Positions 1-64,000 of a DNA stretch of 64,000 nucleotides are shown here, one piece after another (position 1 is the stretch's first letter; each line of letters opens with the position of its first letter). The notes beneath the pieces were generated by a model. That model was given only the letters and a program-made list of their open reading frames with translations, was not told where the DNA came from and ran no database searches. The stretch is from a virus, in the IMG/VR virus record IMGVR_UViG_3300020205_001800, positions 1 to 64,000 of that record; one strand, given 5' to 3'. Position numbers and translations under genes: made by a program.

Positions 1-1
1 G

Positions 2-958
2 TCAATGCCTATCCTTCGCTTCGAACAGTTCGCTGTTAAGAAGACAGAACTAGGCGTCGCACCTGGTCTCCAGATCAACTTCATGCGTTACAACAACCTC
101 GGCTTCGCGGGTTCACTCGTTGAAGGCGTTCGTATGTCAACAAACGCATTGACAGCCCAACAGTTCTCAATCACTGTTGCTGAGCACGGATACGCAATTG
201 CAGTATCAGAGCTCCTACTTAACGCATCATTCGATGACGTTATGGCATCAGCTTCACGTCTTCTTGGACGTAACATGGCTCTCTACCTTGATGGCCAGGC
301 TCGTGACACACTTATGGCAGCATCATCAGTCATCTACGGTGAAGATCGCACAGATCTAACAGCTGTAAATGCATGGTACGCAAACGGTACAAAGGGCACA
401 TCACGTGCTTCAATGACCGGTAACTTTGACTTGACACCTCACACTGTGAAGGATGCAGTCGAGACACTTGCTACAAAGAACATCCCTCGCCTTGGTGAGA
501 CATATGTTGCTTTCGTACACCCACACCAGAGCCGTAAGCTCCGCGACAACGCAGAGTTTATTGAAGTAACAAAGTACGCTGCTCCAGGTAACTTCATGCT
601 AGGTGAAATTGGTCGTTTGTACGACACAGTATTCATCGAAACAACACAGATCGAAAAGGTTGCAGGCGGAGCTGGCTCAGGCTACTCAGCTGACTCAACA
701 GTAGCTGCTGGTTCAATCGTTTACCCAACTGGTGGAGGATACACATCTCCAGCAACAAAAACAGGTAACGGTAACAAGGATCGCTACTCAGCAATCTTTA
801 TTGGTGACAACGCATTCGGTCACGCTATTTCACTTCCAGTGGAACTTCGTGATGGCGGTATTCTTGACTTCGGTCGTGAGCACGCTCTTGCTTGGTATGC
901 TATCTACGGTCTTGGTCTAATTACTGACCAATCTGTAGTTATTGCAGAAACCAACTAA
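2..958 (+). CDS. Major capsid protein, N4-gp56-like (5' partial)
   Basis: Probable shell-forming major capsid protein. The segment at residues ~55-100, with a tyrosine/valine strand, a 'SELLLNASFDD' helix start and 'LLGRNMALYLD', matches the pattern of the N4-gp56/P22-coat HK97-fold family (family recognition from memory). The frame is open to the left edge, and the first Met (base 5) aligns with an internal position of the family ('..L.FEQFA.'), so I infer that ~30-50 N-terminal residues lie outside the window. Codon use and length are otherwise normal. It is followed by a hairpin and then a short head/neck gene, as expected at the end of a head operon. An alternative is a complete 317-residue capsid protein starting at base 5. 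Confidence 0.8.
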   Translation, partial: SMPILRFEQFAVKKTELGVAPGLQINFMRYNNLGFAGSLVEGVRMSTNALTAQQFSITVAEHGYAIAVSELLLNASFDDVMASASRLLGRNMALYLDGQARDTLMAASSVIYGEDRTDLTAVNAWYANGTKGTSRASMTGNFDLTPHTVKDAVETLATKNIPRLGETYVAFVHPHQSRKLRDNAEFIEVTKYAAPGNFMLGEIGRLYDTVFIETTQIEKVAGGAGSGYSADSTVAAGSIVYPTGGGYTSPATKTGNGNKDRYSAIFIGDNAFGHAISLPVELRDGGILDFGREHALAWYAIYGLGLITDQSVVIAETN

Positions 959-979
959 TTTAAAAAAACCCCCCAAGTC

Positions 980-1015
980 GTTGTGGGGAGTAGGCAGTAG
1001 CTTATTCCCCACAAC
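980..1015 (+). promoter_or_regulatory. Perfect 9-bp inverted repeat downstream of capsid gene
   Basis: GTTGTGGGG at 980-988 pairs perfectly with CCCCACAAC at 1007-1015 around an 18-nt loop. It is preceded by a C-run and has no T-tract after it, so it is a weak classical terminator. It could be an mRNA 3'-end stabiliser or processing site that sets capsid mRNA dosage. Confidence 0.5.
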
Positions 1016-1042
1016 ACTTAAAACACAAGGAGAATAATAATC

Positions 1043-1408
1043 GTGGCAAAAGCAAAAGTAACAGACGTCACAGGACGTGAACGTGAATCACAGATCAGAG
1101 CACATGCAGAAGAACTTGCAGAGCGTGCTGGACAAATGTCTATGGCTACAGCGCAAGCTGCGGCTAGATTAGAGACAGAAATTGTCGACCTAACCTCCCC
1201 ATCAAATCCAACAGTTCTTGATGAGGTTGAAGTTATTGGCGTAGACCTTGCAGATGATCTGCAAGTTATTCGTGTGGCAGAAGATTTAGAAAATGTAACC
1301 ATCGGCGCTGGAAATAACTACTCTTTCAAAGCCGGTCAAAAGTACAAGGTTGCAAAGCACGTAGCGGTTCATTTGCAGGAAAAGGGATACTTGTACGATC
1401 GTTTGTAA
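1043..1408 (+). CDS. Hypothetical protein in head region
   Basis: 121 residues starting at GTG with an AAGGAG Shine-Dalgarno about 10 bases upstream. The N-terminal half is Ala/Glu-rich and helical; the C-terminal ~45 residues look like a small beta domain (pattern 'F.AGQKYKVAKHVAVHLQEKG') such as is seen in short proteins encoded directly after capsid genes of actinophages. The position suggests a head or connector accessory protein, but no family is recognised with certainty. It is the last gene before a strong terminator, so it closes the head transcription unit. Confidence 0.75.
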   Translation: MAKAKVTDVTGRERESQIRAHAEELAERAGQMSMATAQAAARLETEIVDLTSPSNPTVLDEVEVIGVDLADDLQVIRVAEDLENVTIGAGNNYSFKAGQKYKVAKHVAVHLQEKGYLYDRL

Positions 1409-1425
1409 ACCGCGTATCTAGGTCG

Positions 1426-1464
1426 CCCTCGTAGACAAATGCCCACCTGTCTGCGAGGGTTTTT
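1426..1464 (+). terminator. Intrinsic terminator after head genes
   Basis: A 12-bp stem (CCCTCGTAGACA at 1426-1437, pairing with 1448-1459 with a single wobble) is followed by TTTTT at 1460-1464. It separates the head unit from the neck/fibre unit that starts at 1534. Confidence 0.85.
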
Positions 1465-1533
1465 ACCTTTTGCGCTGAATATTTTAAGGAATAGCGAGAC
1501 CATATTGGATACCAGTAACATCGGAGGAGACAA

Positions 1534-2607
1534 GTGGCAACGCTAGCAACACTATCTGAACGCCTTCGCTACGAAATAGGCGACATCCCCCGCTCATTTG
1601 TTGAGGGTTTTGAAGGTGACGGAGTCACAAAACGATACCAACTCACCGTAGCTCCAGTTGAAGGCAGTAGCCTAGTAATAAAGGTAAACGGCGTTGACGT
1701 CTCTAACTCCGCATCTGTAGAAGAACAAACCGGTATGGTAATCCTGGCAGTGGCCCCACTAGCAGGTGTTGGAATTTCTATAACCGGGACAGCTTTTAAA
1801 TATTTTACAGTGGCCGAAATTGAACAGTATGTAAATACTGCGTTCATTCAACATGCTGCTAGTACAACCGATTCCAACGGAAGTCGAGCTACATTACTTT
1901 CCTTGGCTGGAATTGAAGAGTATCCACTTGTACTTTTGGCGTCAACTATGGCCCTATATACTTTAGCCACAGACGCAGCATTTGATATTGATATTATCTC
2001 TCCAGACGGAGTTTCTATCCCACGTTCTGAACGTTTCCGTCAACTTTCCGAAACTATTACCCAACGTAAAGAACAGTACAGAGAGCTATGCAACCTTCTT
2101 AACATTGGTCTGCATCGCATCGAGGTGTTTAACCTACGTCGTATTAGCCGCCTTACAAACAAGCTCGTTCCTATGTACCGACCAATGGAGATTGATGATG
2201 CTTCACTTCCGCAACGTGTGCGACTCCCAATTCCAGCGTATGGGGACATCACACCTGAAAGTACCGCTCTCACTAAAGACTTGTCAATGTACTCAGGAGA
2301 TGACTTTATCATTAAGCTTAAGTTCTCAATGGACCTTACTAACTACACTCCTAAATCTGAAATCAGACTTTTCCACACAGGTGGTCGCGCACAAATAGGT
2401 CCAGTAATTGTTGGAACATTTATAATTACAAAAACCCAATCTGTAGCCGGAGGTGTGTATGATACGCTTCAACTATTCCTTCCAGGATCTGTAACCAAAG
2501 ACTTGCCACGTACCGCGTATTACGACATACAGCTTATTGATAGTGAAAACCTAACGAAGACATATATTTCGGGCAAGGTGTTTACTAAGGAACAGGTAAC
2601 TCTGTGA
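1534..2607 (+). CDS. Neck/head-tail connector-like protein with C-terminal BppU-N-like domain
   Basis: 357 residues from a GTG with GGAGG seven bases upstream. Residues ~25-95 form a small beta domain ('KRYQLT.AP...L.IKVNGV'), of a type common in virion adaptor proteins. The central ~110-230 is helical ('[16 protein letters not shown]'). The last ~100 residues ('[18 protein letters not shown]', then '[15 protein letters not shown]') resemble the N-terminal beta-sandwich of baseplate upper proteins (BppU-N). The gene sits between the capsid unit and the collagen fibre and overlaps the fibre start by GTGA, so translational coupling is likely. I infer that it links the neck or tail to appended fibres. 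Confidence 0.6.
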
Positions 2608-5108
2608 CAAATCCAGAAATTGTAGAAATTATTGAACAACCTATTACAGTTATCACAATTGGCGCTGATCAAACAGGCGGCGTAGGACCAGTAGGGCCAG
2701 CGGGTCCAACTGGACCTAGAGGCGCAACTGGCGCAACTGGTGTAGGTGCAACTGGAGCTACAGGCCCTATGGGTGCTACCGGAGCTACCGGTGCAACTGG
2801 CGCAGTATCAACAACGCCAGGACCACGAGGCTTTGCTGGTGCAACTGGCCCCACAGGTCCTGAAGGTGCTGCATCACAAGTACCTGGACCTCAAGGTGAT
2901 AGAGGATCTACAGGTCCTGCAGGTGCCCAGGGTGATACTGGTCCACGAGGTTTTACTGGGCCTATCGGACCAACAGGTCCTAAGGGTGAAGACGGTTTAC
3001 AAGGCACGTCAATTAAATTTAAAGGCAGTGTCCCAACAGCAGCAGGACTTCCAACAACAGGCAATCAAAATAATGATGCTTGGATTGTGGATGCCGATGG
3101 CGATCTTTACGTTTGGGGCAGTGGCGTTTGGACAAGTGTTGGACAAATTGTTGGTCCTCAAGGACCTACAGGAGCGACAGGCGCTGCAAGTACAGTAACC
3201 GGACCACAAGGAGCGACAGGTGCAACAGGAGCGCAAGGACCTACTGGCCCTACTGGACAAACTGGCAATCTTGGACCCACAGGTCCGCAAGGAATTTCTG
3301 GACCTACAGGAAGCACTGGTCCTAGAGGACCGCAAGGAGATTTAGGCCCTACAGGTGCCGACTCTACTGTTACAGGTCCAACAGGATCTCAGGGACCTAC
3401 AGGTCCACAAGGAAACATTGGTGCTACTGGTCCTACAGGTGCTGCGTCAACTGTTGCTGGACCAACAGGTCCAACAGGGTTAACTGGTGCTACTGGTCCT
3501 ACAGGCCCTTCGGGATCATCTGTACGACTTTTAGGTTCGTTTAATTATTTTGGAGACCTGGATGTTACTGTCACAAACGCAAGTATTGGTGACACATATT
3601 TAGTTTTACTTGCGAGCCCGGAAAGTTTTGCGGGAAACCTTTGGACATGGAATGGCATAGGTTGGACTAACGCGGGGCAGATTCTTGGACCTACTGGAGA
3701 AACTGGACCAGCCGGAGACACTGGACCAGCTGGTCCCACAGGATCCACAGGAGAAGCAGGACCAACAGGTCCGACTGGAGCACAGGGCACTGGCGTAACA
3801 ATTCTTGGCTCGTATCCAAATGAAGCTGCGCTTATTGCTGCACACCCAACTTACACAACTCCACCAGCGGCTTGGGATAACTTTGCTTATTACGGACTTT
3901 ACGATTTAGTTACGGCTGGCAATCAAGTTTGGATTCTTGCCGGTACTGGCGGTTGGACCGTTGGCGGTGCACCTCCAGGATATAACTGGGCTCCATACAC
4001 CCAGCCACAAAACGGAGATAGCTATTTAGTAGCTGGAAATCTTTACGTTTGGTCTTCCAACACAAACTCTTGGATTAACGTTGGAAGTATTCAAGGACCT
4101 ACTGGTTCAACTGGGCCAACAGGACCAGAAGGACCAGAAGGACCAACCGGGCCGCAGGGTGAGCAAGGTTTTGTAGGAGAGCAAGGTTTACAAGGTAACG
4201 AGGGTCCTACAGGCCCAACAGGCGCAACTGGAACTGGTTTTGTTTATTTAGGTAACTATATAAATGGAAATGGTTACATAAGTGGAATTGCTGTTGTAAC
4301 AGGATCTGACGGTAATTTATATATTGCAACCGCAAACGGTGGATTAAATGACCCTGTTGGTAACACCGCCGAATGGGCTCTCTACTTACCTCACGGAGTC
4401 GAGGGATCAACAGGTCCAACAGGACCTACAGGTGCAGCATCTGAAGTTGCGGGCCCGACTGGTGAAGCTGGCCCTACTGGTCCAACTGGTGCACCCGGAC
4501 TTACGGGAGAAGCATCTGCATTTCTTGGTACGTGGAATAGCGTAACTGAATTTCTTGCCACATATCAAGGGGGGCAAGGATCTCTTCCAGCTGCTGACTG
4601 GTGGGCCTTTGTAAAAGACAATACTAACCCGAACAAAATTTACGTTGTTCGTGAAGACCCTAACTCTGCAACTGGTTGGGTAATTGATGATAACGAACAT
4701 TTTGTTTTACCTATCGGACCCACAGGTCCACAGGGTGAACCAGGATTAACAGGCCTTGAAGGAGATCCAGGCTTACCAGGTCCAACCGGACCACAGGGTA
4801 GGTTCTCTTACTCGCAAGACACCCCACCTACCTCTGGAAACAACGGCGATGCCTGGTTTGATTCTTCATCCGGATCCGCCTACATTTACTACGACAGCTT
4901 CTGGGTTGAAGTTGGTGTTGCACCTATTGGCCCTACTGGTCCGCAGGGTCCAGCTGGTCCTATTCAAGATATTTTGCCAGTTATCAACTCTGCGTTTATA
5001 CATGCAAATCATCAAGGAATCGTAGTATCCTTTGATGAACCAACATCAGAGATAAGAATTATTTCTGATGTAGCTTTTATTGAAGCAGTAGCCCTAGCGG
5101 GACTATAA
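2604..5108 (+). CDS. Collagen-like fibre protein with interspersed globular modules
   Basis: 834 residues, GTG start inside the previous stop (GTGA). Long Gly-X-Y blocks (mostly G-P-T, G-A-T, G-P-Q) alternate with six short globular modules at roughly residues 134-187, 306-360, 395-497, 543-598, 637-703 and 733-773. The modules share a pattern: a starting strand ending in 'LGS/KGS', then 'GD.Y.V..G.LY.W....W..VG', resembling small carbohydrate-binding or trimerisation units. The N-terminal 25 residues probably attach to the particle; the last ~45 are non-collagenous. Collagen-like phage proteins are usually tail or whisker fibres. The neighbouring glycosyltransferases might decorate it (inference). 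Confidence 0.85.
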
Positions 5109-5117
5109 GGAGACACA

Positions 5118-5834
5118 GTGCCAATTAATCCAGATTTCTCGGCCTTAGAAGCGGTTATTACCGCAAAGGTTGAGTCTGTTGCGACCAACATCGACAACAA
5201 AGATCTTTTAATTCAGATGAAGGCTTTGGAAGCAGCAGTTGCTAACCTAGCCCTAACAAGAGTTATTGCAGAGGGTACTTATCAACAGGGCCAAGTTACT
5301 TCTACAGCCGCAACAGCCGTTACTAACTTAAATGCAGGTGTTACTACAGCCCAAACCAGCTTAAACGGAATTGTAACAACTGCAACTACTAACTTAAATG
5401 CAGCGGCAACTACCGCTATCTCTAACTTTAACGCAGTAGCAACACCTACTCTGGCCACCATTAACCAACTTTTAGATGATCTTGGAGAGACTAATACTGC
5501 CGATATCATTGCGTTAGTAAACTCATCCCTAACCTCTATAACAAACGCTGCAAACTCAGCCAACTCTTCAATTTCATCTGCTCTAAACGACGCTCAAACC
5601 GTCATATCTTCTGTTGGTACTTCGGCTATCGGGTCTGTAAATGACGCTAGAGACGCTGCTGCGGGGGTTCTTTCGACCACACAGAGCTCAGCCGTCACGA
5701 GTATTAACAGTGCTAGAGATCAAGCTTTGGCGGCAGTAAGTGCCTCCGGAGACGTCACAAATCAGATTAACTTTCTAAGAAATGACCGTTGGTTAGGCCT
5801 AGACATATTTGCCCCTACAAATTACAGCAATTGA
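5118..5834 (+). CDS. Ala/Thr-rich coiled-coil virion protein
   Basis: 238 residues, GTG start with an AGGAG motif ahead. After a ~65-residue helical start, residues ~70-215 are a low-complexity Thr/Ala/Asn stretch with repeated 'TTA.TNLNA' and 'SINSARD.A' units and regular hydrophobic spacing, which predicts a long coiled coil or a stacked beta fibre. It ends in a short Trp-containing tail. It follows the collagen gene by 9 bases and precedes another fibre-like gene. I infer a fibre shaft or accessory protein; no enzymatic motif is seen. Confidence 0.7.
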   Translation: MPINPDFSALEAVITAKVESVATNIDNKDLLIQMKALEAAVANLALTRVIAEGTYQQGQVTSTAATAVTNLNAGVTTAQTSLNGIVTTATTNLNAAATTAISNFNAVATPTLATINQLLDDLGETNTADIIALVNSSLTSITNAANSANSSISSALNDAQTVISSVGTSAIGSVNDARDAAAGVLSTTQSSAVTSINSARDQALAAVSASGDVTNQINFLRNDRWLGLDIFAPTNYSN

Positions 5835-5868
5835 GGTTAAAAATTAAAAATTCTATGTATACTATAAC
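5831..5868 (+). promoter_or_regulatory. Candidate promoter upstream of 5899 gene
   Basis: An AT-rich 64-base gap contains TATACT (5858-5863) overlapping TATAAC (5863-5868) as -10 candidates. A TTGAGG at 5831 could be a poor, widely spaced -35. It is one of few real gaps in the fibre region, which supports a promoter, but the -35 match is weak. Confidence 0.35.
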
Positions 5869-5898
5869 CATGGGTAGCACCCTCGAAGGAGAAATCTA

Positions 5899-7275
5899 AT
5901 GCCAACATATACAGCTCTTAATACGCAAATTGATGCGGTTAAAGCAGAAATAACCTCATCGCTTGCAGCGAGCACGTATACAGCTCAAGACTTGGTATAC
6001 ATTGCCAAGACACTTGAGACTTTGGGCAACCTTCTAGGTATCAATGATCTAGCAGCAGCCTCTGTCGATGCTCAAGCAGCACTCAACGATACACTTGAAG
6101 CAATTCTGGATGGAACAGCTCCTGCTAACGTAGGTAAGTTGTACGTTGGTGCAGAAGCACAAGATTTTGAAACAGCCGCTAGCTTGCAAAACCCAGCAGT
6201 AATTGTCTCTATTGATTCAGACGATTACGCTCAGATCTCGTTCCAGAACGCTGGAAACGGAACTGCCTCTTCAACTGACTTTATTGCATACGCAGAAAAT
6301 GGAACCGATAGCTCTGGTTACATTGATATGGGTATCACATCATCAACATTTAATGACCCTGACTTTACAATTACAGGTCCAAACGATGGATACATCTTTA
6401 TGGTGGCTCCAGAAGTTTTGACTACATCTATTAATGGTAAGTCTTTAACAAATAACGTAGCAACTTTAACAACAACAACTGCACACGGATTCCGCGTAGG
6501 CATGCCAGTTGTTATTTCTGGCGTAGACGGAGTATTCAACGGATCTTACACAATCTCCGCAATCCCTACAACAACAAGTTTTAGATATGCAAAAACAAAC
6601 GGTGACGTAACATTTGCTGGAGTAACTCCTTCAGGAACAGCACTTGCTGGAACAACTGGAAACGGTAACTTAGTTTTTGCAACTGGCGATGCTGGCGATC
6701 AAAACCGCATTGTGTTTGCTGCTGGTGGTCTTGCCTCTGACAACACACAGATGATCATTATCCCAGATCAACAAGTACACATTGAAATTGATACTGAGTC
6801 TACTTCTCCACAGACAGGTGCGCTCCGCGTAGCTGGTGGTCTTGGAGTTAGTGGAAACGTAAATATCGGTGGTGACGTAAACATCACAGGTACTATCTCA
6901 TTTACTGGTGGCGGAACAACAGTTGAGACTGCAAACATCTCCATCGTTGCTCCTATGATCTTTACCGCACAGGACAACCCTTCAAATCTTCTAGACTTTT
7001 CACTTGTTGGTGAGTACAACGTCGGTGGGTCTGATAAGTGGGCTGCTGTGTCTAAGGATGCTACAGACGGTATTTGGAACTTCGTATCCAACATTACTAC
7101 AAAGCCGACTACCACAATCAACTACGCACAAGCAGGACTTGTGTATGACACTATCAAGGTTAATCAAGCAGTACTAGTATCCGCACCAACAATCGGATCT
7201 CACGCAGCAACTAAGAGTTATACTGACCTACAACGTCAAGCTAACGAAATTGCCCAGGTAATGGGCGCTTACTAA
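5899..7275 (+). CDS. Tail fibre-like protein with E1-FCCH-type module
   Basis: 458 residues from ATG with GAAGGAG upstream. The N-terminal ~75 residues are helical, followed by a beta-rich region. Residues ~177-255 carry a module of the 'T.THGF..G.PV.I.GV.G.FNG.Y.I' type, a unit found repeatedly in phage tail proteins (E1-FCCH-like fold by pattern recall). Residues ~290-340 contain a 'GALRVAGGLGVSGNVNIGGDVNITG' type beta-helix-like stretch typical of intramolecular-chaperone fibre tips. The C-terminus ends with a helical 'SYTDLQRQANE'. A structural fibre or host-recognition role is inferred. Confidence 0.75.
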   Translation: MPTYTALNTQIDAVKAEITSSLAASTYTAQDLVYIAKTLETLGNLLGINDLAAASVDAQAALNDTLEAILDGTAPANVGKLYVGAEAQDFETAASLQNPAVIVSIDSDDYAQISFQNAGNGTASSTDFIAYAENGTDSSGYIDMGITSSTFNDPDFTITGPNDGYIFMVAPEVLTTSINGKSLTNNVATLTTTTAHGFRVGMPVVISGVDGVFNGSYTISAIPTTTSFRYAKTNGDVTFAGVTPSGTALAGTTGNGNLVFATGDAGDQNRIVFAAGGLASDNTQMIIIPDQQVHIEIDTESTSPQTGALRVAGGLGVSGNVNIGGDVNITGTISFTGGGTTVETANISIVAPMIFTAQDNPSNLLDFSLVGEYNVGGSDKWAAVSKDATDGIWNFVSNITTKPTTTINYAQAGLVYDTIKVNQAVLVSAPTIGSHAATKSYTDLQRQANEIAQVMGAY

Positions 7276-7316
7276 TCCTAGTAAGAACTAATAGTTACTC
7301 AGGAGGTAACAAGTAA

Positions 7317-7619
7317 ATGGCAAATACAGTAAAGAAGCTGTTCCGAGGAAACTTAACAACCTCCGCAGCAGACGTATATCAAGTACCTAGCGCAACTACT
7401 GCGGTAGTAACTAACATCGTGTTGACTAACACTACAAGCTCAGTGCTAACAGCAACAGTAAAGTTGGGAACATTTGATGTTCTATCAGCTGTTTCTGTAC
7501 CTGCAAATGGAATCTTTGCTTTTGACCTAAAGCAGGTCCTTGAAGCAACAGACACTCTAAACGCACTTGCTTCAGCAGCTGGCGTACGACTCCACGTTTC
7601 AGGGATGGAGATTAACTAA
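7317..7619 (+). CDS. Small beta-sandwich virion protein (paralogue type of 14829 gene)
   Basis: 100 residues, with AGGAGGT nine bases upstream of the ATG. Pattern: 'LF.G.LTT.AADVYQVP..TTAVVTNIVLTNTTS..LTATV', ending 'GVRLHVSGMEI'. This describes a short all-beta fold that occurs in many phage tail loci. It resembles the 111-residue protein at 14829 in length, strand order and the 'AVV..I.L.N' core, which suggests an old duplication. It lies directly ahead of the Kelch-like protein with a two-base gap, so it may be a chaperone, collar or decoration partner of that protein. Confidence 0.75.
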   Translation: MANTVKKLFRGNLTTSAADVYQVPSATTAVVTNIVLTNTTSSVLTATVKLGTFDVLSAVSVPANGIFAFDLKQVLEATDTLNALASAAGVRLHVSGMEIN

Positions 7620-7621
7620 TA

Positions 7622-10471
7622 ATGGCTTCTCTAGTATACCCATCCACCTCTGGTGCGGGCGTAGGTGCATTAACCTATAGCTTTGCAGCAGTCCCAGGTG
7701 CAGAATACGACACTACCGAGCTCAATGCCAGTAGCGTTTATGAATTTCGTGCTCAAGAAGAGCCACTTACAGTTGCTATCTACGCTGTAGGTAACCTAAC
7801 TAACCCTGCTGAAACTGTATCCTTAGCTAAAGGAAAAGGTTTTACACACAGCGGAACTATTGCCCGTATCCGAATCCTAACCGCAACAAGCGGCGGAGTT
7901 TCTTCTAATTCTGGTACAGGATCAACACTTCTTATTATTAAGTACAGCTCATCCACACCAACTCGTACAGGTTCTGTAAACGATGGTTTGGGCGATGTCT
8001 ACGTACACACTGAAAAGAGCCCAGACTGGTTTGCTTACGAAGGCTATGGTATGACGTCTACTCGTATTCCTATGACTGCCCGTCTTGACGGAACAGCAAA
8101 CACTGCCGCTTGGGTAGCTTGGACATACGACTCAACTGGAGCTGGTGTATATCGTTTTAGAAACACTCCTAGTACTGGAAATGGTATTGGAACTTCTAAT
8201 ACTACATTTTCTGGTATTGCAGGTAACTTCTTCTATAAGGCACTAAACAACACAACTAATACTTGGACACGTTTAGCTGATATTCCTCTACCTGTAGTTA
8301 GCGTTGAAAACGGAACTACTTTTTCTGAGCAACGCCTACGTCGTGGATTTATTTGGGATCAAGGAGACGAATTGTACGTAATGTTCCGTACAGTAGACTC
8401 TCGTACACAAACAATCAACGCAGTTCAGTACACTTCATCAAACCAATATTTCTATATCTATACAAAGGCTACAGATACTTGGACATTTGTTGGAGCTTAC
8501 AACGTCGGAAACACTGGCTATAACAGCTACGTAGATGGTCCTATGATGGCGTTTGTTCACACTATTAGCGGAGTCAAGTACTTCTACAACTGGCAGAACG
8601 AACGTTCTGGAAACGGCTTTGTTCGATACAACGTCTCTACAGGTGTTCGTGAAACCATTACAGCTGCAGCAGATACTTGGAACGAAGGTATTTACGTAAA
8701 TAACTACTTCCTTGCAACTCCTTCTCAGGGTATTGGTAACACTGACGGTGGTGCAACTGACTACCAGATTTACGACCCAACTAACAACGTATGGGCTAAG
8801 GTAACCCCTCCATCACGTTTGAATGAGGCATCTACTTGGTTCCGTGGCGGTCAGATTTTCCGTTACAACTCAACATCTTTCGGTGTTATTGGTCGTCGTA
8901 CCTATACAACAGATAACGCAGCTCCTTCTAACGGTGACCGTTACTATGGTCGACGTTTGTGGATCTATGACACAGCTACACAGTCTTTGGACCGTTGGCT
9001 AGACAAGTCTTCTGATCTAGACGACTTCTACCCACAGGCTATGCGTCCATCTCGAGATGTTCGAGGCGCCTATGTATTCCAACCTCAGGGTTCAAACTGG
9101 AACGGTCGATTCTTCCGTTTCGTAGATAACTTTGGTGGTAGCGCCGTCACTCGATTTAACCATGACTACGTAGATGTGTTTAAGCCTAAGAAGGTTGAAG
9201 CCATCGGTATGTACCGTTCTCGTGGAGAAATGTCAGTAGGTCTAAACTCAGTACTAGCTTTTGGACACGCAAGAAACGCATTTTCCCGTTCAACTACCTA
9301 CGTTATGTACACCCAACACTCACAGGATTCTGAAGTTAGAGGTGGACGTTCAAGTGGAGATACCTATGATTCAACTGTAAAGCAACGTCACGCATTTGAG
9401 TCTTGGGGTGCGGAATTGATTACAACTTCAGGAGAAGTTTACCCAGTTCTTCATGAAATGCCTATTATCCAAAGTATTTACGATGCGCAAATGCGTCGGT
9501 ACTATGTAACAGGCTTCTTGCCTTCTCGTTTAGGTTATCACTGGAATGATGGCGATATTGCAAACAACACCTACCAAAGAACACCTTGGCGTCAAGTTTC
9601 TGCAATTGTAGAAGAAGACACTGGTAAATTTTGGTACATGGACTACAACCAAACAGGTGATGAAAACTCTGGTGCGTACACTGTTGGTTGGAACCAGCAG
9701 AACTCTTACACATCTTCATCTGAATCTCCAGGAGAACTTGCTATCTACTCAAACGGTAAAGCGTTTAAGCCTGGAATTCACTTCATCCGACCTTACTCAG
9801 ACAACCACTGGGAAACATACAACATCTGGAACTTGTTCAGCACGCCATTTGGTTGGAGCCAGCGTTGGACTAACTACACTTGGTACTCTAACCAGTACAC
9901 AGGTGGAGGTATAGCCCCTCAGGGTTATCTATTTGGTCACGATGTTCTTGATAACGGCTATGTTCAGCTTGTTAAGTTTGGAACTGGCCGAATCAATGCT
10001 GTAGGTATTCCAGAAGGATCTATTTTCTGGGATGGTCGCGCATTGGTTCAGTACAGTCGTGAGACTGGAGTTGCTCCGTTTACAGCTGCTCAAACTGGCT
10101 GGCGTCGTCTGCATACAACCTCTAGCCCATACTGGTCTCAAGACACCACTATGCTACGTACACCACACGTGTGGTTTGACGGTCGCTACGCTATCTGCGA
10201 AAAGTCTGATGGCACTGGTTACTATGTATTTGACATGGATAACCTAGCGTTTGAGCCAAAGGTTATTCCGTCTCACATCCCTAATAACTCTCGTCCAACA
10301 CCTGCTTATCTAGCAGCAAACTCTGGAACAATCGGAAACGAAACCTGGCGATACTCTTACAACAAGGCTTGCCTTGGTGGAGTGGAGATCATTGCTGGAG
10401 GTTCAGAACAAGACAGCGTACGTACTTGGCGAAATCCAGGTTACTTCATCGTAAGATCTAAGGAGGTCTAA
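7622..10471 (+). CDS. Kelch-like beta-propeller putative receptor-binding protein
   Basis: 949 residues. The first ~120 residues form a beta domain ('VYEFRAQEEPLTVAIYAVGN'). From ~130 on there are repeated Kelch-like units, for example 'NNTTNTWTRLADIPLP', 'YTKATDTWTFVGAYN', 'YDPTNNVWAKVTPPSR' and 'YDTATQSLDRW'. Each has the Tyr-x-x-x-x-x-x-Trp spacing of propeller blades. The rest (~530-949) is rich in Trp, Tyr and Asn with further irregular repeats. Size, composition and position among fibres suggest a receptor-binding or adhesin protein that recognises host surface glycans (inference). No catalytic triad is recognised. Confidence 0.75.
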   Translation: MASLVYPSTSGAGVGALTYSFAAVPGAEYDTTELNASSVYEFRAQEEPLTVAIYAVGNLTNPAETVSLAKGKGFTHSGTIARIRILTATSGGVSSNSGTGSTLLIIKYSSSTPTRTGSVNDGLGDVYVHTEKSPDWFAYEGYGMTSTRIPMTARLDGTANTAAWVAWTYDSTGAGVYRFRNTPSTGNGIGTSNTTFSGIAGNFFYKALNNTTNTWTRLADIPLPVVSVENGTTFSEQRLRRGFIWDQGDELYVMFRTVDSRTQTINAVQYTSSNQYFYIYTKATDTWTFVGAYNVGNTGYNSYVDGPMMAFVHTISGVKYFYNWQNERSGNGFVRYNVSTGVRETITAAADTWNEGIYVNNYFLATPSQGIGNTDGGATDYQIYDPTNNVWAKVTPPSRLNEASTWFRGGQIFRYNSTSFGVIGRRTYTTDNAAPSNGDRYYGRRLWIYDTATQSLDRWLDKSSDLDDFYPQAMRPSRDVRGAYVFQPQGSNWNGRFFRFVDNFGGSAVTRFNHDYVDVFKPKKVEAIGMYRSRGEMSVGLNSVLAFGHARNAFSRSTTYVMYTQHSQDSEVRGGRSSGDTYDSTVKQRHAFESWGAELITTSGEVYPVLHEMPIIQSIYDAQMRRYYVTGFLPSRLGYHWNDGDIANNTYQRTPWRQVSAIVEEDTGKFWYMDYNQTGDENSGAYTVGWNQQNSYTSSSESPGELAIYSNGKAFKPGIHFIRPYSDNHWETYNIWNLFSTPFGWSQRWTNYTWYSNQYTGGGIAPQGYLFGHDVLDNGYVQLVKFGTGRINAVGIPEGSIFWDGRALVQYSRETGVAPFTAAQTGWRRLHTTSSPYWSQDTTMLRTPHVWFDGRYAICEKSDGTGYYVFDMDNLAFEPKVIPSHIPNNSRPTPAYLAANSGTIGNETWRYSYNKACLGGVEIIAGGSEQDSVRTWRNPGYFIVRSKEV

Positions 10472-10473
10472 TA

Positions 10474-10761
10474 ATGGCACTTACTTCATCAGTAGATAAG
10501 AAAGTTGCAACAATTCTACACGAAGACGGCGGTGTTTATTTAACACAGTCCTTCGATCCAACAAAGGAAGGGTTCACCCCCTTTGCTAACAATGCAGCTG
10601 CACAAGCTTGGGCAGATGCGTTTATCGTTGCTGAAGCCGCAGAGATTGCAGCCCGTGCTGAAGCGGAAGAGGCTAAAAAGGCCGCTATCCTAGCTGACGA
10701 AGCTGCACTTCTTGAAGGAGTTCTTGTAGAAGAATCAGGTTCAGAAGAGCCTGTAGAATAA
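10474..10761 (+). CDS. Small Ala/Glu-rich helical protein
   Basis: 95 residues, ATG with TAAGGAGG ideally spaced. It has an N-terminal ~45-residue folded part ('ILHEDGGVYLTQSFDP'), then an acidic Ala/Glu helix and a Glu-rich end. It follows the Kelch-like gene by two bases and is the last gene before a strong hairpin, so it is probably co-expressed with that adhesin as a small accessory or chaperone. The function is unknown. Confidence 0.7.
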   Translation: MALTSSVDKKVATILHEDGGVYLTQSFDPTKEGFTPFANNAAAQAWADAFIVAEAAEIAARAEAEEAKKAAILADEAALLEGVLVEESGSEEPVE

Positions 10762-10779
10762 TTTAAAAAAGAACGGTAT

Positions 10780-10810
10780 GATAGGCGGGTCCCACAAGGA
10801 CCCGCCTATC
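10780..10810 (+). terminator. Perfect 13-bp hairpin between units
   Basis: GATAGGCGGGTCC (10780-10792), loop CACAA, and its exact complement at 10798-10810. On the plus strand only ACTATTT follows, so termination would be inefficient. On the minus strand a T6 run follows (the A-run at 10765-10770). It probably acts as an attenuator or RNA-stability element for the adhesin unit. Confidence 0.65.
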
Positions 10811-10826
10811 ACTATTTGGAGATAAA

Positions 10827-11501
10827 ATGAAACGAGTACTAATCGCAACCGCTTCACAAACCCCTTACGTATCTGCATTTTTTAGCAAAGCGTTGGCGGA
10901 AACATTTGCGGAGGGAAATAAAAAGGATATTGAGTTCCTCTTTTATTGGTCTCCAGATGAGCTTGGTTTTAAAAATGATGCGGTTGAGATGGCTATTAAA
11001 GAACAACTAGATAGCGTAGTGTTTATCAAACCTCATATCCAGTGGGTTGCAAGTGATCTAGTATCTATTGTAGAAAACGAGTCTCTAATCGAAGGAGTTC
11101 CTACAAAGAACCACTACTCGCCTACTCACTCTTACAAGGCGCTGTTGAACAATCCTTCAGAAGATGGTCCAATTTCTGCAAAGATTATGGATCTAGACAT
11201 GGTTAAGATTAAGGTTGAGGTCTTTGAAAGAATTAGGGATTTTGTTATTACAGTAAATCTCCAGGATAAAGAAGTTATTGAGCAAGTTCCGCTGTACTTC
11301 TATGCCACTACCGACGAGAATGGTCCAGTAACCCAGGATGTAAACTTCTGTTTAGCGGTAGAAAAAGCTGAAATCCCTATCGAAGTAAACATGGGTATGG
11401 CTATATGGGAGCATGTAGGTATGCCTACCAGGACGGCTATTGGGGACGATATCCGAGCCTCTGCTGTTCACAAGGGTTTTAGAGAAGCTGAAAGTGCTTA
11501 A
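10827..11501 (+). CDS. Glycosyltransferase-like (GT-A fold) protein lacking the DxD motif
   Basis: 224 residues; TTGGAG ahead of the ATG. The start 'KRVLIATASQTPYVSAFF' and the stretch 'DSVVFIKPHIQWVASDLVSIVENESLIEGVPTKN' follow the layout of phage GT-A glycosyltransferases, in which a strand ending in D-x-D is followed by 'W.P.DL..L' and 'VG..YP.K'. Here the expected D-x-D position reads K-P-H. Either the enzyme is metal-independent, or the protein is an inactive, binding-only derivative. The location between fibre genes suggests action on fibre proteins (inference). Confidence 0.5.
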   Translation: MKRVLIATASQTPYVSAFFSKALAETFAEGNKKDIEFLFYWSPDELGFKNDAVEMAIKEQLDSVVFIKPHIQWVASDLVSIVENESLIEGVPTKNHYSPTHSYKALLNNPSEDGPISAKIMDLDMVKIKVEVFERIRDFVITVNLQDKEVIEQVPLYFYATTDENGPVTQDVNFCLAVEKAEIPIEVNMGMAIWEHVGMPTRTAIGDDIRASAVHKGFREAESA

Positions 11502-11527
11502 AGCCGTATAGTTTGGTAAAACTAACC

Positions 11528-11533
11528 TATACT
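11528..11533 (+). promoter_or_regulatory. Candidate -10 element before short collagen gene
   Basis: TATACT lies nine bases before the ATG at 11542, within a 40-base A/T-rich gap that has an imperfect dyad (TATAG...CTATA). No clear -35 is seen and no good Shine-Dalgarno precedes the gene, so a leaderless or very short-leader transcript is possible, as is common in actinobacteria. Confidence 0.35.
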
Positions 11534-11541
11534 TAATTACT

Positions 11542-11904
11542 ATGCCTATAGACTTTCCAAATAGCCCTACAGTAAACCAACAGTTTACTGCTGGAGATAC
11601 TACGTGGTACTGGACTGGTGCAGTCTGGCGTTTACTTATCTCCGAAGGTGTTCAAGGAGATCTAGGCCCAACCGGGCCCACAGGACCTTTAGGACCTACT
11701 GGTCCGACAGGTGCAGTATCTACTGTTCCAGGACCTACCGGCCCTACAGGACCTACAGGACCTACAGGAGCGGTATCAACTGTTCCTGGCCCTACTGGTG
11801 CCACAGGACCAACAGGTCCAGAAAACGACAACCTTGACGGTGGAGTTGCTAACACTGTTTATGGTGGCGGTATAACTATTAACGCAGGAAACGTGAACGG
11901 ATAA
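11542..11904 (+). CDS. Short collagen-like protein
   Basis: 120 residues. The N-terminal ~38 residues ('[18 protein letters not shown]', then W and LL) are a small Trp-rich module related to the 'GD.W' units in neighbouring fibres. They are followed by about 17 Gly-X-Y triplets and a short C-terminal cap. No strong Shine-Dalgarno is visible. The gene ends three bases before the next collagen-like gene. It is probably a fibre segment or minor trimeric fibre. Confidence 0.75.
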
Positions 11905-11907
11905 AAC

Positions 11908-13650
11908 ATGGCAGTTAAAATTCAGTTTAGACGCGACACTGCTTCAGCATGGTCGACTGTTAATCCAATCCTTTCTCAAGGAGAAGCTGGGTATGAATTT
12001 GATACCGGACGCTTTAAAGTTGGTAACGGTTTATCTCCGTGGAACTCACTTCCATATTCTTCTGGTGTAACGGGCCCTACTGGTCCCCTTGGACCAACTG
12101 GTGCACAATCAACTGTCACAGGTCCTACGGGTCCTACAGGAGCAACTGGCCCAACAGGCCCATCTATTACTGGACCAACAGGCGCGGCATCTTTAGTTAC
12201 TGGGCCAACAGGACCACAAGGTGTAACCGGTCCAACAGGACCGACTGGACCTACAGGAGCAACTGGTGCAGCATCTACAGTAACTGGGCCAACCGGAGCT
12301 ACCGGCGCTACTGGTCCACAAGGAACATCAATTAGTTTTAAGGGAAGTGTTGCAGCTGTTGTAAATTTGCCTGTTGGAAGTAACGTCGTTAACGATGCTT
12401 ATGTTGTCGATGCAGATGGAAATCTGTATGTTTGGAATGGCGGAGTCTGGCAAGACGTCGGACAAATTGTTGGGCCAGAGGGCCCAATAGGCGCTACAGG
12501 TGCTACCGGAGCGGACTCTACAGTAACTGGACCCACAGGCCCTTCTGGAGTTATCTCTGTAACAGGACCGGTCACAAATACTGGAACATCTACAGCAGCA
12601 ATTCTTAATATTGATCAATCAACCATTTCTATTGCTAACACTCAGGTAACCGGCCTTGGCACAGCCTCCGTAAAAGACGTCCCTGCAACTGGAGACGCAA
12701 CTGCTTCACAGGTAGTCTACGGAACTGACACTCGCCTTGCTGACACCCGTACCCCATCAGATCTTTCAGTAACAACTGGAAAAATTGTTGACGCAAACGT
12801 TACTGAAGCAAAGCTTGCCTCAGACTCTGTTACTACTGTAAAGATTACCGACGCTAACGTTACTACCGCCAAATTAGCTGCAGATGCAGTAACTACCGCT
12901 AAGATCACTGACGCTAACGTAACCACAGCTAAGTTGGCTGCAGACGCTGTGACCACTGTAAAAATTACTGATGCTAACGTTACTACAGCTAAACTAGCTG
13001 CAGACTCCGTTACAACATCTAAGATTACAGATCTTAACGTTACTACAGCTAAGATTGCAGACGGGGCAGTTACAGCAGCTAAACTTAACGGAAACGCTTT
13101 CTTAAACCTTGCTGGAAACCTAAACCAGTCCCTTTCTGTAGTGGATGTAACACCTCGCTCTGGTAATAGCAGCGCATCGCTATCTAGCGGAAACGTTTAC
13201 TTTACGTTCTTTACCCCAATGTGGTCAGCAGAAGTAAACTCAATTAGCGTATCTTCCGCCTCAGTTCTTACCTCAGGAGTCTCTTTAATTAGATTCGGGT
13301 TGTACACATTTAATGATGCTACTGGAGCGGCTACTCTTGTAGCTAGAACTTCTGCTTCTACATCAATCTTTGCTTCTGCAAATACACTAGCTACCTTGGT
13401 ATTTAATACTACGGGCGGTTATCCAGCTACATACACCCTCGCTCCAGGAGTAAGATATGCTCTAGGAGTGATCATAGTTGCCTCTAACCCAGGAAGCGTC
13501 TACACCGCATACAACTCTCAACCTCTAGTACTTAGCTCACTATCTCCAAGAACTACGGGCGTAGTTGGTGCACAGACCGATTTGCCAGCAACCACTACAG
13601 TATCCACTGCAACAAGCGTTGCCGTGTGGGGAAGGTTTAGTACATCATGA
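11908..13650 (+). CDS. Collagen-like tail fibre with MTD-N-like head domain
   Basis: 580 residues. Residues ~3-48 ('[12 protein letters not shown]', then '[18 protein letters not shown]') match the N-terminal domain of the major tropism determinant and similar phage fibres. Gly-X-Y repeats follow (~52-145 and ~190-215), interrupted by one globular unit (~146-190) closely similar to the first module of the 2604 protein. Residues ~287-395 are ten-residue repeats of the '[20 protein letters not shown]' type, and a beta-rich C-terminal domain (~400-580) is the likely receptor-binding tip. Its last base pairs overlap the start of a 37-residue gene. Confidence 0.85.
12769..13090 (+). repeat. Tandem ~30/60-bp coding repeats
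   Basis: About ten consecutive 30-bp units encode alternating ten-residue repeats (V-T-T-A-K-I/L-x-x-x-x). DNA copies have diverged mainly at third positions, so the protein pattern is under selection. The geometry suggests a beta-helical or triple-stranded shaft. Confidence 0.8.
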
Positions 13651-13760
13651 GTGAGACAAGAGTAAGCCTCGGCTTAAACAACGACGGATCAGAATCCTTT
13701 GAAATCAAAGATGATTCTGGCAATGTGATAGGATTTGAAACAGTATTCCCTGCTGAATAA
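13647..13760 (+). CDS. 37-residue small protein
   Basis: ATG overlaps the stop of the fibre gene (ATGA). The protein begins [14 protein letters not shown] and ends in an acidic tail; it has no Cys and no membrane segment. The overlap start, in-frame length and typical codon use support a real, translationally coupled gene. It may be a fibre chaperone or a capping peptide (inference from position only). Confidence 0.5.
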
Positions 13761-13771
13761 ATCGGAGCATT

Positions 13772-14824
13772 ATGAAGGTAGCTGTCTACGCGATAGCGTT
13801 GAACGAAGAACAATTTGTAAAGGCTTGGTATGAATCCGCTAAAGAAGCTGACTACCTACTTATTGCTGACACTGGTTCTACTGATGGCACTGTTGCCCTT
13901 GCTAAAAGTCTTGGGATAAATGTAGTTGAAGTTTCAATTAAACCGTGGAGATTTGATGATGCTCGTAATGCTAGCCTCGCTTCTATCCCTGGGGATATTG
14001 ATTACTGCATTGCTCTGGATCTCGACGAAGTTTTAATACCTGGGTGGCGTGAACACCTAGAAACAGTCCCAACACAAACAACCAGACCCCGATACAAGTA
14101 CACGTGGAGCTGGGCTCCCGATGGTTCTCCAGGGCTTCAATACGGCGGGGATAAGATTCATTCTAGGCACGGATACCGTTGGAAGCACCCGGTACACGAA
14201 GTTTTAACCTGTGACCGCATAGAGCAAGTAGAGCACTGGGTTGACTTAGAAATCCACCATCATCCAGATAACTCTAAGCCTAGATCTCAATACATGCCGT
14301 TGCTAGCTCAGTCTGTAAAGGAAGATCCTTACGACGATCGTAATGCTTTCTATTACGCAAGAGAATTGTTTTTCTATGCCCAGTATGAGCAATCTACGGA
14401 AGAGTTTAAAAGGCACCTTTCTCTACCCAAAGCTTTGTGGCGTCCTGAGCGTGCAGCCTCTATGAGGTATATTGCTAAAATGGAAGATGATTTTCAAATT
14501 GCTTGGGATTGGTTAGTTAAGGCACACCAAGAAGATCCGGGAAGAAGAGAGCCTTTAGTAGACGCAGCTAAACTGCTATACGAAAATAAGTCTTGGACAG
14601 CTTGCCTACAAGCTGCAGAGAAAGCTATTGCTATAACTGAAAAACCTTTGGACTATCTATGTGAAGAGTTCGCCTGGAGCTCCGCACCCTGGGACTACGC
14701 AGCTATAGCTGCTTATAACCTGGGAAAGTTTGAGCTAGCCCTGACTTACGGAACCAAAGCGGTAGAATTGAACCCGAACGACCCCCGTCTTATAGCTAAC
14801 CTATCTTTCTACTCAAAGGAGTAA
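13772..14824 (+). CDS. Family 2 glycosyltransferase with C-terminal TPR-like repeats
   Basis: 350 residues, ATG with CGGAG upstream. Residues 1-95 are a textbook GT2 nucleotide-sugar domain: 'YAIALNEEQFV', 'IADTGSTDGT', 'WRFDDARN' and a D-L-D-E metal site near residue 91. Residues ~205-345 are helical repeats with TPR character ('AAEKAIAITEKPLDYL', 'AAYNLGKFELALTYG'). It transfers a sugar from an activated donor, probably to protein; the TPR part may dock the substrate. It sits between fibre genes, so glycosylation of collagen-like or other fibres, or of the host surface, is a reasonable hypothesis. Confidence 0.9.
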   Translation: MKVAVYAIALNEEQFVKAWYESAKEADYLLIADTGSTDGTVALAKSLGINVVEVSIKPWRFDDARNASLASIPGDIDYCIALDLDEVLIPGWREHLETVPTQTTRPRYKYTWSWAPDGSPGLQYGGDKIHSRHGYRWKHPVHEVLTCDRIEQVEHWVDLEIHHHPDNSKPRSQYMPLLAQSVKEDPYDDRNAFYYARELFFYAQYEQSTEEFKRHLSLPKALWRPERAASMRYIAKMEDDFQIAWDWLVKAHQEDPGRREPLVDAAKLLYENKSWTACLQAAEKAIAITEKPLDYLCEEFAWSSAPWDYAAIAAYNLGKFELALTYGTKAVELNPNDPRLIANLSFYSKE

Positions 14825-14828
14825 TTCC

Positions 14829-15164
14829 TTGGCCACAACAACATATAAAATTCTAGGACAGATTGCCCCAGCGGCCAACGTCTCCGGCGGAACTACGCTA
14901 TATGCTCCTACAGGCGCATCTGCAGTTGTCTCTACCCTAGCTATTTGTAACCGAGCTTCAACAGCAGCTACCTACCGTATTGCTGTTCGCCAAGCTGGCG
15001 CTGCTCTTACAGATAAGCAGTACCTTTTCTATGACGCTACTGTTCCTGCTTTTACAACTAATACACACACCCTTGGTTTGACCCTAGCTAACACTGACGT
15101 TATTACGGCAGTGGCATCTACAGCAAACCTCACTTTTCAGGCCTTTGGATCTGAGGTAGCGTAA
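14829..15164 (+). CDS. Small beta-sandwich virion protein
   Basis: 111 residues from TTG, chosen because AAAGGAG lies eight bases upstream. All-beta pattern with 'LYAPTGASAVVSTLAICNRAST', and 'LANTDVITAVAS' near the end. It is related in layout to the 7317 protein; both precede a larger adhesin-type gene. It overlaps the next ATG by one base (TAATG). The role is probably structural or decoration. Confidence 0.7.
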   Translation: MATTTYKILGQIAPAANVSGGTTLYAPTGASAVVSTLAICNRASTAATYRIAVRQAGAALTDKQYLFYDATVPAFTTNTHTLGLTLANTDVITAVASTANLTFQAFGSEVA

Positions 15165-15733
15165 TGGCGTCCGCAAGTAATGGCCAACCAGTTAGCGCCA
15201 TAAACTTTACGGACAACCTTCCAGGTAACCGTATCTTTATTGGTGCAACGGCCCCCTCATACCCAACCAACGGCGACGTATGGCTTGACTCAGATATCTA
15301 TAACAACGCGGGTCAAAACCTTATCTCTACTGTGACTTTATCTGGATCTTCTAAGGACATTTCAGTCCTATCTTTATACAAAAATATGAAGATAGTATTC
15401 CGTGGGGTTCAACCTTCCGCTACAGCTGACGTAAAGATTACGGTAAACGACGACATTGTTAACTACGCTTCGGGTACTTCGCTGTTTACCCTTCCAAATT
15501 TTAAAACTGGCGTAACTACTAATCATATGGTTCTAGACCTTTTAGATACTCAAGATACCTCAAGCTTTGAGTTTGGAAGCTTGCAAGGCGTGTATACAAA
15601 TTCGTCTAATGCTGTAACCGTTATTAATAGCGTGGGTGTTTATACACAAGCTGCTGCTCTAAACAAAATCACTATTTCGTTGTCTACCGGAACATTTTCC
15701 GGAGGCACTGCCCTAGTATACGGAGTTAACTAA
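15164..15733 (+). CDS. Beta-rich virion protein with GDVWLD motif
   Basis: 189 residues, TAATG overlap with both neighbours. Residues ~25-42 carry 'IFIGATAPSYPTNGDVWLD', a short motif shared with other fibre proteins here. Residues ~50-189 form a jelly-roll-like beta domain ('SKDISVLSLYKNMKIVFRG', 'TITISLSTGTFSGG' type strands). It is probably part of the adhesin complex encoded by the 14829-17162 run; no enzyme motif. Confidence 0.7.
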   Translation: MASASNGQPVSAINFTDNLPGNRIFIGATAPSYPTNGDVWLDSDIYNNAGQNLISTVTLSGSSKDISVLSLYKNMKIVFRGVQPSATADVKITVNDDIVNYASGTSLFTLPNFKTGVTTNHMVLDLLDTQDTSSFEFGSLQGVYTNSSNAVTVINSVGVYTQAAALNKITISLSTGTFSGGTALVYGVN

Positions 15734-15963
15734 TGGGACTTAAAAGATATAATTCAGGAAACTCTGAGTGGGAAGCTTTTGGAACCCCACAGCTAAACCC
15801 TGCAAGCTTGGGTATTACAACAACCGCTATTAACGCTGTTGATAAAACCAACGGATTTGTGACAACTGCGTCTACATCTTCAGGAGTTGTACGTAACATT
15901 TTTGTTAGTACTAACGATCCTTCTGGTGGAGTTGACGGGGACATCTGGGTTAAGTATATCTAA
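15733..15963 (+). CDS. Small GDIWVK-motif virion protein
   Basis: 76 residues. It starts 'GLKRYNSGNSEWEAFG', a short Trp-containing strand pair typical of fibre attachment segments. It ends 'NIFVSTNDPSGGVDGDIWVKYI', the same motif as in the 15164 protein. It is coupled by TAATG overlaps on both sides. The function is unknown; a link segment or fibre adaptor is likely from context. Confidence 0.65.
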   Translation: MGLKRYNSGNSEWEAFGTPQLNPASLGITTTAINAVDKTNGFVTTASTSSGVVRNIFVSTNDPSGGVDGDIWVKYI

Positions 15964-17162
15964 TGCCAGGTCAAGTCAAGGTTGGTGGTTCCTGGAAGTC
16001 TGCCTCAGGTCTTTCTGTAAAGGTAGGCGGCCAATGGAAAACTGGTACTTCCGCGTTTGTTAAAGTGGGAGGTGTTTGGAAGCAATGGTTTGCTTCTGTA
16101 ATCACTGATACTTTTGCACGCGACAGTACTGTTACCGGCCTAGGTACATCAGAGACCGGACAACCTTGGGCCTCTCTTAAAGGTAACTGGCGTGTAAGTG
16201 GGTCTCAAACTGCGCTCTCAGACGATGCCGGCTCAGTGTATGCCCTATCTTCAGTAAACTTTGGTAGCCCCGACTCAACAGTGCAAGCTTCAGTATCTCC
16301 TGGAATAGGAACTGCTTTTTGGGTAACGGATGCTAACAACTGGTGGGCTGCTGTTTCCTATACCACTTCAACATCGGCCTTTGTACCTATTACCTATCCT
16401 TGCCAAGAGTGCGTACAAACAAGCTGTACAGGTTGTTCTAGCTACACATGTTCCTGTAACAATGGTTCTGCTCCTACATATACCTGTCCTTGCGGAAACG
16501 GTTCACCAGGACAAGCCGCTACTCCAGGATCCGCAGACACAATGAACTGTCTCTGTCCTACCTCTACCGCACACCAAGTTCAGTGCGGATCAACATGTAC
16601 CTCTTGTTCTGGTCTTTGTCCTAATGGCGGTCCAGCAGGGTGCACAGGCTGTCTTAATACTGCCCCAGAAAGAACTTGCTTTGGTAACTGTTACTACAGA
16701 GACTCAAACTGTGCTTGTAACAACGCACAACCCGGAAGCCCATATATTGCACCTGTTGCAGATACTATGAACTGCTCTTGTAACAATGGCGGCCAACCCA
16801 CCTACAACTGCTGCTGTGGATATAGCTACCCTTGTCAACAATGCTATACAACGACGTGCCAAGGTACTCAAGAAGTCATAACTTACTATTACTGGCTACG
16901 ACTTATATCTTCAGTTAATGGGACAATAAGCACTCCAATCTCAGACGTTTCTTTAAGCTCCAGCCCAGCTGCAATACGAGTAACCACACTCGGCAATACA
17001 ATAACCGCTAGAGCGTACTCCAACACAAACTACACTACCCAGCTTGGTTCTACCATGACTCATACCCCAGGATCGCCTGTAAAAGGACCTTCTGTTGGTA
17101 TACTAAAGTCACCGTCTACACAACAAGGCTCAACTGTCGACTTATTCTCGACAACGATATAG
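15963..17162 (+). CDS. Adhesin-like virion protein with 28-cysteine insertion
   Basis: 399 residues. The N-terminus has three K-V-G-G-x-W-K units (near residues 5, 20 and 35). Residues ~50-145 and ~305-399 look like the two halves of a concanavalin/LamG-type beta-sandwich ('DTFARDSTVTGLGTSETGQP', 'NWRVSGSQTALSDD', later 'YYYWLRLISS' and 'ITARAYS'). Between them, residues 147-299 hold 28 cysteines with repeated 'DTMNC.C', 'CNNG' and 'TY.C.CG' motifs. The insertion could bind metal or be disulfide-knotted outside the cell. Its place after fibre genes suggests a surface-exposed tip; the role is unknown. Confidence 0.75.
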   Translation: MPGQVKVGGSWKSASGLSVKVGGQWKTGTSAFVKVGGVWKQWFASVITDTFARDSTVTGLGTSETGQPWASLKGNWRVSGSQTALSDDAGSVYALSSVNFGSPDSTVQASVSPGIGTAFWVTDANNWWAAVSYTTSTSAFVPITYPCQECVQTSCTGCSSYTCSCNNGSAPTYTCPCGNGSPGQAATPGSADTMNCLCPTSTAHQVQCGSTCTSCSGLCPNGGPAGCTGCLNTAPERTCFGNCYYRDSNCACNNAQPGSPYIAPVADTMNCSCNNGGQPTYNCCCGYSYPCQQCYTTTCQGTQEVITYYYWLRLISSVNGTISTPISDVSLSSSPAAIRVTTLGNTITARAYSNTNYTTQLGSTMTHTPGSPVKGPSVGILKSPSTQQGSTVDLFSTTI

Positions 17163-17172
17163 GAGAAATAGT

Positions 17173-17418
17173 ATGGCAAAAGATCCGTTTTCACGTCCGG
17201 CACGACCTTGGGATTTGTTTAATAAGAATCTAGGTCGAGTTGGGGAAACTATTGCCGAAGACCGCTTAGCTATTTGTAAGGCGTGCCCCAAGCTACTCCC
17301 TACAGGAAACTGCTCTGAGTGCGGATGCTTTATGTCTCAAAAAGTAAAGTTACCTAATGCGGAGTGCCCACTAGGTAAATGGGGCCACGTAGAAGTTACA
17401 TTTAAGGAGGAAAATTAA
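17173..17418 (+). CDS. Small zinc-ribbon-like protein
   Basis: 81 residues, AGGAG upstream of the ATG. Cysteines occur as 'CKACP', then 'CSECGCF' and 'AECPLGKW', a compact four-or-more Cys zinc site seen in short proteins of many T4-like and actinobacterial phages. The acidic C-terminus overlaps the next ATG (TAATG). It is located between the Cys-rich adhesin and neck genes; nucleic-acid or assembly factor binding is possible but unproven. Confidence 0.75.
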   Translation: MAKDPFSRPARPWDLFNKNLGRVGETIAEDRLAICKACPKLLPTGNCSECGCFMSQKVKLPNAECPLGKWGHVEVTFKEEN

Positions 17419-17636
17419 TGAGTCTTAATAGCAAAAATAACCTACCACCAGTTAAACTAGCTTTTGTAATTGATGGTAAAATTGTAGAAACTTTTTATTC
17501 AGATCATCGTTTTGCAGCTATTCTTCTAAGCGACCCGATTGTTGTAGACGTTACTGAGATGCCAAGCCACCTAAGTTACGGATACGACTACCACTCTGAA
17601 ACGGGAACATTTACCCCACCTGACAAAGGACACTAA
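17418..17636 (+). CDS. Hypothetical protein
   Basis: 72 residues, TAATG-coupled to both neighbours, with GGAGG upstream. Pattern 'KLAFVIDGKIVETFYSDHRFAAILLSDPIVVDV' is a small alpha/beta unit found in short phage proteins next to tail genes. No cysteines, no membrane segment. The function is unknown. Confidence 0.7.
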   Translation: MSLNSKNNLPPVKLAFVIDGKIVETFYSDHRFAAILLSDPIVVDVTEMPSHLSYGYDYHSETGTFTPPDKGH

Positions 17637-18250
17637 TGCGCGGCGAGTACCCTGTAGGGCGATTCAACATTAACCATGAGCGCCAATCTATTATCGGCGG
17701 TACTACCAAAGACGTCGTACGCATGGTTGGGTACCAAATTGAATGGTGGCTCTATAGATCCGACCTGACTACCGTTGACGATATCTACGACGTAGGTAAC
17801 AACAGCGGCGGACGTATCTGGGACGGCCCGCACCACATTGATGTTATTAACGCAAGACTTACTCAAGGCGTAACAATGCAAAATGAGATGGGTGCCTATA
17901 ACACTGACGTCTTGGATATTACTATCAACATGGACGTTATTGATGGTTCCAGCCTATCTGGTGGGGAATCCCTACCAATCCCAGAGTTGCGGTATTTGCC
18001 CTCTAACCCCGACGCCTATCTACGCGATAGGATTGTCTTTAAGAACCAAGTCTTTAGGCCCCAGCAAATTCTGCCTAAAGGAATCATTACAAACGACTAT
18101 ACTCTTTTTGGCATTCAATGTGTTCAAGTTAACCCAGAAGAATTGGTTAATGACCCACAATTTAGTGCCTATGCTAACTACAGCTCTTTTGGGGGCCGCA
18201 ACGTCTATGCGTTTGGTGAATCCCGTGAGGGCACCCCACCAACTAACTAA
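17636..18250 (+). CDS. Probable head-completion/neck protein
   Basis: 204 residues, ATG overlapping the preceding stop. It is a mixed alpha/beta protein with 'EIPELRYLPSNPDAY' and 'DRIVFKNQVFRPQQI' type segments. It lies between the fibre cluster and the tail completion/sheath genes, the usual position of neck (gp13/gp14-like) proteins in contractile phages. The family assignment is inferred from synteny and length only. Confidence 0.6.
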   Translation: MRGEYPVGRFNINHERQSIIGGTTKDVVRMVGYQIEWWLYRSDLTTVDDIYDVGNNSGGRIWDGPHHIDVINARLTQGVTMQNEMGAYNTDVLDITINMDVIDGSSLSGGESLPIPELRYLPSNPDAYLRDRIVFKNQVFRPQQILPKGIITNDYTLFGIQCVQVNPEELVNDPQFSAYANYSSFGGRNVYAFGESREGTPPTN

Positions 18251-18259
18251 GGAGAAAAT

Positions 18260-18400
18260 ATGTGCGCTACCTGTGGCTGTGGAATGCCTAAGAATAAGCA
18301 TGGCCAGAAGACCCTAGCTAAGGCCAATAAGAAATTTGATAAGAAAAAGCCCTGTACCTGCGGCACATGTAAGTCGTGTAAAGCAAAGAAAAAGAAGTAA
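18260..18400 (+). CDS. 46-residue Lys/Cys-rich zinc-knuckle-like protein
   Basis: ATG five bases after AAGGAG. It has N-terminal 'MCATCGCG' and C-terminal 'CTCGTCKSC' clusters (seven Cys in all), separated by a Lys-rich helix, and ends in a run of Lys. The two Cys clusters could bind one or two metals. The strong Shine-Dalgarno and the terminator directly after the stop support a real gene. A nucleic-acid-binding role is a guess. Confidence 0.65.
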   Translation: MCATCGCGMPKNKHGQKTLAKANKKFDKKKPCTCGTCKSCKAKKKK

Positions 18401-18406
18401 CGACTT

Positions 18407-18428
18407 AGCCCCCGAAAGGGGGCTTTTT
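18407..18428 (+). terminator. Intrinsic terminator after fibre/neck unit
   Basis: AGCCCCC (18407-18413), a GAAA tetraloop, then GGGGGCT (18418-18424) running into TTTTT. It ends the transcript that contains the fibre and neck genes. Confidence 0.9.
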
Positions 18429-18504
18429 CGTTTATTCTTGTTTTTGACGCCGGAGCAATCCGGAACCCTGCAGCTTAACCCTTAACCTCTCTGGAGGATT
18501 TATA

Positions 18505-18678
18505 ATGGCTATTTACCTCATAGATCGCCTCGCTCGGCTTGAAACTGAAGCTGACCGTGAGCAGTTCCTTCGTGGTGCCTTAGGTTTAGACAAATTCCAT
18601 GCCGGCTCTTTAGTAGCTGGTTGGCTTGCGGGAAGTCTACTTACTAACGCGTCGCGGAGCATACGTGAGAATCGCTGA
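18505..18678 (+). CDS. 57-residue hypothetical protein
   Basis: ATG with CTGGAGGA nine bases upstream, the first gene after a terminator. It is amphipathic: 'YLIDRLARLETEADREQFLRG', then a Gly/Leu-rich stretch 'AGSLVAGWLAGSLLTNAS'. The second part could be a membrane-associated helix. It overlaps the next gene by 14 bases. It begins the tail operon; the function is unknown. Confidence 0.6.
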   Translation: MAIYLIDRLARLETEADREQFLRGALGLDKFHAGSLVAGWLAGSLLTNASRSIRENR

Positions 18679-18988
18679 GATATTAGAAGCTGCTGGTAAG
18701 CAGGGCGTTGCATTTGAAGCTGAGCAACTCTCAGCAGAGTTACAGCAATACGCACGAGCCGCAGGCTGGCCGGAAAACATCTGTACTCAACTACGCATTC
18801 GTCAAGAAGACGGAGAGTACATTGCGTCATTCCCAACAAACATTACTGACCAAGTAAACGACCTTGAGTACGGTACCCAAGACTCGGCACCTAGCCCAGT
18901 CATTAGGACTTTTTTAACTACTCAAATTAAAACCCACCACTTTGAGCGTGGGATTTCCGATAGCTTAAAAGAGTCGGGGGTTGAGTAA
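18665..18988 (+). CDS. Hypothetical tail-operon protein
   Basis: 107 residues from a GTG at 18665, chosen because GGAG lies five bases upstream; a TTG at 18626 would give 120 residues but would overlap the previous gene further. N-terminal helices 'IAEILEAAGKQGVAFEAEQLSAEL' are followed by mixed strands. It overlaps the next ATG (TAATG). From its position before the tail terminator and sheath genes it may be a head-tail joining protein. Confidence 0.6.
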   Translation: MRIAEILEAAGKQGVAFEAEQLSAELQQYARAAGWPENICTQLRIRQEDGEYIASFPTNITDQVNDLEYGTQDSAPSPVIRTFLTTQIKTHHFERGISDSLKESGVE

Positions 18989-19617
18989 TGCCTATTATTA
19001 TTAATGAAGACAAGGCTCTTAAAGCATCCTTGACTGGAATAACCGTCTCTGATAGCGGAAACCCAACACGCCCAGTAGGCGTGTGGTTTGGTCAACCAGA
19101 CCTTGAAATTCGCCAACAGTCTTTTCCTTACATTACTATTGATTTTATTAGCTACTCTGAAGATACCAGCAGAGCTCACCGTGGTGACATTGATATGTCT
19201 TACTTCCCAGAAGGTGCGAACCCTGGGCCTGTAAATGAGGATGGATCTGGAACACTTCAGTACACAACTGAGTATCCCATCCCAGTTAATTTAGATTATC
19301 AAATTACAACTTGGGCTCGTCAGCCTAGACATGACCGTCAAATTATGGGTCAGATGCTTGCAGGAGGGCGTCTACCTTTACGATTTGGCTTACTAGTTAT
19401 TCCAGAAGATTTAACCGTACGCCGGTTAGATTTTCTTGGACATACAAAAAGAGATACAACGGATTCCAATGGAAAACGTTTATTTTCTAATGTTTATAAC
19501 GTTAGAATAAGCGCTGAAGTTCTTCCGTCTATCTTAGATCAGAAGTACGCAGTAACAGAGCCACCGATTATCACGTTCAACAGTCAGTCCAATACCTTCG
19601 TACCACTAAACCTTTAA
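18988..19617 (+). CDS. Probable tail terminator/sheath-completion protein
   Basis: 209 residues. Mixed alpha/beta pattern 'RPVGVWFGQPDLEIRQQSFPYITIDFISYSED', with a long central strand-rich region and 'VPVNLDYQITTWARQPRHDRQIM', which fits tail-completion proteins that accept the last sheath/tube ring. It lies directly before the sheath gene as in many myoviruses. The function is inferred from fold pattern and synteny. Confidence 0.65.
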   Translation: MPIIINEDKALKASLTGITVSDSGNPTRPVGVWFGQPDLEIRQQSFPYITIDFISYSEDTSRAHRGDIDMSYFPEGANPGPVNEDGSGTLQYTTEYPIPVNLDYQITTWARQPRHDRQIMGQMLAGGRLPLRFGLLVIPEDLTVRRLDFLGHTKRDTTDSNGKRLFSNVYNVRISAEVLPSILDQKYAVTEPPIITFNSQSNTFVPLNL

Positions 19618-19664
19618 TATTCGGCGCCCCAAAGAAAACAACCTAACCCTAAGGAGTAAAAAGG

Positions 19665-21209
19665 ATGACTACATACAGTCGCCCCGGAGTCTTCATCAGT
19701 GAAGTCGCCATCCCGCAGACAGTCGCGTCTGCAAATAACGGAACTGCTAGAGGTGCTTTTACAGGTACTTTTGCAAAAGGACCAACAGTTGAACCCGTTC
19801 TATTGAATAGCTGGTACGAATTTACTAAGACTTTTGGTAGTATTTCAGCAGCTTACCCAGCAACAATCGCTCTATACACTTTCTTCGCTAACGGTGGACG
19901 TCAAGTTTACGTAAAGCGCGTATTGGGTACCGGAGCTTTGCCAGCAACAGTGACTATAAAAAACCGTGCTGCTACCCCTCTCGACGCACTTACTATTGAA
20001 GCTGTTAACCAAGGAACTTGGGGAGATGATCTAAGCGTAAGCGTTACTTCAGCTTCAACATCTACCTTTAATTTAGTTATCTCAGATTCTAATGGAATCC
20101 TTGAGCAGTTTACTGACCTAAGCATGGTCACTACTAATTCACGTTATGTAGTTTCCTACGTTAACTCAGCGTCTAACTACGTACGCGTAATAGATGAAAA
20201 CAGCGCTACAACAGGTTCAGATAGACAACCTGCCATAGCAACTTCAGGGCTAGGCAGCGGAGCAAACGGTGCAGCGCCAACACGCACACAGTTCCTAAAC
20301 GCTTTGTCTACCTTTGACTCTATTAACAGCCCACTAATCATGAACAACGCTGATGCAGCATACACATTTGCATCTGGTGGAGACGAAGCAACAGAGCTAG
20401 TCCTAATGTTAAATCTACAAGCTGATATCGCGGGATACTGCGAAAATCGTGGAGATGCATTTGCTATCGTGGATATCCCAGTTGGATACACACAATCTGA
20501 AGCGTCTAACTACATCCTCGACCTAGTTGCAGATCCAGACTTTTCTGCTGCAGGTGACGGAGGAAACACAGCAACTTACTGGCCATGGATTGTTACGCCA
20601 GATAGCTTAAGCGCAGCTTCAGGAGCAACACGTCTTGTACCACCAGGACCGGCAGCTATGGGTCAATACCTTGCAAACGACGCTTCACGCGGAGTTTTCA
20701 AGACACCTGCAGGTTTTGGTACACGCATTGCTAACGCAGTAGCTGTAGAGCGCAACCTAACAAACCTAGAGCTTGATGCTATTAATGCTCAACGAAACCC
20801 AATTAACGCAATTCGTAACGTACCTGGTGCGGGAATTGTAATCATGGGCGGCCGTACTCTAAACAACACACCTGGCGATCGTTATATTAACGTCCGCCGC
20901 TCACTAATTTTCTTAAAGAAGGAATTGACTGATCGAAGCAATTTCGCAATCTTTGAGAATAATGATGCTCGTTTGCAGAATCAGCTTCGCACATCACTAG
21001 GTAACTTCCTCCGTTCATACTGGTCACAGGGTGGACTTCGTGGAAATACCCCAGCAGAAGCATTTTTCGTACGCTGCGATGCTTCAAACAATAGCGCTGC
21101 CGATCGTGAAAACGGTCGAATTAACATCGAAATCGGTGTCGCTCTTGAATACCCAGCAGAGTTCATTGTGATCAGCATTGGGCAGGTCACCGGAAGCGCT
21201 TCGGCGTAA
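19665..21209 (+). CDS. Contractile tail sheath protein
   Basis: 514 residues, ATG with AAGGAG upstream. The start 'SRPGVFISEVAIPQTV' and 'GTFAKGPTVEPVLLNSW' are hallmarks of phage sheath subunits, as is the C-terminal domain with 'RRSLIFLKKEL' and 'NTPAEAFFVRCD'. It polymerises around the tail tube and contracts on infection. It is followed 14 bases later by the tube gene. This gene establishes the myovirus morphology. Confidence 0.95.
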   Translation: MTTYSRPGVFISEVAIPQTVASANNGTARGAFTGTFAKGPTVEPVLLNSWYEFTKTFGSISAAYPATIALYTFFANGGRQVYVKRVLGTGALPATVTIKNRAATPLDALTIEAVNQGTWGDDLSVSVTSASTSTFNLVISDSNGILEQFTDLSMVTTNSRYVVSYVNSASNYVRVIDENSATTGSDRQPAIATSGLGSGANGAAPTRTQFLNALSTFDSINSPLIMNNADAAYTFASGGDEATELVLMLNLQADIAGYCENRGDAFAIVDIPVGYTQSEASNYILDLVADPDFSAAGDGGNTATYWPWIVTPDSLSAASGATRLVPPGPAAMGQYLANDASRGVFKTPAGFGTRIANAVAVERNLTNLELDAINAQRNPINAIRNVPGAGIVIMGGRTLNNTPGDRYINVRRSLIFLKKELTDRSNFAIFENNDARLQNQLRTSLGNFLRSYWSQGGLRGNTPAEAFFVRCDASNNSAADRENGRINIEIGVALEYPAEFIVISIGQVTGSASA

Positions 21210-21223
21210 GGAGATAGAAAAAA

Positions 21224-21877
21224 ATGGCTCAAGCCTTTACAAACGTACTTAGTACATTACAAACGGATCCAATCCGTAATTTTCGGTTCCTGGTTGAATT
21301 CCTACCGTCTAATAACACAGCTGCCAATGAATGGGGTATTAACGCAAAGATGGGCTTTACCTCAGTGTCAGGCCTAACTGTTGCAACAGAGTCTATTGCT
21401 TACCGTGAAGGCGGATACAATACGACTATGCACCAGTTCCCAGGTCAAACCTCATTTAGCCCTGTGACATTTAGCCGTGGAGTTCTTCTTGGAAATTCAC
21501 AGCAATATGCATGGATGCGTCGCTTGTTCTCAGTTATCCAAACAGGAGCTAAGGCAGGCGTAGGTTCAGACTTCCGTTGCGATATCGACATCTCAGTACT
21601 TAGCCACCCAAATGCTAAAGGCTTAGTTGTTCAAGACGGAGCTCAAGCTGGAACTACAGCAGAACCACACGTAGCTCTACGATTCCGTATCTACAATGCT
21701 TGGATCACAAACCTTTCATACAGCAGCCTAGATGCAGGCGGAAGCGCTTACATGGTTGAAGAAATGACTGTTGTTCACGAAGGTTGGGATGCAAACTACG
21801 CAAAGGACTACAAGGCATCAGCAACAGACTTTGGTGACACACCAACAGACTCAGCAAACATAAGTAACGCTGTCTAA
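21224..21877 (+). CDS. Tail tube protein (T4 gp19-like)
   Basis: 217 residues, AAGGAGA upstream. The pattern 'DPIRNFRFLVEF', 'GFTSVSGLTVATESIAYREGGYN' and 'PGQTSFSPVTFSRGVL' is the conserved core of the gp19/tail-tube family. It stacks as hexameric rings to form the inner tube through which DNA passes. The gene order sheath-tube-chaperone-tape measure is canonical. Confidence 0.93.
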   Translation: MAQAFTNVLSTLQTDPIRNFRFLVEFLPSNNTAANEWGINAKMGFTSVSGLTVATESIAYREGGYNTTMHQFPGQTSFSPVTFSRGVLLGNSQQYAWMRRLFSVIQTGAKAGVGSDFRCDIDISVLSHPNAKGLVVQDGAQAGTTAEPHVALRFRIYNAWITNLSYSSLDAGGSAYMVEEMTVVHEGWDANYAKDYKASATDFGDTPTDSANISNAV

Positions 21878-21900
21878 TCCCCTAACAGAAGGTACACAAC

Positions 21901-22719
21901 ATGGACACAAAAGTAAACGCAGCACTAAATCCCGATTTAGCTAACCAACTAGCTCAAGAAGCTATGACCGTTGAAGTTCAGGAATCGGTGGGAGCGCCTC
22001 CGGCGATCACTATCCCATCGCTTCCTGAAACTTCGGTGGAACTTCCTGCGGGCTATTACGAAGGCTTTGACGGAGTACTAGACACTATTGCAGAAGTTAG
22101 AGAGCTCAACGGAGCTGATGAAGAGGCTATTGCCAAAATCACAGATCCAGGAAAAGCTTTGCTAGCAATACTAGAACGAGCAACAGTATCTGTAGGAGGA
22201 AAGCCAGTTACTAAAGAGGTTCTAAACAACCTACTAGCTGGAGATCGAGAAATGCTTATTCTAGCAATTAGAAAAGCTACGTTTGGATCTGAAGTTACCG
22301 TAGAGGCAGTTTGCTGCGACGGTATGGAAAACATTGTTATTGACCTAAATAAAGATGTTCCTATTAAGACCTTAGATGACCGAATCTCTGATCGCATGTT
22401 TTACATGGATATTAAGCCTGGACGAATTAAGGTGTTTCTACCAACTGGAGATACACAGGCAAAGATTATTAACTCTGCTGATAAAAACTCAGCTGAGCTA
22501 GATACCTTGCTTTTAACTAACTGCGTCGTTGAGCTTAATGACATGCCAATTATGAGCCCAAACACTATTCGTAACTTTGGTATTAAAGATCGTAGAAACA
22601 TTCTAGACGAGATTGCTAAGCGTAATCCTGGTCCACAGCTAAGTGAAATTAAAAAGGTTGCTTCTTGCGGCCAGGAGGTAAGCCTGCCACTAACACTGGC
22701 AGATTTGTTTCGCTCATGA
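21901..22719 (+). CDS. Tail assembly chaperone (T4 baseplate/gp26-like family)
   Basis: 272 residues. It has a ~70-residue low-complexity N-terminus, then a helical/beta core with a paired cysteine site ('VCCDG' near residue 138 and 'SCGQ' near 257) and the typical end 'LPLTLADLF'. These features fit the tail-assembly/baseplate family that includes T4 gp26. It sits between tube and tape measure, where chaperone genes with frameshift extensions are found. The next reading frame directly past its stop is open and conserved-looking, so a longer fusion is likely made (see separate entry). Confidence 0.75.
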   Translation: MDTKVNAALNPDLANQLAQEAMTVEVQESVGAPPAITIPSLPETSVELPAGYYEGFDGVLDTIAEVRELNGADEEAIAKITDPGKALLAILERATVSVGGKPVTKEVLNNLLAGDREMLILAIRKATFGSEVTVEAVCCDGMENIVIDLNKDVPIKTLDDRISDRMFYMDIKPGRIKVFLPTGDTQAKIINSADKNSAELDTLLLTNCVVELNDMPIMSPNTIRNFGIKDRRNILDEIAKRNPGPQLSEIKKVASCGQEVSLPLTLADLFRS

Positions 22720-22721
22720 AA
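22708..22721 (+). other. Candidate +1 frameshift site
   Basis: Zero frame reads TTT CGC TCA TGA; a one-base skip gives TCA-T-GAA-ATC and enters the downstream frame. A slow stop codon in the A site is a known trigger of +1 shifting (RF2 gene, Listeria phage PSA tail gene). No strong downstream pseudoknot was identified by eye. Confidence 0.5.
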
Positions 22722-22867
22722 TCAGCTATCAAAATGTAATTGATGCCTATGACATGCTAGCCCAGTACTATCCGGGTTGGTCATTAGTAGACATAAGAAA
22801 TTTGTCCGTAAGAGAACGACTAGTGTTTTTATCCAAAGCAATTATGAGGCCTAAGGCGGTGATGTAG
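22718..22867 (+). CDS. Tail chaperone frameshift extension (probable +1 product)
   Basis: A 49-codon open frame, +1 relative to the upstream gene, begins exactly at its TGA stop and ends at TAG, which overlaps the GTG of the tape measure gene. It encodes 'EISYQNVIDAYDMLAQYYPG', then 'DIRNLSVRER', matching the second half of tail chaperones. There is no Shine-Dalgarno and no early start codon (first ATG at 22754), so expression by ribosomal frameshifting near the TCA-TGA-A sequence is the simplest explanation. Independent initiation cannot be excluded. Confidence 0.6.
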   Translation, partial: EISYQNVIDAYDMLAQYYPGWSLVDIRNLSVRERLVFLSKAIMRPKAVM

Positions 22868-25806
22868 TGGCAGACCCAAAGGGAAATATGGGCGCCGGTA
22901 TGGAAGACTTTACCGGTCAAAAAGGCGTATCTAAACTCATCGAAACTGGCACTAAAGGTTTTGGATCTTGGTTAAAGAACTTTAAAGAAGTTTTAACCGT
23001 TGCTGAAAAAACTAGAGACGTTGTAAAACAGACGGCAGATATTCAGGCGGGCAAGGGTTCCAACGGCAGCAAACTTGGTGCTGCCAAGATGGGGCCCGGA
23101 GCCTTCTCTGAACAGATTGGTCTTAAAGGCGGAAAAGCTTTTGCCGAAGAAATAGGTTACACGGGTACTCGTGAAAGCCGTATGGGAGCAGTAGCCCAAG
23201 GCGTAATGGCTGCAGGTTCGCTTGGTATGGGCTTAATGCCAAACACAATGTCGGCTGTAGGGCAAAGACTTGTAGCTGAGCAAATAGGCATGTTCTCTGC
23301 GGGAAATAGAAACCCTAGAGACATAATTAAGCAAGCTAACTCTATGACAGGTGGAGCAGCAACAAGTGCTGGAGCACCTACACGTGCTATGGGAATTATG
23401 TTGTCCCAAGGCGGATACGGTTTAAACTCAGGCTCTACTAGAAACCTTATGGGGCAGCTGGCGGGTGCAAGCGCCATTTCAGGCATGTCTATGGAACAAG
23501 TAGCCTCTTCCACTGCCGGAGCAAGTGGAATGACTTTCTTACGTTTAGGCGTAAGGTTGCGTGACCAAAATGGAAGCATACGTCCATACAACCAACTTGT
23601 AAATGAAATTTACCCAAAGATCTGGCGTGGGGATCCAAAGAACCCAGAATTAATTTTTAACCGTCAAAGCCGAGAAGGATTTACTCTTTCACAAATTACT
23701 GGCGGAGACGAAGGCCTATTTAACATTCTTGCTACGCTTCTTGTGCAACGTGCTAAAAACAAGAAGCCACTAACTGCTGCAAATTTAAAAACAACTAAGG
23801 GCGCGTTGGCCATGGCAGGCAACCCTAATGGGCTAATGCAGTCTGGTTTAGCACAGCAAGCTTCAGAAAACAGATTGCTTGGGGCAACAGAGAGCGGTTT
23901 AGTATCAGGCTACAAGGGGGCACTGGATACCTCTACAGCAGTTAACAACGGCCTTTCAGGTATGGCTGAGCTTCTACCTGGCGTTGTAGATGGACTGGGT
24001 AAGTTAAAGGGATTTTTAGAAACGTTTCCATCTACGGGAAATGCTGGATCAACTTTGTCAGGTTTAGCTGGAAATCTTGGAACCACATTGTTAGCCGGAA
24101 GAATGTTAGGTCTAGGTGGCCCAGGTAAAGTAGCCGTATCAGGTGCAGCAAAAACATTAAGCAAGGGCGTGCCAGTTCTAGGTGCAGCAATAAGTGCCTA
24201 CGGTGGATACAAAGCCGGCAAAGGAAGCAATAAGTTTAATTGGGGATCACTCCTCTCTTCTGCTGGAATAGGCGCCGCTGGTGGCGCTGCAGTAGGAGCA
24301 ATGGGGCTTGGAGTTGCTGCGGTCCCAGGTGCGGTTCTAGGTGCGCTTATTGCTGGCGGTAGTAATGCGGCGGGACAATTGCTTGGGCGAAACCAAGGCG
24401 GTGGTGACGGGAACGAATCCATGAGCGCAAACCTTGGTGGAGGAGCAGATAGTCTTATGGCTCCAGGAACTCACGTGTCTTCAGGATACGGCTCAAGAAA
24501 AGATCCTAACGGTTCTGGAAGACAACACCACAACGGTATTGACTACGCCATGCCTGTGGGCAGCGCAGTTGTTGCGGCTGCCGATGGAAAAGTTGTAATG
24601 ATTAGAAAACAACCCGGAAAGTCTAGAAGCTTTGGTTTGTACATGGTTCTGCAACATAAAGGTTTTTATACATACTACGCACACTTAAGTCAAACAATAG
24701 CTCGACTAGGACAAGAAGTGCGTCAGGGAGAAGTTATTGCAAAGTCTGGTGGAGAAAAAGGCGGACCAAACTCAGGCTCATCAACGGGCCCACACCTACA
24801 CTTTGAGGTTCGTAAATCTCTTACTAGCCCAAACAGCTCAGTAAACCCAACAAGTTTGTTTGGAAAATTAAAAAGCAAAATAAGCAGCCTTCTTGGAAAC
24901 AAAGATCCAGACGGAACTAAGCTTGCGGCGCAAGTAACCAAGAAGTACAGCAACTCTTTAGACGTGCTTGGCATGGGTGCAAACGGCTATGGAAACGCAT
25001 ACACCGGAACTCGTTTGGCAGACTTGCTAAAGAGTGGAAGCGCAATTGGTGTTCAAGACATGATGAACTTTGACAAGATGGGTGTAAATAAAAACCTATC
25101 TGCAGAAGAGCAGGCAGAGTTTAGCCAACACACTGCAAGTTCTGGAGACGGCGGAGGCATGGCATACGGCTCTCGTAAGGGACTAATGTCAGCTCTGTAC
25201 CAGCATGGATTTAGAGGAAAAGGATTAGCAACAGCATTTGGCGTTGCCTTGGCAGAATCCGGCGGCATGTCTAGAGCGTTTAACGGTAAGGGTAGAGACG
25301 AGTCATACGGCGTATTCCAAATTAACATGACTGATAAAGACCCTAAGAGTCCTAATATGGGTACTAATCGTCGTAAGCAATATAACCTAGCTAACAATGA
25401 AGCATTGTTCAATCCCAACACAAACCTTTCAACTGCCTATGGAATCTCGGCAAAGGGTAAATGGTGGGAGCAGTGGGCTACTTACAACGATGGTACTTTT
25501 ACAAAGTATTTAGATGACGCCCAAACAGCCGCACGTAAAGCTGGCGTACCTATTAATTTCTACGGCGAAGGTCGAACAAAAGAAGGTCCGGCATACCTTC
25601 ACGATGATGAAATGGTATTGAATAAGCAACAGGCTGATAAAGTTCGCGGTGGACTAGCGGGCGGTACAGCTCATGATCACCAAGTTGTAGTTAATATGGT
25701 AGTAAACATAGCTCAAGCTGGACAAGCAGAAGTACACGTACTTCTACAGCGCTTTAAAGAAGCTCTTGCTCAAGATAACGTTATTAAGCAGATTGGTTCG
25801 TATTAA
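22867..25806 (+). CDS. Tape measure protein with M23 peptidase and lysozyme-like domains
   Basis: 979 residues, GTG overlapping the preceding TAG. Helical, Gly/Ala-rich N-terminal two thirds, with hydrophobic stretches at ~430-510. Residues ~535-660 are an M23 metallopeptidase (LytM) with 'HHNGIDYAMPVGS' near 553 and 'GPHLHFEV' near 642, giving the zinc ligands. Residues ~770-890 form a lysozyme/transglycosylase-like domain ('AFGVALAESGGMS', catalytic Glu near 797; 'SYGVFQIN'). It sets tail length and digests both peptide and glycan parts of peptidoglycan during DNA entry. The hydrolase domains are well supported; tape-measure identity comes from size and synteny. Confidence 0.9.
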   Translation: MADPKGNMGAGMEDFTGQKGVSKLIETGTKGFGSWLKNFKEVLTVAEKTRDVVKQTADIQAGKGSNGSKLGAAKMGPGAFSEQIGLKGGKAFAEEIGYTGTRESRMGAVAQGVMAAGSLGMGLMPNTMSAVGQRLVAEQIGMFSAGNRNPRDIIKQANSMTGGAATSAGAPTRAMGIMLSQGGYGLNSGSTRNLMGQLAGASAISGMSMEQVASSTAGASGMTFLRLGVRLRDQNGSIRPYNQLVNEIYPKIWRGDPKNPELIFNRQSREGFTLSQITGGDEGLFNILATLLVQRAKNKKPLTAANLKTTKGALAMAGNPNGLMQSGLAQQASENRLLGATESGLVSGYKGALDTSTAVNNGLSGMAELLPGVVDGLGKLKGFLETFPSTGNAGSTLSGLAGNLGTTLLAGRMLGLGGPGKVAVSGAAKTLSKGVPVLGAAISAYGGYKAGKGSNKFNWGSLLSSAGIGAAGGAAVGAMGLGVAAVPGAVLGALIAGGSNAAGQLLGRNQGGGDGNESMSANLGGGADSLMAPGTHVSSGYGSRKDPNGSGRQHHNGIDYAMPVGSAVVAAADGKVVMIRKQPGKSRSFGLYMVLQHKGFYTYYAHLSQTIARLGQEVRQGEVIAKSGGEKGGPNSGSSTGPHLHFEVRKSLTSPNSSVNPTSLFGKLKSKISSLLGNKDPDGTKLAAQVTKKYSNSLDVLGMGANGYGNAYTGTRLADLLKSGSAIGVQDMMNFDKMGVNKNLSAEEQAEFSQHTASSGDGGGMAYGSRKGLMSALYQHGFRGKGLATAFGVALAESGGMSRAFNGKGRDESYGVFQINMTDKDPKSPNMGTNRRKQYNLANNEALFNPNTNLSTAYGISAKGKWWEQWATYNDGTFTKYLDDAQTAARKAGVPINFYGEGRTKEGPAYLHDDEMVLNKQQADKVRGGLAGGTAHDHQVVVNMVVNIAQAGQAEVHVLLQRFKEALAQDNVIKQIGSY

Positions 25807-26867
25807 TGCCTACATATATGCCAAGAGTATATTACGTCATTAATGCCTTTGAGCATGTAGATGGCAAGCTGTTATATCCGAGCGCAAACTCAGATTCTGC
25901 TTTAAAAGATTCTGGCTGGAAAAAATTAAAACAAGGCGAAAACGTAGTTAACGCTAAAAGCGACGTACTGTATCGCGTTACGTTTTTTCAAGAAAAAGTT
26001 GCTGGGGTACAAAATCCACTGGTAGATAGAGTACTAACTGATGGGGCGAATGATATGCGCCCAAGCATAGCTGACGGAGCTACTAGCGCCCAAAGCGGAA
26101 GATTTTTTAATTGGCACCAATCAAAAGAATTTAAAAAAGTAGCTAGTCTTGGTAAGAGCAATATCTACACGTCTTGGGATGGGTTTTTCATAAGAACCAT
26201 TCATGATAGGTTTTTTGACTGGACGATTGTTCCAAAAAACATAGCTGGGGCTATAGCTAAACCAGACTTTAAAGCCCAAGTGAGGTTAATGCAAGACTTT
26301 CCAGAGTTTGATAACTATCCAACTACTGGGTCTTCAGGTCAATACGTAGAAGTAAAACAAAAAACTGGGGACGTAATCCCAAGTATTATTTACTCTAAGG
26401 TCGCTACCCCACAGAGTGTTCCAGACGAAGTTACTGCATTTGATTCTCGCCCTCAAAATGGACCTTACATTTGGGATGCCTGTAATAAACAATATGTTCG
26501 TTATTGGGAAAAAGTAGACACCGCATTTGTTGAGGCCAACCCTATGGCTACCGACATTAAATACAAAGTTTTTTTAAGATACTTTGATAAATTTGGTAAA
26601 AAAATAAAAGAAGTTCCGTATACCAATGGTAATATAAAATCTGAATACACGTTAGATCAATATAAAAAAACTAGCCTTATGCATAAAGCAAAAGCTGAAA
26701 TGGCAAGGCTAGTAACGGCATCCGCTGCTTGTGGAAGCAATGCGGCACAAGTCCCTGTTGATCCAATAGTTGAACCAAAACCCATTACAGCTACTAACGT
26801 GTTGTTTAACCCACCGCCACATTCAGTAACTAGACATTTCTCACCTATAGCCGATGGAGGTTTATAG
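25806..26867 (+). CDS. Hypothetical tail/baseplate protein
   Basis: 353 residues, TAATG-coupled to the tape measure gene. Alpha/beta composition rich in Lys, Phe and Tyr ('YYVINAFEHVDGKLLYPS', 'NVVNAKSDVLYRVTFFQEKV'), with a Pro-rich tail. No family recognised. Its place between tape measure and hub genes fits a baseplate hub or tail-tip accessory protein (inference). Confidence 0.65.
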   Translation: MPTYMPRVYYVINAFEHVDGKLLYPSANSDSALKDSGWKKLKQGENVVNAKSDVLYRVTFFQEKVAGVQNPLVDRVLTDGANDMRPSIADGATSAQSGRFFNWHQSKEFKKVASLGKSNIYTSWDGFFIRTIHDRFFDWTIVPKNIAGAIAKPDFKAQVRLMQDFPEFDNYPTTGSSGQYVEVKQKTGDVIPSIIYSKVATPQSVPDEVTAFDSRPQNGPYIWDACNKQYVRYWEKVDTAFVEANPMATDIKYKVFLRYFDKFGKKIKEVPYTNGNIKSEYTLDQYKKTSLMHKAKAEMARLVTASAACGSNAAQVPVDPIVEPKPITATNVLFNPPPHSVTRHFSPIADGGL

Positions 26868-26868
26868 A

Positions 26869-28023
26869 ATGCCTACTCCAGTAATTATTGCTGTATCCCC
26901 AAGTTCTGCTCGCGTAGGCGAACGCATCTACATTAGCGGCCAGTACATTGGCGTGCCTACAAAAATAGAGTTAAAAGTCCCAATACAAAATCCAAGTAAC
27001 CCCGCTGTTAATTACTATTTTGAAACAATAGGTAACTATGGCCCCAATGAAACTCCCGGAACCCCAGGCTCATTAGATCAAATTGATTTTATTATTCCTC
27101 CTATTGGATCTGGTAAAGATTCGCTTATTGTAGATATTTTAATATACAGCGAAAACGCCACAGACCCTGTTGTATGGCCGAACTTTAAAGTTACTCAAAA
27201 TCAAACTCAAGCTAGCTACAGCACTTACTACGATCAACCGTTTTCTAGCAAACCTAAAGTATCTGACTATACAAATTTAGGAATGTTCTATCAAGATCCA
27301 GATAGCAATACGATTGCCCCAGACGATAAAGGCAGTTTAAACAGCGCCGTATCTGGTTCGGACACTGCTTTGCAAGCAAAGCTAAGTGCTAACTTATACG
27401 GGTTTAGATTTTTATTTAACCCCACCACTTTTGGGTATGGTGCCAATGTTAATAACTCTGTTGACTGGTCTATCCCAAATACTAATAATGCGGTTGTTGT
27501 TGGTACAGGAATTGGAGGCCAAATTACCCTTGGAATTCTTTTAGACCGAGTTGCGGACATGTACACTATGAAAAACAAAAAACCTTCAGACGTAATGGGG
27601 CCCCCTCACTACCCATATGATTTAACCCCAGAGCAGTGTGAAAACATCCTTCGCCGAGGTACTGAGTACGATTTAGAGTACCTATTTAGAGTTGTAAACG
27701 GAAAACCCGCCCCAACAACTATGCTTGGGTATAACGGAAGCAGTAACTTTAAGTTAGAGAGCTCTAACCTCGGGTATATTGCCGGTACGCCGTTTATTTT
27801 TAAAGTTCACGATGCTTTAAGATTTAGAGTGATGCTTACTACGTTACAGGTAAGTCATGACATATTTACTAAAAATATGGTGCCTATTAGGACTTATGTG
27901 CAAATTGGGTTAGAACGTCTTCCCGACTTCCCGCCAGATATTTCTCAAAACCTAGACAAATACACTGATATTGCTATGGGAGTTAAGTCAACCTCTACTA
28001 ATTCTGGAGTTTATCGACCATGA
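26869..28023 (+). CDS. Baseplate protein with N-terminal IPT/TIG-like domain
   Basis: 384 residues. Start chosen at ATG 26869 because GGAGG (26856-26860) is ideally spaced; an ATG at 26854 lacks one. Residues ~3-95 begin 'PVIIAVSPSSARVGERIYISG', the signature of an IPT/TIG immunoglobulin-like fold. The rest is mixed, with 'YGFRFLFNPTTFGY' and a C-terminal 'DALRFRVMLTTLQVSHDIF' typical of tail proteins that bind the LysM-like partner encoded next. It overlaps the next gene by ATGA. It is probably a tail-tube/hub adaptor. Confidence 0.7.
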   Translation: MPTPVIIAVSPSSARVGERIYISGQYIGVPTKIELKVPIQNPSNPAVNYYFETIGNYGPNETPGTPGSLDQIDFIIPPIGSGKDSLIVDILIYSENATDPVVWPNFKVTQNQTQASYSTYYDQPFSSKPKVSDYTNLGMFYQDPDSNTIAPDDKGSLNSAVSGSDTALQAKLSANLYGFRFLFNPTTFGYGANVNNSVDWSIPNTNNAVVVGTGIGGQITLGILLDRVADMYTMKNKKPSDVMGPPHYPYDLTPEQCENILRRGTEYDLEYLFRVVNGKPAPTTMLGYNGSSNFKLESSNLGYIAGTPFIFKVHDALRFRVMLTTLQVSHDIFTKNMVPIRTYVQIGLERLPDFPPDISQNLDKYTDIAMGVKSTSTNSGVYRP

Positions 28024-28301
28024 GACCTACACGCGGATCGAGATACTACACTGGCATCCCCCAACAGATTACACATAAAACTACTGGGGACTACACCACA
28101 GCCGTTTATAGAGTGTTTCCGGGCACAGTTAAAATTTCGTACACGGAGTACACTTGGACAGACGGGGATAACTTAGATTACTTAGCTGCTGTTTTTTTAG
28201 GTAACGCTAAGTTATGGTGGCAAATTATGGATATTAATCCTACTATCTCCGACCCTTTAGCAATTCAACCTGGAACTATAATTAGAATACCTAAGGTTTA
28301 A
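28020..28301 (+). CDS. LysM-like baseplate protein (gp53-like)
   Basis: 93 residues. The segment 'WTDGDNLDYLAAVFLGNAKLWWQIMDINP' with the ending 'QPGTIIRIPKV' is the LysM/gp53 arrangement used in contractile-phage baseplates, where it joins hub to wedge rather than acting on cell walls. ATGA overlap with the upstream gene. Identification is by motif and gene order. Confidence 0.8.
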   Translation: MRPTRGSRYYTGIPQQITHKTTGDYTTAVYRVFPGTVKISYTEYTWTDGDNLDYLAAVFLGNAKLWWQIMDINPTISDPLAIQPGTIIRIPKV

Positions 28302-28302
28302 T

Positions 28303-29130
28303 ATGGCGCTATACAACAACCTTACAGTAAAAATTCCTATTGAAAGAAAACATGATCGAAAAGTTGTTTTTCCAAAAACACCTAATGTAGATTTAGCTTT
28401 AATTACGGCGTCTATTACCTCAGAGATGCATGCCCATGAGACATTAACTTTAAATTTTGCAGGAAAAATTAATAACTCAACTAACGCAATTATCTCCGGA
28501 GACCCAGTAGTGTTTACTTGGAACAGTGGCAAACTTGAAAGGACTTACCTTGGCTACGTAACGCAAGTTAACCCTACAACCGTAGCTGACAACATGACGC
28601 GAATAGTCTGCCTAAGCCCTACCTATGTGCTTAAAGATGCCAATCAAAAGATCTTTAAAAACGTCACAGCAGACATGGTAGTTAAGAAAATTGCTGAAAA
28701 ATATGGGTTAAACGCAGTAACAGATAAACACCCTAGAATATTCCCAACTATTGTTCAAGCTGGACAAACAGACTGGCAAATTTTGCGTAGATTAGCTAAA
28801 CAAACGGGGTTTACCCTAGTTGTTGTTAATACTACGATCTATTTTGTATCAAAAAACAGATTAGCTAACGCTAGTAGGTCTTCTGCACCCTACTTTTACG
28901 TAAATAAAACTAACCCAGCGTCCAGAGTAGCTACAAAACTAGGGACTCTCTATAGTTTTCAACCAATTATCTCTGACGAGTCCCCGGATATGCCAGGTGC
29001 CGTTGTAGATAGGGCAGTTTCTGGAATTAATTCCATAACTGGACTACCTATAGACGTAACTCACGGCTATTCTACAAATAACGAGCGTGGTAACGGCATA
29101 ATTGTTCCAAATGCGAGGTTTTTTGAATGA
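28303..29130 (+). CDS. Baseplate hub protein, N-terminal part (gpD/gp27-like)
   Basis: 275 residues. An early beta-barrel region ('VFTWNSGKLERTYLGYVTQV') is followed by 'TADMVVKKIAEKYGL' and 'TDWQILRRLAKQTGFTLVV', diagnostic of late-control gpD/gp27 hub proteins. The protein ends soon after the expected second barrel begins; the missing part seems to be supplied by the following gene, which overlaps by ATGA. It forms the trimeric hub that carries the spike. Confidence 0.85.
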   Translation: MALYNNLTVKIPIERKHDRKVVFPKTPNVDLALITASITSEMHAHETLTLNFAGKINNSTNAIISGDPVVFTWNSGKLERTYLGYVTQVNPTTVADNMTRIVCLSPTYVLKDANQKIFKNVTADMVVKKIAEKYGLNAVTDKHPRIFPTIVQAGQTDWQILRRLAKQTGFTLVVVNTTIYFVSKNRLANASRSSAPYFYVNKTNPASRVATKLGTLYSFQPIISDESPDMPGAVVDRAVSGINSITGLPIDVTHGYSTNNERGNGIIVPNARFFE

Positions 29131-29741
29131 AACCGGTTAATCCACACAGCAACGTCACTTCATCAGCTAATCAAAAGCCTAAATTTAAAAAATATTTAAC
29201 TTTTGAGACCGTTAATACCCTTACTGATGCAAAACACCTAGCAAATGACATTGCAGAAACCTATAGATATGCTTATAGAGCAAAGGCATTGTTATCTGGT
29301 CACGCTGACGTTAAAGTTGGCCATGTTATTTACTTAGATAACTTAGATCATGGCATGTCCGGATACTGGACAGTGCTTTCTGTTACGCACCTTTTTGGAA
29401 GCGGTAATGCGTCCTACCAGTTAGATGTAGTTTTAGGCTGCGACGTACTGGGGGACGTAGATCCAGAAGCAAAAAATAGATCTGAAGTTAGAGATTTTGA
29501 TGCTGAGTTCTCAGGGAAATCTTTGTTTCCCTCTAACAGCGTATTGTCTGATTACTCTAACTTTGTAACAACAGGCGTCCCAGAAGGACCTAAATTGCCT
29601 ACCCCGACGTCTAAAAACGTACCTTCCGCGTACGCCCCGGCCACAAGTACGGAATATACTACTGACCTGTACAAAGACGATGTTCCCGATACCTCAACTA
29701 TTAATCGTATGACGACTTGGAGGGCAATACGTGGCGGCTGA
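29127..29741 (+). CDS. Baseplate hub protein, C-terminal part
   Basis: 204 residues. 'AYRAKALLSGHADVKVGHVIYLDNL', 'GYWTVLSVTHLF' and 'ASYQLDVVLGC' resemble the C-terminal barrel of gpD-type hubs. The last ~80 residues are Pro/Thr/Ser-rich and probably extended. It overlaps both neighbours (ATGA upstream, 11 bases downstream). A split hub is likely; alternatively it is a separate hub adaptor. Confidence 0.75.
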   Translation: MKPVNPHSNVTSSANQKPKFKKYLTFETVNTLTDAKHLANDIAETYRYAYRAKALLSGHADVKVGHVIYLDNLDHGMSGYWTVLSVTHLFGSGNASYQLDVVLGCDVLGDVDPEAKNRSEVRDFDAEFSGKSLFPSNSVLSDYSNFVTTGVPEGPKLPTPTSKNVPSAYAPATSTEYTTDLYKDDVPDTSTINRMTTWRAIRGG

Positions 29742-30276
29742 CGACGTAACTATGCAAGATTACATGTTAGATCCTCTGGGACGTGTGCGTTTTTTTGGTG
29801 TTTATGAGGGGACAGTTATTTCTATTACTGACCCTTTAAAGAAAAATAGAATTCAATTAAGCGTTACCGTAACTGGGTCTCAGGTGACCGGGTGGGCTAG
29901 AGCTTGTCTTCCACCAACAACTATTGCGGATCACCCAGACCATCAAGAGCATTTAGCGGTCGACATTGCCGCTTTGCTTACTACTACATCAACAACCGCT
30001 ACTGGAACCGCTACCTCTGGAGGATCTCCTGCCCATACTCATCCAGTGTCGGTAACTGTGCCGGCACTCACCGTGGTAGCTAAGAGCGGAGCTGGTACCC
30101 TTAAGCACCCCCATAAAACAACAGTCAATGTGGTTAACAAGTGGAATGACGCTATAGACGCGCCGACTACTCAAGAGCACACTCCTCACCGGGTATTGCC
30201 AAAAGTTGGCGCCAAAGTTTGGGTTATGTTTATTGCGGGAATCCCAGAAGAACCAGTTTGGATTGGAGTGCAATGA
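29731..30276 (+). CDS. Baseplate spike OB-fold protein (gp5/gpV-like)
   Basis: 181 residues, GTG start. Residues ~15-65 ('DPLGRVRFFGVYEGTVISI', 'GWARACLPP') and ~150-181 ('VLPKVGAKVWVMFIAGIPEEPVWIG') are the two ends of the spike OB-fold. About 80 residues between them form an unusual insertion with Thr/Ser runs and His motifs ('PAHTHPVS', 'LKHPHK') that could coordinate metal like other spike tips. It punctures the envelope at the centre of the baseplate. Overlaps the next gene by ATGA. Confidence 0.8.
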   Translation: MAADDVTMQDYMLDPLGRVRFFGVYEGTVISITDPLKKNRIQLSVTVTGSQVTGWARACLPPTTIADHPDHQEHLAVDIAALLTTTSTTATGTATSGGSPAHTHPVSVTVPALTVVAKSGAGTLKHPHKTTVNVVNKWNDAIDAPTTQEHTPHRVLPKVGAKVWVMFIAGIPEEPVWIGVQ

Positions 30277-30659
30277 AAGCCTTTACCTACCCATTTACAC
30301 TCGACCCATTTGGTGTTGCGGATACTTCAGAAATTCAAGGAAAGATATACAAGGATCGAATAGTGACTCTTTTGTCTACAGCAGTTGGAACACGCCCTAT
30401 GCGACCAACCTATGGAACAAACCTAGCTAAAGCCATGTTTGAAAACCAAGACGATTCTGCTTCTGCTATTAGATCAACTATTAAAGCTGCAATTAGCCTT
30501 TGGATACCAGAAGTACAAATTGATTCTATTGATATACGTGGTGTTCAAGAAGACGGTCGAATGCTAGTAGATTTAATTGTAATTCTACCGGATTACACCC
30601 TGGCTTCCTTAGCAGTATCTAGCGTAACTTTAACTCCAACTGGAAACGTAACGAGGTAA
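30273..30659 (+). CDS. Baseplate wedge protein, gp25-like
   Basis: 128 residues from ATG 30273, supported by GGAG four bases upstream and an ATGA overlap; a longer in-frame ATG at 30219 lies inside the spike gene and lacks a Shine-Dalgarno. The pattern 'RIVTLLSTAVGTRPMRPTYG', 'AIRSTIKAAISLWIPEVQI' and 'GRMLVDLIVILP' is that of the gp25/W (lysozyme-like fold) baseplate wedge family. It initiates sheath assembly on the baseplate. Confidence 0.88.
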   Translation: MKAFTYPFTLDPFGVADTSEIQGKIYKDRIVTLLSTAVGTRPMRPTYGTNLAKAMFENQDDSASAIRSTIKAAISLWIPEVQIDSIDIRGVQEDGRMLVDLIVILPDYTLASLAVSSVTLTPTGNVTR

Positions 30660-30661
30660 TA

Positions 30662-32224
30662 ATGAGCAATCAACTTCCCTTTCAAATTGACTACACGTCT
30701 AGAGATTACGATAGTCTTATTGCTGACCTTAAAAGTCTTGTAAACCTTCGCACAGAAAACGCATGGACTGGTGAAGACCCTAACGACCTTGGCACAGTAA
30801 TTTTAGAGTCATTTGCGTATATGGGGGACATCCTTTCTTATTACATCGATCGTGTAGCAAATGAACTTTCAGTAGAAACAGCTGCTCGTAGACAGACTCT
30901 TGTGAATTTAGGGCTTCTTTTTGGTTACCGAGTTTCTGGGCCGACCCCAGCAACTATTGATGTTACTTTTCAAAATATAAGCACGCAGACTATTGCTATC
31001 CCTGTAGGTACTCAAGTACTAGCAACTTTGCAGTATGGAATTTACACTGAAATTTATTTTGAAACAATTCAATCTGCTACAAGCCTTGTTCCAGGAGATA
31101 GTATAACTTTAACCTGTCTAGAAGGAAAAACAGTAAATACTGATAAGCCTAACCTTATTAGCCCAACTACAAATAAACCTTTGCCGGTTAACCTTGGAAG
31201 TTCCACGGGACGCGCTAATCAAACTTTGTCTTTGTTTGATTCTGGTGTGGTAGACAACAGCGTAACTGTATACGTAGGTCAAAATGCCTCTTTTACACCT
31301 TGGAAATTTGTTGACACTCTTTTAGAGTGGGGACCTACAAGTTACGTATTTACAACTTCTATCGATGAATATGGAGTTACCTCTGTTGTTTTTGGAGACG
31401 GAATTAACGGAGCAATCCCCCCTGTAGGCCAAGCAGTTAGTGCGCTATACAAAACTAGCTTAGGAATTGCTGGAAATATTGCAGCAAATACCGTAGAAGA
31501 AGTTACGTTCTTGCCAGGAAATACACTAAAAGCGGCGGTTTCATACCTTACTGTTAATAACGCAGCAAAGTCATATGGCGGAGCTGATGGCGATGATCTG
31601 AATCAAATTCGTAATAAAGTAAAAGCTGCTATTGCTACCCGCAAACGTGCGGTTACTTTAGCTGACTACGAAAACCTTAGCCTACTGGTACCTCAAGTAG
31701 GGCGAGTCAAAGCCACTTCAGCTGTGTATACGTCTGTGTCCTTGTACCTACAAAGTCAGAACGACGGGTCAGTAACTCCAGGACTTGCATTGGGCTCTCC
31801 AACTTCTTTGTGGACAGGTACGTCTAACAACGTTAAAGCTTATTTAAGTGACAAAATTCCAGTGGGAACAACCCTTACTGTTCTTCCACCAACATACGTA
31901 AATCTTACTCTTGAACTTACTATTACTGTTAAATCTTCTTACAAAGCCACAGATGTAGCTAAAGACATTAGGTCTGCGTTTATTAATTCTGACGGGCTCT
32001 TTTCATATGAAAAACAAGCTTTTGGTCAAGACGTATCCTACGCATCCATTATTGCAACGGTTTATAACTTGCCCGCAGTAAAAAATGGCGGCACGATAGT
32101 TGTTTCTAAATTTAATCGTTTAGGAAACAGCTCTGTAGAACCGGCGGCAATCGTACTTACAGACGCAGAAATTGCAGTTCTTCCAACAGAAAACTTAATA
32201 ATTACGGTTAATGCCACAGCCTAA
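30662..32224 (+). CDS. Baseplate wedge protein J (gp6-like)
   Basis: 520 residues. N-terminal 'DYTSRDYDSLIADLKSLV' and 'PNDLGTVILESFAYMGDILSYYIDRVANE', then 'VVFGDGINGAIPPVGQAV', 'GGADGDDLNQIRNKVKAAI' and 'AVTLADYENLSLL' are characteristic of baseplate J/gp6 proteins. It forms the wedge ring around the hub. It follows the gp25-like gene by two bases, the standard order. Confidence 0.92.
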   Translation: MSNQLPFQIDYTSRDYDSLIADLKSLVNLRTENAWTGEDPNDLGTVILESFAYMGDILSYYIDRVANELSVETAARRQTLVNLGLLFGYRVSGPTPATIDVTFQNISTQTIAIPVGTQVLATLQYGIYTEIYFETIQSATSLVPGDSITLTCLEGKTVNTDKPNLISPTTNKPLPVNLGSSTGRANQTLSLFDSGVVDNSVTVYVGQNASFTPWKFVDTLLEWGPTSYVFTTSIDEYGVTSVVFGDGINGAIPPVGQAVSALYKTSLGIAGNIAANTVEEVTFLPGNTLKAAVSYLTVNNAAKSYGGADGDDLNQIRNKVKAAIATRKRAVTLADYENLSLLVPQVGRVKATSAVYTSVSLYLQSQNDGSVTPGLALGSPTSLWTGTSNNVKAYLSDKIPVGTTLTVLPPTYVNLTLELTITVKSSYKATDVAKDIRSAFINSDGLFSYEKQAFGQDVSYASIIATVYNLPAVKNGGTIVVSKFNRLGNSSVEPAAIVLTDAEIAVLPTENLIITVNATA

Positions 32225-32232
32225 TCGGGGCT

Positions 32233-32242
32233 TGTCATGACA
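32233..32242 (+). promoter_or_regulatory. Palindrome TGTCATGACA in 72-base gap
   Basis: A perfect 10-bp palindrome lies in the A-rich gap 32225-32296 between wedge genes. It could be an operator half or chance. The gap also has an A/T-rich stretch ending in GATACT but no convincing -35. Confidence 0.25.
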
Positions 32243-32296
32243 GAAAACAAAAAGTATTAGAAAATAGCAAGATACTCTAACTAGATAGGTAGGAAC

Positions 32297-32818
32297 ATGG
32301 CAGCACAATTTCCCGGTCAAGTAAGAACGTGGACCCCAAAAGTAGACTTAGTAAATACCGTCTATGCTGACCACATTAACCTTCTTCAAGATGAGGTGCG
32401 TGCGGTTGAGGCAACACTTACGTCTGACATTTTAACCTCAGATTACACAGGTGCTTTTGCATCTACAACGTCTTGGGCTAATCTAAGCCTTAGATTACGT
32501 AACATTGAGTCTGGTCTTGTAAACGGAGTTACAGGATCTGTTTACTTTAAAAAAACCGGAGACGCGGTTACCCCTCCTTCTGGAACAGTCGGTATTGCTT
32601 TAAAAACTACAGCGGGCACAGCAAACCTTGTAGAAACTAGAAGCGCAGCTAACGTACTTAACTTTAACGTTGATAAAGACGGTTTACCTAAAGTAGGCGC
32701 TGCCGTAATTGTTTATGTTGGAAGTGCTGAATATACAGCTTTAGTCTCAGCAACTACTGCTGCACAGTCACAGGCTGATGCAGCACCGTTTAATCAATTT
32801 CTATTAGCTGGACTGTAA
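32297..32818 (+). CDS. Baseplate/fibre-associated protein
   Basis: 173 residues, TAGGA Shine-Dalgarno. The N-terminus 'WTPKVDLVNTVYADHINLLQDEVRAVE' is the helical signature often found at the start of phage baseplate-to-fibre adaptors. It is followed by a beta region ('GSVYFKKTGDAVTPPSGTVGIALKTT') and an Ala-rich helical end. Located between wedge J and tail protein I; a fibre attachment role is inferred. Confidence 0.7.
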   Translation: MAAQFPGQVRTWTPKVDLVNTVYADHINLLQDEVRAVEATLTSDILTSDYTGAFASTTSWANLSLRLRNIESGLVNGVTGSVYFKKTGDAVTPPSGTVGIALKTTAGTANLVETRSAANVLNFNVDKDGLPKVGAAVIVYVGSAEYTALVSATTAAQSQADAAPFNQFLLAGL

Positions 32819-32842
32819 GTCCAAGAATAGCGGCGCACATAT

Positions 32843-35800
32843 ATGGGTAAGTACGGTTATTTTAGATATGGTCCTGGGACTAAATACGGCGAAATTGATT
32901 CAAACCGCCTGTACTACTCCTCAGGTATATCTGCCTGGGCATATGACTACAATTCCGTATCCTTAACCTGGTCTTCTATTGTTGCAGATCCAGATGACGC
33001 AGAAAATTTGCCAACGCACTGGAGACTTACAAGAAACTACGGTGGTGAGGCTGACTCACCTTTTACGGGAGATGTACTTGACTCAGGAGTAATTGAGTCT
33101 TACAGACTTTCCTACTTAGATAACGGATTAGATCTTTTAGGTAATATTGAAGCTACATACACCCTGTGGGTATTTAATGGCGTTAGATGGATTAACACAG
33201 GTTCAATTGCTGTTCAAGTAGTCGATGAAACAAATACGTCAGACATAGTAAAAAGCCGTATGCCTGCAGCATGGCTAAACGCAGTTTTTGGCGTAGGAGA
33301 CGCGGTAGGTGAAACTGAAGATTTTGCTTTGTCTAAGGTCATGGACGCGTACATTTTTGAATACGATCGTTTAAAAAATCAAGCTTATTTATTAGAAGAG
33401 TCTAGTAACGGAGATCTAATTCCGTCTAAATTGTTAAAAGACAAGGTGCTTGAACTAGGGTTTACTTATGAGCCTTCTTTAGGAGACGTTTACCACAGAT
33501 CTCTGTACAAAGCTGGCCACACAATTAACGCAAATAAAGGAACAACTAGGGGTTTAGTAGCGTACACAACCGCACTAACTCATTGGCCTTGTCATATTGA
33601 GCTTGGTAACAATTTAATGCTTGACTATAACGACTCCTCATTTGAAGAGTCTACAGGTCGCTGGTCTATTACCGGAGGTACTTTAACTAGGCAGCCGTAT
33701 CAAACAGCTACCTCTGTATTAGGTGTGCCTGTAACTATTGCCGTACCTAAACTATATGATACTAACTATCCGCCAAGGTCTATTGCTTGTGGGTTAGTAA
33801 CAACTTCTTCAACGTCAACAGTACTAACCTTAGGGGTTTCAACTCCCATTACCTATGGAATACCCGTTTCTCCCGGGACACGGTATTTCTTTAGAGGATT
33901 AGTTAGACAGATATCTACCACTCCAGCTGCTGTAACAGTGGCTATTTCTTGGTTTACTTCGGCAGGAACTTTAATTTCTATAACTACTCCCGACACACCA
34001 CTAACTACGTCTACCGACTGGCAAGAAGTTCGTTCAGGATCAACTTTTGCTCAAAACGGTTTTGAAGCTCCAGCTACAGCAACGTATGCGGGCATAACAA
34101 TAACTTTAGCCTCTTTAACAAATAAACAATTTTTATTTGATTTATTAGAGTTAAAGGTGGCAGAAGTTGCTGATATGGGCGTGTTGGGAACAGTCCCTGC
34201 ATATGAATACGAAGACGCCAGATTAGTGGAAATTTTAGTTCAATCTGACGTTGAAAACGTAATTCCAAACCCAGAATTTGAAAATGGAACCGCTTTTTGG
34301 GAAGCCTATAACGGTGACCTTTACGTTGATGAATCTCCACCAACAGGATCTAACATTATGGGTACCCGGTGCGGAAAACTTACTTCTTCAACAGAAGGCA
34401 CTACCGCAATAGTTTCTGATTGGCTTACGCTTACTCCAGGAACCACATACAGTTTCTCAGCATACGTTAGTGGGGCTGTAGGTAAGAAAGCAAAAGCTAG
34501 AATTGAATTTTCTTCTCCAAGAACCCTAGACGATCAAGTTAAAATCCTTAAAGATGAATCTTCAGGTAACTCTTACTATGATCCAGCCGTTTACTACGTA
34601 GATTCAGATGAATTTACTGTTAGCGCAGCAGCCGAAAGAATTTTTGTAAGCGGCGTTTCACCCGAGTACAGCTTTGATTACGGCGACCCAATGGCTAAAG
34701 TGTCTATTTACTTTACTAATGCGGAGGTAGGAAACGAGTTCTACGTAGACGCAGTACTTTTGTCACCAACTTCTGAGCAACAAGATTATTTTTCTGGTTC
34801 AGGAGGCCTTTTTCCAGAAGACCCAAATGTTAATACTTTCTATGACATTACAGACTGCCGTTGGGAGCGTAGAGAACAACTTAACTTTGTTTCTAACCCT
34901 ACTCTTGAAACAACAGATAAATGGACAGCAGAAGCCGGTACAACGCTAACCTCATCTACCGATTATGCTCTTTTTGGAACAAAATCTGGAAAAGTGTCTA
35001 AAGCTGGTGGTGGAAGCATATCTACTCAAGTATTTCTACCTAGGGGAACCGCTATTGGCGGCGAAGACATAGTTATCTCTGCTTACGTAAAAAATAAAGC
35101 GGGAACTTACACTATTTCTACAACCGGTCAAACTGCGTACTCATACACTGTAGCTGAAAGCGCAAAAGATATTTGGACTCGTTTATATGTCCATAGAGTT
35201 ACTGAAATTGATGAAACTAACTTTACCCTTACTATTTCTTTAAACACCGGCTCTGGTGCCGCAGCGGTGTTTTACGTAGATGGCGTTCAAGCTGAGTATG
35301 GTCGAATTCCAACTCCATTTGTAAACCCAGGGGCTGTTGGGGTATCTACTTCGCCAAATGCTGCGATAGCTACTGAGTCTGTGCACTATGGTTACGGAGA
35401 ATTAGAGCACAGTAGCATTAGTTATTGGTCTAATCGTTACGCAGCAAAATTGGCTCGACTTCAGGGAACTATCCAAAAATACCTTCCTCATGGGTCTAGC
35501 CACTCAATTGGTACGCCGCCATCTGTAGTTGGGTTTACAGATTTGCAAACAACTCTACTGCCTTCAGCGTCCTTTGAATCTGATTTAAAAGGTTGGAATC
35601 AGCAGGCATCTACATTAAAAAGAATTGTTTCAAGAGGTTCAATTTTTGATGAGTTATTAACTCACGGAGCAGCGTACGCAAAGGTATCTTCAACTGGCAG
35701 TAATAATTTTGGAGCTGTTTCAGATTTAATTAAAATTAGCGCTGGAACTGGATACTTCTTATCTGCAGCAATTAGGCCAGAGACTGAAGACTCCTACGGA

Positions 35801-36274
35801 ACTTACACTTTAAAGCTTAATTGGTACGACTCAGATCAAGATTATCTGTATTCCAAAGAATACGCCGCAAATATTCAAACTAAAGACTATTGGACCCACC
35901 TTCAAGTTGTTGCGCCTGGATCTAAAACTATTTCTATAATTTCTGGGTCAGTAACCAGCGGAGTTGGCACGGTAACTACCGCTGCCCCTCACGGGTTTTC
36001 TGCAGGTGAAGTTGTTACCTTTGGAACAATAACCGGTACAGCCGGTGAATTTCCAACCCTACTTAGTGGCCTTACCGTCACTATTACCGGCATAACTAGC
36101 ACTACTTTTAATTTTGATGTTGATTCTGATGACTCAGCGGAGATAGACATTACTCTTTCTGCAATCTTTGTTAGCACTGGAATGCACTATGCCACAGTCG
36201 AGGTAGTGGCTGATCCAGACTTCCCTGGAGCGGGCCGAACCTTCCACCTTGACAAGGTTATATTTAGAGAGTAG
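32843..36274 (+). CDS. Tail protein I-like/carbohydrate-binding module fusion
   Basis: 1143 residues. Order: Fn3-like domain (~30-125), tail protein I-like helical part (~135-245, 'MPAAWLNAVFGVGDAV', 'FEYDRLKNQAYLLEESS'), then at least four CBM4/9-like beta-sandwiches, each starting 'N...FE....W' (near residues 258, 472, 695 and 912). Near ~1030-1110 an 'HGFSAGEVVTF' FCCH-like unit is inserted. It probably caps the baseplate wedge while the modules bind host surface glycans. ATG follows a weak Shine-Dalgarno. The family of the helical part is less certain than the modules. Confidence 0.8.
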   Translation: MGKYGYFRYGPGTKYGEIDSNRLYYSSGISAWAYDYNSVSLTWSSIVADPDDAENLPTHWRLTRNYGGEADSPFTGDVLDSGVIESYRLSYLDNGLDLLGNIEATYTLWVFNGVRWINTGSIAVQVVDETNTSDIVKSRMPAAWLNAVFGVGDAVGETEDFALSKVMDAYIFEYDRLKNQAYLLEESSNGDLIPSKLLKDKVLELGFTYEPSLGDVYHRSLYKAGHTINANKGTTRGLVAYTTALTHWPCHIELGNNLMLDYNDSSFEESTGRWSITGGTLTRQPYQTATSVLGVPVTIAVPKLYDTNYPPRSIACGLVTTSSTSTVLTLGVSTPITYGIPVSPGTRYFFRGLVRQISTTPAAVTVAISWFTSAGTLISITTPDTPLTTSTDWQEVRSGSTFAQNGFEAPATATYAGITITLASLTNKQFLFDLLELKVAEVADMGVLGTVPAYEYEDARLVEILVQSDVENVIPNPEFENGTAFWEAYNGDLYVDESPPTGSNIMGTRCGKLTSSTEGTTAIVSDWLTLTPGTTYSFSAYVSGAVGKKAKARIEFSSPRTLDDQVKILKDESSGNSYYDPAVYYVDSDEFTVSAAAERIFVSGVSPEYSFDYGDPMAKVSIYFTNAEVGNEFYVDAVLLSPTSEQQDYFSGSGGLFPEDPNVNTFYDITDCRWERREQLNFVSNPTLETTDKWTAEAGTTLTSSTDYALFGTKSGKVSKAGGGSISTQVFLPRGTAIGGEDIVISAYVKNKAGTYTISTTGQTAYSYTVAESAKDIWTRLYVHRVTEIDETNFTLTISLNTGSGAAAVFYVDGVQAEYGRIPTPFVNPGAVGVSTSPNAAIATESVHYGYGELEHSSISYWSNRYAAKLARLQGTIQKYLPHGSSHSIGTPPSVVGFTDLQTTLLPSASFESDLKGWNQQASTLKRIVSRGSIFDELLTHGAAYAKVSSTGSNNFGAVSDLIKISAGTGYFLSAAIRPETEDSYGTYTLKLNWYDSDQDYLYSKEYAANIQTKDYWTHLQVVAPGSKTISIISGSVTSGVGTVTTAAPHGFSAGEVVTFGTITGTAGEFPTLLSGLTVTITGITSTTFNFDVDSDDSAEIDITLSAIFVSTGMHYATVEVVADPDFPGAGRTFHLDKVIFRE

Positions 36275-36285
36275 GTTCTGAGGCT

Positions 36286-36561
36286 ATGACAACTCTTCTT
36301 GTGGTAGCTATGGCAGCTGCGTTTGTGGTAACTGCCGTTGAAGAACTAATAATGCCCTTAGATAAACTTAAGGGTCTTATTGCCCTAAGTATGTGCACAG
36401 TAGGCTGCCTAGTTATGCGTCCTTTAGGCTGGGATCAGATTTTTTACGTGTTTGCGGCTACGTTCCTATCTTTAACGACCACGGTCATTGTTGATACCCT
36501 ATTTACTGGCAAAACCCGACGAGAATCTCTCGGTTTGCCAAAACCAATTCCACCTCGCTAA
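36286..36561 (+). CDS. Small membrane protein, three predicted helices
   Basis: 91 residues. Hydrophobic segments at about 3-22, 28-46 and 50-70, with a basic Pro-rich C-terminal tail. It lies at the junction of the structural and replication regions. Size and topology would fit a holin or a superinfection/inner-membrane protein, but it is far from the endolysin; no assignment is made. Confidence 0.65.
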   Translation: MTTLLVVAMAAAFVVTAVEELIMPLDKLKGLIALSMCTVGCLVMRPLGWDQIFYVFAATFLSLTTTVIVDTLFTGKTRRESLGLPKPIPPR

Positions 36562-36588
36562 AGTAAGCCTCCCTTAGAAGGAGGAACT

Positions 36589-37530
36589 ATGAGGTCACCA
36601 ATCTCAGATCCAAGTTTGTCGTTAGCCGCAAAAGGGCTATACGCATTTTTCTTGGAAATCGGTAGGGTTGCATCTGTAGATGAGATGTCTGCTGCACACC
36701 CTGAAAGTAAGTATGCAATGACAAAAGCAATGAAAGAGTTAAAAGACAGCCACTACATTAAGGCTGTCCGATTTCAACAAAACGCCGGGCAATGGAATAC
36801 GTTGCTCAAATTTTCTGACCCAAAACTAAACTTATATGTAACTGAAGCCGACACTCCAAATACGAGTGTTCTGTCTACTGTTAGTACTATAGATATAGAC
36901 AATAGTACTAGTACAGCTAATAGCTCTAATATAGATACAGTTACTAACGTAACTGTATCTATAGGGGCTGCGCCCCTTAAGAAGAAAGGTACTGTAATGA
37001 CTTGGCCGACTTTTGATGAAGAGCAACCTGAACGCAAAAAGTACAGCTTCCGAGTTCAGGAAGAGTCCGACGCTACCCCAGGCGCTGTAGGTAAAGTTGA
37101 GGATAAGAAAGCACTCCGAAACCAGAAATACAAAAAGAATAAGTTCATGGCTGTTCCTGAATCGATGCGTCGTAATGAACGGCCTGAAGATCAGTGGACT
37201 ACCGCCGATCTTGTTGCTGAGTTCTATGATTTAAACCGCGACGCAGACCACGGCGCCCCAAGCCAAGTTAATGGCAAGCATTTAACAACTTGGATTAACA
37301 AGATGGTTGGAGAAGGCGTAACTCGGCTAGCTTTACTAAAAGCAATCCGGATGTTCTTTGCTGATCCCCGACTCACCCGAGATGCGGGAATTGGAAGCCC
37401 TCTGTATAGTCGCTTTATTGCCTACTATCAATCCGTCCATGGAATCGTTTCTCGAGTTGCAGAAACTGTTTATGAAGACGAGGATATGAAGGCACACCAA
37501 GAAAAAATGCTTAAGTTATTGGAGGGCTGA
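36589..37530 (+). CDS. Replication initiator/primosome-like protein with winged helix
   Basis: 313 residues, AAGGAGGA upstream. Residues ~10-80 form a winged helix-turn-helix ('LSLAAKGLYAFFLEIG', 'ESKYAMTKAMKELKDSHYIKAVRF'), followed by a disordered Ser/Thr linker and a C-terminal helical domain. It overlaps the DnaC-like gene by one base (GATG), and the two are probably a working pair: origin or fork recognition plus helicase loading. It starts the replication operon. Confidence 0.75.
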   Translation: MRSPISDPSLSLAAKGLYAFFLEIGRVASVDEMSAAHPESKYAMTKAMKELKDSHYIKAVRFQQNAGQWNTLLKFSDPKLNLYVTEADTPNTSVLSTVSTIDIDNSTSTANSSNIDTVTNVTVSIGAAPLKKKGTVMTWPTFDEEQPERKKYSFRVQEESDATPGAVGKVEDKKALRNQKYKKNKFMAVPESMRRNERPEDQWTTADLVAEFYDLNRDADHGAPSQVNGKHLTTWINKMVGEGVTRLALLKAIRMFFADPRLTRDAGIGSPLYSRFIAYYQSVHGIVSRVAETVYEDEDMKAHQEKMLKLLEG

Positions 37531-38207
37531 TGTATAACATTGCGGAACTTCCCGGAAGCATTCGGGCACAGATTAATGCCGCGGGTCTCCCAATGAAAAC
37601 CATTGGGTGGCAATTTGATGACCTAGAACAAAGCGAGTCTTTGGACAAAGTCCGGGATTGGGTGGAATTAGTCCGCTCAGGCAAAGTAATCCAAGCTGCT
37701 GGAGAACGCACCTGCGGCCTAGGATTGATGCTGGTAGGGGAACCTGGTCACGGTAAGACTACTCTCGCGTCTGTGGCCCTACAGGAGCTTTTAATGACCA
37801 TGCCTAGGACTGTCTGGGGGGTTCCCGATTCAGCTCCTAAACGACCAGGGCTATTTATGGACTATCCCAAGCTTCTACGACTTCAGAAGGCTCAGTGGTC
37901 TGAGTTTGACGATTCAACAGAAACTATGATCAATGGGATTTACGGAGAGGCTTCTAGGGAAAACATCGTTCGAACATTTGTTCTAGACGACCTAGGCAAG
38001 GAGTACAGAACTGCCAATGGTTGGGCTGAGAATACGTTTGACGCTCTTTTACGGGCTCGCTTTAATGCCGGCCTTCCCACTATTGTTACGACTAACGTTC
38101 CACTAAAAAACTGGGGCACAGTGTACGGAGAGCCTATGGGTAGTTTTGCCCGTGAAGCTTTCATTCCACTTGCCATAATAGCTACGCAAGGAGACCGACG
38201 ACGATGA
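37530..38207 (+). CDS. DnaC-like helicase loader ATPase
   Basis: 225 residues. P-loop 'GEPGHGKTTL' near residue 70 and Walker B 'FVLDDLG' near 150, followed by a sensor-type 'PTIVTTNVPLKNW', as in DnaC/DnaI helicase loaders. It loads the DnaB-like helicase encoded at 38910 onto DNA. The ATG overlaps the upstream stop and its own stop overlaps the next ATG. Confidence 0.88.
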   Translation: MYNIAELPGSIRAQINAAGLPMKTIGWQFDDLEQSESLDKVRDWVELVRSGKVIQAAGERTCGLGLMLVGEPGHGKTTLASVALQELLMTMPRTVWGVPDSAPKRPGLFMDYPKLLRLQKAQWSEFDDSTETMINGIYGEASRENIVRTFVLDDLGKEYRTANGWAENTFDALLRARFNAGLPTIVTTNVPLKNWGTVYGEPMGSFAREAFIPLAIIATQGDRRR

Positions 38208-38503
38208 GGACATCAATGACAAACGATTGGCAAACCACTCAGATTTTTCTTTCTGACAATGGTGTTTTTGAGGTAGAAGTAAGCGCCTCTAGTTTTCGGC
38301 TTCGTTGTAAATGCAATGGTTACTCAACTCGTTTAAGTTGCAAACATACACGATTTGTAAAACAACGCATGAATGCTAATAACGGCATTTACCCAACAGA
38401 GATTTCTACTAAGGCCTCAAAAGTAGACACCCTTATTGCAAGTAAAGATCCAAAAGCTTTTAGAGAGCTTTTAATTCATTACGGCAAAATCGAGGTTATT
38501 TAA
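38204..38503 (+). CDS. SWIM-like zinc-finger small protein
   Basis: 99 residues (ATGA overlap; a second ATG at 38216 is possible). 'FRLRCKCNGYSTRLSCKHTRFVKQRM' has the C-x-C...C-x-H spacing of SWIM-type zinc fingers, which bind DNA or proteins. The C-terminal helix is plain. Located between helicase loader and helicase, so a replication accessory is likely. Confidence 0.7.
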   Translation: MRTSMTNDWQTTQIFLSDNGVFEVEVSASSFRLRCKCNGYSTRLSCKHTRFVKQRMNANNGIYPTEISTKASKVDTLIASKDPKAFRELLIHYGKIEVI

Positions 38504-38923
38504 ATGCGAGGGGGGGATATCTCAAACGAGGTTCCTCTCCGAGTAGCTGTGACAGTTGATTGCGTCCTTTCCCGTAGACCAACAATCAAAAAAGTATTAG
38601 GTGTCACGGTGACTGGTCAAGAGGTTACTTATAACCGTCAAGCACTTTCTTTGTTTTGGCGATTTGCAGATAAGCAGGGTTACACCCTAGAGTTGGTCGG
38701 GTTCGACTATTCACAAAAAGACATGGACAGTGTCTTGGAAGATCTTGACAACTTAGGCACTAATCCGTTTAACTACGCACATTCTTATAACGTACCGGCA
38801 GATCTAGTTGCAGAACTTCCTTATAGACCAGAATTAAAGTATGTTGTAGACATTCCAGCAAGAGCTGGTCGTTATGGATCTTGGTATTTAGACATGGAGG
38901 CGATTGCAAATGGCAGCAGATAA
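38504..38923 (+). CDS. Hypothetical protein in replication operon
   Basis: 139 residues. 'RVAVTVDCVLSRR' followed by 'LFWRFADKQGYTLELVGF' vaguely recalls HAD-type phosphatases but lacks a second conserved Asp in the first motif, so I do not assign it. It overlaps the helicase gene by 14 bases. Codon use matches its neighbours. Confidence 0.65.
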   Translation: MRGGDISNEVPLRVAVTVDCVLSRRPTIKKVLGVTVTGQEVTYNRQALSLFWRFADKQGYTLELVGFDYSQKDMDSVLEDLDNLGTNPFNYAHSYNVPADLVAELPYRPELKYVVDIPARAGRYGSWYLDMEAIANGSR

Positions 38924-40148
38924 TGAGGTTCGTCTCTTATCTAGAGCAATACGTACTCGTGATATCACACCGCTACTTGAAGCTGGTGTAGAAGATAACT
39001 GGTTTTTTGTAGATGAAAATAAGCAAGTGTGGCGATTCCTACGTCAACATTGGACTAAGTACGCAGAAGTTCCAACAGCAGTAACAGTTAAAGATAATTT
39101 TCCCGCCTATCGTTTATTAGCTGTAGAAGATTCTGCTGAATACTTACTAGACCAGTTAATTGAGTATCGTAAACGTCAAAGCATTATTGAAGTAGTACAA
39201 ACTTCCGCAGAAGCAATTGCTAGCGGGGATCACAACGCTGCCTTAGCTGTTATGAATCAGGGCATTGCCCGAATTGCAGACGATGGGCCATCAGAGTCTA
39301 CGGATATCGATTTAACAGAAAATGCAACACAACGTTTTGAGGAATATTTAAATATAAAGACTAGACCTAACGGTTTAATTGGTTTTGCTACAGGGTTTAA
39401 AACTATTGATCAGGCTACTGCCGGTTTACAGCCGGGACAGTTAGTGACAATTATTGCGCCACCTAAAACAGGTAAATCTGTTCTTGCAATGCAAATGGCA
39501 GTGAATGTACACCGAGACGGGTTTGTTCCGATGTTCCAATCTTTTGAAATGACAAACATGGAGCAACAGCATCGTCACGATTCCATGCGAGCTCAGATTG
39601 CACACTCTCGCCTTATTCGAGGAAACCTTAACAAGGACGAAGAAGCTAGGTACATGAAGACGTTGGAAGAAATGGAGCAGATGCACAAGTTTTACTTAAC
39701 TGATTCTGTTTCTGCTATGACCGTAACTGGACTTGCGGCAAAGATTGAAAAGATTCGTCCAGACATTGTGTTTATTGACGGCGTCTATCTTATGACCGAC
39801 GACGTTAGTGGGGAACAAAACACTCCACAAGCATTAACCAGTATCACCCGTAATTTGAAGCATTTAGCTATGGCTAAGCAACTTCCTATTGTGGTTTCTA
39901 CCCAGGTCTTGCTATGGAAGATGAAGAAACGCCAAGTGTCCGCGGATGCTATTGGTTACTCATCATCTTTTTATCAAGATTCAGATGTAATCCTTGGATT
40001 GCAAAGGCAAGATGAAGAAGACGACAGTTCTCGTGAACTTCGTATAGTTGCTAGCCGTAACTGCGGTCCAGCAACAAGTGATCTACTTTGGGACTGGGAA
40101 GAAGGGAAATTTGAAGAGTATGGATCTCCTCAATTTAAGTCCGTTTAA
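38910..40148 (+). CDS. dnaB: Replicative DNA helicase, DnaB-like
   Basis: 412 residues from ATG 38910, preferred over TTG 38904 because GGAGG sits nine bases upstream. N-terminal DnaB helical domain (~1-100), linker, then RecA-type motor: Walker A 'APPKTGKSVLAM' near residue 183, 'IVFIDGVYLM' near 287, 'PIVVSTQV' and a C-terminal 'RNCGP' segment. It unwinds DNA at the phage fork with the DnaC-like loader and the primase encoded nearby. The last 29 bases overlap the WhiB gene. Confidence 0.93.
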   Translation: MAADNEVRLLSRAIRTRDITPLLEAGVEDNWFFVDENKQVWRFLRQHWTKYAEVPTAVTVKDNFPAYRLLAVEDSAEYLLDQLIEYRKRQSIIEVVQTSAEAIASGDHNAALAVMNQGIARIADDGPSESTDIDLTENATQRFEEYLNIKTRPNGLIGFATGFKTIDQATAGLQPGQLVTIIAPPKTGKSVLAMQMAVNVHRDGFVPMFQSFEMTNMEQQHRHDSMRAQIAHSRLIRGNLNKDEEARYMKTLEEMEQMHKFYLTDSVSAMTVTGLAAKIEKIRPDIVFIDGVYLMTDDVSGEQNTPQALTSITRNLKHLAMAKQLPIVVSTQVLLWKMKKRQVSADAIGYSSSFYQDSDVILGLQRQDEEDDSSRELRIVASRNCGPATSDLLWDWEEGKFEEYGSPQFKSV

Positions 40149-40371
40149 CGGAAGCCAGTTATGCGCCGAGGTTGATCCGGAGTTGTTCTTTCCCGAAGAG
40201 TATGAAAACAGACTGGCAGTGCTTACTGCAAAGTCTGTTTGTAATGAATGCCCTCTAACCAGTGCATGTTTAACATACGCATTAGCTAACCCAGAACTTG
40301 ACGGTATCTGGGGAGCTACAACTCCCAGAGAGCGACGTAATATGCGTCGCCGAAAGAAGGCATCAAGATGA
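40120..40371 (+). CDS. whiB: WhiB-family iron-sulfur transcription factor (1)
   Basis: 83 residues; ATG 40120 chosen because an upstream TTG at 40048 would place ~24 non-family residues ahead of the conserved core. Cysteines C15, C41, C44 and C50 in the canonical C...C-x2-C-x5-C layout bind a [4Fe-4S] cluster. 'GIWGATTPRERR' is the G[VI]WGG-like turn, followed by a basic DNA-contacting tail. WhiB proteins bind the host sigma factor and regulate transcription; phage versions can repress host whiB genes. The start is nested in the 3' end of the helicase gene. Confidence 0.92.
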   Translation: MDLLNLSPFNGSQLCAEVDPELFFPEEYENRLAVLTAKSVCNECPLTSACLTYALANPELDGIWGATTPRERRNMRRRKKASR

Positions 40372-40631
40372 AAGAAATTAAAGATTTAAAGCCAAGTTAT
40401 GAAAACGCTATGGACCTTAGAGGAGAACCTACACACGTATGCGTTTGTGGATCTACCTTGTGGGATATAAAAGCTATGTTCCAAGATTACGAAATTTCTA
40501 TGTACTTTTTAGACATGGAATGTTCTGAATGTGGCTCTATGGCTACGGCACCTACGTTAGTAGATATGCCAGAAGATTACGTAATGATGGATGACCGACC
40601 TAAGGAGGAATATGATGGGGAAGAAGAGTAA
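40368..40631 (+). CDS. Zinc-ribbon hypothetical protein
   Basis: 87 residues, ATGA overlap with the WhiB gene. Two Cys pairs ('VCVCGS' and 'CSECGS') about 35 residues apart form a likely zinc ribbon; the C-terminus is strongly acidic. It resembles small proteins commonly found in actinophage replication regions. The function is unknown; the last ~17 bases overlap the next gene. Confidence 0.7.
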   Translation: MKEIKDLKPSYENAMDLRGEPTHVCVCGSTLWDIKAMFQDYEISMYFLDMECSECGSMATAPTLVDMPEDYVMMDDRPKEEYDGEEE

Positions 40632-40842
40632 CGAAGACGACCTACGTTCATATGGGTACATGACCCCAGGTGAATTTGTAGACGCTTTGGTTCCAGGACT
40701 TAAGGAATACTTACGACATAATTGGGGAGTTAAACCTGATGAGTTGTATCACCCAGAAGATTTGTTTTCTAACGCAGAGATCTATCTTCAAGTTGCTAGG
40801 CACGTAGCCGGTGATTTTATAGTCGCACCAAAAAGGAAGTAA
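40615..40842 (+). CDS. Hypothetical protein
   Basis: 75 residues. Start placed at the second of two adjacent ATGs (40612 or 40615), because AAGGAGG ends six bases before it. 'GYMTPGEFVDALVPGLKEYLRHNWG' is a helical unit; no metal or membrane motif. It ends directly at the primase start, in the same operon. Confidence 0.65.
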   Translation: MGKKSNEDDLRSYGYMTPGEFVDALVPGLKEYLRHNWGVKPDELYHPEDLFSNAEIYLQVARHVAGDFIVAPKRK

Positions 40843-41820
40843 ATGTATAGAGAAGGGGATGTGCAGAAGGCTCTTCTGCGCTTGGGTATTCCGACCGATC
40901 AACGCAATAGTGAGTTGATCGGTATTTGCCCTATGCACTTAGAACGTACTGGGCGAGAAGACCATAACCCTTCATGGTCTATCAACCTAGAGACCGGTGT
41001 CCACCACTGCTTCTCCTGTGGATACAAAGGTACGCTCCTGACGCTTGTTGCGGAGGTTCAGGATTTTCAGACTAGCTGGGGACGTTTGGATTACGAAGCT
41101 GCTAAAACGTGGCTACGTAGTAATGTGGAGATTGATTTTGAGCTTCTATCAAAAGAACTTGAAGCATTAAAAGATTCTTACGTCTCGCCTCCTCGCCCCA
41201 TTGAGATGGGCGAGGCACGGTTAGCTGTTTATTCTGAACCTCCCCAATGGGCGTTAGAGGCACGAGGCTTAACAGCGGAAGCTTGTGCTACTTATAGAGT
41301 TATGTGGGACGCTCGCGCAGAAACTTGGATTACCCCTATCCGTAACCCAGATACTGGGAAATTACTGGGGTGGCAAGAAAAAGGACAAACAAACAGAACA
41401 TTTCGCAACCGCCCCACGGGTATAGCTAAATCTACAGCTCTATTTGGTTTAGAGGCTTGGGAACAAGGAACTATGCTTGTAGTTGAATCACCATTAGACG
41501 TAGTAAAAGTTTCTTCTGTTGGTTTTGGCCAACACACAGTGGCTACTTTTGGCGCTGTAGTGAGCGACGCTCAAGTAGAGCTTTTTCGTAAAGCTGATCG
41601 TTTAATTATGGCCTTTGATAACCCTAATATCGATGCCGCTGGCAAAAAAGCCTCACTAGCGATCTTGGCAAAAGTTAGGACGCTGGGCATGGAATGTTCG
41701 TTTTTTAACTACGGAGATTCCGGAGTTAAAGATGTTGGCGATATGACCGCAGACCGTATAAGATACGGTATAGAAAATGCTAAACACTGCGTATTCGGAG
41801 AGTCCGCAATCTACGGTTAG
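40843..41820 (+). CDS. dnaG: DNA primase (CHC2 zinc finger plus Toprim)
   Basis: 325 residues. Zinc-binding C29, H32, C56 and C59 ('GICPMHLER', 'HHCFSCG') followed by a Toprim domain with 'LVVESPLDVVKV' near 213 and 'IMAFDNPNIDAAG' near 256. It makes RNA primers for lagging-strand synthesis. It is shorter than bacterial DnaG and lacks the helicase-interaction domain. Located downstream of DnaB helicase and loader, consistent with a phage primosome. Confidence 0.9.
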   Translation: MYREGDVQKALLRLGIPTDQRNSELIGICPMHLERTGREDHNPSWSINLETGVHHCFSCGYKGTLLTLVAEVQDFQTSWGRLDYEAAKTWLRSNVEIDFELLSKELEALKDSYVSPPRPIEMGEARLAVYSEPPQWALEARGLTAEACATYRVMWDARAETWITPIRNPDTGKLLGWQEKGQTNRTFRNRPTGIAKSTALFGLEAWEQGTMLVVESPLDVVKVSSVGFGQHTVATFGAVVSDAQVELFRKADRLIMAFDNPNIDAAGKKASLAILAKVRTLGMECSFFNYGDSGVKDVGDMTADRIRYGIENAKHCVFGESAIYG

Positions 41821-41828
41821 GGGCAAAC

Positions 41829-42053
41829 ATGTTAGCTTATTGGTCCTGGATTCTTGTAGCTATTGGCGTATCTGGAATTTTTCTTGTAGGTCGTAAAACA
41901 ATTTGGGGTTGGCTAATCCTTTGCGTTAACGAGTGCCTTTGGATTGTTTACGCAGTAACAACAGAGCAGCATGGGTTTATTGTAGGTGCCATTATTTATG
42001 GCATGGTTTACGTAAAGTCATTCTTGCATTGGAAACGAGACGAACTCGTATGA
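41829..42053 (+). CDS. Small three-helix membrane protein
   Basis: 74 residues with hydrophobic segments at about 4-20, 25-43 and 48-65 and a Lys/Arg-Asp-Glu end. GGGGC upstream of the ATG. It overlaps the SNF2 helicase start by ATGA, so the two are coupled although their functions differ. It may be a membrane anchor or an exclusion protein; no family recognised. Confidence 0.65.
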   Translation: MLAYWSWILVAIGVSGIFLVGRKTIWGWLILCVNECLWIVYAVTTEQHGFIVGAIIYGMVYVKSFLHWKRDELV

Positions 42054-43606
42054 CTTTTACAGGCACATTACTTCCGTACCAACCGGAAGCCGTCGACGCC
42101 ATGGTCGAACGCGGAAAGATGTTGGTTGCTTATGATTTAGGGCTTGGAAAGACTGTATTGACTATTGCGGCTATCGAATCGCTGATGGACAGCGGTTCTA
42201 TCCGGGAGCCTGGTATCATTATCTGTCTTTCCAGCCTTAAGTATCAGTGGGCGGAACAAATTAGAAAGTTTACCGATGGAACTTCAACACCTCTGGTTAT
42301 CGATGGAACGCCGAAGCAACGAGCAGCGCAATACGCCGAAGCTTTTGACTGGGGGCATTCACTCGTGGATTACGTCATTATTAACTACGAGCAAGTTGTT
42401 AACGACTGGGAGTATGTACGACAGCTCGCTACGGGATTCGTTGTCTGCGACGAAGCAACCGCCATCAAAAGTTTTAGATCCAAACGATCTAAGTACGTAA
42501 AGAAACTTAGCAGCCCTTACAAGTTTGCTTTAACAGGCACCCCAGTAGAGAACGGCAAGCCTGAAGAACTATTTTCAATTATGCAGTTTGTAGATCCTAA
42601 AGTTCTTGGACGGTTTGATTTATTTGACTCAACCTTTATTGTGCGCAATCGCTTTGGCGGTGTAGAGCGCTATCGCAATCTACCCGTACTAAATAAGACT
42701 CTTAGTAAAGCATGCGTTCGCAAGCGTCAAACAGATGCAGACGTCGCACCCTTCCTTCCCGAAACCATTTTTGCGGAGCCCATTTTGGTAGAATTTGATT
42801 CAGCAGGCGCTAAGTTGTATAAATCTATTGCTAATGAGATTTTGACTGATCTTGATGAGGCGGTAGATTCTTATGGCGCAGCTTTTGATATATTCTCGCA
42901 CTACGGCCAGGCAGACCAATGGGATGGGGCCGACGCGCTACGTGGCCGGATTATGTCAAAGCTAACTGCTCTACGTATGCTTTGCGACAATCCTGAGCTA
43001 CTACAGTTCTCAATCTCTACATCGGGGTACGTTGAGGAACTATCTACTGCAGGACGCCTTGATAAGGTGAACAAAGCACCAAAGCTTTCCGCACTTAAGG
43101 AGTATGTCAACAACTTCTTAGAGTCGGATGATAGAAACAAAGTTGTTATCTTTACTAGTTATGTTCACATGGTTGATATGATTAGAGAAGCGCTAGATTA
43201 TGAAAGCCGTCCGTATACAGGAGTAATGAATGCTAAAGAAAAAGAAGAATCAAAAGTTGCTTTCCAAACCGAAGAGAGCATTCGCATCCTTGTCAGCTCT
43301 GACGCTGGGGGTTATGGTGTTGATTTACCTCAAGCTAACCTTCTTATTAATTATGATCTCCCGTGGAACGCAGGACTCGCACTTCAACGTAATGGACGAA
43401 TCCGAAGAGCCTCAAGCACCTGGCCATCTATAGTCATTCAAGACTTCCTTATGGAGGGGTCAATTGAAGAACGTCAACACTCTATGCTGGTCCAAAAAAT
43501 GGCTGTAGCTAACGCTGTAATCGACGGTGAGGGCATTAATGCGCAGGGTGGAGTAGAACTAAATGTAGGCACACTTAGGGCTTTCCTACAGAACATTACG
43601 GTTTAA
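42050..43606 (+). CDS. SNF2-type superfamily 2 helicase/translocase
   Basis: 518 residues from the ATG at 42050 that overlaps the previous stop; an earlier in-frame ATG (41933) would add an out-of-family tail. Motifs: Q-motif-like 'LLPYQPEAVDAM', Walker A 'DLGLGKT' near 30, 'CDEATAIK' near 134, 'TGTPVEN' near 162, and C-terminal 'VIFTSYVHMVDMI', 'GGYGVDLPQANLLINYDLPWN' and 'QRNGRIRR'. It is a double-stranded DNA translocase with ATPase activity, used in phage replication, recombination or replication-fork repair. Confidence 0.9.
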   Translation: MTFTGTLLPYQPEAVDAMVERGKMLVAYDLGLGKTVLTIAAIESLMDSGSIREPGIIICLSSLKYQWAEQIRKFTDGTSTPLVIDGTPKQRAAQYAEAFDWGHSLVDYVIINYEQVVNDWEYVRQLATGFVVCDEATAIKSFRSKRSKYVKKLSSPYKFALTGTPVENGKPEELFSIMQFVDPKVLGRFDLFDSTFIVRNRFGGVERYRNLPVLNKTLSKACVRKRQTDADVAPFLPETIFAEPILVEFDSAGAKLYKSIANEILTDLDEAVDSYGAAFDIFSHYGQADQWDGADALRGRIMSKLTALRMLCDNPELLQFSISTSGYVEELSTAGRLDKVNKAPKLSALKEYVNNFLESDDRNKVVIFTSYVHMVDMIREALDYESRPYTGVMNAKEKEESKVAFQTEESIRILVSSDAGGYGVDLPQANLLINYDLPWNAGLALQRNGRIRRASSTWPSIVIQDFLMEGSIEERQHSMLVQKMAVANAVIDGEGINAQGGVELNVGTLRAFLQNITV

Positions 43607-43615
43607 AATAGTTGA

Positions 43616-43759
43616 ATGCCTAACGCACCTAAGACTCCGACACGTACGATCCGTGTCTCCGCAGACCTTTGGGCTGCCGTTAAAGAAAAGGCCGCCATTG
43701 AGGGCCGTACCGTAACAGATGTCATCATTGAGGCGCTAAAGGCGTATATCTCGGAATAA
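43616..43759 (+). CDS. 47-residue ribbon-helix-helix protein
   Basis: 'TRTIRVSADLWAAVKEKAAIEG' with the ending 'VTDVIIEALKAYI' is the classic one-strand, two-helix RHH (MetJ/Arc) DNA-binding pattern; it probably acts as a dimeric repressor or copy-control factor. Starts ten bases after the helicase stop with a weak Shine-Dalgarno. Its target may be the A/T-rich gap just downstream (autoregulation is an inference). Confidence 0.75.
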   Translation: MPNAPKTPTRTIRVSADLWAAVKEKAAIEGRTVTDVIIEALKAYISE

Positions 43760-43839
43760 AACCTGAGGTAGTATTGTTATACCCAAGCTTGCCCAACACC
43801 GGGGAGCTTATTTACTAGTTATCGTCTAAGGAGATAATT

Positions 43840-44334
43840 ATGGCTATGCCTGGAGGAAATAAGGGATACCCAGATCACGACTGGACCCGTAAAGAGCAGT
43901 TCCCAGCAACACCACCAAAACCAATTACAATCCAAACTTTATTCCCAAATTTTGACCGTTGGGCTATTGGATTTGACCCTTTGCTTGAAACACTAAAAGC
44001 AATTTCATCAGACTCAAAGTTAACTTCATACCCCCCGTACAACATTTTTAAGACTAAGGACAACTATGTCTTGGAGATCGCTGCAGCTGGGTTTGCTAAA
44101 GAAGACATCAAAATCTCTGTTAAAGAACTAACATTGACCGTAGAAGGCTCCGCCCTACCGTCTGTGGATAACTATGTTCATAAAGGCATTGCATCTAGAG
44201 ACTTCAAGCAAGACTTTTGCTTAGCTGAGTACGTTGTAGTTGACGGCGCTGAGATGAAGGACGGTATGCTTAGGATCCTTCTACGTCAGGAACTTCCTGA
44301 AGAGAAGAAGCCGAAAGTAATTAAAATCTCGTAA
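43840..44334 (+). CDS. Small heat-shock protein, Hsp20/alpha-crystallin
   Basis: 164 residues, AAGGAGA upstream. After a ~65-residue N-terminal arm, residues ~65-155 form the alpha-crystallin domain ('YPPYNIFKTKDNYVLEIAAAGF', 'EDIKISVKELTLTVEG', 'GMLRILLRQELPEE'). It holds unfolding proteins; the gene is frequent in large T4-like and cyanobacterial phages, and may protect virion proteins or replication enzymes. It lies beside the tRNA gene. Confidence 0.92.
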   Translation: MAMPGGNKGYPDHDWTRKEQFPATPPKPITIQTLFPNFDRWAIGFDPLLETLKAISSDSKLTSYPPYNIFKTKDNYVLEIAAAGFAKEDIKISVKELTLTVEGSALPSVDNYVHKGIASRDFKQDFCLAEYVVVDGAEMKDGMLRILLRQELPEEKKPKVIKIS

Positions 44335-44342
44335 TTGGGATT

Positions 44343-44414
44343 TGGCCCTTAGCTCAGCGGCAGAGCGGGAAGCTGTTAACTTCTAGGTCCCTGGTTCGAT
44401 CCCAGGAGGGCCAG
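44343..44414 (+). tRNA. tRNA-Asn (GTT anticodon)
   Basis: 72 nt cloverleaf: acceptor stem TGGCCCT (44343-44349) with AGGGCCA (44407-44413), D-stem GCTC/GAGC, anticodon loop CTGTTAA with GTT, T-arm CCTGG-TTCGATC-CCAGG, discriminator G. No CCA is encoded. It is the only tRNA in the window and is flanked by Hsp20 and a hypothetical gene. Confidence 0.92.
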
Positions 44415-44470
44415 CAATTTGCATCATGTCAGTGGTGTGGTATATGGTTTGATTCAAAGGAGGGCAAAAT

Positions 44471-44905
44471 ATGCCAAAAATTATTCCACCAGAACGCGTA
44501 CCCGAAACAGGTCTTGTTGCAAAGGTGCGTAAGTTTATAACTCTTAAGCGTCAAATTGATGACTTAACAAAAGAACAAGGTGCAATTAAAACAGAGCTTT
44601 CTGATTTAGTTGATACTACCGGTGAACCAGATGACAAAGGTCATCTATGGTTGCCACTACCCCAAGAGGTAGATGGTTATCGTTCTTTGCAGCGCCAAAA
44701 ACGCATTTCACAACGCCTCGATTCAGATGCAGCAGAAAAACTTCTTAAAGAAAAAGGGTTAGACTCTCGTTGCTATACACAACTTCCAGTACTGCAGGAA
44801 GATGAAGTAATGGCGTGTCTATACGAAGGCCTTCTCACAGAAGAAGAAGTTGACCTTATGTATCCAAAGAGCATTACATGGGCGTTCGTACCAAGTAAGA
44901 GCTAA
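44471..44905 (+). CDS. Hypothetical coiled-coil protein
   Basis: 144 residues, AAGGAGG upstream. Residues ~15-45 ('KFITLKRQIDDLTKEQGAIKTEL') form a coiled coil; the C-terminal half is a conserved alpha/beta part ('YRSLQRQKRISQRLDSDAAEKLL'). Small proteins of this type are found in actinophage replication regions. The function is unknown. It precedes a MerR-like regulator. Confidence 0.7.
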   Translation: MPKIIPPERVPETGLVAKVRKFITLKRQIDDLTKEQGAIKTELSDLVDTTGEPDDKGHLWLPLPQEVDGYRSLQRQKRISQRLDSDAAEKLLKEKGLDSRCYTQLPVLQEDEVMACLYEGLLTEEEVDLMYPKSITWAFVPSKS

Positions 44906-44906
44906 C

Positions 44907-45377
44907 ATGAACGACGACGCATTTGACAAGCTATTCGGCGACCTGGAAGAGTACTACCCAGGTTCAAAGCGCAAACGTCGCGCACCGGATCCAAATGCAA
45001 AGAAAAAAGAAATTTCTACACCCGGTATGTGGGATAAAGATCCCCAGGTAAAAACCTTACCTAACGGAAAGGTGCTAGAATTGTTTAGTGCGGGAGCTAT
45101 GGCTCTTGCTCTAAATAGACCGTTAGTTACTTTGAGGCTTTGGGAACGAAAAGGTTATATACCACGTGCACCCTATCGCTTAAAGTCAATGATGGTAAAT
45201 GGTGTAAAGAAGCCCGGATGGCGGATGTACAGCAGAACTATCGTCGAAGAAACTATAAAGTCGTTTCAATCTAGAGGGCTCTTAGACGCTCCTCGGATTG
45301 ATTGGAATCGAAATCCAGATCTCTCATTTGAATTAATGGAGAAATGGACTAAGATTCATGATGAAGAAACAAACTAA
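44907..45377 (+). CDS. MerR/excisionase-like DNA-binding protein
   Basis: 156 residues from ATG 44907, which begins one base after the stop of the upstream gene. Residues ~60-115 carry a winged-helix recognition pattern: 'SAGAMALALNRPLVTLRLWERKGYIP', then 'WRMYSRTIVEETI', as in MerR-type regulators. Basic N-terminal segment. It probably regulates a phage promoter; the target is unknown. Confidence 0.75.
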   Translation: MNDDAFDKLFGDLEEYYPGSKRKRRAPDPNAKKKEISTPGMWDKDPQVKTLPNGKVLELFSAGAMALALNRPLVTLRLWERKGYIPRAPYRLKSMMVNGVKKPGWRMYSRTIVEETIKSFQSRGLLDAPRIDWNRNPDLSFELMEKWTKIHDEETN

Positions 45378-45416
45378 CTACTACCTATGGCTAATGGCTA
45401 AGAAAGGAACACTCGT

Positions 45417-46142
45417 ATGAGCGTTCAACAAACTAATCCGTTCAAGGTTGCAAAAGCAGCACCAAACCTTGATTCATACGTCGATACAACTCCTACAGTA
45501 GAAGCAGAAGAGCTTCTTGTAGAAGAATTCGAAATCGAAAACGAGAACGAATCCGCTGAGCGTTCCTCATCGATTCAATCTGGTTGGGCAGCAGCAAAGA
45601 AAGCTGTAGCAAAGTCAAGCAAAACATTTGCAACTGACTTTCGCTTTGATGAGGATGTTCAGCTTATTAAGTTCATTTCATCTGATCCGCTTTCCTTTAT
45701 GCAACACTGGGTTAATCGCCCAGGCAAGAAATCATTTATCAGTACTGGCGAGGGCGATCCGCTTATCGCAGTTGGAAGCAAGCCTGATCAAAAGTTTGCA
45801 TTCACAGTGCTTAATCTTTCAGACGAAGATCCACAACTTCAGCTAATGGTTGTTGGCGTCCGTCTATGTGGACAGCTAGAGAAGTTGGCTTCTGATAAGA
45901 AGACTGGCCCACTCAACCGTCAAGATCTATACTGGGCTGTCAGCAAGTCTGGCACCGGTACAAAAACTTCATACTCAATCATGCCCGTAAAAGAGCGTGA
46001 TTTGCTAGAGGATTGGGAAATTGATCCTGTCGCAGTAACAGCAGCAACTAAGGACATGAAGCCACTTGGACCTGAGGCACTTCACACCTCTACTAATGCG
46101 GAACTTGCCGAAATTGCACGCGAAATTGCAGCAGCTAATTAG
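45417..46142 (+). CDS. Probable single-stranded DNA-binding protein
   Basis: 241 residues, AAGGAACAC upstream. An acidic N-terminal part (~30-48) and a central beta-barrel-like part ('VQLIKFISSDPLSFMQHWVN', 'PLIAVGSKPDQKFAFTVLNL', 'QLQLMVVGVRLCGQLEKL') follow the pattern of gp32-like proteins encoded ahead of DNA polymerase in several phages. It is terminated by the hairpin below. The assignment rests on context and fold pattern. Confidence 0.6.
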   Translation: MSVQQTNPFKVAKAAPNLDSYVDTTPTVEAEELLVEEFEIENENESAERSSSIQSGWAAAKKAVAKSSKTFATDFRFDEDVQLIKFISSDPLSFMQHWVNRPGKKSFISTGEGDPLIAVGSKPDQKFAFTVLNLSDEDPQLQLMVVGVRLCGQLEKLASDKKTGPLNRQDLYWAVSKSGTGTKTSYSIMPVKERDLLEDWEIDPVAVTAATKDMKPLGPEALHTSTNAELAEIAREIAAAN

Positions 46143-46156
46143 TTCCCATTAATGTT

Positions 46157-46198
46157 GGAGGGCCAGGTTTTTTACCTCCTTTCTCTTCCTGGCCCTCC
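46157..46198 (+). terminator. Terminator/long-loop hairpin upstream of DNA polymerase
   Basis: Perfect 11-bp stem GGAGGGCCAGG (46157-46167) with CCTGGCCCTCC (46188-46198) around a pyrimidine-rich 20-base loop. T-rich sequence lies inside the loop, not after the stem, so it may be a processing or attenuation element rather than a classical terminator. Confidence 0.6.
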
Positions 46199-46221
46199 GA
46201 CCCTTAGCATTTGGAGCACGC

Positions 46222-48198
46222 ATGAATATTGTTACCACCAAAAAACAACTTGATGAACTTGTTGCCGCATACGATGCGGTAGATTCTTTTGCATATGACG
46301 TAGAAACCGTTGGAGATCATCGCGGAGACCCACGTCAAAATATTGTTGTATGGATTTCTATGGCTACTCATGGTCGAGTCGATGTGATTCCTATGGGCCA
46401 CCCAAACGGTGAGTACACTCACACTGATTATCCTCTTCTACCTTCTGCACATCTTCGTGCTGAAAAAGGTTTAGAACTTCGTTCATCTGATTACAGCAAG
46501 GACGAACGCAAGGCAACCCGCGTATTTACTGAGGCTCCAGACCAGCTAACTCCTGGTGAGGTTTTTAAAGCTTTGAAGCCTCTTCTAATGAGTGACAAGG
46601 TTAAGGTAGGGCATAACCTTAAGTTTGATCTACAAAGCGTTGCTAAGTACATTGGCGGGCTCCCTGCACAGCCTTACGCTTGCACGCTTAACGCATCTTT
46701 TATTATTGATAGCCAAAATAGAAACAACCTTGGTCTTGATGACTGCCTTAAGCGTGAGTTTGGGTACGAGATGGTTAAGGGTGTTGGTAAGGAAGTGGAG
46801 AAGTACAGCTTTACTGAGGTAGCTACTTATGCCGCACTTGACGCAGAGTGGACCTGGAAGCTTTGGCTTAAACTATCTGCTCAATTGGATACTGACGGTT
46901 TACGAGGAATCTTTAATCTCGAGATGGACGTCCTAGAAGTTATTTGCAGCATGGAACTCCGTGGGGCAGACATCGACGTTGTAGAACTTACTAAGCTCAA
47001 AACTGATCTTGAGATTCAACTGGAGACTACAAAAGCTGACATTTATCGGGTAGCTGGTAAACCTTTTAACATTAACAGTGTCCCTGAAAAACAAAAGCTT
47101 TTGTTCTCTAAGAAGAGTGAAGGTGGTCGTGGGCTTCGTCCTAAGGTCCTTACTCCTGCAGGTCAAAAACGTGTTGACAGTGGCGTAGAACCTACTGTGT
47201 CTGACTTCTCTGTAGCAGAGCCTGCATTGGCTATGTTTAGGGGTAAGGATGCTTTGGTTGATGCACTGTCTAATTACTCTGACCTTAATAAGCTCTTGAC
47301 AACGTACGTGGTTCCATATCTAGGTGGGGATATAACACGTACGTTGTCAGGCAAATCTAAAACTGTTGCAAAGAAAAGCCTTTTGTTTAAGGGCCGTATC
47401 CATACGGACTTTGTACAGTATGGTGCGGAGACCGGCCGATTCTCGAGTCGTAATCCAAATTTGCAGAATGTGCCGGCTCCGCATACTGCTAATGGTAAAG
47501 CAATTCGTAACCTTTTTGTTGCTCCAGAAGGATATTCTTTAGTAGTAGCAGACTATTCTCAGATTGAACCTCGTGTAATTGCATCGTTTAGCCAAGACAG
47601 AATTATGTGCGGTGCATACATGAATGGTGAAGACATTTACACAACTATTGGTAATACTATGGGCGTAGATCGTAAAGCTGGAAAAGTTCTTGTACTTTCC
47701 CTAGCGTACGGTGTAGGACCTGATAAGATTGCGGACTCAATTGGCTGTACTCTTGCCGAAGCTCGTAATCTTTTAGACGAGTTTATTCGTAAATTTCCCG
47801 CTGTAGCTCGATATAAGCGACAGGTTGTTAGTGACTGCCGACGCCAAAGCCCTACACCTTTTGCTAGCACTCTACTCAAGCGTCGCCGGTACCTACCAGA
47901 TCTTAGATCTAACGAGGTTTGGAAACGCTCTAGGGCTGAACGGCAAGCATTTAATACCGTTATTCAGGGGTCGGCAGCAGACCTTATCAAAGTTGCTATG
48001 ATTAGGGCACACAAGATGATCCCTGACGAGGCTTCTCTTATCCTTACAATTCACGACGAACTTGTAACTGTAACTCCCACAGAGTTGGCAGAAGAGACTG
48101 CGGCACAGATTAAACTTGCTATGGAAGGTATCAATGCTCTCAGCATTCCGCTGCTTGCAGATATAACGATTGTTAAGCGTTGGGGAGAGGCAAAGTAA
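46222..48198 (+). CDS. polA: DNA polymerase, family A (PolA-type)
   Basis: 658 residues. N-terminal 3'-5' exonuclease domain ('FAYDVETVG' near 26, 'KVGHNLKFDLQSV' near 130), then the polymerase: motif A 'VADYSQIEPRVIASF' near 443, motif B 'RKAGKVLVLSLAYGVG', motif C 'LTIHDELV' near 610. It replicates the phage genome with its own proofreading. The 5'-3' exonuclease domain is absent, usual for phage enzymes. Its stop overlaps the next ATG (TAATG). Confidence 0.94.
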   Translation: MNIVTTKKQLDELVAAYDAVDSFAYDVETVGDHRGDPRQNIVVWISMATHGRVDVIPMGHPNGEYTHTDYPLLPSAHLRAEKGLELRSSDYSKDERKATRVFTEAPDQLTPGEVFKALKPLLMSDKVKVGHNLKFDLQSVAKYIGGLPAQPYACTLNASFIIDSQNRNNLGLDDCLKREFGYEMVKGVGKEVEKYSFTEVATYAALDAEWTWKLWLKLSAQLDTDGLRGIFNLEMDVLEVICSMELRGADIDVVELTKLKTDLEIQLETTKADIYRVAGKPFNINSVPEKQKLLFSKKSEGGRGLRPKVLTPAGQKRVDSGVEPTVSDFSVAEPALAMFRGKDALVDALSNYSDLNKLLTTYVVPYLGGDITRTLSGKSKTVAKKSLLFKGRIHTDFVQYGAETGRFSSRNPNLQNVPAPHTANGKAIRNLFVAPEGYSLVVADYSQIEPRVIASFSQDRIMCGAYMNGEDIYTTIGNTMGVDRKAGKVLVLSLAYGVGPDKIADSIGCTLAEARNLLDEFIRKFPAVARYKRQVVSDCRRQSPTPFASTLLKRRRYLPDLRSNEVWKRSRAERQAFNTVIQGSAADLIKVAMIRAHKMIPDEASLILTIHDELVTVTPTELAEETAAQIKLAMEGINALSIPLLADITIVKRWGEAK

Positions 48199-48617
48199 TG
48201 TTTTACAACTGGAAACGAAAGCGTAAATTAAAACATATTACGCAGGTATCTTTGCCTGTTCTAATTAGACAAGTTATTTACGATTCAATGCTAACTCCTC
48301 CCGAGGGTATTGCTACTGCAATGGGCCTCCCACCAATCTCAGACGAAGTGTCTGAAATGGAAGAGCGTGCTAGCGAAGAGCGTTTGTCTAAGTTTTCTGC
48401 TTTGGTTCCTTTTATAGACTCTCACGCAGACATCGCAGCCCGTATAGCTACCGCTGCGTATGTTTTAGAAGACTCAGACGAAAATATTGATCAAGAAGAG
48501 CTAGATAGCATGACCAGATTATTTAGGCTTGTATCCCTTGCTTCTTCTCTATCTTGCGTATCAACATTAATTAGTTTAGGCTTAGTAGAATCAAAGGTGG
48601 TATCACATGAGCAATAA
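48198..48617 (+). CDS. Hypothetical protein
   Basis: 139 residues starting in the TAATG overlap with the polymerase gene. A basic N-terminus 'YNWKRKRKLKHI' is followed by helices rich in acidic and Ser residues. Possibly a polymerase-associated or fork protein by position; no motif supports this. It overlaps the next gene by 11 bases. Confidence 0.65.
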   Translation: MFYNWKRKRKLKHITQVSLPVLIRQVIYDSMLTPPEGIATAMGLPPISDEVSEMEERASEERLSKFSALVPFIDSHADIAARIATAAYVLEDSDENIDQEELDSMTRLFRLVSLASSLSCVSTLISLGLVESKVVSHEQ

Positions 48618-48993
48618 TTGGTGGGCTAATAAATTAGGACAGCCTGCGTCAACTAGCAGTACTCCTCCCGTACGACAAGCGCCTAGTGAGGTTTATATAC
48701 CTAGACCCGGAGATCCGAATACTCGCGTTTCATATAACCCGGATACCGATCAACTTGTATCTAAAGCAGTAAGTGCTAGAGATGCAGAACGTTGTCCAAA
48801 CTGTATGTCAGGCAACTACATGGCTCAAGCAGGACAACGTAAACGTTGTTATGATTGCGGTTACCCAATTGTCCAAGCTGGTAGCGGGGCAGGAATGCCT
48901 AGTGGTGCTGGTGGCGGAGCAACAATTGCAGCAAAACAAGTCAACCAAGGTGGCGGATTTAATCCAAACGTAATTGTAGATAGGATCGGATAA
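48607..48993 (+). CDS. Zinc-ribbon hypothetical protein common in actinophages
   Basis: 128 residues. Low-complexity N-terminal part, then 'ERCPNCMSGNYMAQAGQRKRCYDCGYPIVQAGSG', a C-x2-C...C-x2-C ribbon, and a Gly-rich tail. I recall this pattern from other actinobacterial phages. It is placed directly before recA. A DNA- or protein-binding role is likely, not proven. Confidence 0.7.
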   Translation: MSNNWWANKLGQPASTSSTPPVRQAPSEVYIPRPGDPNTRVSYNPDTDQLVSKAVSARDAERCPNCMSGNYMAQAGQRKRCYDCGYPIVQAGSGAGMPSGAGGGATIAAKQVNQGGGFNPNVIVDRIG

Positions 48994-50051
48994 TGACATT
49001 AAACCCAGAAGCATTAAAGATTGCGGCAAGTATTAATAAAAAACTCGGTGCAAATACAGTTGTTCTTGCAGGGGCAGCTCAACTTCCTACACGTATTCCT
49101 ACTGGATCCTTGACTCTTGATGTAGTTTTAGGTGGAGGCTGGCCTATGAATCGCTGGGTAGAGCTTGTAGGTGAAGCTTCACACGGTAAAACAGCTATTG
49201 CTTTGCGAACTATTGCGGCAAATCAAGTAAGAGATCCAAATTTTGCTGCGGTATGGATTGCTGCAGAGGACTTTGATGCCAAGTATGCAGAGCTTTGTGG
49301 AGTAGACACCAGTCGTGTGTTACTTGTAGAAACTAACAGCATGGAGCATGCTTTTGATGCTGTAATCCAATTTATGGAAAGTAAAGCTATTGACATGGTA
49401 GTAGTTGACTCTTTACCTGCACTTGTTCCTGGCGCTGAAGACGATAAAACTATGGAAGAATTTACAGTAGGGCGCGGAGCACAGTTAACTAATAAATTTT
49501 TTAGAAAGGTTGCTGCTGCTACTAAGCGCGATCTTATTGATGCAGAGCGACCAGTACTTGGAATTATGATCAATCAGTATCGTATGAAGATTGGCGTAAT
49601 GCACGGAGATCCCCGTACAACCCCAGGAGGCTTAGGTAAAGACTATGCCTACAGCATTCGCGCTGAAGTAAAGCGTGATGACTGGCTTGAGGTCGGAGTT
49701 GGTCAAGATAAGCGCCGTGTAGGTCAGACTATCCGTGTACGTACTATTAAGAACAAGACTTTCCCACCTCAGCAAACAGCTTACTTGGACTTCTACTTTG
49801 CTCCTGGTGGGGCTGTAGATGCCGGTAACTACGATACTGGTAAAGAAATTGTTGCTTTATCCATTCTTAACGGCATTGTTGAACGCCGTGGCGGATGGCT
49901 GTATTATGGTGACCGTAAGTGGCAAGGAGCTCAGGCTCTTATTGACTCCCTCCGGGAAGAGATTGATCTGCGTGAACAGATCAGCGCCGCGGTCATGGAC
50001 ACTCTCAAGTCTCACCCAGCAATTTTGCTGAATACAGACGATGAAGAGTGA
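48993..50051 (+). CDS. recA: RecA-like recombinase
   Basis: 352 residues. Walker A 'GEASHGKTAIAL' near residue 60, Walker B 'MVVVDSLPALVPG' near 135, then 'INQYRMKIGVMHGDPRTTPGG' corresponding to the L2/ssDNA-binding region, and a C-terminal domain. It catalyses strand exchange for recombination-dependent replication and repair. Its end overlaps the next gene by 11 bases. Confidence 0.9.
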   Translation: MTLNPEALKIAASINKKLGANTVVLAGAAQLPTRIPTGSLTLDVVLGGGWPMNRWVELVGEASHGKTAIALRTIAANQVRDPNFAAVWIAAEDFDAKYAELCGVDTSRVLLVETNSMEHAFDAVIQFMESKAIDMVVVDSLPALVPGAEDDKTMEEFTVGRGAQLTNKFFRKVAAATKRDLIDAERPVLGIMINQYRMKIGVMHGDPRTTPGGLGKDYAYSIRAEVKRDDWLEVGVGQDKRRVGQTIRVRTIKNKTFPPQQTAYLDFYFAPGGAVDAGNYDTGKEIVALSILNGIVERRGGWLYYGDRKWQGAQALIDSLREEIDLREQISAAVMDTLKSHPAILLNTDDEE

Positions 50052-50358
50052 AGGACAAAAGCAATCGCTAAGTCATGAAAAGCGATTGGCAAAGAAGATT
50101 AACGGCTCGCGCACAGCTGCTTCTGGAGCCTTTTGGTCTCGTAAAGGTGATGTAAGAAACGACGAGCTTTTGATTGAACATAAGTGGACAGGTAAAAAAT
50201 CTGTCACTATTAAATCAGAAGTCTTGAAGAAAATTACAACTGAAGCAATTCTTGATAGCCGTAAACCGGTATTAGGCTTGCACCTTGATGGTGAGAATTA
50301 CGTAGTTCTATTAGAGGAGGACTTTTTCGAACTTCGAAATCTAATAAAAGGTGAGTGA
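50041..50358 (+). CDS. Holliday junction resolvase-like PD-(D/E)XK nuclease
   Basis: 105 residues. 'SLSHEKRLAKKINGSRTAASGAFWSRKGDVRNDELLIEHKWT' shows the basic helix, conserved Gly/Ser, Asp, Glu and Lys ('D-E-L-L-I-E-H-K') of small resolvase-type nucleases. It probably cleaves branched DNA from recombination or replication. It overlaps recA, so the two are coupled. Confidence 0.75.
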   Translation: MKSEGQKQSLSHEKRLAKKINGSRTAASGAFWSRKGDVRNDELLIEHKWTGKKSVTIKSEVLKKITTEAILDSRKPVLGLHLDGENYVVLLEEDFFELRNLIKGE

Positions 50359-50700
50359 ATGAATCCAGACGATCCAGCATGGACGTGGAGATATGAAGCA
50401 AAGTGTCGTGGGGTAGATACAGAGATATTTTTTCCACCGCGAGACAGGGCTTTGTATAAGCCAATAGCTGATCAAGCTAAGGCAATTTGCTGGGGCAAGG
50501 ACGGTAGTCCTCCGTGCCCGGTTCGCAAAGAGTGTCTAAAAGAGGCTATAGTTAATGATGAACTGCATGGGATATTCGGCGGCATGTCGCACCGAGAGAG
50601 AAATGCGGCTCAACGTAAATACAAAAAGCAAGGCCTAACGTTAGATGAATGGATAAACAAAGATGGCAAGTACAGAGAAACCTCGCATACTTCAGAGTAA
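50359..50700 (+). CDS. whiB: WhiB-family transcription factor (2), unusual Cys spacing
   Basis: 113 residues. C16, C44, C53 and C59 with 'EIFFPPRD' and the 'GIFGGMSHRER' turn identify WhiB. The middle pair is C-x8-C, whereas the family norm is C-x2-C; six extra residues lie inside the cluster loop. The basic C-terminal extension is longer than in the first WhiB. It likely still binds iron-sulfur, but redox behaviour may differ. The last 38 bases overlap the nuclease gene. Confidence 0.85.
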   Translation: MNPDDPAWTWRYEAKCRGVDTEIFFPPRDRALYKPIADQAKAICWGKDGSPPCPVRKECLKEAIVNDELHGIFGGMSHRERNAAQRKYKKQGLTLDEWINKDGKYRETSHTSE

Positions 50701-51550
50701 AGAGCTTAAGACTTTTCTTAACGCTAACAAGCGAGATACACGTTTGATGGGTTCAGTTGAGCGCCATCTTTTAGCAAAACCTTTTGACAATCGACGCATG
50801 GATATTATTCATCCGTCTGACATTATTAAACCGGAGTGGTGTGCCTTGGCGCAGTATCACGCTATCCGTGGCAACTATATAGAGACTAGAGAAAAGCCTT
50901 CTCTACGTCTTGCTTCAATCTTTGCGGAAGGTCACACTATCCACGCTAAGTGGCAAACTTGGTTACAAGAGATGGGTGTACTTTACGGTTATTGGCAAAA
51001 AGGTAACAAGAGGGTTGGACCAAAGTTGTCGTCTAAAGTTTCTAGTACTCATACGTACGCAGAGTTTCCTTTAGTTAGCGCAAAGCATAAAATTGGTGGA
51101 CACACCGATGGTTGGGTTAAAGGCCTGGGCGCAGACTTTTTAATTGAAATTAAGTCTATTGGTGCTGGAACTCTTCGCTTTGAAGCTCCAGCTTTACTTG
51201 CTCAAGCCGAGGGAGATCTAGATAAAGCTTGGCGTAACATTCGTGCGCCGTTTCGTACGCACCAGATGCAAGGGCAGGTTTACTTACACCTTTGTCATTT
51301 AATGGTTGAAGAGGGCCTACTAGAGTCAGCTCCAAAGGAGATTGTCTTTATCTATGAGCTTAAATCTAATCAAGATTACAAAGAGTTCACTGTCAAGTAC
51401 AACCCAGAGTTCACAGCTGAGATCTTTGAGAAAGCTATGGATGTATCTTGGGCAGTTGACAACAATCGCCCACCCGTGTGTAGTATTGATCCTGTAAAGG
51501 GCTGTACTCGTTGCGAGCCTTATCGGGAGGTAGAAGATGCCAAAGTATGA
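50663..51550 (+). CDS. Cas4/RecB-like PD-(D/E)XK nuclease
   Basis: 295 residues. 'KIGGHTDGWV', then 'DFLIEIKSIGAG', is the D...E-x-K nuclease core; one early Cys ('EWCALAQYHAI') and two late Cys ('KGCTRCEPY') give a Cas4-type iron-sulfur arrangement. 'FRTHQMQGQVYLHLCHLM' is the QxxxY-like motif IV. It probably resects DNA ends for RecA-type recombination. Confidence 0.85.
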   Translation: MASTEKPRILQSKELKTFLNANKRDTRLMGSVERHLLAKPFDNRRMDIIHPSDIIKPEWCALAQYHAIRGNYIETREKPSLRLASIFAEGHTIHAKWQTWLQEMGVLYGYWQKGNKRVGPKLSSKVSSTHTYAEFPLVSAKHKIGGHTDGWVKGLGADFLIEIKSIGAGTLRFEAPALLAQAEGDLDKAWRNIRAPFRTHQMQGQVYLHLCHLMVEEGLLESAPKEIVFIYELKSNQDYKEFTVKYNPEFTAEIFEKAMDVSWAVDNNRPPVCSIDPVKGCTRCEPYREVEDAKV

Positions 51551-51704
51551 TTTTGTATGTATGCCGTGCGACTCTACTGTAGAAATGCACATGACTATCG
51601 ATTCAGTCGAACGTCCAGCTTGTGATAGATGTGGCAACTTCATGACTAAAGTTTTTACACCACCGGCAGTTCATTTTAAAGGCGGAGGGTGGGGCGGACA
51701 GTGA
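51537..51704 (+). CDS. FmdB-like zinc-ribbon protein
   Basis: 55 residues, GGGAGG upstream of the ATG. 'YDFVCMPCDS', then 'ACDRCGNFM' (two C-x2-C pairs) and a C-terminal 'PPAVHFKGGGWGG' match the FmdB/CxxC regulatory family. It overlaps the nuclease gene and the next gene (GTGA). The function is unknown; these proteins may sense metal or bind nucleic acid. Confidence 0.75.
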   Translation: MPKYDFVCMPCDSTVEMHMTIDSVERPACDRCGNFMTKVFTPPAVHFKGGGWGGQ

Positions 51705-51838
51705 GCAAGAAGAAAAAGAAAAGACGAGCCGGTAAATCGGTTATGAAAATTGGCGGTCGGCTACATCCGATTAAAATTAGGAAATATAATTTTCCTGTAA
51801 CTGTTACAAAGGTGGGGGCAGATGAGCATCAGTCGTAA
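51701..51838 (+). CDS. 45-residue basic protein
   Basis: GTG start inside the previous stop (GTGA). N-terminus 'SKKKKKRRAGKSV', strongly basic, followed by a short beta stretch. Overlaps the next gene by 17 bases. Coupling and codon use support a real gene; DNA or RNA binding is possible. Confidence 0.5.
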   Translation: MSKKKKKRRAGKSVMKIGGRLHPIKIRKYNFPVTVTKVGADEHQS

Positions 51839-52307
51839 AGTATTAGACTCTTTGGGAGAGTTAGGAATTAGCTTGTCAGCTAAACCTGGGTACGGCATTC
51901 CAGATCTTCCTCGTGACATTACTGAACTAGATGATGAAGGTCTTATGGACTTATTCGTACAATTTACTCAGTGGAACGATCACCTTTCAGGTGCGCACGC
52001 TCTTGCTGTTATTAACGAACGTGAAGCTCAACGCAACGTAGATGTTGCAGAAGCTAGGGCAATGATGGCTAACTGGACCGGTGCTAAAGGCGGAGATAAA
52101 GTAACCGTTATCAAAGCACAGATTACAGCTAGTCCCGAAGTAGATGAGTTGTATGATGATTTAAACACTAAGTATGCGTTTAGAAAACTATTGGAAACTC
52201 GCGCTAATAATGTAGAACGTGATTCGCAGGTAGTAAGCCGTGAATTAACCCGTCGTACATCAGACGGTGGCGGGATGCGATCTAGACAAAGGAAGTTTAC
52301 AACATGA
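51822..52307 (+). CDS. Hypothetical protein, actinophage recombination region
   Basis: 161 residues, GGTGGGGG upstream. Helical throughout, with 'ELDDEGLMDLFVQFTQWNDHLSG' and an ending rich in Arg/Ser. It overlaps the dNMP kinase start by ATGA. Position and composition fit a recombination-associated accessory protein; no family recognised. Confidence 0.65.
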   Translation: MSISRKVLDSLGELGISLSAKPGYGIPDLPRDITELDDEGLMDLFVQFTQWNDHLSGAHALAVINEREAQRNVDVAEARAMMANWTGAKGGDKVTVIKAQITASPEVDELYDDLNTKYAFRKLLETRANNVERDSQVVSRELTRRTSDGGGMRSRQRKFTT

Positions 52308-52846
52308 TCATTGGTCTTACAGGTTACGCACAGTCTGGCAAAGATACGGTTGCTAACATTCTTGTAGAAAAATATGGCTATAAACGAGTCGCTTTTGCAG
52401 ACAAGATTAGAGAATTTTTGTACGAAATTAATCCTATGGTTGGGTGCAGCCCCTCAGGCTACTTACGTGATTTAGTAGACCTTAAAGGTTGGGACGAAGC
52501 TAAGCAAGAGCCTCAGGTACGCAGGTTGCTACAAGATTTAGGCGTTGGGGCTAGAAAGTTATTTGGCGATACATTTTGGATTATGGAAGCTCTAGGAGAT
52601 GTATCTCCACAAGACAAAGTAGTAGTTTCTGATGTTAGGTTTGAAAATGAAGCCGAATGGATTCAAACATTTCGTGGTCAGATCTGGCGAATTAAAAGAC
52701 CGGGTGTATCTGCGGTTAACGAACACGAGTCCGAGTCACAAATGGACGGGCATAAAGTAGATCAAATTTTTGTAAACGGCGGGTCTATGGAAGATCTCAA
52801 AGTATTAATACAAACTAGGATGTCTGGTTATGCCAAGTCAGAGTAG
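52304..52846 (+). CDS. Deoxynucleoside monophosphate kinase
   Basis: 180 residues. P-loop 'GLTGYAQSGKDTVANIL' at ~4-20, lid-type Arg-rich central part ('QVRRLLQDLGVGARKL'), and 'VVVSDVRFENEAEWI', as in T4 gp1-like dNMP kinases. It phosphorylates dNMPs (including modified ones in some phages) to supply precursors. It overlaps the next nuclease gene by 17 bases. Confidence 0.85.
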   Translation: MIIGLTGYAQSGKDTVANILVEKYGYKRVAFADKIREFLYEINPMVGCSPSGYLRDLVDLKGWDEAKQEPQVRRLLQDLGVGARKLFGDTFWIMEALGDVSPQDKVVVSDVRFENEAEWIQTFRGQIWRIKRPGVSAVNEHESESQMDGHKVDQIFVNGGSMEDLKVLIQTRMSGYAKSE

Positions 52847-53180
52847 AAAACATAGGGGATACAAGTCTCAAAAAATTGTAGCCAACTACCTTGCTGAAAA
52901 TGGCTGGCCATATGCTGAATCTACTGGGGCTGGTCGTTCTGGTACTGACGTTACCGGAACTATAGGCATTGACTGGGAAGTAAAAGCACGTACAGGGTTC
53001 AACCCCAGCGCTGCTATAAAACAGCTTAAAGACCGCCATAATGGCAAAGACTTGCCAGTGGCCGTACTACGACTCAACGGCCAAGGAGAGGCTAGTATCG
53101 GGGAGTGGCCAGTAATTCTGCGCCTAGAAGACTTTGTCCAGTTATTAAAAGAAGCTGGATACGCTGACGGAACCACATAA
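52830..53180 (+). CDS. Second resolvase-like PD-(D/E)XK nuclease
   Basis: 116 residues. 'SRKHRGYKSQKIVANYLAENGWP', 'GRSGTDVTGTIGIDWEVKART' (D, E-x-K core) and a C-terminal 'LRLEDFVQLLKE' give a compact branched-DNA or VRR-type nuclease. It overlaps the kinase gene. It is not a close copy of the 50041 protein: the sequence differs although the fold layout is the same. Confidence 0.75.
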   Translation: MPSQSRKHRGYKSQKIVANYLAENGWPYAESTGAGRSGTDVTGTIGIDWEVKARTGFNPSAAIKQLKDRHNGKDLPVAVLRLNGQGEASIGEWPVILRLEDFVQLLKEAGYADGTT

Positions 53181-53196
53181 ATCACGTACCTTGTTC

Positions 53197-53225
53197 TTAG
53201 GCGGGCGAATCTAATTCGAACCTAA
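53197..53225 (+). promoter_or_regulatory. Interrupted hairpin upstream of SpoVS-like gene
   Basis: Arms TTAGG/CCTAA and CGAAT/ATTCG around a three-base loop with a small internal bulge lie directly before the Shine-Dalgarno of the gene at 53240. It may regulate its translation. Confidence 0.4.
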
Positions 53226-53239
53226 AGGACTACAAACTC

Positions 53240-53521
53240 GTGATTGATAAAGAAAATGAAGAACAGTTCCTGCGTGTAAGCGCCGGATCTAATGCACAAT
53301 CCGTTGGATCAGCTATAGCGCATGCTCTATATGAACGCCCTCAAATTAAATTGAGAGCCGTAGGAGCTTCCGCTGTAAACCAGGCTGTAAAGGCAATCGC
53401 TATTGCTAGAGGTTATGTAGCCCCAAGAGGCTTAGACCTAACTTGCCGCCCAGGTTTTACTACAGTTGACTCCCGCGATGGACAAATTTCTGCAATAGTC
53501 TTTACTATTAATGTAAATTAA
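53240..53521 (+). CDS. SpoVS-like (Alba-superfamily) protein
   Basis: 93 residues, GTG start, AAAGGAC upstream. 'LRVSAGSNAQSVGSAIAHALYE', 'KLRAVGASAVNQAVKAIAIARGYVAPRGLDL' and 'ISAIVFTI' match the stage V sporulation protein S family, which folds like Alba and binds nucleic acid. In bacteria SpoVS influences sporulation and cell development; a phage copy may modulate host development or bind phage DNA. The assignment is by pattern. Confidence 0.85.
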   Translation: MIDKENEEQFLRVSAGSNAQSVGSAIAHALYERPQIKLRAVGASAVNQAVKAIAIARGYVAPRGLDLTCRPGFTTVDSRDGQISAIVFTINVN

Positions 53522-53566
53522 TATAGTCTTATCCCAAGAGATCTCTAATCATAGATAGGTACCCAT

Positions 53567-53932
53567 ATGGCACGCTCAACAATTCCTAGTCCTGACGAGG
53601 CACTAGCAGGCGCAGCACAGCAAGGCCGCTCAGTTATGGGCCGTGAAGGCGTAGCCTTTACAGCACCAGGAGCATCAGGAAATACAAACACAACATTGGT
53701 TCCCAAAAAGGGAGCACAAGCTGGAGACCCAACAGCTGGAGGAAAAGGCACTCGTGCCAACGTTCCTTACACCGGCGAGCGCACAGGCGCTTCATACGGA
53801 GTCTCAGGCATGCGATACACAAAGATAACAGATCCAGCAGCTGGTGAAACTCAGGCAAATGGAATCATTATCAAAACCGCAACGAACCGCGACCGCTTGA
53901 ACTTCGATTCTGGAAGTGGCGCTTCGTACTAA
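53567..53932 (+). CDS. Hypothetical Gly/Ala-rich protein
   Basis: 121 residues. Low-complexity Ser/Gly/Ala/Thr sequence with 'DPTAGGKGTRANVPYTGERTG' and a compact end ('ANGIIIKTATNRDRLNF'), similar in style to the disordered virion-like proteins at 60.9-64 kb. Followed by a terminator. The gap upstream holds TATAGT (53522-53527) as a possible -10. The function is unknown. Confidence 0.65.
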   Translation: MARSTIPSPDEALAGAAQQGRSVMGREGVAFTAPGASGNTNTTLVPKKGAQAGDPTAGGKGTRANVPYTGERTGASYGVSGMRYTKITDPAAGETQANGIIIKTATNRDRLNFDSGSGASY

Positions 53933-53948
53933 TTTCGTGTACAGTTTT

Positions 53949-53984
53949 AGGCCTTGGGAGTAATCCCGAGGCCTATTCTGTTTT
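53949..53984 (+). terminator. Intrinsic terminator
   Basis: AGGCCTTGGGA (53949-53959) pairs with TCCCGAGGCCT (53964-53974) with one wobble; loop GTAA; followed by ATTCTGTTTT. It ends the 53567 transcript. Confidence 0.8.
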
Positions 53985-53996
53985 ACGGAGGTATAC

Positions 53997-54230
53997 GTGT
54001 TAGAGAGCTTATATACAGAAGCTAAAGAACAAGCTAAAGTCAGTAGTTATTGTTTAGTTGGGCAGTGGGCTATGTCCTTAACAGGAAATGATAAAGCAGC
54101 GTTTGACGCATCAATTGATGATGTAGACTTCTCTACAAGAAGTTTATTTAAGCTATATAAAAAAGCTGGGGCCACCTTCGGGTTAACGTCTTTGCTCACA
54201 CACCGAAACGGAGAATGCGGATGTCCTTAG
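53997..54230 (+). CDS. Hypothetical protein
   Basis: 77 residues, GTG start chosen for the ACGGAGG motif just upstream. Mostly helical ('YTEAKEQAKVSSYCLVGQWAMSL'), ending in 'GECGCP'. It overlaps the metallophosphoesterase gene by about ten bases. The function is unknown; a phage-specific regulator or accessory is possible. Confidence 0.6.
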   Translation: MLESLYTEAKEQAKVSSYCLVGQWAMSLTGNDKAAFDASIDDVDFSTRSLFKLYKKAGATFGLTSLLTHRNGECGCP

Positions 54231-55402
54231 CGGATGACTACGATGCAATAATTCAAACAAGTAATCAAGGTTCCGATAAAGCAAATAAAAATATTCCAGA
54301 AGCATGGCGTCCACGTTCTGAAATTGGAACAGACGGTGGCTTTGTTGTTTCAACACCGCGCCCAGATGGCAATACACCTGGTGCTGAAGAAATCTTGCGT
54401 GAAGCAAATTTAGATCCTGCAGAGTGGGCAGTAGTATCACATCGTCGCTCACGTTGGCAGAAGTATGACGGGGACTGGTTAGAATCATTTAGAATCAACG
54501 TTGTTCCAGTAAATAGTTCTATAGAAAAAGATTACGATCTTACAGAATTGCTTCAAACTATTACTAAATGGAAACCTGGCAAGGTTGCAGAAAACAAAGG
54601 CGAACTTACTGCGGTGTATAGCATTGGTGATACCCAATACGGAAAAGACGATACTCCTGCAATCATAGATAGAGTGCTACGTTCTTTAGACGAAGCTGTA
54701 GAGCATCATAAGTATTTAACAAAGAAGTACAACATTGGACAGATTGCATTGCCACAACTTGGTGATTGCATTGAAGGTATGACAAGTCAAAAGGGCAAGG
54801 TTATGGGTCGCCACGACATTGGCGTATCAGAACAAGTACGAGTGGGGCGTCGCATGCTTCTTGCTCAAATTAAAGCCTTTGCACCATTAGCTGAGAAGAT
54901 TATTGTTCCAGTGGTTCCAGGTAACCACGACGAAGTTCAACGTTTCTTGGTTGGACGGCCAGAAGACTCTTGGCAAATTGATGTAGTTGCATCAGTAGAA
55001 GACATTTGTAAAGAAAACGATTTCTTGCGAGATCGCGTTGAGTTCCGGTATCCGGCTTCAGACGACAGCACTCTTACTATTAACTTAAGTGGAGTTATGT
55101 ACGGTATGGCTCATGGACACCAAGCACGTGACATGGTTAAGTGGTGGGCTGGACAAGCTATGGGCCGTTGTTCTGTAGCACAGGCCGACATACTTAATGT
55201 TGGTCACTATCACCATTATCGTTCACAAAACGTAGGGCCAAGGTTGTTTATTCAAAACCCAGCAATGGACAACGGTTCCGCATGGTTCCGTGATAAGTCT
55301 GGCCTTGAAAGCGCACCAGGAATTATTTCTTTAGTGCTTGGCGAAGGTATGGATCCACGCCGTGAGTTGGTAGTACTTGGAGGTGTTAACGATCGTGGAT
55401 AA
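54221..55402 (+). CDS. Calcineurin-like metallophosphoesterase
   Basis: 393 residues from ATG 54221, chosen over ATG 54215 because GGAG is seven bases upstream. Motifs: 'YSIGDTQYGK' (D-x-H replaced by D-x-Q), 'LPQLGDCIEG' (GDx), 'VPVVPGNHDEV' (GNHD/E), 'GMAHGHQARD' and 'LNVGHYHHYR'. These metal ligands define a phosphoesterase acting on nucleic acid or nucleotides. Similar genes occur in T4-like and actinobacterial phages. The first D-x-Q deviates from the usual D-x-H. Confidence 0.85.
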   Translation: MSLADDYDAIIQTSNQGSDKANKNIPEAWRPRSEIGTDGGFVVSTPRPDGNTPGAEEILREANLDPAEWAVVSHRRSRWQKYDGDWLESFRINVVPVNSSIEKDYDLTELLQTITKWKPGKVAENKGELTAVYSIGDTQYGKDDTPAIIDRVLRSLDEAVEHHKYLTKKYNIGQIALPQLGDCIEGMTSQKGKVMGRHDIGVSEQVRVGRRMLLAQIKAFAPLAEKIIVPVVPGNHDEVQRFLVGRPEDSWQIDVVASVEDICKENDFLRDRVEFRYPASDDSTLTINLSGVMYGMAHGHQARDMVKWWAGQAMGRCSVAQADILNVGHYHHYRSQNVGPRLFIQNPAMDNGSAWFRDKSGLESAPGIISLVLGEGMDPRRELVVLGGVNDRG

Positions 55403-56117
55403 AAAGATTATTTTTAAAGCGCGAGATAAGTACGGATTTGACACGCAACCTCGTCCTTACCCAGCAGCACAAAACCTACCTGACTGGTGGAAAGACGCTG
55501 CTCCGTATATGAAGTCACCTAAAAACCCAGATGGAAAAAAGCTAATTGTTAGCCAAAGAGTTTCTAACGCTGGGTTTAAGAAGTGCTACCCAATGCTCGA
55601 TGCAATGTTGTCAGGTTACATTATTCCTCTATGGGCAGATGTTCAAGTATCTTGGGATGAAAAAGGTAACCCCCTAATTAACTCTAGAACCCATGCCCAA
55701 GTATTCTCAATGCACGGGCACTCGGCTAGGGATGTGCATCCTCCGGTTGGTTACACTAATTTTGTATACAAGTATATTAATACTTGGATTCCTATTACTC
55801 CGCCAGGGTATTCTGTACTGGTTACACCGCCCTTTGGTCATAGAAACTTACCTTTTCAAGCTATTCCAGCAATTGTAGATAGCGATAAGTCCAGTTTAGA
55901 GATTGTTCCTCCCATGTGGCTTAAAGAAGGTTTTGAAGGCATTATAGAAAAAGGAACGCCTTTAGTTCAGATTACTCCGTTTAAGAGAACTTCTTGGAAA
56001 GCTGAGTTTGAGTACTACGATGGTCATGACTATCAGACTCTTCAGGAACGAAACTTTAACGCAAATATAGTTAACCATTATGTTAGAAACGCGTGGTCTA
56101 AAAAAGACTACAAGTAA
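55395..56117 (+). CDS. Conserved phage hypothetical protein
   Basis: 240 residues from GTG 55395, which overlaps the end of the phosphoesterase gene; GGAGG lies 11 bases upstream. 'AAQNLPDWWKDAAPYMKS', 'GFKKCYPMLDAMLSGYIIPLWADVQV' and 'VTPPFGHRNLPFQAIPAIVDSD' are of a kind I associate with conserved proteins of T4-like phages of unknown function. No catalytic residues are recognised. It precedes a bidirectional terminator. Confidence 0.75.
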   Translation: MDKKIIFKARDKYGFDTQPRPYPAAQNLPDWWKDAAPYMKSPKNPDGKKLIVSQRVSNAGFKKCYPMLDAMLSGYIIPLWADVQVSWDEKGNPLINSRTHAQVFSMHGHSARDVHPPVGYTNFVYKYINTWIPITPPGYSVLVTPPFGHRNLPFQAIPAIVDSDKSSLEIVPPMWLKEGFEGIIEKGTPLVQITPFKRTSWKAEFEYYDGHDYQTLQERNFNANIVNHYVRNAWSKKDYK

Positions 56118-56120
56118 TAA

Positions 56121-56152
56121 AAAAACCCCCGGCTAATAACCGGGGGTTTTTT
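56121..56152. terminator. Bidirectional intrinsic terminator between convergent units
   Basis: Stem AAAAACCCCCGG (56121-56132), loop CTAATAA, CCGGGGGTTTTTT (56140-56152). A-tract on the left and T-tract on the right let it work on both strands, closing the plus-strand gene before it and the minus-strand lysis island after it. Confidence 0.92.
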
Positions 56153-56153
56153 A

Positions 56154-56249
56154 TTAATCTTTATCTGCCCACCAACAACCTATTACGGTTGCTAGTACTA
56201 ACGTAACAAGGAATATTCCTTGAAAGGTTATATGGGTTAGGTAGTACAT
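56154..56249 (-). CDS. 31-residue transmembrane peptide coupled to endolysin
   Basis: ATG (at 56249) overlaps the endolysin stop (TAATG). Sequence starts MYYLTHITFQGIFLVTLVLA and ends with Trp-Trp, Asp and Lys. It has one hydrophobic helix, ~8-26, and a short polar end. Size and tight coupling to the CHAP gene suggest a mini-holin or accessory lysis peptide. It is too short for database certainty. Confidence 0.5.
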   Translation of the reverse strand: MYYLTHITFQGIFLVTLVLATVIGCWWADKD

Positions 56250-56800
56250 TACTTACCGCAGGTTGGGCACTTGTTAGAAGAAGTTTTCTTTGCTGGTGCT
56301 TTCCCAAATTTAGGGCGACCAAAGCCAACAATTGAAATCATTACGCCAGCTTTGTTCTTTTTAAAAGCACGAAGTTGTTTGCAAACTTCTCCGCCATTTC
56401 TTTGGCTTCCAGACTTCTTTGAAGATGTATTTCCTTCAATACACCAAACGGTTCCATCTTCATTGTCTTTTACAACAATACCTACGTGAGAAATTCTATC
56501 AACACCATCTGAGGGGAAATCAAAATAAACGATATCTCCTGGTTCTGGGTCTGCGATGTCTCCATCAATCCAAGCGCCAGCTTTTTTAAAAGCCTGCGCT
56601 CCGCCTGGTGTGTAAACAGTGTTAGGAATTTTTACGCCAGCTTCGTTCCCGCACCAGTTAATGAAACTTCCGCACCATGGTTGGAAGTTAGCCTTTGTAT
56701 AAGCACCGTACTTTGTCTCGTTGTCCTTAGGACCCTCGATAGTACCTAGCTCTGCTGTAGCAACTTCAATAAGGCGTGCCGCTGTTCCTTGATCTGCCAT
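56249..56800 (-). CDS. CHAP-domain endolysin
   Basis: 183 residues, start overlaps the upstream gene's stop. Catalytic Cys43 in 'FQPWCGSFINWC', then 'DPEPGDIVYFDFPSDG' and catalytic His near 104 in 'RISHVGIVV', with 'CIEGNTS' after it. These mark an NlpC/P60-related CHAP peptidase/amidase that cleaves peptidoglycan at lysis. The C-terminus ends in a 'KCPTCGK' zinc-like knuckle. It is the only endolysin seen; others are domains of the tape measure. Confidence 0.9.
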   Translation of the reverse strand: MADQGTAARLIEVATAELGTIEGPKDNETKYGAYTKANFQPWCGSFINWCGNEAGVKIPNTVYTPGGAQAFKKAGAWIDGDIADPEPGDIVYFDFPSDGVDRISHVGIVVKDNEDGTVWCIEGNTSSKKSGSQRNGGEVCKQLRAFKKNKAGVMISIVGFGRPKFGKAPAKKTSSNKCPTCGK

Positions 56801-57210
56801 TAGTCTTTATCCCAATCTGTATCAACTGGCTGTGGTTCTGGCATAGCACCGTCTGGCTTTGCTGCTAAACGAGCAGCTGTGGCATCGATCTCTGCTTCAA
56901 GTTTCTTATCCGCCTGTGTGTTCTTTGCGTCCATCTCTTTGTTGGACAACTGTGCTGCCATAATGTCTTTAGCACCAGATTGACCAATAAGAATACCCGC
57001 AAGAGTTCCTGTAATAAAAGTAGCAATGCTGCCTAACACGTTAAAGAACATCTTGTCATTCTCTGACTGCGCTCCGATAGGCTGGGTTACGAATAAAAGA
57101 CCGTAAAGAATACCTAGAGATGTGCACAGTAGAATAGTTCCTAGTGTTATGCCTAGAATGAACTTTAATCTAGCGTCTAGGTCTTGTGGTGTTAGTTTTT
57201 CTCTACTCAT
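56800..57210 (-). CDS. Holin-like membrane protein
   Basis: 136 residues. Two hydrophobic helices (~17-41 and ~57-78) with short polar loop, then a long charged Ala/Lys/Asp C-terminal tail. Directly upstream of the endolysin in the same transcript, overlapping by one base. Topology and neighbour suggest a holin, but a scaffold or spanin component is possible. Confidence 0.65.
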   Translation of the reverse strand: MSREKLTPQDLDARLKFILGITLGTILLCTSLGILYGLLFVTQPIGAQSENDKMFFNVLGSIATFITGTLAGILIGQSGAKDIMAAQLSNKEMDAKNTQADKKLEAEIDATAARLAAKPDGAMPEPQPVDTDWDKD

Positions 57211-57409
57211 TTGGTGTTCCTTCTGGTTGCGGGGTCTTAACTAAGTCTACCGGACAAGTCTGTGTTGCAGTGCAAATAGGTGGTTTACACTCTTCTACTT
57301 CCCAGTTTTTTGGGTCTTGACATGGATATCTGAAGAAACCGTCATAACCACAACTGGTTAATGACAGTGTCAACAGTAGTGTGGCTAGTCCGCAGGTAAT
57401 TTTTTTCAT
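57203..57409 (-). CDS. Small lipoprotein
   Basis: 68 residues. Signal peptide 'KKITCGLATLLLTLSLTSC' with lipobox L-T-S-C (Cys20 becomes lipid-modified), followed by a short Cys/Pro-rich part. It overlaps its neighbours by several bases. It could be part of the lysis set or a surface-exclusion lipoprotein; phages encode both kinds. Gram-positive envelope: it would be anchored to the outer face of the cell membrane. Confidence 0.75.
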   Translation of the reverse strand: MKKITCGLATLLLTLSLTSCGYDGFFRYPCQDPKNWEVEECKPPICTATQTCPVDLVKTPQPEGTPNE

Positions 57410-57576
57410 TCATCATCCTTTGGGTTACGTAGTGGATAAGTAACCGCCCATGCAAATAACGTTCCAATAATTGCGTACCCCACAATGGTCTTTGCAGATC
57501 CATCAAGGACTACCCAAGCAATGAACATGCCTAGCAGAGTCCATAGTTGATCAATCATGTCTCTTATTACTCTCAT
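57406..57576 (-). CDS. 56-residue two-helix membrane protein
   Basis: ATG at 57576 overlaps the upstream stop (ATGA), and its stop overlaps the lipoprotein ATG. Hydrophobic stretches at ~8-24 and ~29-48 and a polar, acidic tail. It is a further holin candidate in the lysis island. The coupling on both sides supports a real gene. Confidence 0.6.
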   Translation of the reverse strand: MRVIRDMIDQLWTLLGMFIAWVVLDGSAKTIVGYAIIGTLFAWAVTYPLRNPKDDE

Positions 57577-60263
57577 GGCTTACGTCTCCTGACTCCCTTT
57601 GATTCTCCAGAAGCGCCTCCGCCTCCAGAACTTCCTCCTCCACCAGAACCACCAGTGGATGAACTACCTGCAGCACCAGCGGCAGCTCCTACAGCGTTCA
57701 TAGCAGCACCTGCGGCTACAACCGTTGCAACAACCATGTCAGTTGCTTCTTCGCGTTCTTCAGTGGACATATCAGCACCGATACTTCCTAGTGCTTGTAG
57801 TGCCTGCCCAGGGTCGCTAAATATTGCGCCAATTAATTCGGAAGGGCTCTCTAGTAAAACTAGGGCCGCAGCTACGTCTGCTGTAATTATAACTTCATTA
57901 CCGTTTTCATCCTGCCTAACCTCGACCGGAGTATCTTCTGGTAGGTCCTTATACTCAATGCCTGCGTCTTGAATTTGCTCTGATGTAAGGGTTTCTCCAG
58001 GGGCTACTGATTCAATAAGTGCTTCTGCTACCAATTCTTTTTCAGCGGTAGTTAACTTGCCGTCTTCTGATAAAGCTTCAGATAGGGCGCTTACTTCCTC
58101 CGCAGTAACTTCTCCGTCTGCATTTAGAGCATCCATAACAGCCTCGGCATCGGCAACAGTAAGCGTGCCGTCAGATATAACATCCTCTACGGCAGCCGTA
58201 ACCTCTTCAGTTTCTGTGATAGGCTCTGGTTCTGGCTCTGGAGCAGGTTCCGGAGCAGTTTCTTCAATAGGAGGTTCTAATGGTTCTGTGGACGGATTTT
58301 CTGGCTCTGGCTCTGGTGTCACTGGTTCTGGTGTTGTTTCCTCGGGTGTGGAAGGTTCAACAGGCGCCTCGGGCTCTACGGGTGGCGTTTCGGGCTCTAC
58401 CGGTTCTGGTAGGGGCTCTATGGGTGGTAATGGCTCTTCTGTGGCAGGTTCAGTAGGTGGCTCTACAGGAGTTGGTTCGGGCTCTACAGGCTCAACAGGA
58501 GGCTGTTCTGGCTCAGGCACAGGTTCAGGCTCGACTTCTGGGGTTGGTGGCAGAGGTTCTACAGGATTTGGAGAAATAGGCGATGGATCAGGAGTCACAG
58601 GATTTTCAGAAGGTGTGGGATCTGGAGTTGGAGCGGGCGCGACAGGCTGTGGATCAGTGGTTGGCTCAGGGTTCTGAGGAACTACTGGTGGAACAACTTC
58701 TGGAGCAGGAGGATTTGGAACGGGATCAACTACAGGAGTCGGTTCGCTCGGCTGTTGAGGTTGCGGTTCAAGCACTGGAGGTGCTGGGGGCACATAAGTT
58801 TGAACAGCTGCCACAGCCTGAACCACAAGTTGAGTTGCTGAATCCGCCAATTGATCAGCAACAGCAATAGTTGCTGTTGCGCTATCTGTAAGAGTAATTA
58901 ATGTAGCAACTTCAGTTGCTTTAACCTCTGTTTTATCTACTACTACTACTTGAGCAGCGGCAATAGTTTCCGTGCTTACCTCAGTCATTGGCTTTACAGG
59001 TTGCCCTGCAGCCTCACGAACACCAATACGAGGACCATTATGAAGAGCGGTAGTATTTCCTGCAACGGTTCCTACACCAGTCCATTCCCCTGTTGTTGGA
59101 TTGACTGTCATCTTCCAATTTACATTTGTAATAGGACTATTTGGTTGTGCAAATTTGTGCAAATTCCAATCGACTTCTAAAGTAGTTTCGGTAGTTTTTA
59201 CAACAGTTGAAGAGCCATTTGCGTTATCGTTCATAAAGTCGCTACCAAAGACTGAGATGTGTGCTCCAGCAGGAAAATCCCACCAGTTATAGTCGCCATT
59301 ACCAAAGGTAATAGTTGCTTTTGAAGTTACGTAAATTTGGCTAGCTGTTCCTTGGCCCTCATAAATTGTGTTGCCCATCTTAATATCAAACGGGGTTTGA
59401 ATTTTAGTCGCACCGTCGTACATAACTGGCAAAGTAGTTGTGGTAACTGTTGGAGTTTCAGGGGTAACAGGAGCAACGTATCCGGTTGTTGTGTACACCT
59501 TAGTATTCTCTGTTGCGGTTGTTAGCACCTCTAAAGCAGTCTGGGCGTTAGTTAAATTTGTAGTGGCTGTAGCTACAACAGCTGTCTGAGAGTCCACAGC
59601 CTGCACAGCTATTACAGCTACGGCTGTAGCGCTCTCGGCAACAGCAAGGGCTGTAGTGGCAGCTGTGATTTCAGGGGCTGCTGAGGAAACTGCTGCTGCA
59701 GTTGCCGTCTCAACAGCTGCTGTCAATGTTACAGTTGCGCTTTCAATTTTTTCTTGAACGGAGGCTATTGATGGAGTTTCTGGAGTCGTGGCAGGGGTTG
59801 TTGTGGTCGTTGTACCTTCTGTTGACTGGGTGGATTGTTGGGTGGATTCAGACGAGGGAGCCGTTGATTCGGAAGGTGAAGGCTCTGGAGTCGGGGTTGG
59901 AGTTGGACTCGGTTCAGAAGATGGAGCGGATTCTGATGTTGGAAGAGGAGTTGCGCTGGTCGAAGGCGAAGGTTCAGGCGCAGGAGTCGGACTTGGATCG
60001 GATGCAGAAGAAGTTGGTGTGGAGCTCGGGGATGGACTTGCCTCAGCAGAATATGTCGTACTGGAGGTTTGAGGGTCCGAAGTTGCAGAAGAGGGTTGTG
60101 GACTTGGAGATGGAGTTGGAGTCGCTTCGTTCGAAGACGGTGTGGAAGCAGGACTAACTGCAACCGTATCTACAGTCGGATCTGTTGCTTCTGCTGAATT
60201 TTGTCCCAATATAAGCAGGAATAGTGCGAGGATTAGTGCTGCGAATATGCGCAGTGCGATTAT
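57573..60263 (-). CDS. Large secreted Pro/Ser-rich protein with calcium-motif-like repeats, non-AUG start
   Basis: About 896 residues if started at ATA 60263 (or ATC 60260): AAGGAG ends six bases upstream, and the codons that follow encode a perfect signal peptide ('LRIFAALILALFLLILG', then 'SAEA'). A TTG at 60209 would give 878 residues without a signal. Regions: Ser/Pro/Thr-rich linker to ~150; Ala/Thr helices; beta domain ~280-420 with Trp-Trp; Pro/Glu-rich ~490-680; three 18-residue 'DG-x-[LV]-T' units (~695-750), EF-hand-like; Gly-rich hydrophobic C-terminus with basic end. It is probably a surface-exposed or wall-spanning protein co-expressed with lysis genes; function unknown. Confidence 0.7.
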   Translation of the reverse strand: MIALRIFAALILALFLLILGQNSAEATDPTVDTVAVSPASTPSSNEATPTPSPSPQPSSATSDPQTSSTTYSAEASPSPSSTPTSSASDPSPTPAPEPSPSTSATPLPTSESAPSSEPSPTPTPTPEPSPSESTAPSSESTQQSTQSTEGTTTTTTPATTPETPSIASVQEKIESATVTLTAAVETATAAAVSSAAPEITAATTALAVAESATAVAVIAVQAVDSQTAVVATATTNLTNAQTALEVLTTATENTKVYTTTGYVAPVTPETPTVTTTTLPVMYDGATKIQTPFDIKMGNTIYEGQGTASQIYVTSKATITFGNGDYNWWDFPAGAHISVFGSDFMNDNANGSSTVVKTTETTLEVDWNLHKFAQPNSPITNVNWKMTVNPTTGEWTGVGTVAGNTTALHNGPRIGVREAAGQPVKPMTEVSTETIAAAQVVVVDKTEVKATEVATLITLTDSATATIAVADQLADSATQLVVQAVAAVQTYVPPAPPVLEPQPQQPSEPTPVVDPVPNPPAPEVVPPVVPQNPEPTTDPQPVAPAPTPDPTPSENPVTPDPSPISPNPVEPLPPTPEVEPEPVPEPEQPPVEPVEPEPTPVEPPTEPATEEPLPPIEPLPEPVEPETPPVEPEAPVEPSTPEETTPEPVTPEPEPENPSTEPLEPPIEETAPEPAPEPEPEPITETEEVTAAVEDVISDGTLTVADAEAVMDALNADGEVTAEEVSALSEALSEDGKLTTAEKELVAEALIESVAPGETLTSEQIQDAGIEYKDLPEDTPVEVRQDENGNEVIITADVAAALVLLESPSELIGAIFSDPGQALQALGSIGADMSTEEREEATDMVVATVVAAGAAMNAVGAAAGAAGSSSTGGSGGGGSSGGGGASGESKGVRRRKP

Positions 60264-60269
60264 TTATCT

Positions 60270-60275
60270 CTCCTT
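60270..60275 (-). promoter_or_regulatory. Shine-Dalgarno supporting a non-AUG start
   Basis: AAGGAG on the minus strand, six bases before ATA 60263 and nine before ATC 60260. No ATG, GTG or TTG lies within range. It decides the start of the secreted protein gene. Confidence 0.7.
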
Positions 60276-60298
60276 AAGAACTATGCTCATACTTTAAC

Positions 60299-60327
60299 AT
60301 GACACGGTGTATTTTGTGTATCATAGT
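60299..60327 (+). promoter_or_regulatory. Candidate sigma70-type promoter for right-hand plus unit
   Basis: ATGACA (60299-60304, five of six to consensus), 17-base spacer, CATAGT (60322-60327, four of six). It sits in the 94-base divergent gap 60264-60357 and would drive the genes from 60358. Confidence 0.45.
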
Positions 60328-60357
60328 TACCCTTACAACTTGATTTTTGGAGACTTA

Positions 60358-60564
60358 ATGACACCTCAAGACTGGGCAGCGTTTGCGCTCTCAATAACTT
60401 CTTTAATCGGCGCATTTGCAATAATGATTCGGTGGATGGTTAAACATTACTTATCCGAACTTAAACCTAATTCTGGCAGCAGTTTAAAAGACGCCGTTAA
60501 TAGGTTGGAATCAAGAATTGACGACCTATACTTTATGCTCGCAGATCGAAACAACAAGGAGTAA
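60358..60564 (+). CDS. Membrane protein with C-terminal coiled coil
   Basis: 68 residues from ATG 60358 (GGAG upstream); an earlier in-frame ATG at 60307 would lie in the promoter. One hydrophobic helix (~7-27), then polar and a coiled coil 'LKDAVNRLESRIDDLYFML'. Small proteins of this type sit beside holins in actinobacterial phages. It is probably part of the lysis or membrane module. Confidence 0.75.
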   Translation: MTPQDWAAFALSITSLIGAFAIMIRWMVKHYLSELKPNSGSSLKDAVNRLESRIDDLYFMLADRNNKE

Positions 60565-60566
60565 TT

Positions 60567-60854
60567 ATGAAACTAGATCCAAAATTAACAGCAGCACTTT
60601 CATCTTATGGCCGCGCATTTTTAGCAGCGGCGCTCGCAGTATGGAGCACAGGAAATCATGACCTTAAGGGTCTAGCCGCAGCAGGAGCTGCAGCAGTTCT
60701 TCCTGTAGTACTTCGTGCTTTGAATCCAAAGGACCCAGCATTTGGCCTAGTAAAGCTTGCTTTGCCAGAAGTTGAGAAGCAATTGGCGTCTATTTTGGCA
60801 GATTCAAACAAGAAAGCTGCAACTAAGAAAGCCACAGCCAAGAAGACGAAGTAA
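60567..60854 (+). CDS. Holin-like membrane protein
   Basis: 95 residues, AAGGAG upstream. Two Ala/Leu/Val-rich helices (~15-30 and ~33-50) separated by a short turn, then a basic Lys/Thr tail ('KKAATKKATAKKTK'). Similar proteins of actinophages are annotated as holins. It is coded on the opposite strand from the endolysin, so the two lysis parts may be expressed from separate promoters. Confidence 0.75.
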   Translation: MKLDPKLTAALSSYGRAFLAAALAVWSTGNHDLKGLAAAGAAAVLPVVLRALNPKDPAFGLVKLALPEVEKQLASILADSNKKAATKKATAKKTK

Positions 60855-60863
60855 ACTTTAGGC

Positions 60864-61397
60864 ATGCCTCAATCACATCAAAACTGGCAATACCTAGGAG
60901 CTAGCGGTTACATTGGTGCCTACACCACTACAGGTGGTGGCGGTACTCCAATCGTACCTCGCAGCTCTATGGATTTCTTGCGTCTTGGTGTAGGTCGAAC
61001 CCCTTCCGCAGAGTATCCAGACGGTTACTTGGGAACAATTCGTTCTCGACGTGATGATAAGGGCAACGGTTCAGACACCGTCCTAGATTCTTTGAAGTCT
61101 AGACAGACTCAACGAGGCTACCAACGAGGTGTGCACAAAGGTGAGCGTATTGATCCAGGTCAATATATGTGGCCCGATAACTTAAAGCCAGATCGCAGAC
61201 TTAATCTACGAGTAAAAGAAGTAGATTTAGATGGTGGACTAACTATGAACGTAGTTCGTGATGCCCCTAAGTTTGACTTAGCCCCAGCTCCACACTTAGT
61301 TAATGATGGTAAAGCAAACGTTTCAGCAAACGTACCGGCTGAGTTTAACCCTAGAGTGGCCCATCAGTTTACCCACTTAAAGCCACGGTGGAACTAA
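60864..61397 (+). CDS. Hypothetical protein, orphan module
   Basis: 177 residues. It starts 'PQSHQNWQYLGASGYIGAY', followed by polar, Arg/Asp-rich sequence with 'SRQTQRGYQRGVHKGERIDPGQYMWPDNLKPDRR'. Mostly disordered with a few conserved aromatic residues. Overlaps the next ATG (TAATG). The first of the run of unknown small proteins at the right end; packaging or virion role is a guess. Confidence 0.65.
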   Translation: MPQSHQNWQYLGASGYIGAYTTTGGGGTPIVPRSSMDFLRLGVGRTPSAEYPDGYLGTIRSRRDDKGNGSDTVLDSLKSRQTQRGYQRGVHKGERIDPGQYMWPDNLKPDRRLNLRVKEVDLDGGLTMNVVRDAPKFDLAPAPHLVNDGKANVSANVPAEFNPRVAHQFTHLKPRWN

Positions 61398-61657
61398 TGT
61401 CAGAGTTATACGATCAAAATCAAGATCCTAAAGAGGATAAGCCTTTTACATTTAGAGATGCCCACCATCTTGCAGGTCGCATGACCATCATGTCTCGCAG
61501 CGGTGTGGGGCCTCCTAGAAAAAATATGGGGCACGGAGCAGAGTGCCACGAATGTAGCCAAGGTATTTTTGAAGATACTGAAAAAGAATTAAGTAGAGAC
61601 AGTCATTTTAAAAAGGCTATGAGCAAACATAACGATAATTTAGGGGAGGGTAACTAA
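61397..61657 (+). CDS. Hypothetical protein with CxxC motif
   Basis: 86 residues from ATG 61397 in the TAATG overlap (a GTG at 61388 is possible). 'AHHLAGRMTIMSR' and 'GHGAECHECSQGIF' give a His/Cys site that may bind metal. Acidic and basic residues dominate. Overlaps the next ATG. Confidence 0.6.
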   Translation: MSELYDQNQDPKEDKPFTFRDAHHLAGRMTIMSRSGVGPPRKNMGHGAECHECSQGIFEDTEKELSRDSHFKKAMSKHNDNLGEGN

Positions 61658-62469
61658 TGGCTACAGAAAGACCTGCCGTCCCTATGCCTACTTTTACTAA
61701 CGTAGACTCTACTCCAAGTCGGTCATCTAACTTTGAAAGCTCGACAGCTCCAAAAGGAGAAATAGTTAACTCTGCTGCAGTAGCTCCACGAGCTGCCAAA
61801 GCAACTGACGAAACTCCAATTACTCGCGCAAACTTGTCTATGAAACCAGAGCCTCGTGCTTCTGAGAAGTCACCAACACCTGTAGATGAAGATGGCATTC
61901 CCTTTTTAACCAACGAAGGTCCAGAAGGAACATCTTTAAAGCATGCATTGGGTATCACCGGAAACACCGATGCGCGTAGATCAAGCTATAGCCCAATCCC
62001 GCAGTATATAACTATAACTAAGCCCTCTTCTGGACCCGCTACTAAACCAGGTCGAGCAAAGAAATTAGACACTACGACTGTTGATAATAAATATGGCGGT
62101 ACAAGAGAAGATGTAGGCAACAGCCGTACTTACTATAAGCTTAGCGATATTGTAAATCACCTTGCTTCACGTAAGCATATGTCAGATAAAGATGCCGCCC
62201 TTCACCAAGAGTATTCAGCCCGTTTAGAAGGTCATCAAAAGAAAATTGAAGCTCTTAAAGCCGCGGGAGAAACTGTACCTACGCTTAAAGATAACCGTAC
62301 ATTTATTAATAGCACATATCATTTGCCTAAAGGCCGAGCACATTCTTCGTTTATCACAACCGGTGGTGGCCGTAAAAAGGTTCAATTTACAACTCAAAAT
62401 ATTGCTGATGCAATTAAAAAAGCTGGTGGTGTTCACCTAGCTACACGCTACCCTTACACAGAGGAGTAA
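61657..62469 (+). CDS. Hypothetical protein, largely disordered with C-terminal folded part
   Basis: 270 residues. Residues 1-150 are Ser/Thr/Pro/Lys-rich and probably disordered; ~155-270 are mixed ('YYKLSDIVNHLASRKHMSDKD', 'RTFINSTYHLPKGRAHSSFI', 'ATRYPYTEE'). TAATG overlap upstream. No known domain. It could bind DNA or act as a virion scaffold, but this is unproven. Confidence 0.65.
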   Translation: MATERPAVPMPTFTNVDSTPSRSSNFESSTAPKGEIVNSAAVAPRAAKATDETPITRANLSMKPEPRASEKSPTPVDEDGIPFLTNEGPEGTSLKHALGITGNTDARRSSYSPIPQYITITKPSSGPATKPGRAKKLDTTTVDNKYGGTREDVGNSRTYYKLSDIVNHLASRKHMSDKDAALHQEYSARLEGHQKKIEALKAAGETVPTLKDNRTFINSTYHLPKGRAHSSFITTGGGRKKVQFTTQNIADAIKKAGGVHLATRYPYTEE

Positions 62470-62472
62470 CCT

Positions 62473-62826
62473 ATGCCAGGATCACAAGATAGTGTTTATG
62501 ACCACAGTAAGCCTCGTGACATTGTCGATAACGGCCCTAAGATCCGTTACGACTACATGGGACCTTTTGCTAGTACAACCGAAGCTTTATTAACTAGAGC
62601 TGTTCGTTCTGTAACTTTGCCTAAAGAGATGGTTCAAGACATTGTTCGTCCACCCCTACCTCAAATTCAACTGTTCCCGCCACGGTTTGGGTACAGAACC
62701 CGTCAACTAGGAATCATGGACGTAATGAATGTAGACGAACAGTTTGAGCCTACTCGCGTAGATTTTTCTGGATCACCTACATCTATGCAAGGTACTTCAC
62801 GAAATATGACTGAAGGAATCTGGTAA
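62473..62826 (+). CDS. Hypothetical protein
   Basis: 117 residues, GAGGAG upstream. Contains 'RYDYMGPFASTTEALLTRAVRSVTLPKEM' and 'PPRFGYRTRQLGIMDVMNVDEQF'. No recognised motif. Overlaps the next ATG (TAATG). Confidence 0.65.
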   Translation: MPGSQDSVYDHSKPRDIVDNGPKIRYDYMGPFASTTEALLTRAVRSVTLPKEMVQDIVRPPLPQIQLFPPRFGYRTRQLGIMDVMNVDEQFEPTRVDFSGSPTSMQGTSRNMTEGIW

Positions 62827-62996
62827 TGGAAGAGGAATACACTACTGAAACTATCTATGACGGTAGTGTTCTTTGTCCCAAATGCGGAATGTTTATGAAT
62901 CCTTTGGAAGCAATGTACACAGATGGTAAAATGTGTCCAGCCTGCCGTAATGATCTTTATGGCAAACATATGAGGAGTCGGATGAATGGCGACTAA
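62826..62996 (+). CDS. 56-residue zinc-ribbon protein
   Basis: ATG overlapping the previous stop (TAATG). 'VLCPKCGMFM' and 'MCPACRND' make a C-x2-C/C-x2-C ribbon. Basic end. Overlaps the next gene by 11 bases. A nucleic-acid or protein-binding accessory. Confidence 0.65.
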   Translation: MEEEYTTETIYDGSVLCPKCGMFMNPLEAMYTDGKMCPACRNDLYGKHMRSRMNGD

Positions 62997-63282
62997 AGCG
63001 AATTCTGGGGGCAAAGCCCCACGTCCTAAATCTATGGGCCCTAAGATGACAAAGTCTGGGGCACCTAAGCCTAGGATTACTAAACCAAAGGGTGAGACTA
63101 AAACCTTTGCATCAGTAGAGAGCTGGGAAAAGAAATCTACCGGCCATTGGACATCCGGCCAGTCCAGTGCCCTTAACCCCGGGTCAACCGCAGCCATAAC
63201 CCGACGTCGAAGCTCTAAGAAGTATCAAGCAATGAACAAGAAGGTTATTAGGCCTAGAGTTCGTAAACAGGCAGACAGATAA
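62986..63282 (+). CDS. Basic Pro/Lys-rich hypothetical protein
   Basis: 98 residues with many Lys, Arg, Pro and Ser; a central 'ESWEKKSTGHWTSGQSSALNPG' is the only ordered-looking part. It starts inside the previous gene. Strong positive charge suggests DNA or RNA contact in the virion or during packaging (inference). Confidence 0.65.
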   Translation: MATKANSGGKAPRPKSMGPKMTKSGAPKPRITKPKGETKTFASVESWEKKSTGHWTSGQSSALNPGSTAAITRRRSSKKYQAMNKKVIRPRVRKQADR

Positions 63283-63300
63283 TAAAACTAGAGAGATACT

Positions 63301-63435
63301 GTGCTTATGGGAAAACTAGTAGACCACGAAGGCAAGCCTGCCAAGTATAAGGTCGCGCCCTTAAAGATTAAAACTGCTGCCCAGGCAGCAAAAGAAAAAG
63401 AAGCTGCAAAAGCTAAGAAAGCGGTGAAGAAATGA
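63301..63435 (+). CDS. 44-residue Lys/Ala-rich protein
   Basis: GTG at 63301 (a weak AGAGAG lies about five bases upstream) or ATG at 63307. 'DHEGKPAKYKVAPLKIKTAAQAAKEKEAA' and a run of Lys/Ala at the end give a helical, basic, histone-tail-like peptide. Overlaps the next ATG (ATGA). Confidence 0.5.
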   Translation: MLMGKLVDHEGKPAKYKVAPLKIKTAAQAAKEKEAAKAKKAVKK

Positions 63436-63989
63436 AGTTTGTACCTCGTCGTGAAACTGGGCGCAAAGCTTTTAAGTTTGGTAATTTAGGCGTTTTAGGT
63501 GGAAAGAACGGCGCATCAGTAAGTCTGTGGGATGCAGCAGACGGTCAGCGTCCTGGTCCACAACCAGCTGATGGCTTTGATAGAGCAAGTTATTCTAAAA
63601 CATCGCCAAAATCAAAGAGAGAAGAAGGCGCACCTGATTACCATCCAAAGAAGGAACACGCTTGGGAAGGCGACGTAGATAGCTACGGTCGCAAGGGTGC
63701 TATGAAAGATAAGCCTAGTTATGGACCAACTGATCGAGCAGAAACTCCAGAAGAAGAAACAGCTCGCGGAGCGCGTATGGAAGTAAGTGATACTGTAACA
63801 CTTCTTGGCAGCACAAAAAATGGTCCTTATAAAACTCGTGCCCCTATTGATGCAGACACACGTAGTAGAGGCAAAGCAATTGTTAAACAAAATAAAGATA
63901 GAGGAAAGCCTAAGTCGCTACCAACTAGAGACGATGTTGATAAAGCTACGGCAAAGCCTAAAAAGAGTACAAGTTTGTGGGATGACTAA
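63432..63989 (+). CDS. Basic, charged hypothetical protein
   Basis: 185 residues, overlaps the previous stop. 'RRETGRKAFKFGNLGVLGGKNGASVSLWDAADG', then a charged low-complexity region and an end 'KKSTSLWDD'. The 'SLWD' element occurs twice, near ~31 and at the C-terminus. Unknown function. Confidence 0.65.
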   Translation: MKFVPRRETGRKAFKFGNLGVLGGKNGASVSLWDAADGQRPGPQPADGFDRASYSKTSPKSKREEGAPDYHPKKEHAWEGDVDSYGRKGAMKDKPSYGPTDRAETPEEETARGARMEVSDTVTLLGSTKNGPYKTRAPIDADTRSRGKAIVKQNKDRGKPKSLPTRDDVDKATAKPKKSTSLWDD

Positions 63990-64000
63990 TGTATGACCAA
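63989..64000 (+). CDS. Start of next gene (partial)
   Basis: An ATG in a TAATG overlap begins MYDQ and continues past the window edge. Only four codons are visible. Confidence 0.45.

Follow-up and report, generated by a model that had tools for sequence, protein, structure and literature searches.

The 399-residue protein encoded at positions 15963–17162 (+ strand) of a viral contig belongs to a widespread family of phage proteins in which one loop of a predicted concanavalin A (ConA)-like β-sandwich carries a cysteine-rich, hypervariable insert. We consider it probable that this is a receptor-binding tail protein in which a β-hairpin is extended as a stalk that is laddered by disulphides and ends in an exchangeable tip. 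The stretch of DNA analysed here (the window) comprises 64 kb of a 100,626-bp virus record, and all positions refer to the window unless stated otherwise. No description of this architecture was found among open-licence papers.

The gene was defined by its open reading frame, family comparisons and structure prediction; its parts all lie on the + strand. Residues 1–43 (15963–16091) form a triple VKVGGxWK repeat that is weakly shared with phrog_25859, phrog_36019 and phrog_21772 and is probably an attachment segment. This repeat also occurs in Vibrio and Burkholderia phage proteins, and other N-termini take its place in relatives. The N-terminal half of the scaffold (residues 44–128, 16092–16346), assigned by alignment and by AlphaFold at pLDDT >90, ends in the signature FWVTDANNWW. 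It leads into a predicted ascending stem strand (residues 126–146, 16338–16400), a long strand in AlphaFold with a counterpart at residues 102–119 of family member L068. The cysteine-rich insert (residues 147–299, 16401–16859) follows, and then a descending stem strand predicted by AlphaFold (residues 298–318, 16854–16916) and the C-terminal half of the scaffold (16917–17159; pLDDT >90 and alignment). The first cysteine is residue 147 (nt 16401) and the last residue 299 (nt 16859), with none in the rest of the protein; the hypervariable block slightly exceeds this stretch, covering residues 129–307 or thereabouts (nt 16347–16883).

A sequence-only reading of this DNA had counted 28 cysteines in the 153 residues at 16401–16859, which is exact and far above chance. 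It had also suggested internal duplication, and paired copies of three modules bear this out. On the ascending side, repeat comparison within the insert identified module A (YPCQEC, 16395–16412), module B (CSCNNGSAPTYTCPCG, 16449–16496) and module C (ADTMNCLC, 16533–16556); on the descending side, it identified module C (ADTMNCSC, 16758–16781), module B (CSCNNGGQPTYNCCCG, 16773–16820) and module A (YPCQQC, 16827–16844). The repeated words are thus YPCQxC, CSCNNGxxPTYxCxCG and ADTMNCxC, each present twice. Between the mirrored modules lies a centre (16557–16757, containing CFGNCYYRDSNCAC) that may serve as a knob. The resulting order, A-B-C-centre-C-B-A with similar distances to both ends, and the palindromic cysteine spacing described below go beyond what had been recorded earlier.

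AlphaFold was run on the 399-residue protein with 36 family sequences. The scaffold was modelled confidently (pLDDT mostly >90), and the two stem strands were predicted to be long and antiparallel, bordering the cysteine block exactly. Over the insert, pLDDT was <50 at residues 152–257 and 266–295, so that no disulphide was predicted directly. For L068, which has a shorter insert, AlphaFold yielded a better scaffold and the same stem picture; a ladder was not formed. When the L068 model was used in Foldseek searches, the best PDB matches were ConA-like domains, among them 8zdp_v, the central fibre protein gp20 of mycobacteriophage Douge (E=3.4e-4, probability 1.00); further matches were GH43 C-terminal ConA-like domains and L-type lectins. 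Searches against BFVD matched minor tail and DUF7257 proteins of Rhodococcus, Gordonia, Arthrobacter, Mycobacterium and Streptomyces phages, among them the DUF7257 protein of Rhodococcus phage Finch (E=4.3e-5). The modelled scaffold is accordingly predicted to be a two-sheet antiparallel sandwich of the ConA-like lectin/glucanase type, and the earlier proposal of a concanavalin/LamG-type β-sandwich split by the insert was upheld by both AlphaFold and Foldseek. The DUF7257 Pfam profile gave 0 matches among 26 members at E<=1, and hhalign against Finch gp34 (E=0.36) detected no sequence homology; our claim is therefore limited to a shared fold and does not extend to DUF7257 membership. Finch gp34, a DUF7257 protein of 207 residues, has no cysteine-rich insert, indicating that the cysteine block is an added element.

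Two viral-contig scans together with scaffold HMMs recovered 134 ORFs in which both halves of the scaffold were present, with 58 distinct inserts among them. Four later scans that used divergent members as queries added 15 more inserts, which served as a held-out set, for a total of 73 distinct inserts from viral metagenome contigs. The family is thus real and widespread. The insertion site is identical in all members, at one loop of the ConA-like sandwich; alignment showed that all of them have the signature (F)WVTDxxNW(W) 5′ of the insert and, following it, a conserved second half. Insert length varies between about 64 and 384 residues and cysteine number between 4 and 40, and the scaffold has almost no cysteine across the family. 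When the window was compared with the DNA of L003, 12889–16216 aligned at 70% and 17082–23173 at 75%; the insert did not align. No relative was found in cellular genomes (one scan of genome contigs) or in plasmids, and isolate phages yielded no relative, the sole match being the short N-terminal VKVGG repeat. A frameshift or assembly artefact, which would have undone the sequence-only reading, is ruled out by homologues with the same scaffold and a cysteine-rich insert at the same site in many viral contigs and by protein-level constraint on the cysteine codons: in close pairs, synonymous changes of these codons are frequent while the cysteines are retained.

The cysteine count was even in all 73 distinct inserts (58/58 in the first set and 15/15 in the held-out set). 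Given that the family members are related, the independent parity events are fewer than 73; the inserts fall into 29 insert clusters and 48 distinct combinations of cluster and count. Other ORFs in the family loci that encode four or more cysteines had even counts in 33 cases and odd counts in 17. By our own arithmetic, the chance that 29/29 clusters would be even is about 6e-6 at that baseline and 2e-9 at one half. Even parity is the signature that would be expected where each cysteine has a partner inside the insert. Moreover, close pairs mostly differ at 0, 2 or 4 cysteine sites, cysteines being mostly gained or lost pairwise. Compared with L053, L054 lacks four cysteines, a pair from the base of each arm, ascending and descending alike. 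Three aligned cysteine sites differ between L009 and L044, yet both totals are even, so that paired change is imperfect site by site. The sequence-only reading had left the choice between a metal cluster and disulphides; judged from these sequence comparisons, disulphide bonding is strongly favoured.

Phage proteins are synthesized in a reducing cytoplasm. Neither a thioredoxin nor a glutaredoxin was recognisable in the 100,626-bp record, whose distal 36 kb was covered by family searches, which argues against thiol oxidation encoded by the phage itself; given the reducing cytoplasm, oxidation would then have to take place after lysis or depend on host factors. A search for Erv1/ALR gave no match anywhere and so has no bearing on thiol oxidation.

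The mirror order of modules was also seen, in the same kind, in L022, L057 and L087. The list of gaps between cysteines was palindromic for the insert in the window (p=0.0007). Across the family, 27/68 inserts had p<0.05 and 0/68 had p>0.95; by cluster, 9/27 had p<0.05 (Stouffer p=1.2e-7). Exceptions were L003, L005 and several short inserts. A sign test of module order gave 9 negative and 10 positive cases, several of the positives being a single long module that entered the count twice. The two arms had equal repeat numbers in L033 (5 CTG..GGCG units and 5 TYTR units) and L005 (5/5), as determined by regular expression, and counting by eye gave 6/6 cysteines in the arms plus a knob pair in L068 and six CxC against six CxxC motifs in L101. 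Support for an equal height of cross-arm repeats was modest (p=0.0024, in a test that includes related inserts). In L033, each of the five CTG..GGCG units has four cysteines and the opposite arm has none; this 5/5 match suggests that arms may pair as rungs even where a cross-arm bond is missing.

Variation within the inserts appears in blocks and modules. L059 and L094 are >90% identical around a swapped block within the insert, and L010, L015 and L018 have stalk modules in common and different centres. Conversely, one knob sequence can be found on different stalks: CPxGCYYSxFF in L010, L057 and L059, and GxxCVDPETLQP in L018, L068 and relatives. Two differing copies of the cysteine-insert adhesin, each with an even cysteine number, adjoin within one phage (L045, L130). 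A reverse transcriptase (PF00078, RVT_1) was absent from 24 records, many of them fragments. On this basis, diversification by a diversity-generating retroelement (DGR) was set aside, and recombination between short repeats or modules seems the likelier route of insert variation.

The gene is part of a structural module, that of a phage with a contractile tail. It comes after collagen-like fibre genes and is itself followed by genes for a sheath, a T4 gp19-like tube, a tape measure bearing M23 and lysozyme-like domains, and baseplate J; this context and the structure matches point to a tail location for the adhesin. Directly downstream, 17173–17418 (+) encodes an 81-residue DUF6171 protein with six invariant cysteines (CxxC..CxxCxC..C), identified by Pfam and synteny as a candidate partner. 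A DUF6171 gene lies downstream of the adhesin in 51/56 distinct loci, within 400 nt in 44/56, and always encodes six cysteines. The linkage spans very different phages. DUF6171 also occurs in isolate cyanophages and in phages of Stenotrophomonas, some of which carry it away from the tail region, and no adhesin relative was found there; it is thus often a neighbour of the adhesin but no exclusive partner. The sequence-only reading had nominated both small cysteine-rich genes downstream as partners. Close linkage held for DUF6171, whose dedicated role in adhesin assembly is possible at most, and exclusivity did not; the Cys/Lys-rich protein of 46 residues at 18260–18400 (+) was dropped, being present in 2/127 loci searched and not conserved with the family. 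WhiB genes were found in 8/24 records, the adhesin's own included, which suggests actinobacterial hosts. The own record contains three WhiB-like regulators, at 40048–40371 and 50359–50700 of the window and at 79176–79379 (−) of the record.

Several other explanations of the insert were weighed. Chief among them is that small cysteine-knot domains, independent of one another and closed by local CxC, CxxC and C-loop disulphides, are strung together into a multivalent adhesive surface with no stalk. Local even-cysteine units do exist (the four-cysteine units of L033, which face a cysteine-free arm, are an example), cross-arm pairing does not follow from parity alone, and AlphaFold yields no ladder. 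However, such a string is at odds with the palindromic cysteine gaps, the loss of a cysteine pair from the base of each arm in L054, the equal unit numbers in arms of which one has single-cysteine units (L068) and the antiparallel stem predicted by AlphaFold, and we regard it as rather doubtful. Somewhat less likely still is a role of the protein in virion decoration or assembly in place of receptor binding, with DUF6171 as a zinc-binding assembly partner. The close downstream linkage of DUF6171 and the position of the gene 5′ of the sheath and tube genes, adjoining other small structural ORFs, would fit such a role, but the ConA-like lectin fold is common to central fibre and minor tail proteins, and localised hypervariability is typical of host-recognition parts.

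A cysteine cluster binding metal (Zn, Fe-S or Cu) at the fibre tip was suggested by the very high cysteine density with CxC and CxxC motifs, and metal sites use even sets of cysteines as well. Yet 31/73 counts are 2 mod 4, so that Cys4 sites alone cannot account for the parity, which makes a metal site of the Cys4 kind alone improbable. Nearly all inserts contain little His, and no cysteine spacing, of the Cys4/Cys3His kind or otherwise, is conserved family-wide. Pfam and PHROGs gave no consistent domain in the family inserts, which also speaks against the earlier concern that the cysteine stretch might be a known zinc-binding domain, and a search of solved structures by sequence gave no match to the insert. 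The metal half of the earlier suggestion has thus become very improbable. Least credible of all, to the point of being discarded, is a neutral, recombination-driven low-complexity repeat with no selected structure. Some members do contain simple repeats (GCTGY in L039, CYQT in L068) and lengths vary widely; against this, parity is invariably even, held-out set included, cysteines are kept through synonymous codon change in close pairs, and the insert is confined to one site of a conserved scaffold.

In the preferred reading, that of a receptor-binding tail protein with a laddered stalk, the hypervariable insert would take the place of the turn of one β-hairpin in the ConA-like sandwich, and the strands of this hairpin would run on outward as an antiparallel stem. 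The insert would go out and back as two arms joined by disulphides, many of them between the arms as in a ladder, and its far end would bear a small variable tip, or knob, presumably facing the receptor as the sequence-only reading had supposed. Paired rungs could be added, lost or exchanged, leaving no free cysteine, so that the length and sequence of the insert could change very fast on a constant scaffold. Such change may let the phage track shifting receptors on its hosts, which are probably actinobacterial. A more specific proposal, which we hold to be evenly balanced between right and wrong, is that the insert forms a modular disulphide-laddered hairpin solenoid, each rung consisting of an ascending and a descending unit with an even cysteine sum; this would be an unrecognised architecture, a phage counterpart of the bovine ultralong CDR-H3, in which new specificities arise as whole rungs or tips are added or exchanged with no free thiols.

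The bovine ultralong CDR-H3 is a β-sandwich loop extended as a β-ribbon stalk with a disulphide-rich knob of variable cysteine number and pattern (PMC5994613). The likeness lies in the extension of a single sandwich loop, rich in cysteines that vary in number and pattern. In contrast to the antibody, fold and organism are unrelated, the phage insert reaches 384 residues and 40 cysteines, the cysteine rungs seem to extend along the stalk, and diversity arises through evolution instead of somatically. Phage receptor binders diversified by DGRs, such as Mtd and the tentaclins (PMC10743442), likewise combine a conserved scaffold with hypervariation that is confined to part of a protein for host recognition. 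However, they undergo point changes in a repeat of fixed length, whereas here length, modules and cysteines change, the fold is ConA-like and not that of a C-type lectin, and no reverse transcriptase was found in the 24 records. Actinobacteriophage minor tail/DUF7257 proteins and Douge gp20 have the same ConA-like sandwich by Foldseek and a tail location, but sequence homology to them was not detectable, and Finch gp34, the one DUF7257 member examined, differs in having no such insert. The central-fibre domains of Douge bind mycobacterial glycans (PMC13033339). Legume lectins, the L-type lectins VIP36 and ERGIC-53, and the GH43 C-terminal ConA-like domain resemble the scaffold in overall sandwich fold, but show no detectable sequence similarity to it, and the insert is missing from them.

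If this reading is true, the lectin-like scaffold of many environmental tailed phages bears a binding arm that is stapled by disulphides and evolves naturally, a case of convergence with the stalk-and-knob antibody of cows. It would represent a new, retroelement-free route to rapid receptor-binding evolution, with heavy use of disulphides by a virus that is assembled in a reducing cytoplasm, and might offer a new binding scaffold for protein engineering. Together, the parity and palindrome statistics would predict 14 bonds, nested, in the 399-residue protein.

Other features of the window were also recorded. Long collagen-like fibre proteins with GPTGPTG repeats are encoded at 2604–5108 and 11542–13650, and within the latter, 11908–13650 encodes a repeated TAKLADxxVTTxKI(A/T)DxNV block. 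The 949-residue tail-region protein at 7622–10471 had a marginal Kelch match (E=0.048) and is possibly a β-propeller adhesin. Inside the fibre region, 13772–14824 encodes a glycosyltransferase family 2 domain fused to TPR repeats. Finally, an 878-residue repetitive ORF rich in Pro, Glu, Thr and Ser lies at 57573–60209 (−), where the GC/AT skew is unusual and the opposite strand carries long overlapping ORFs.
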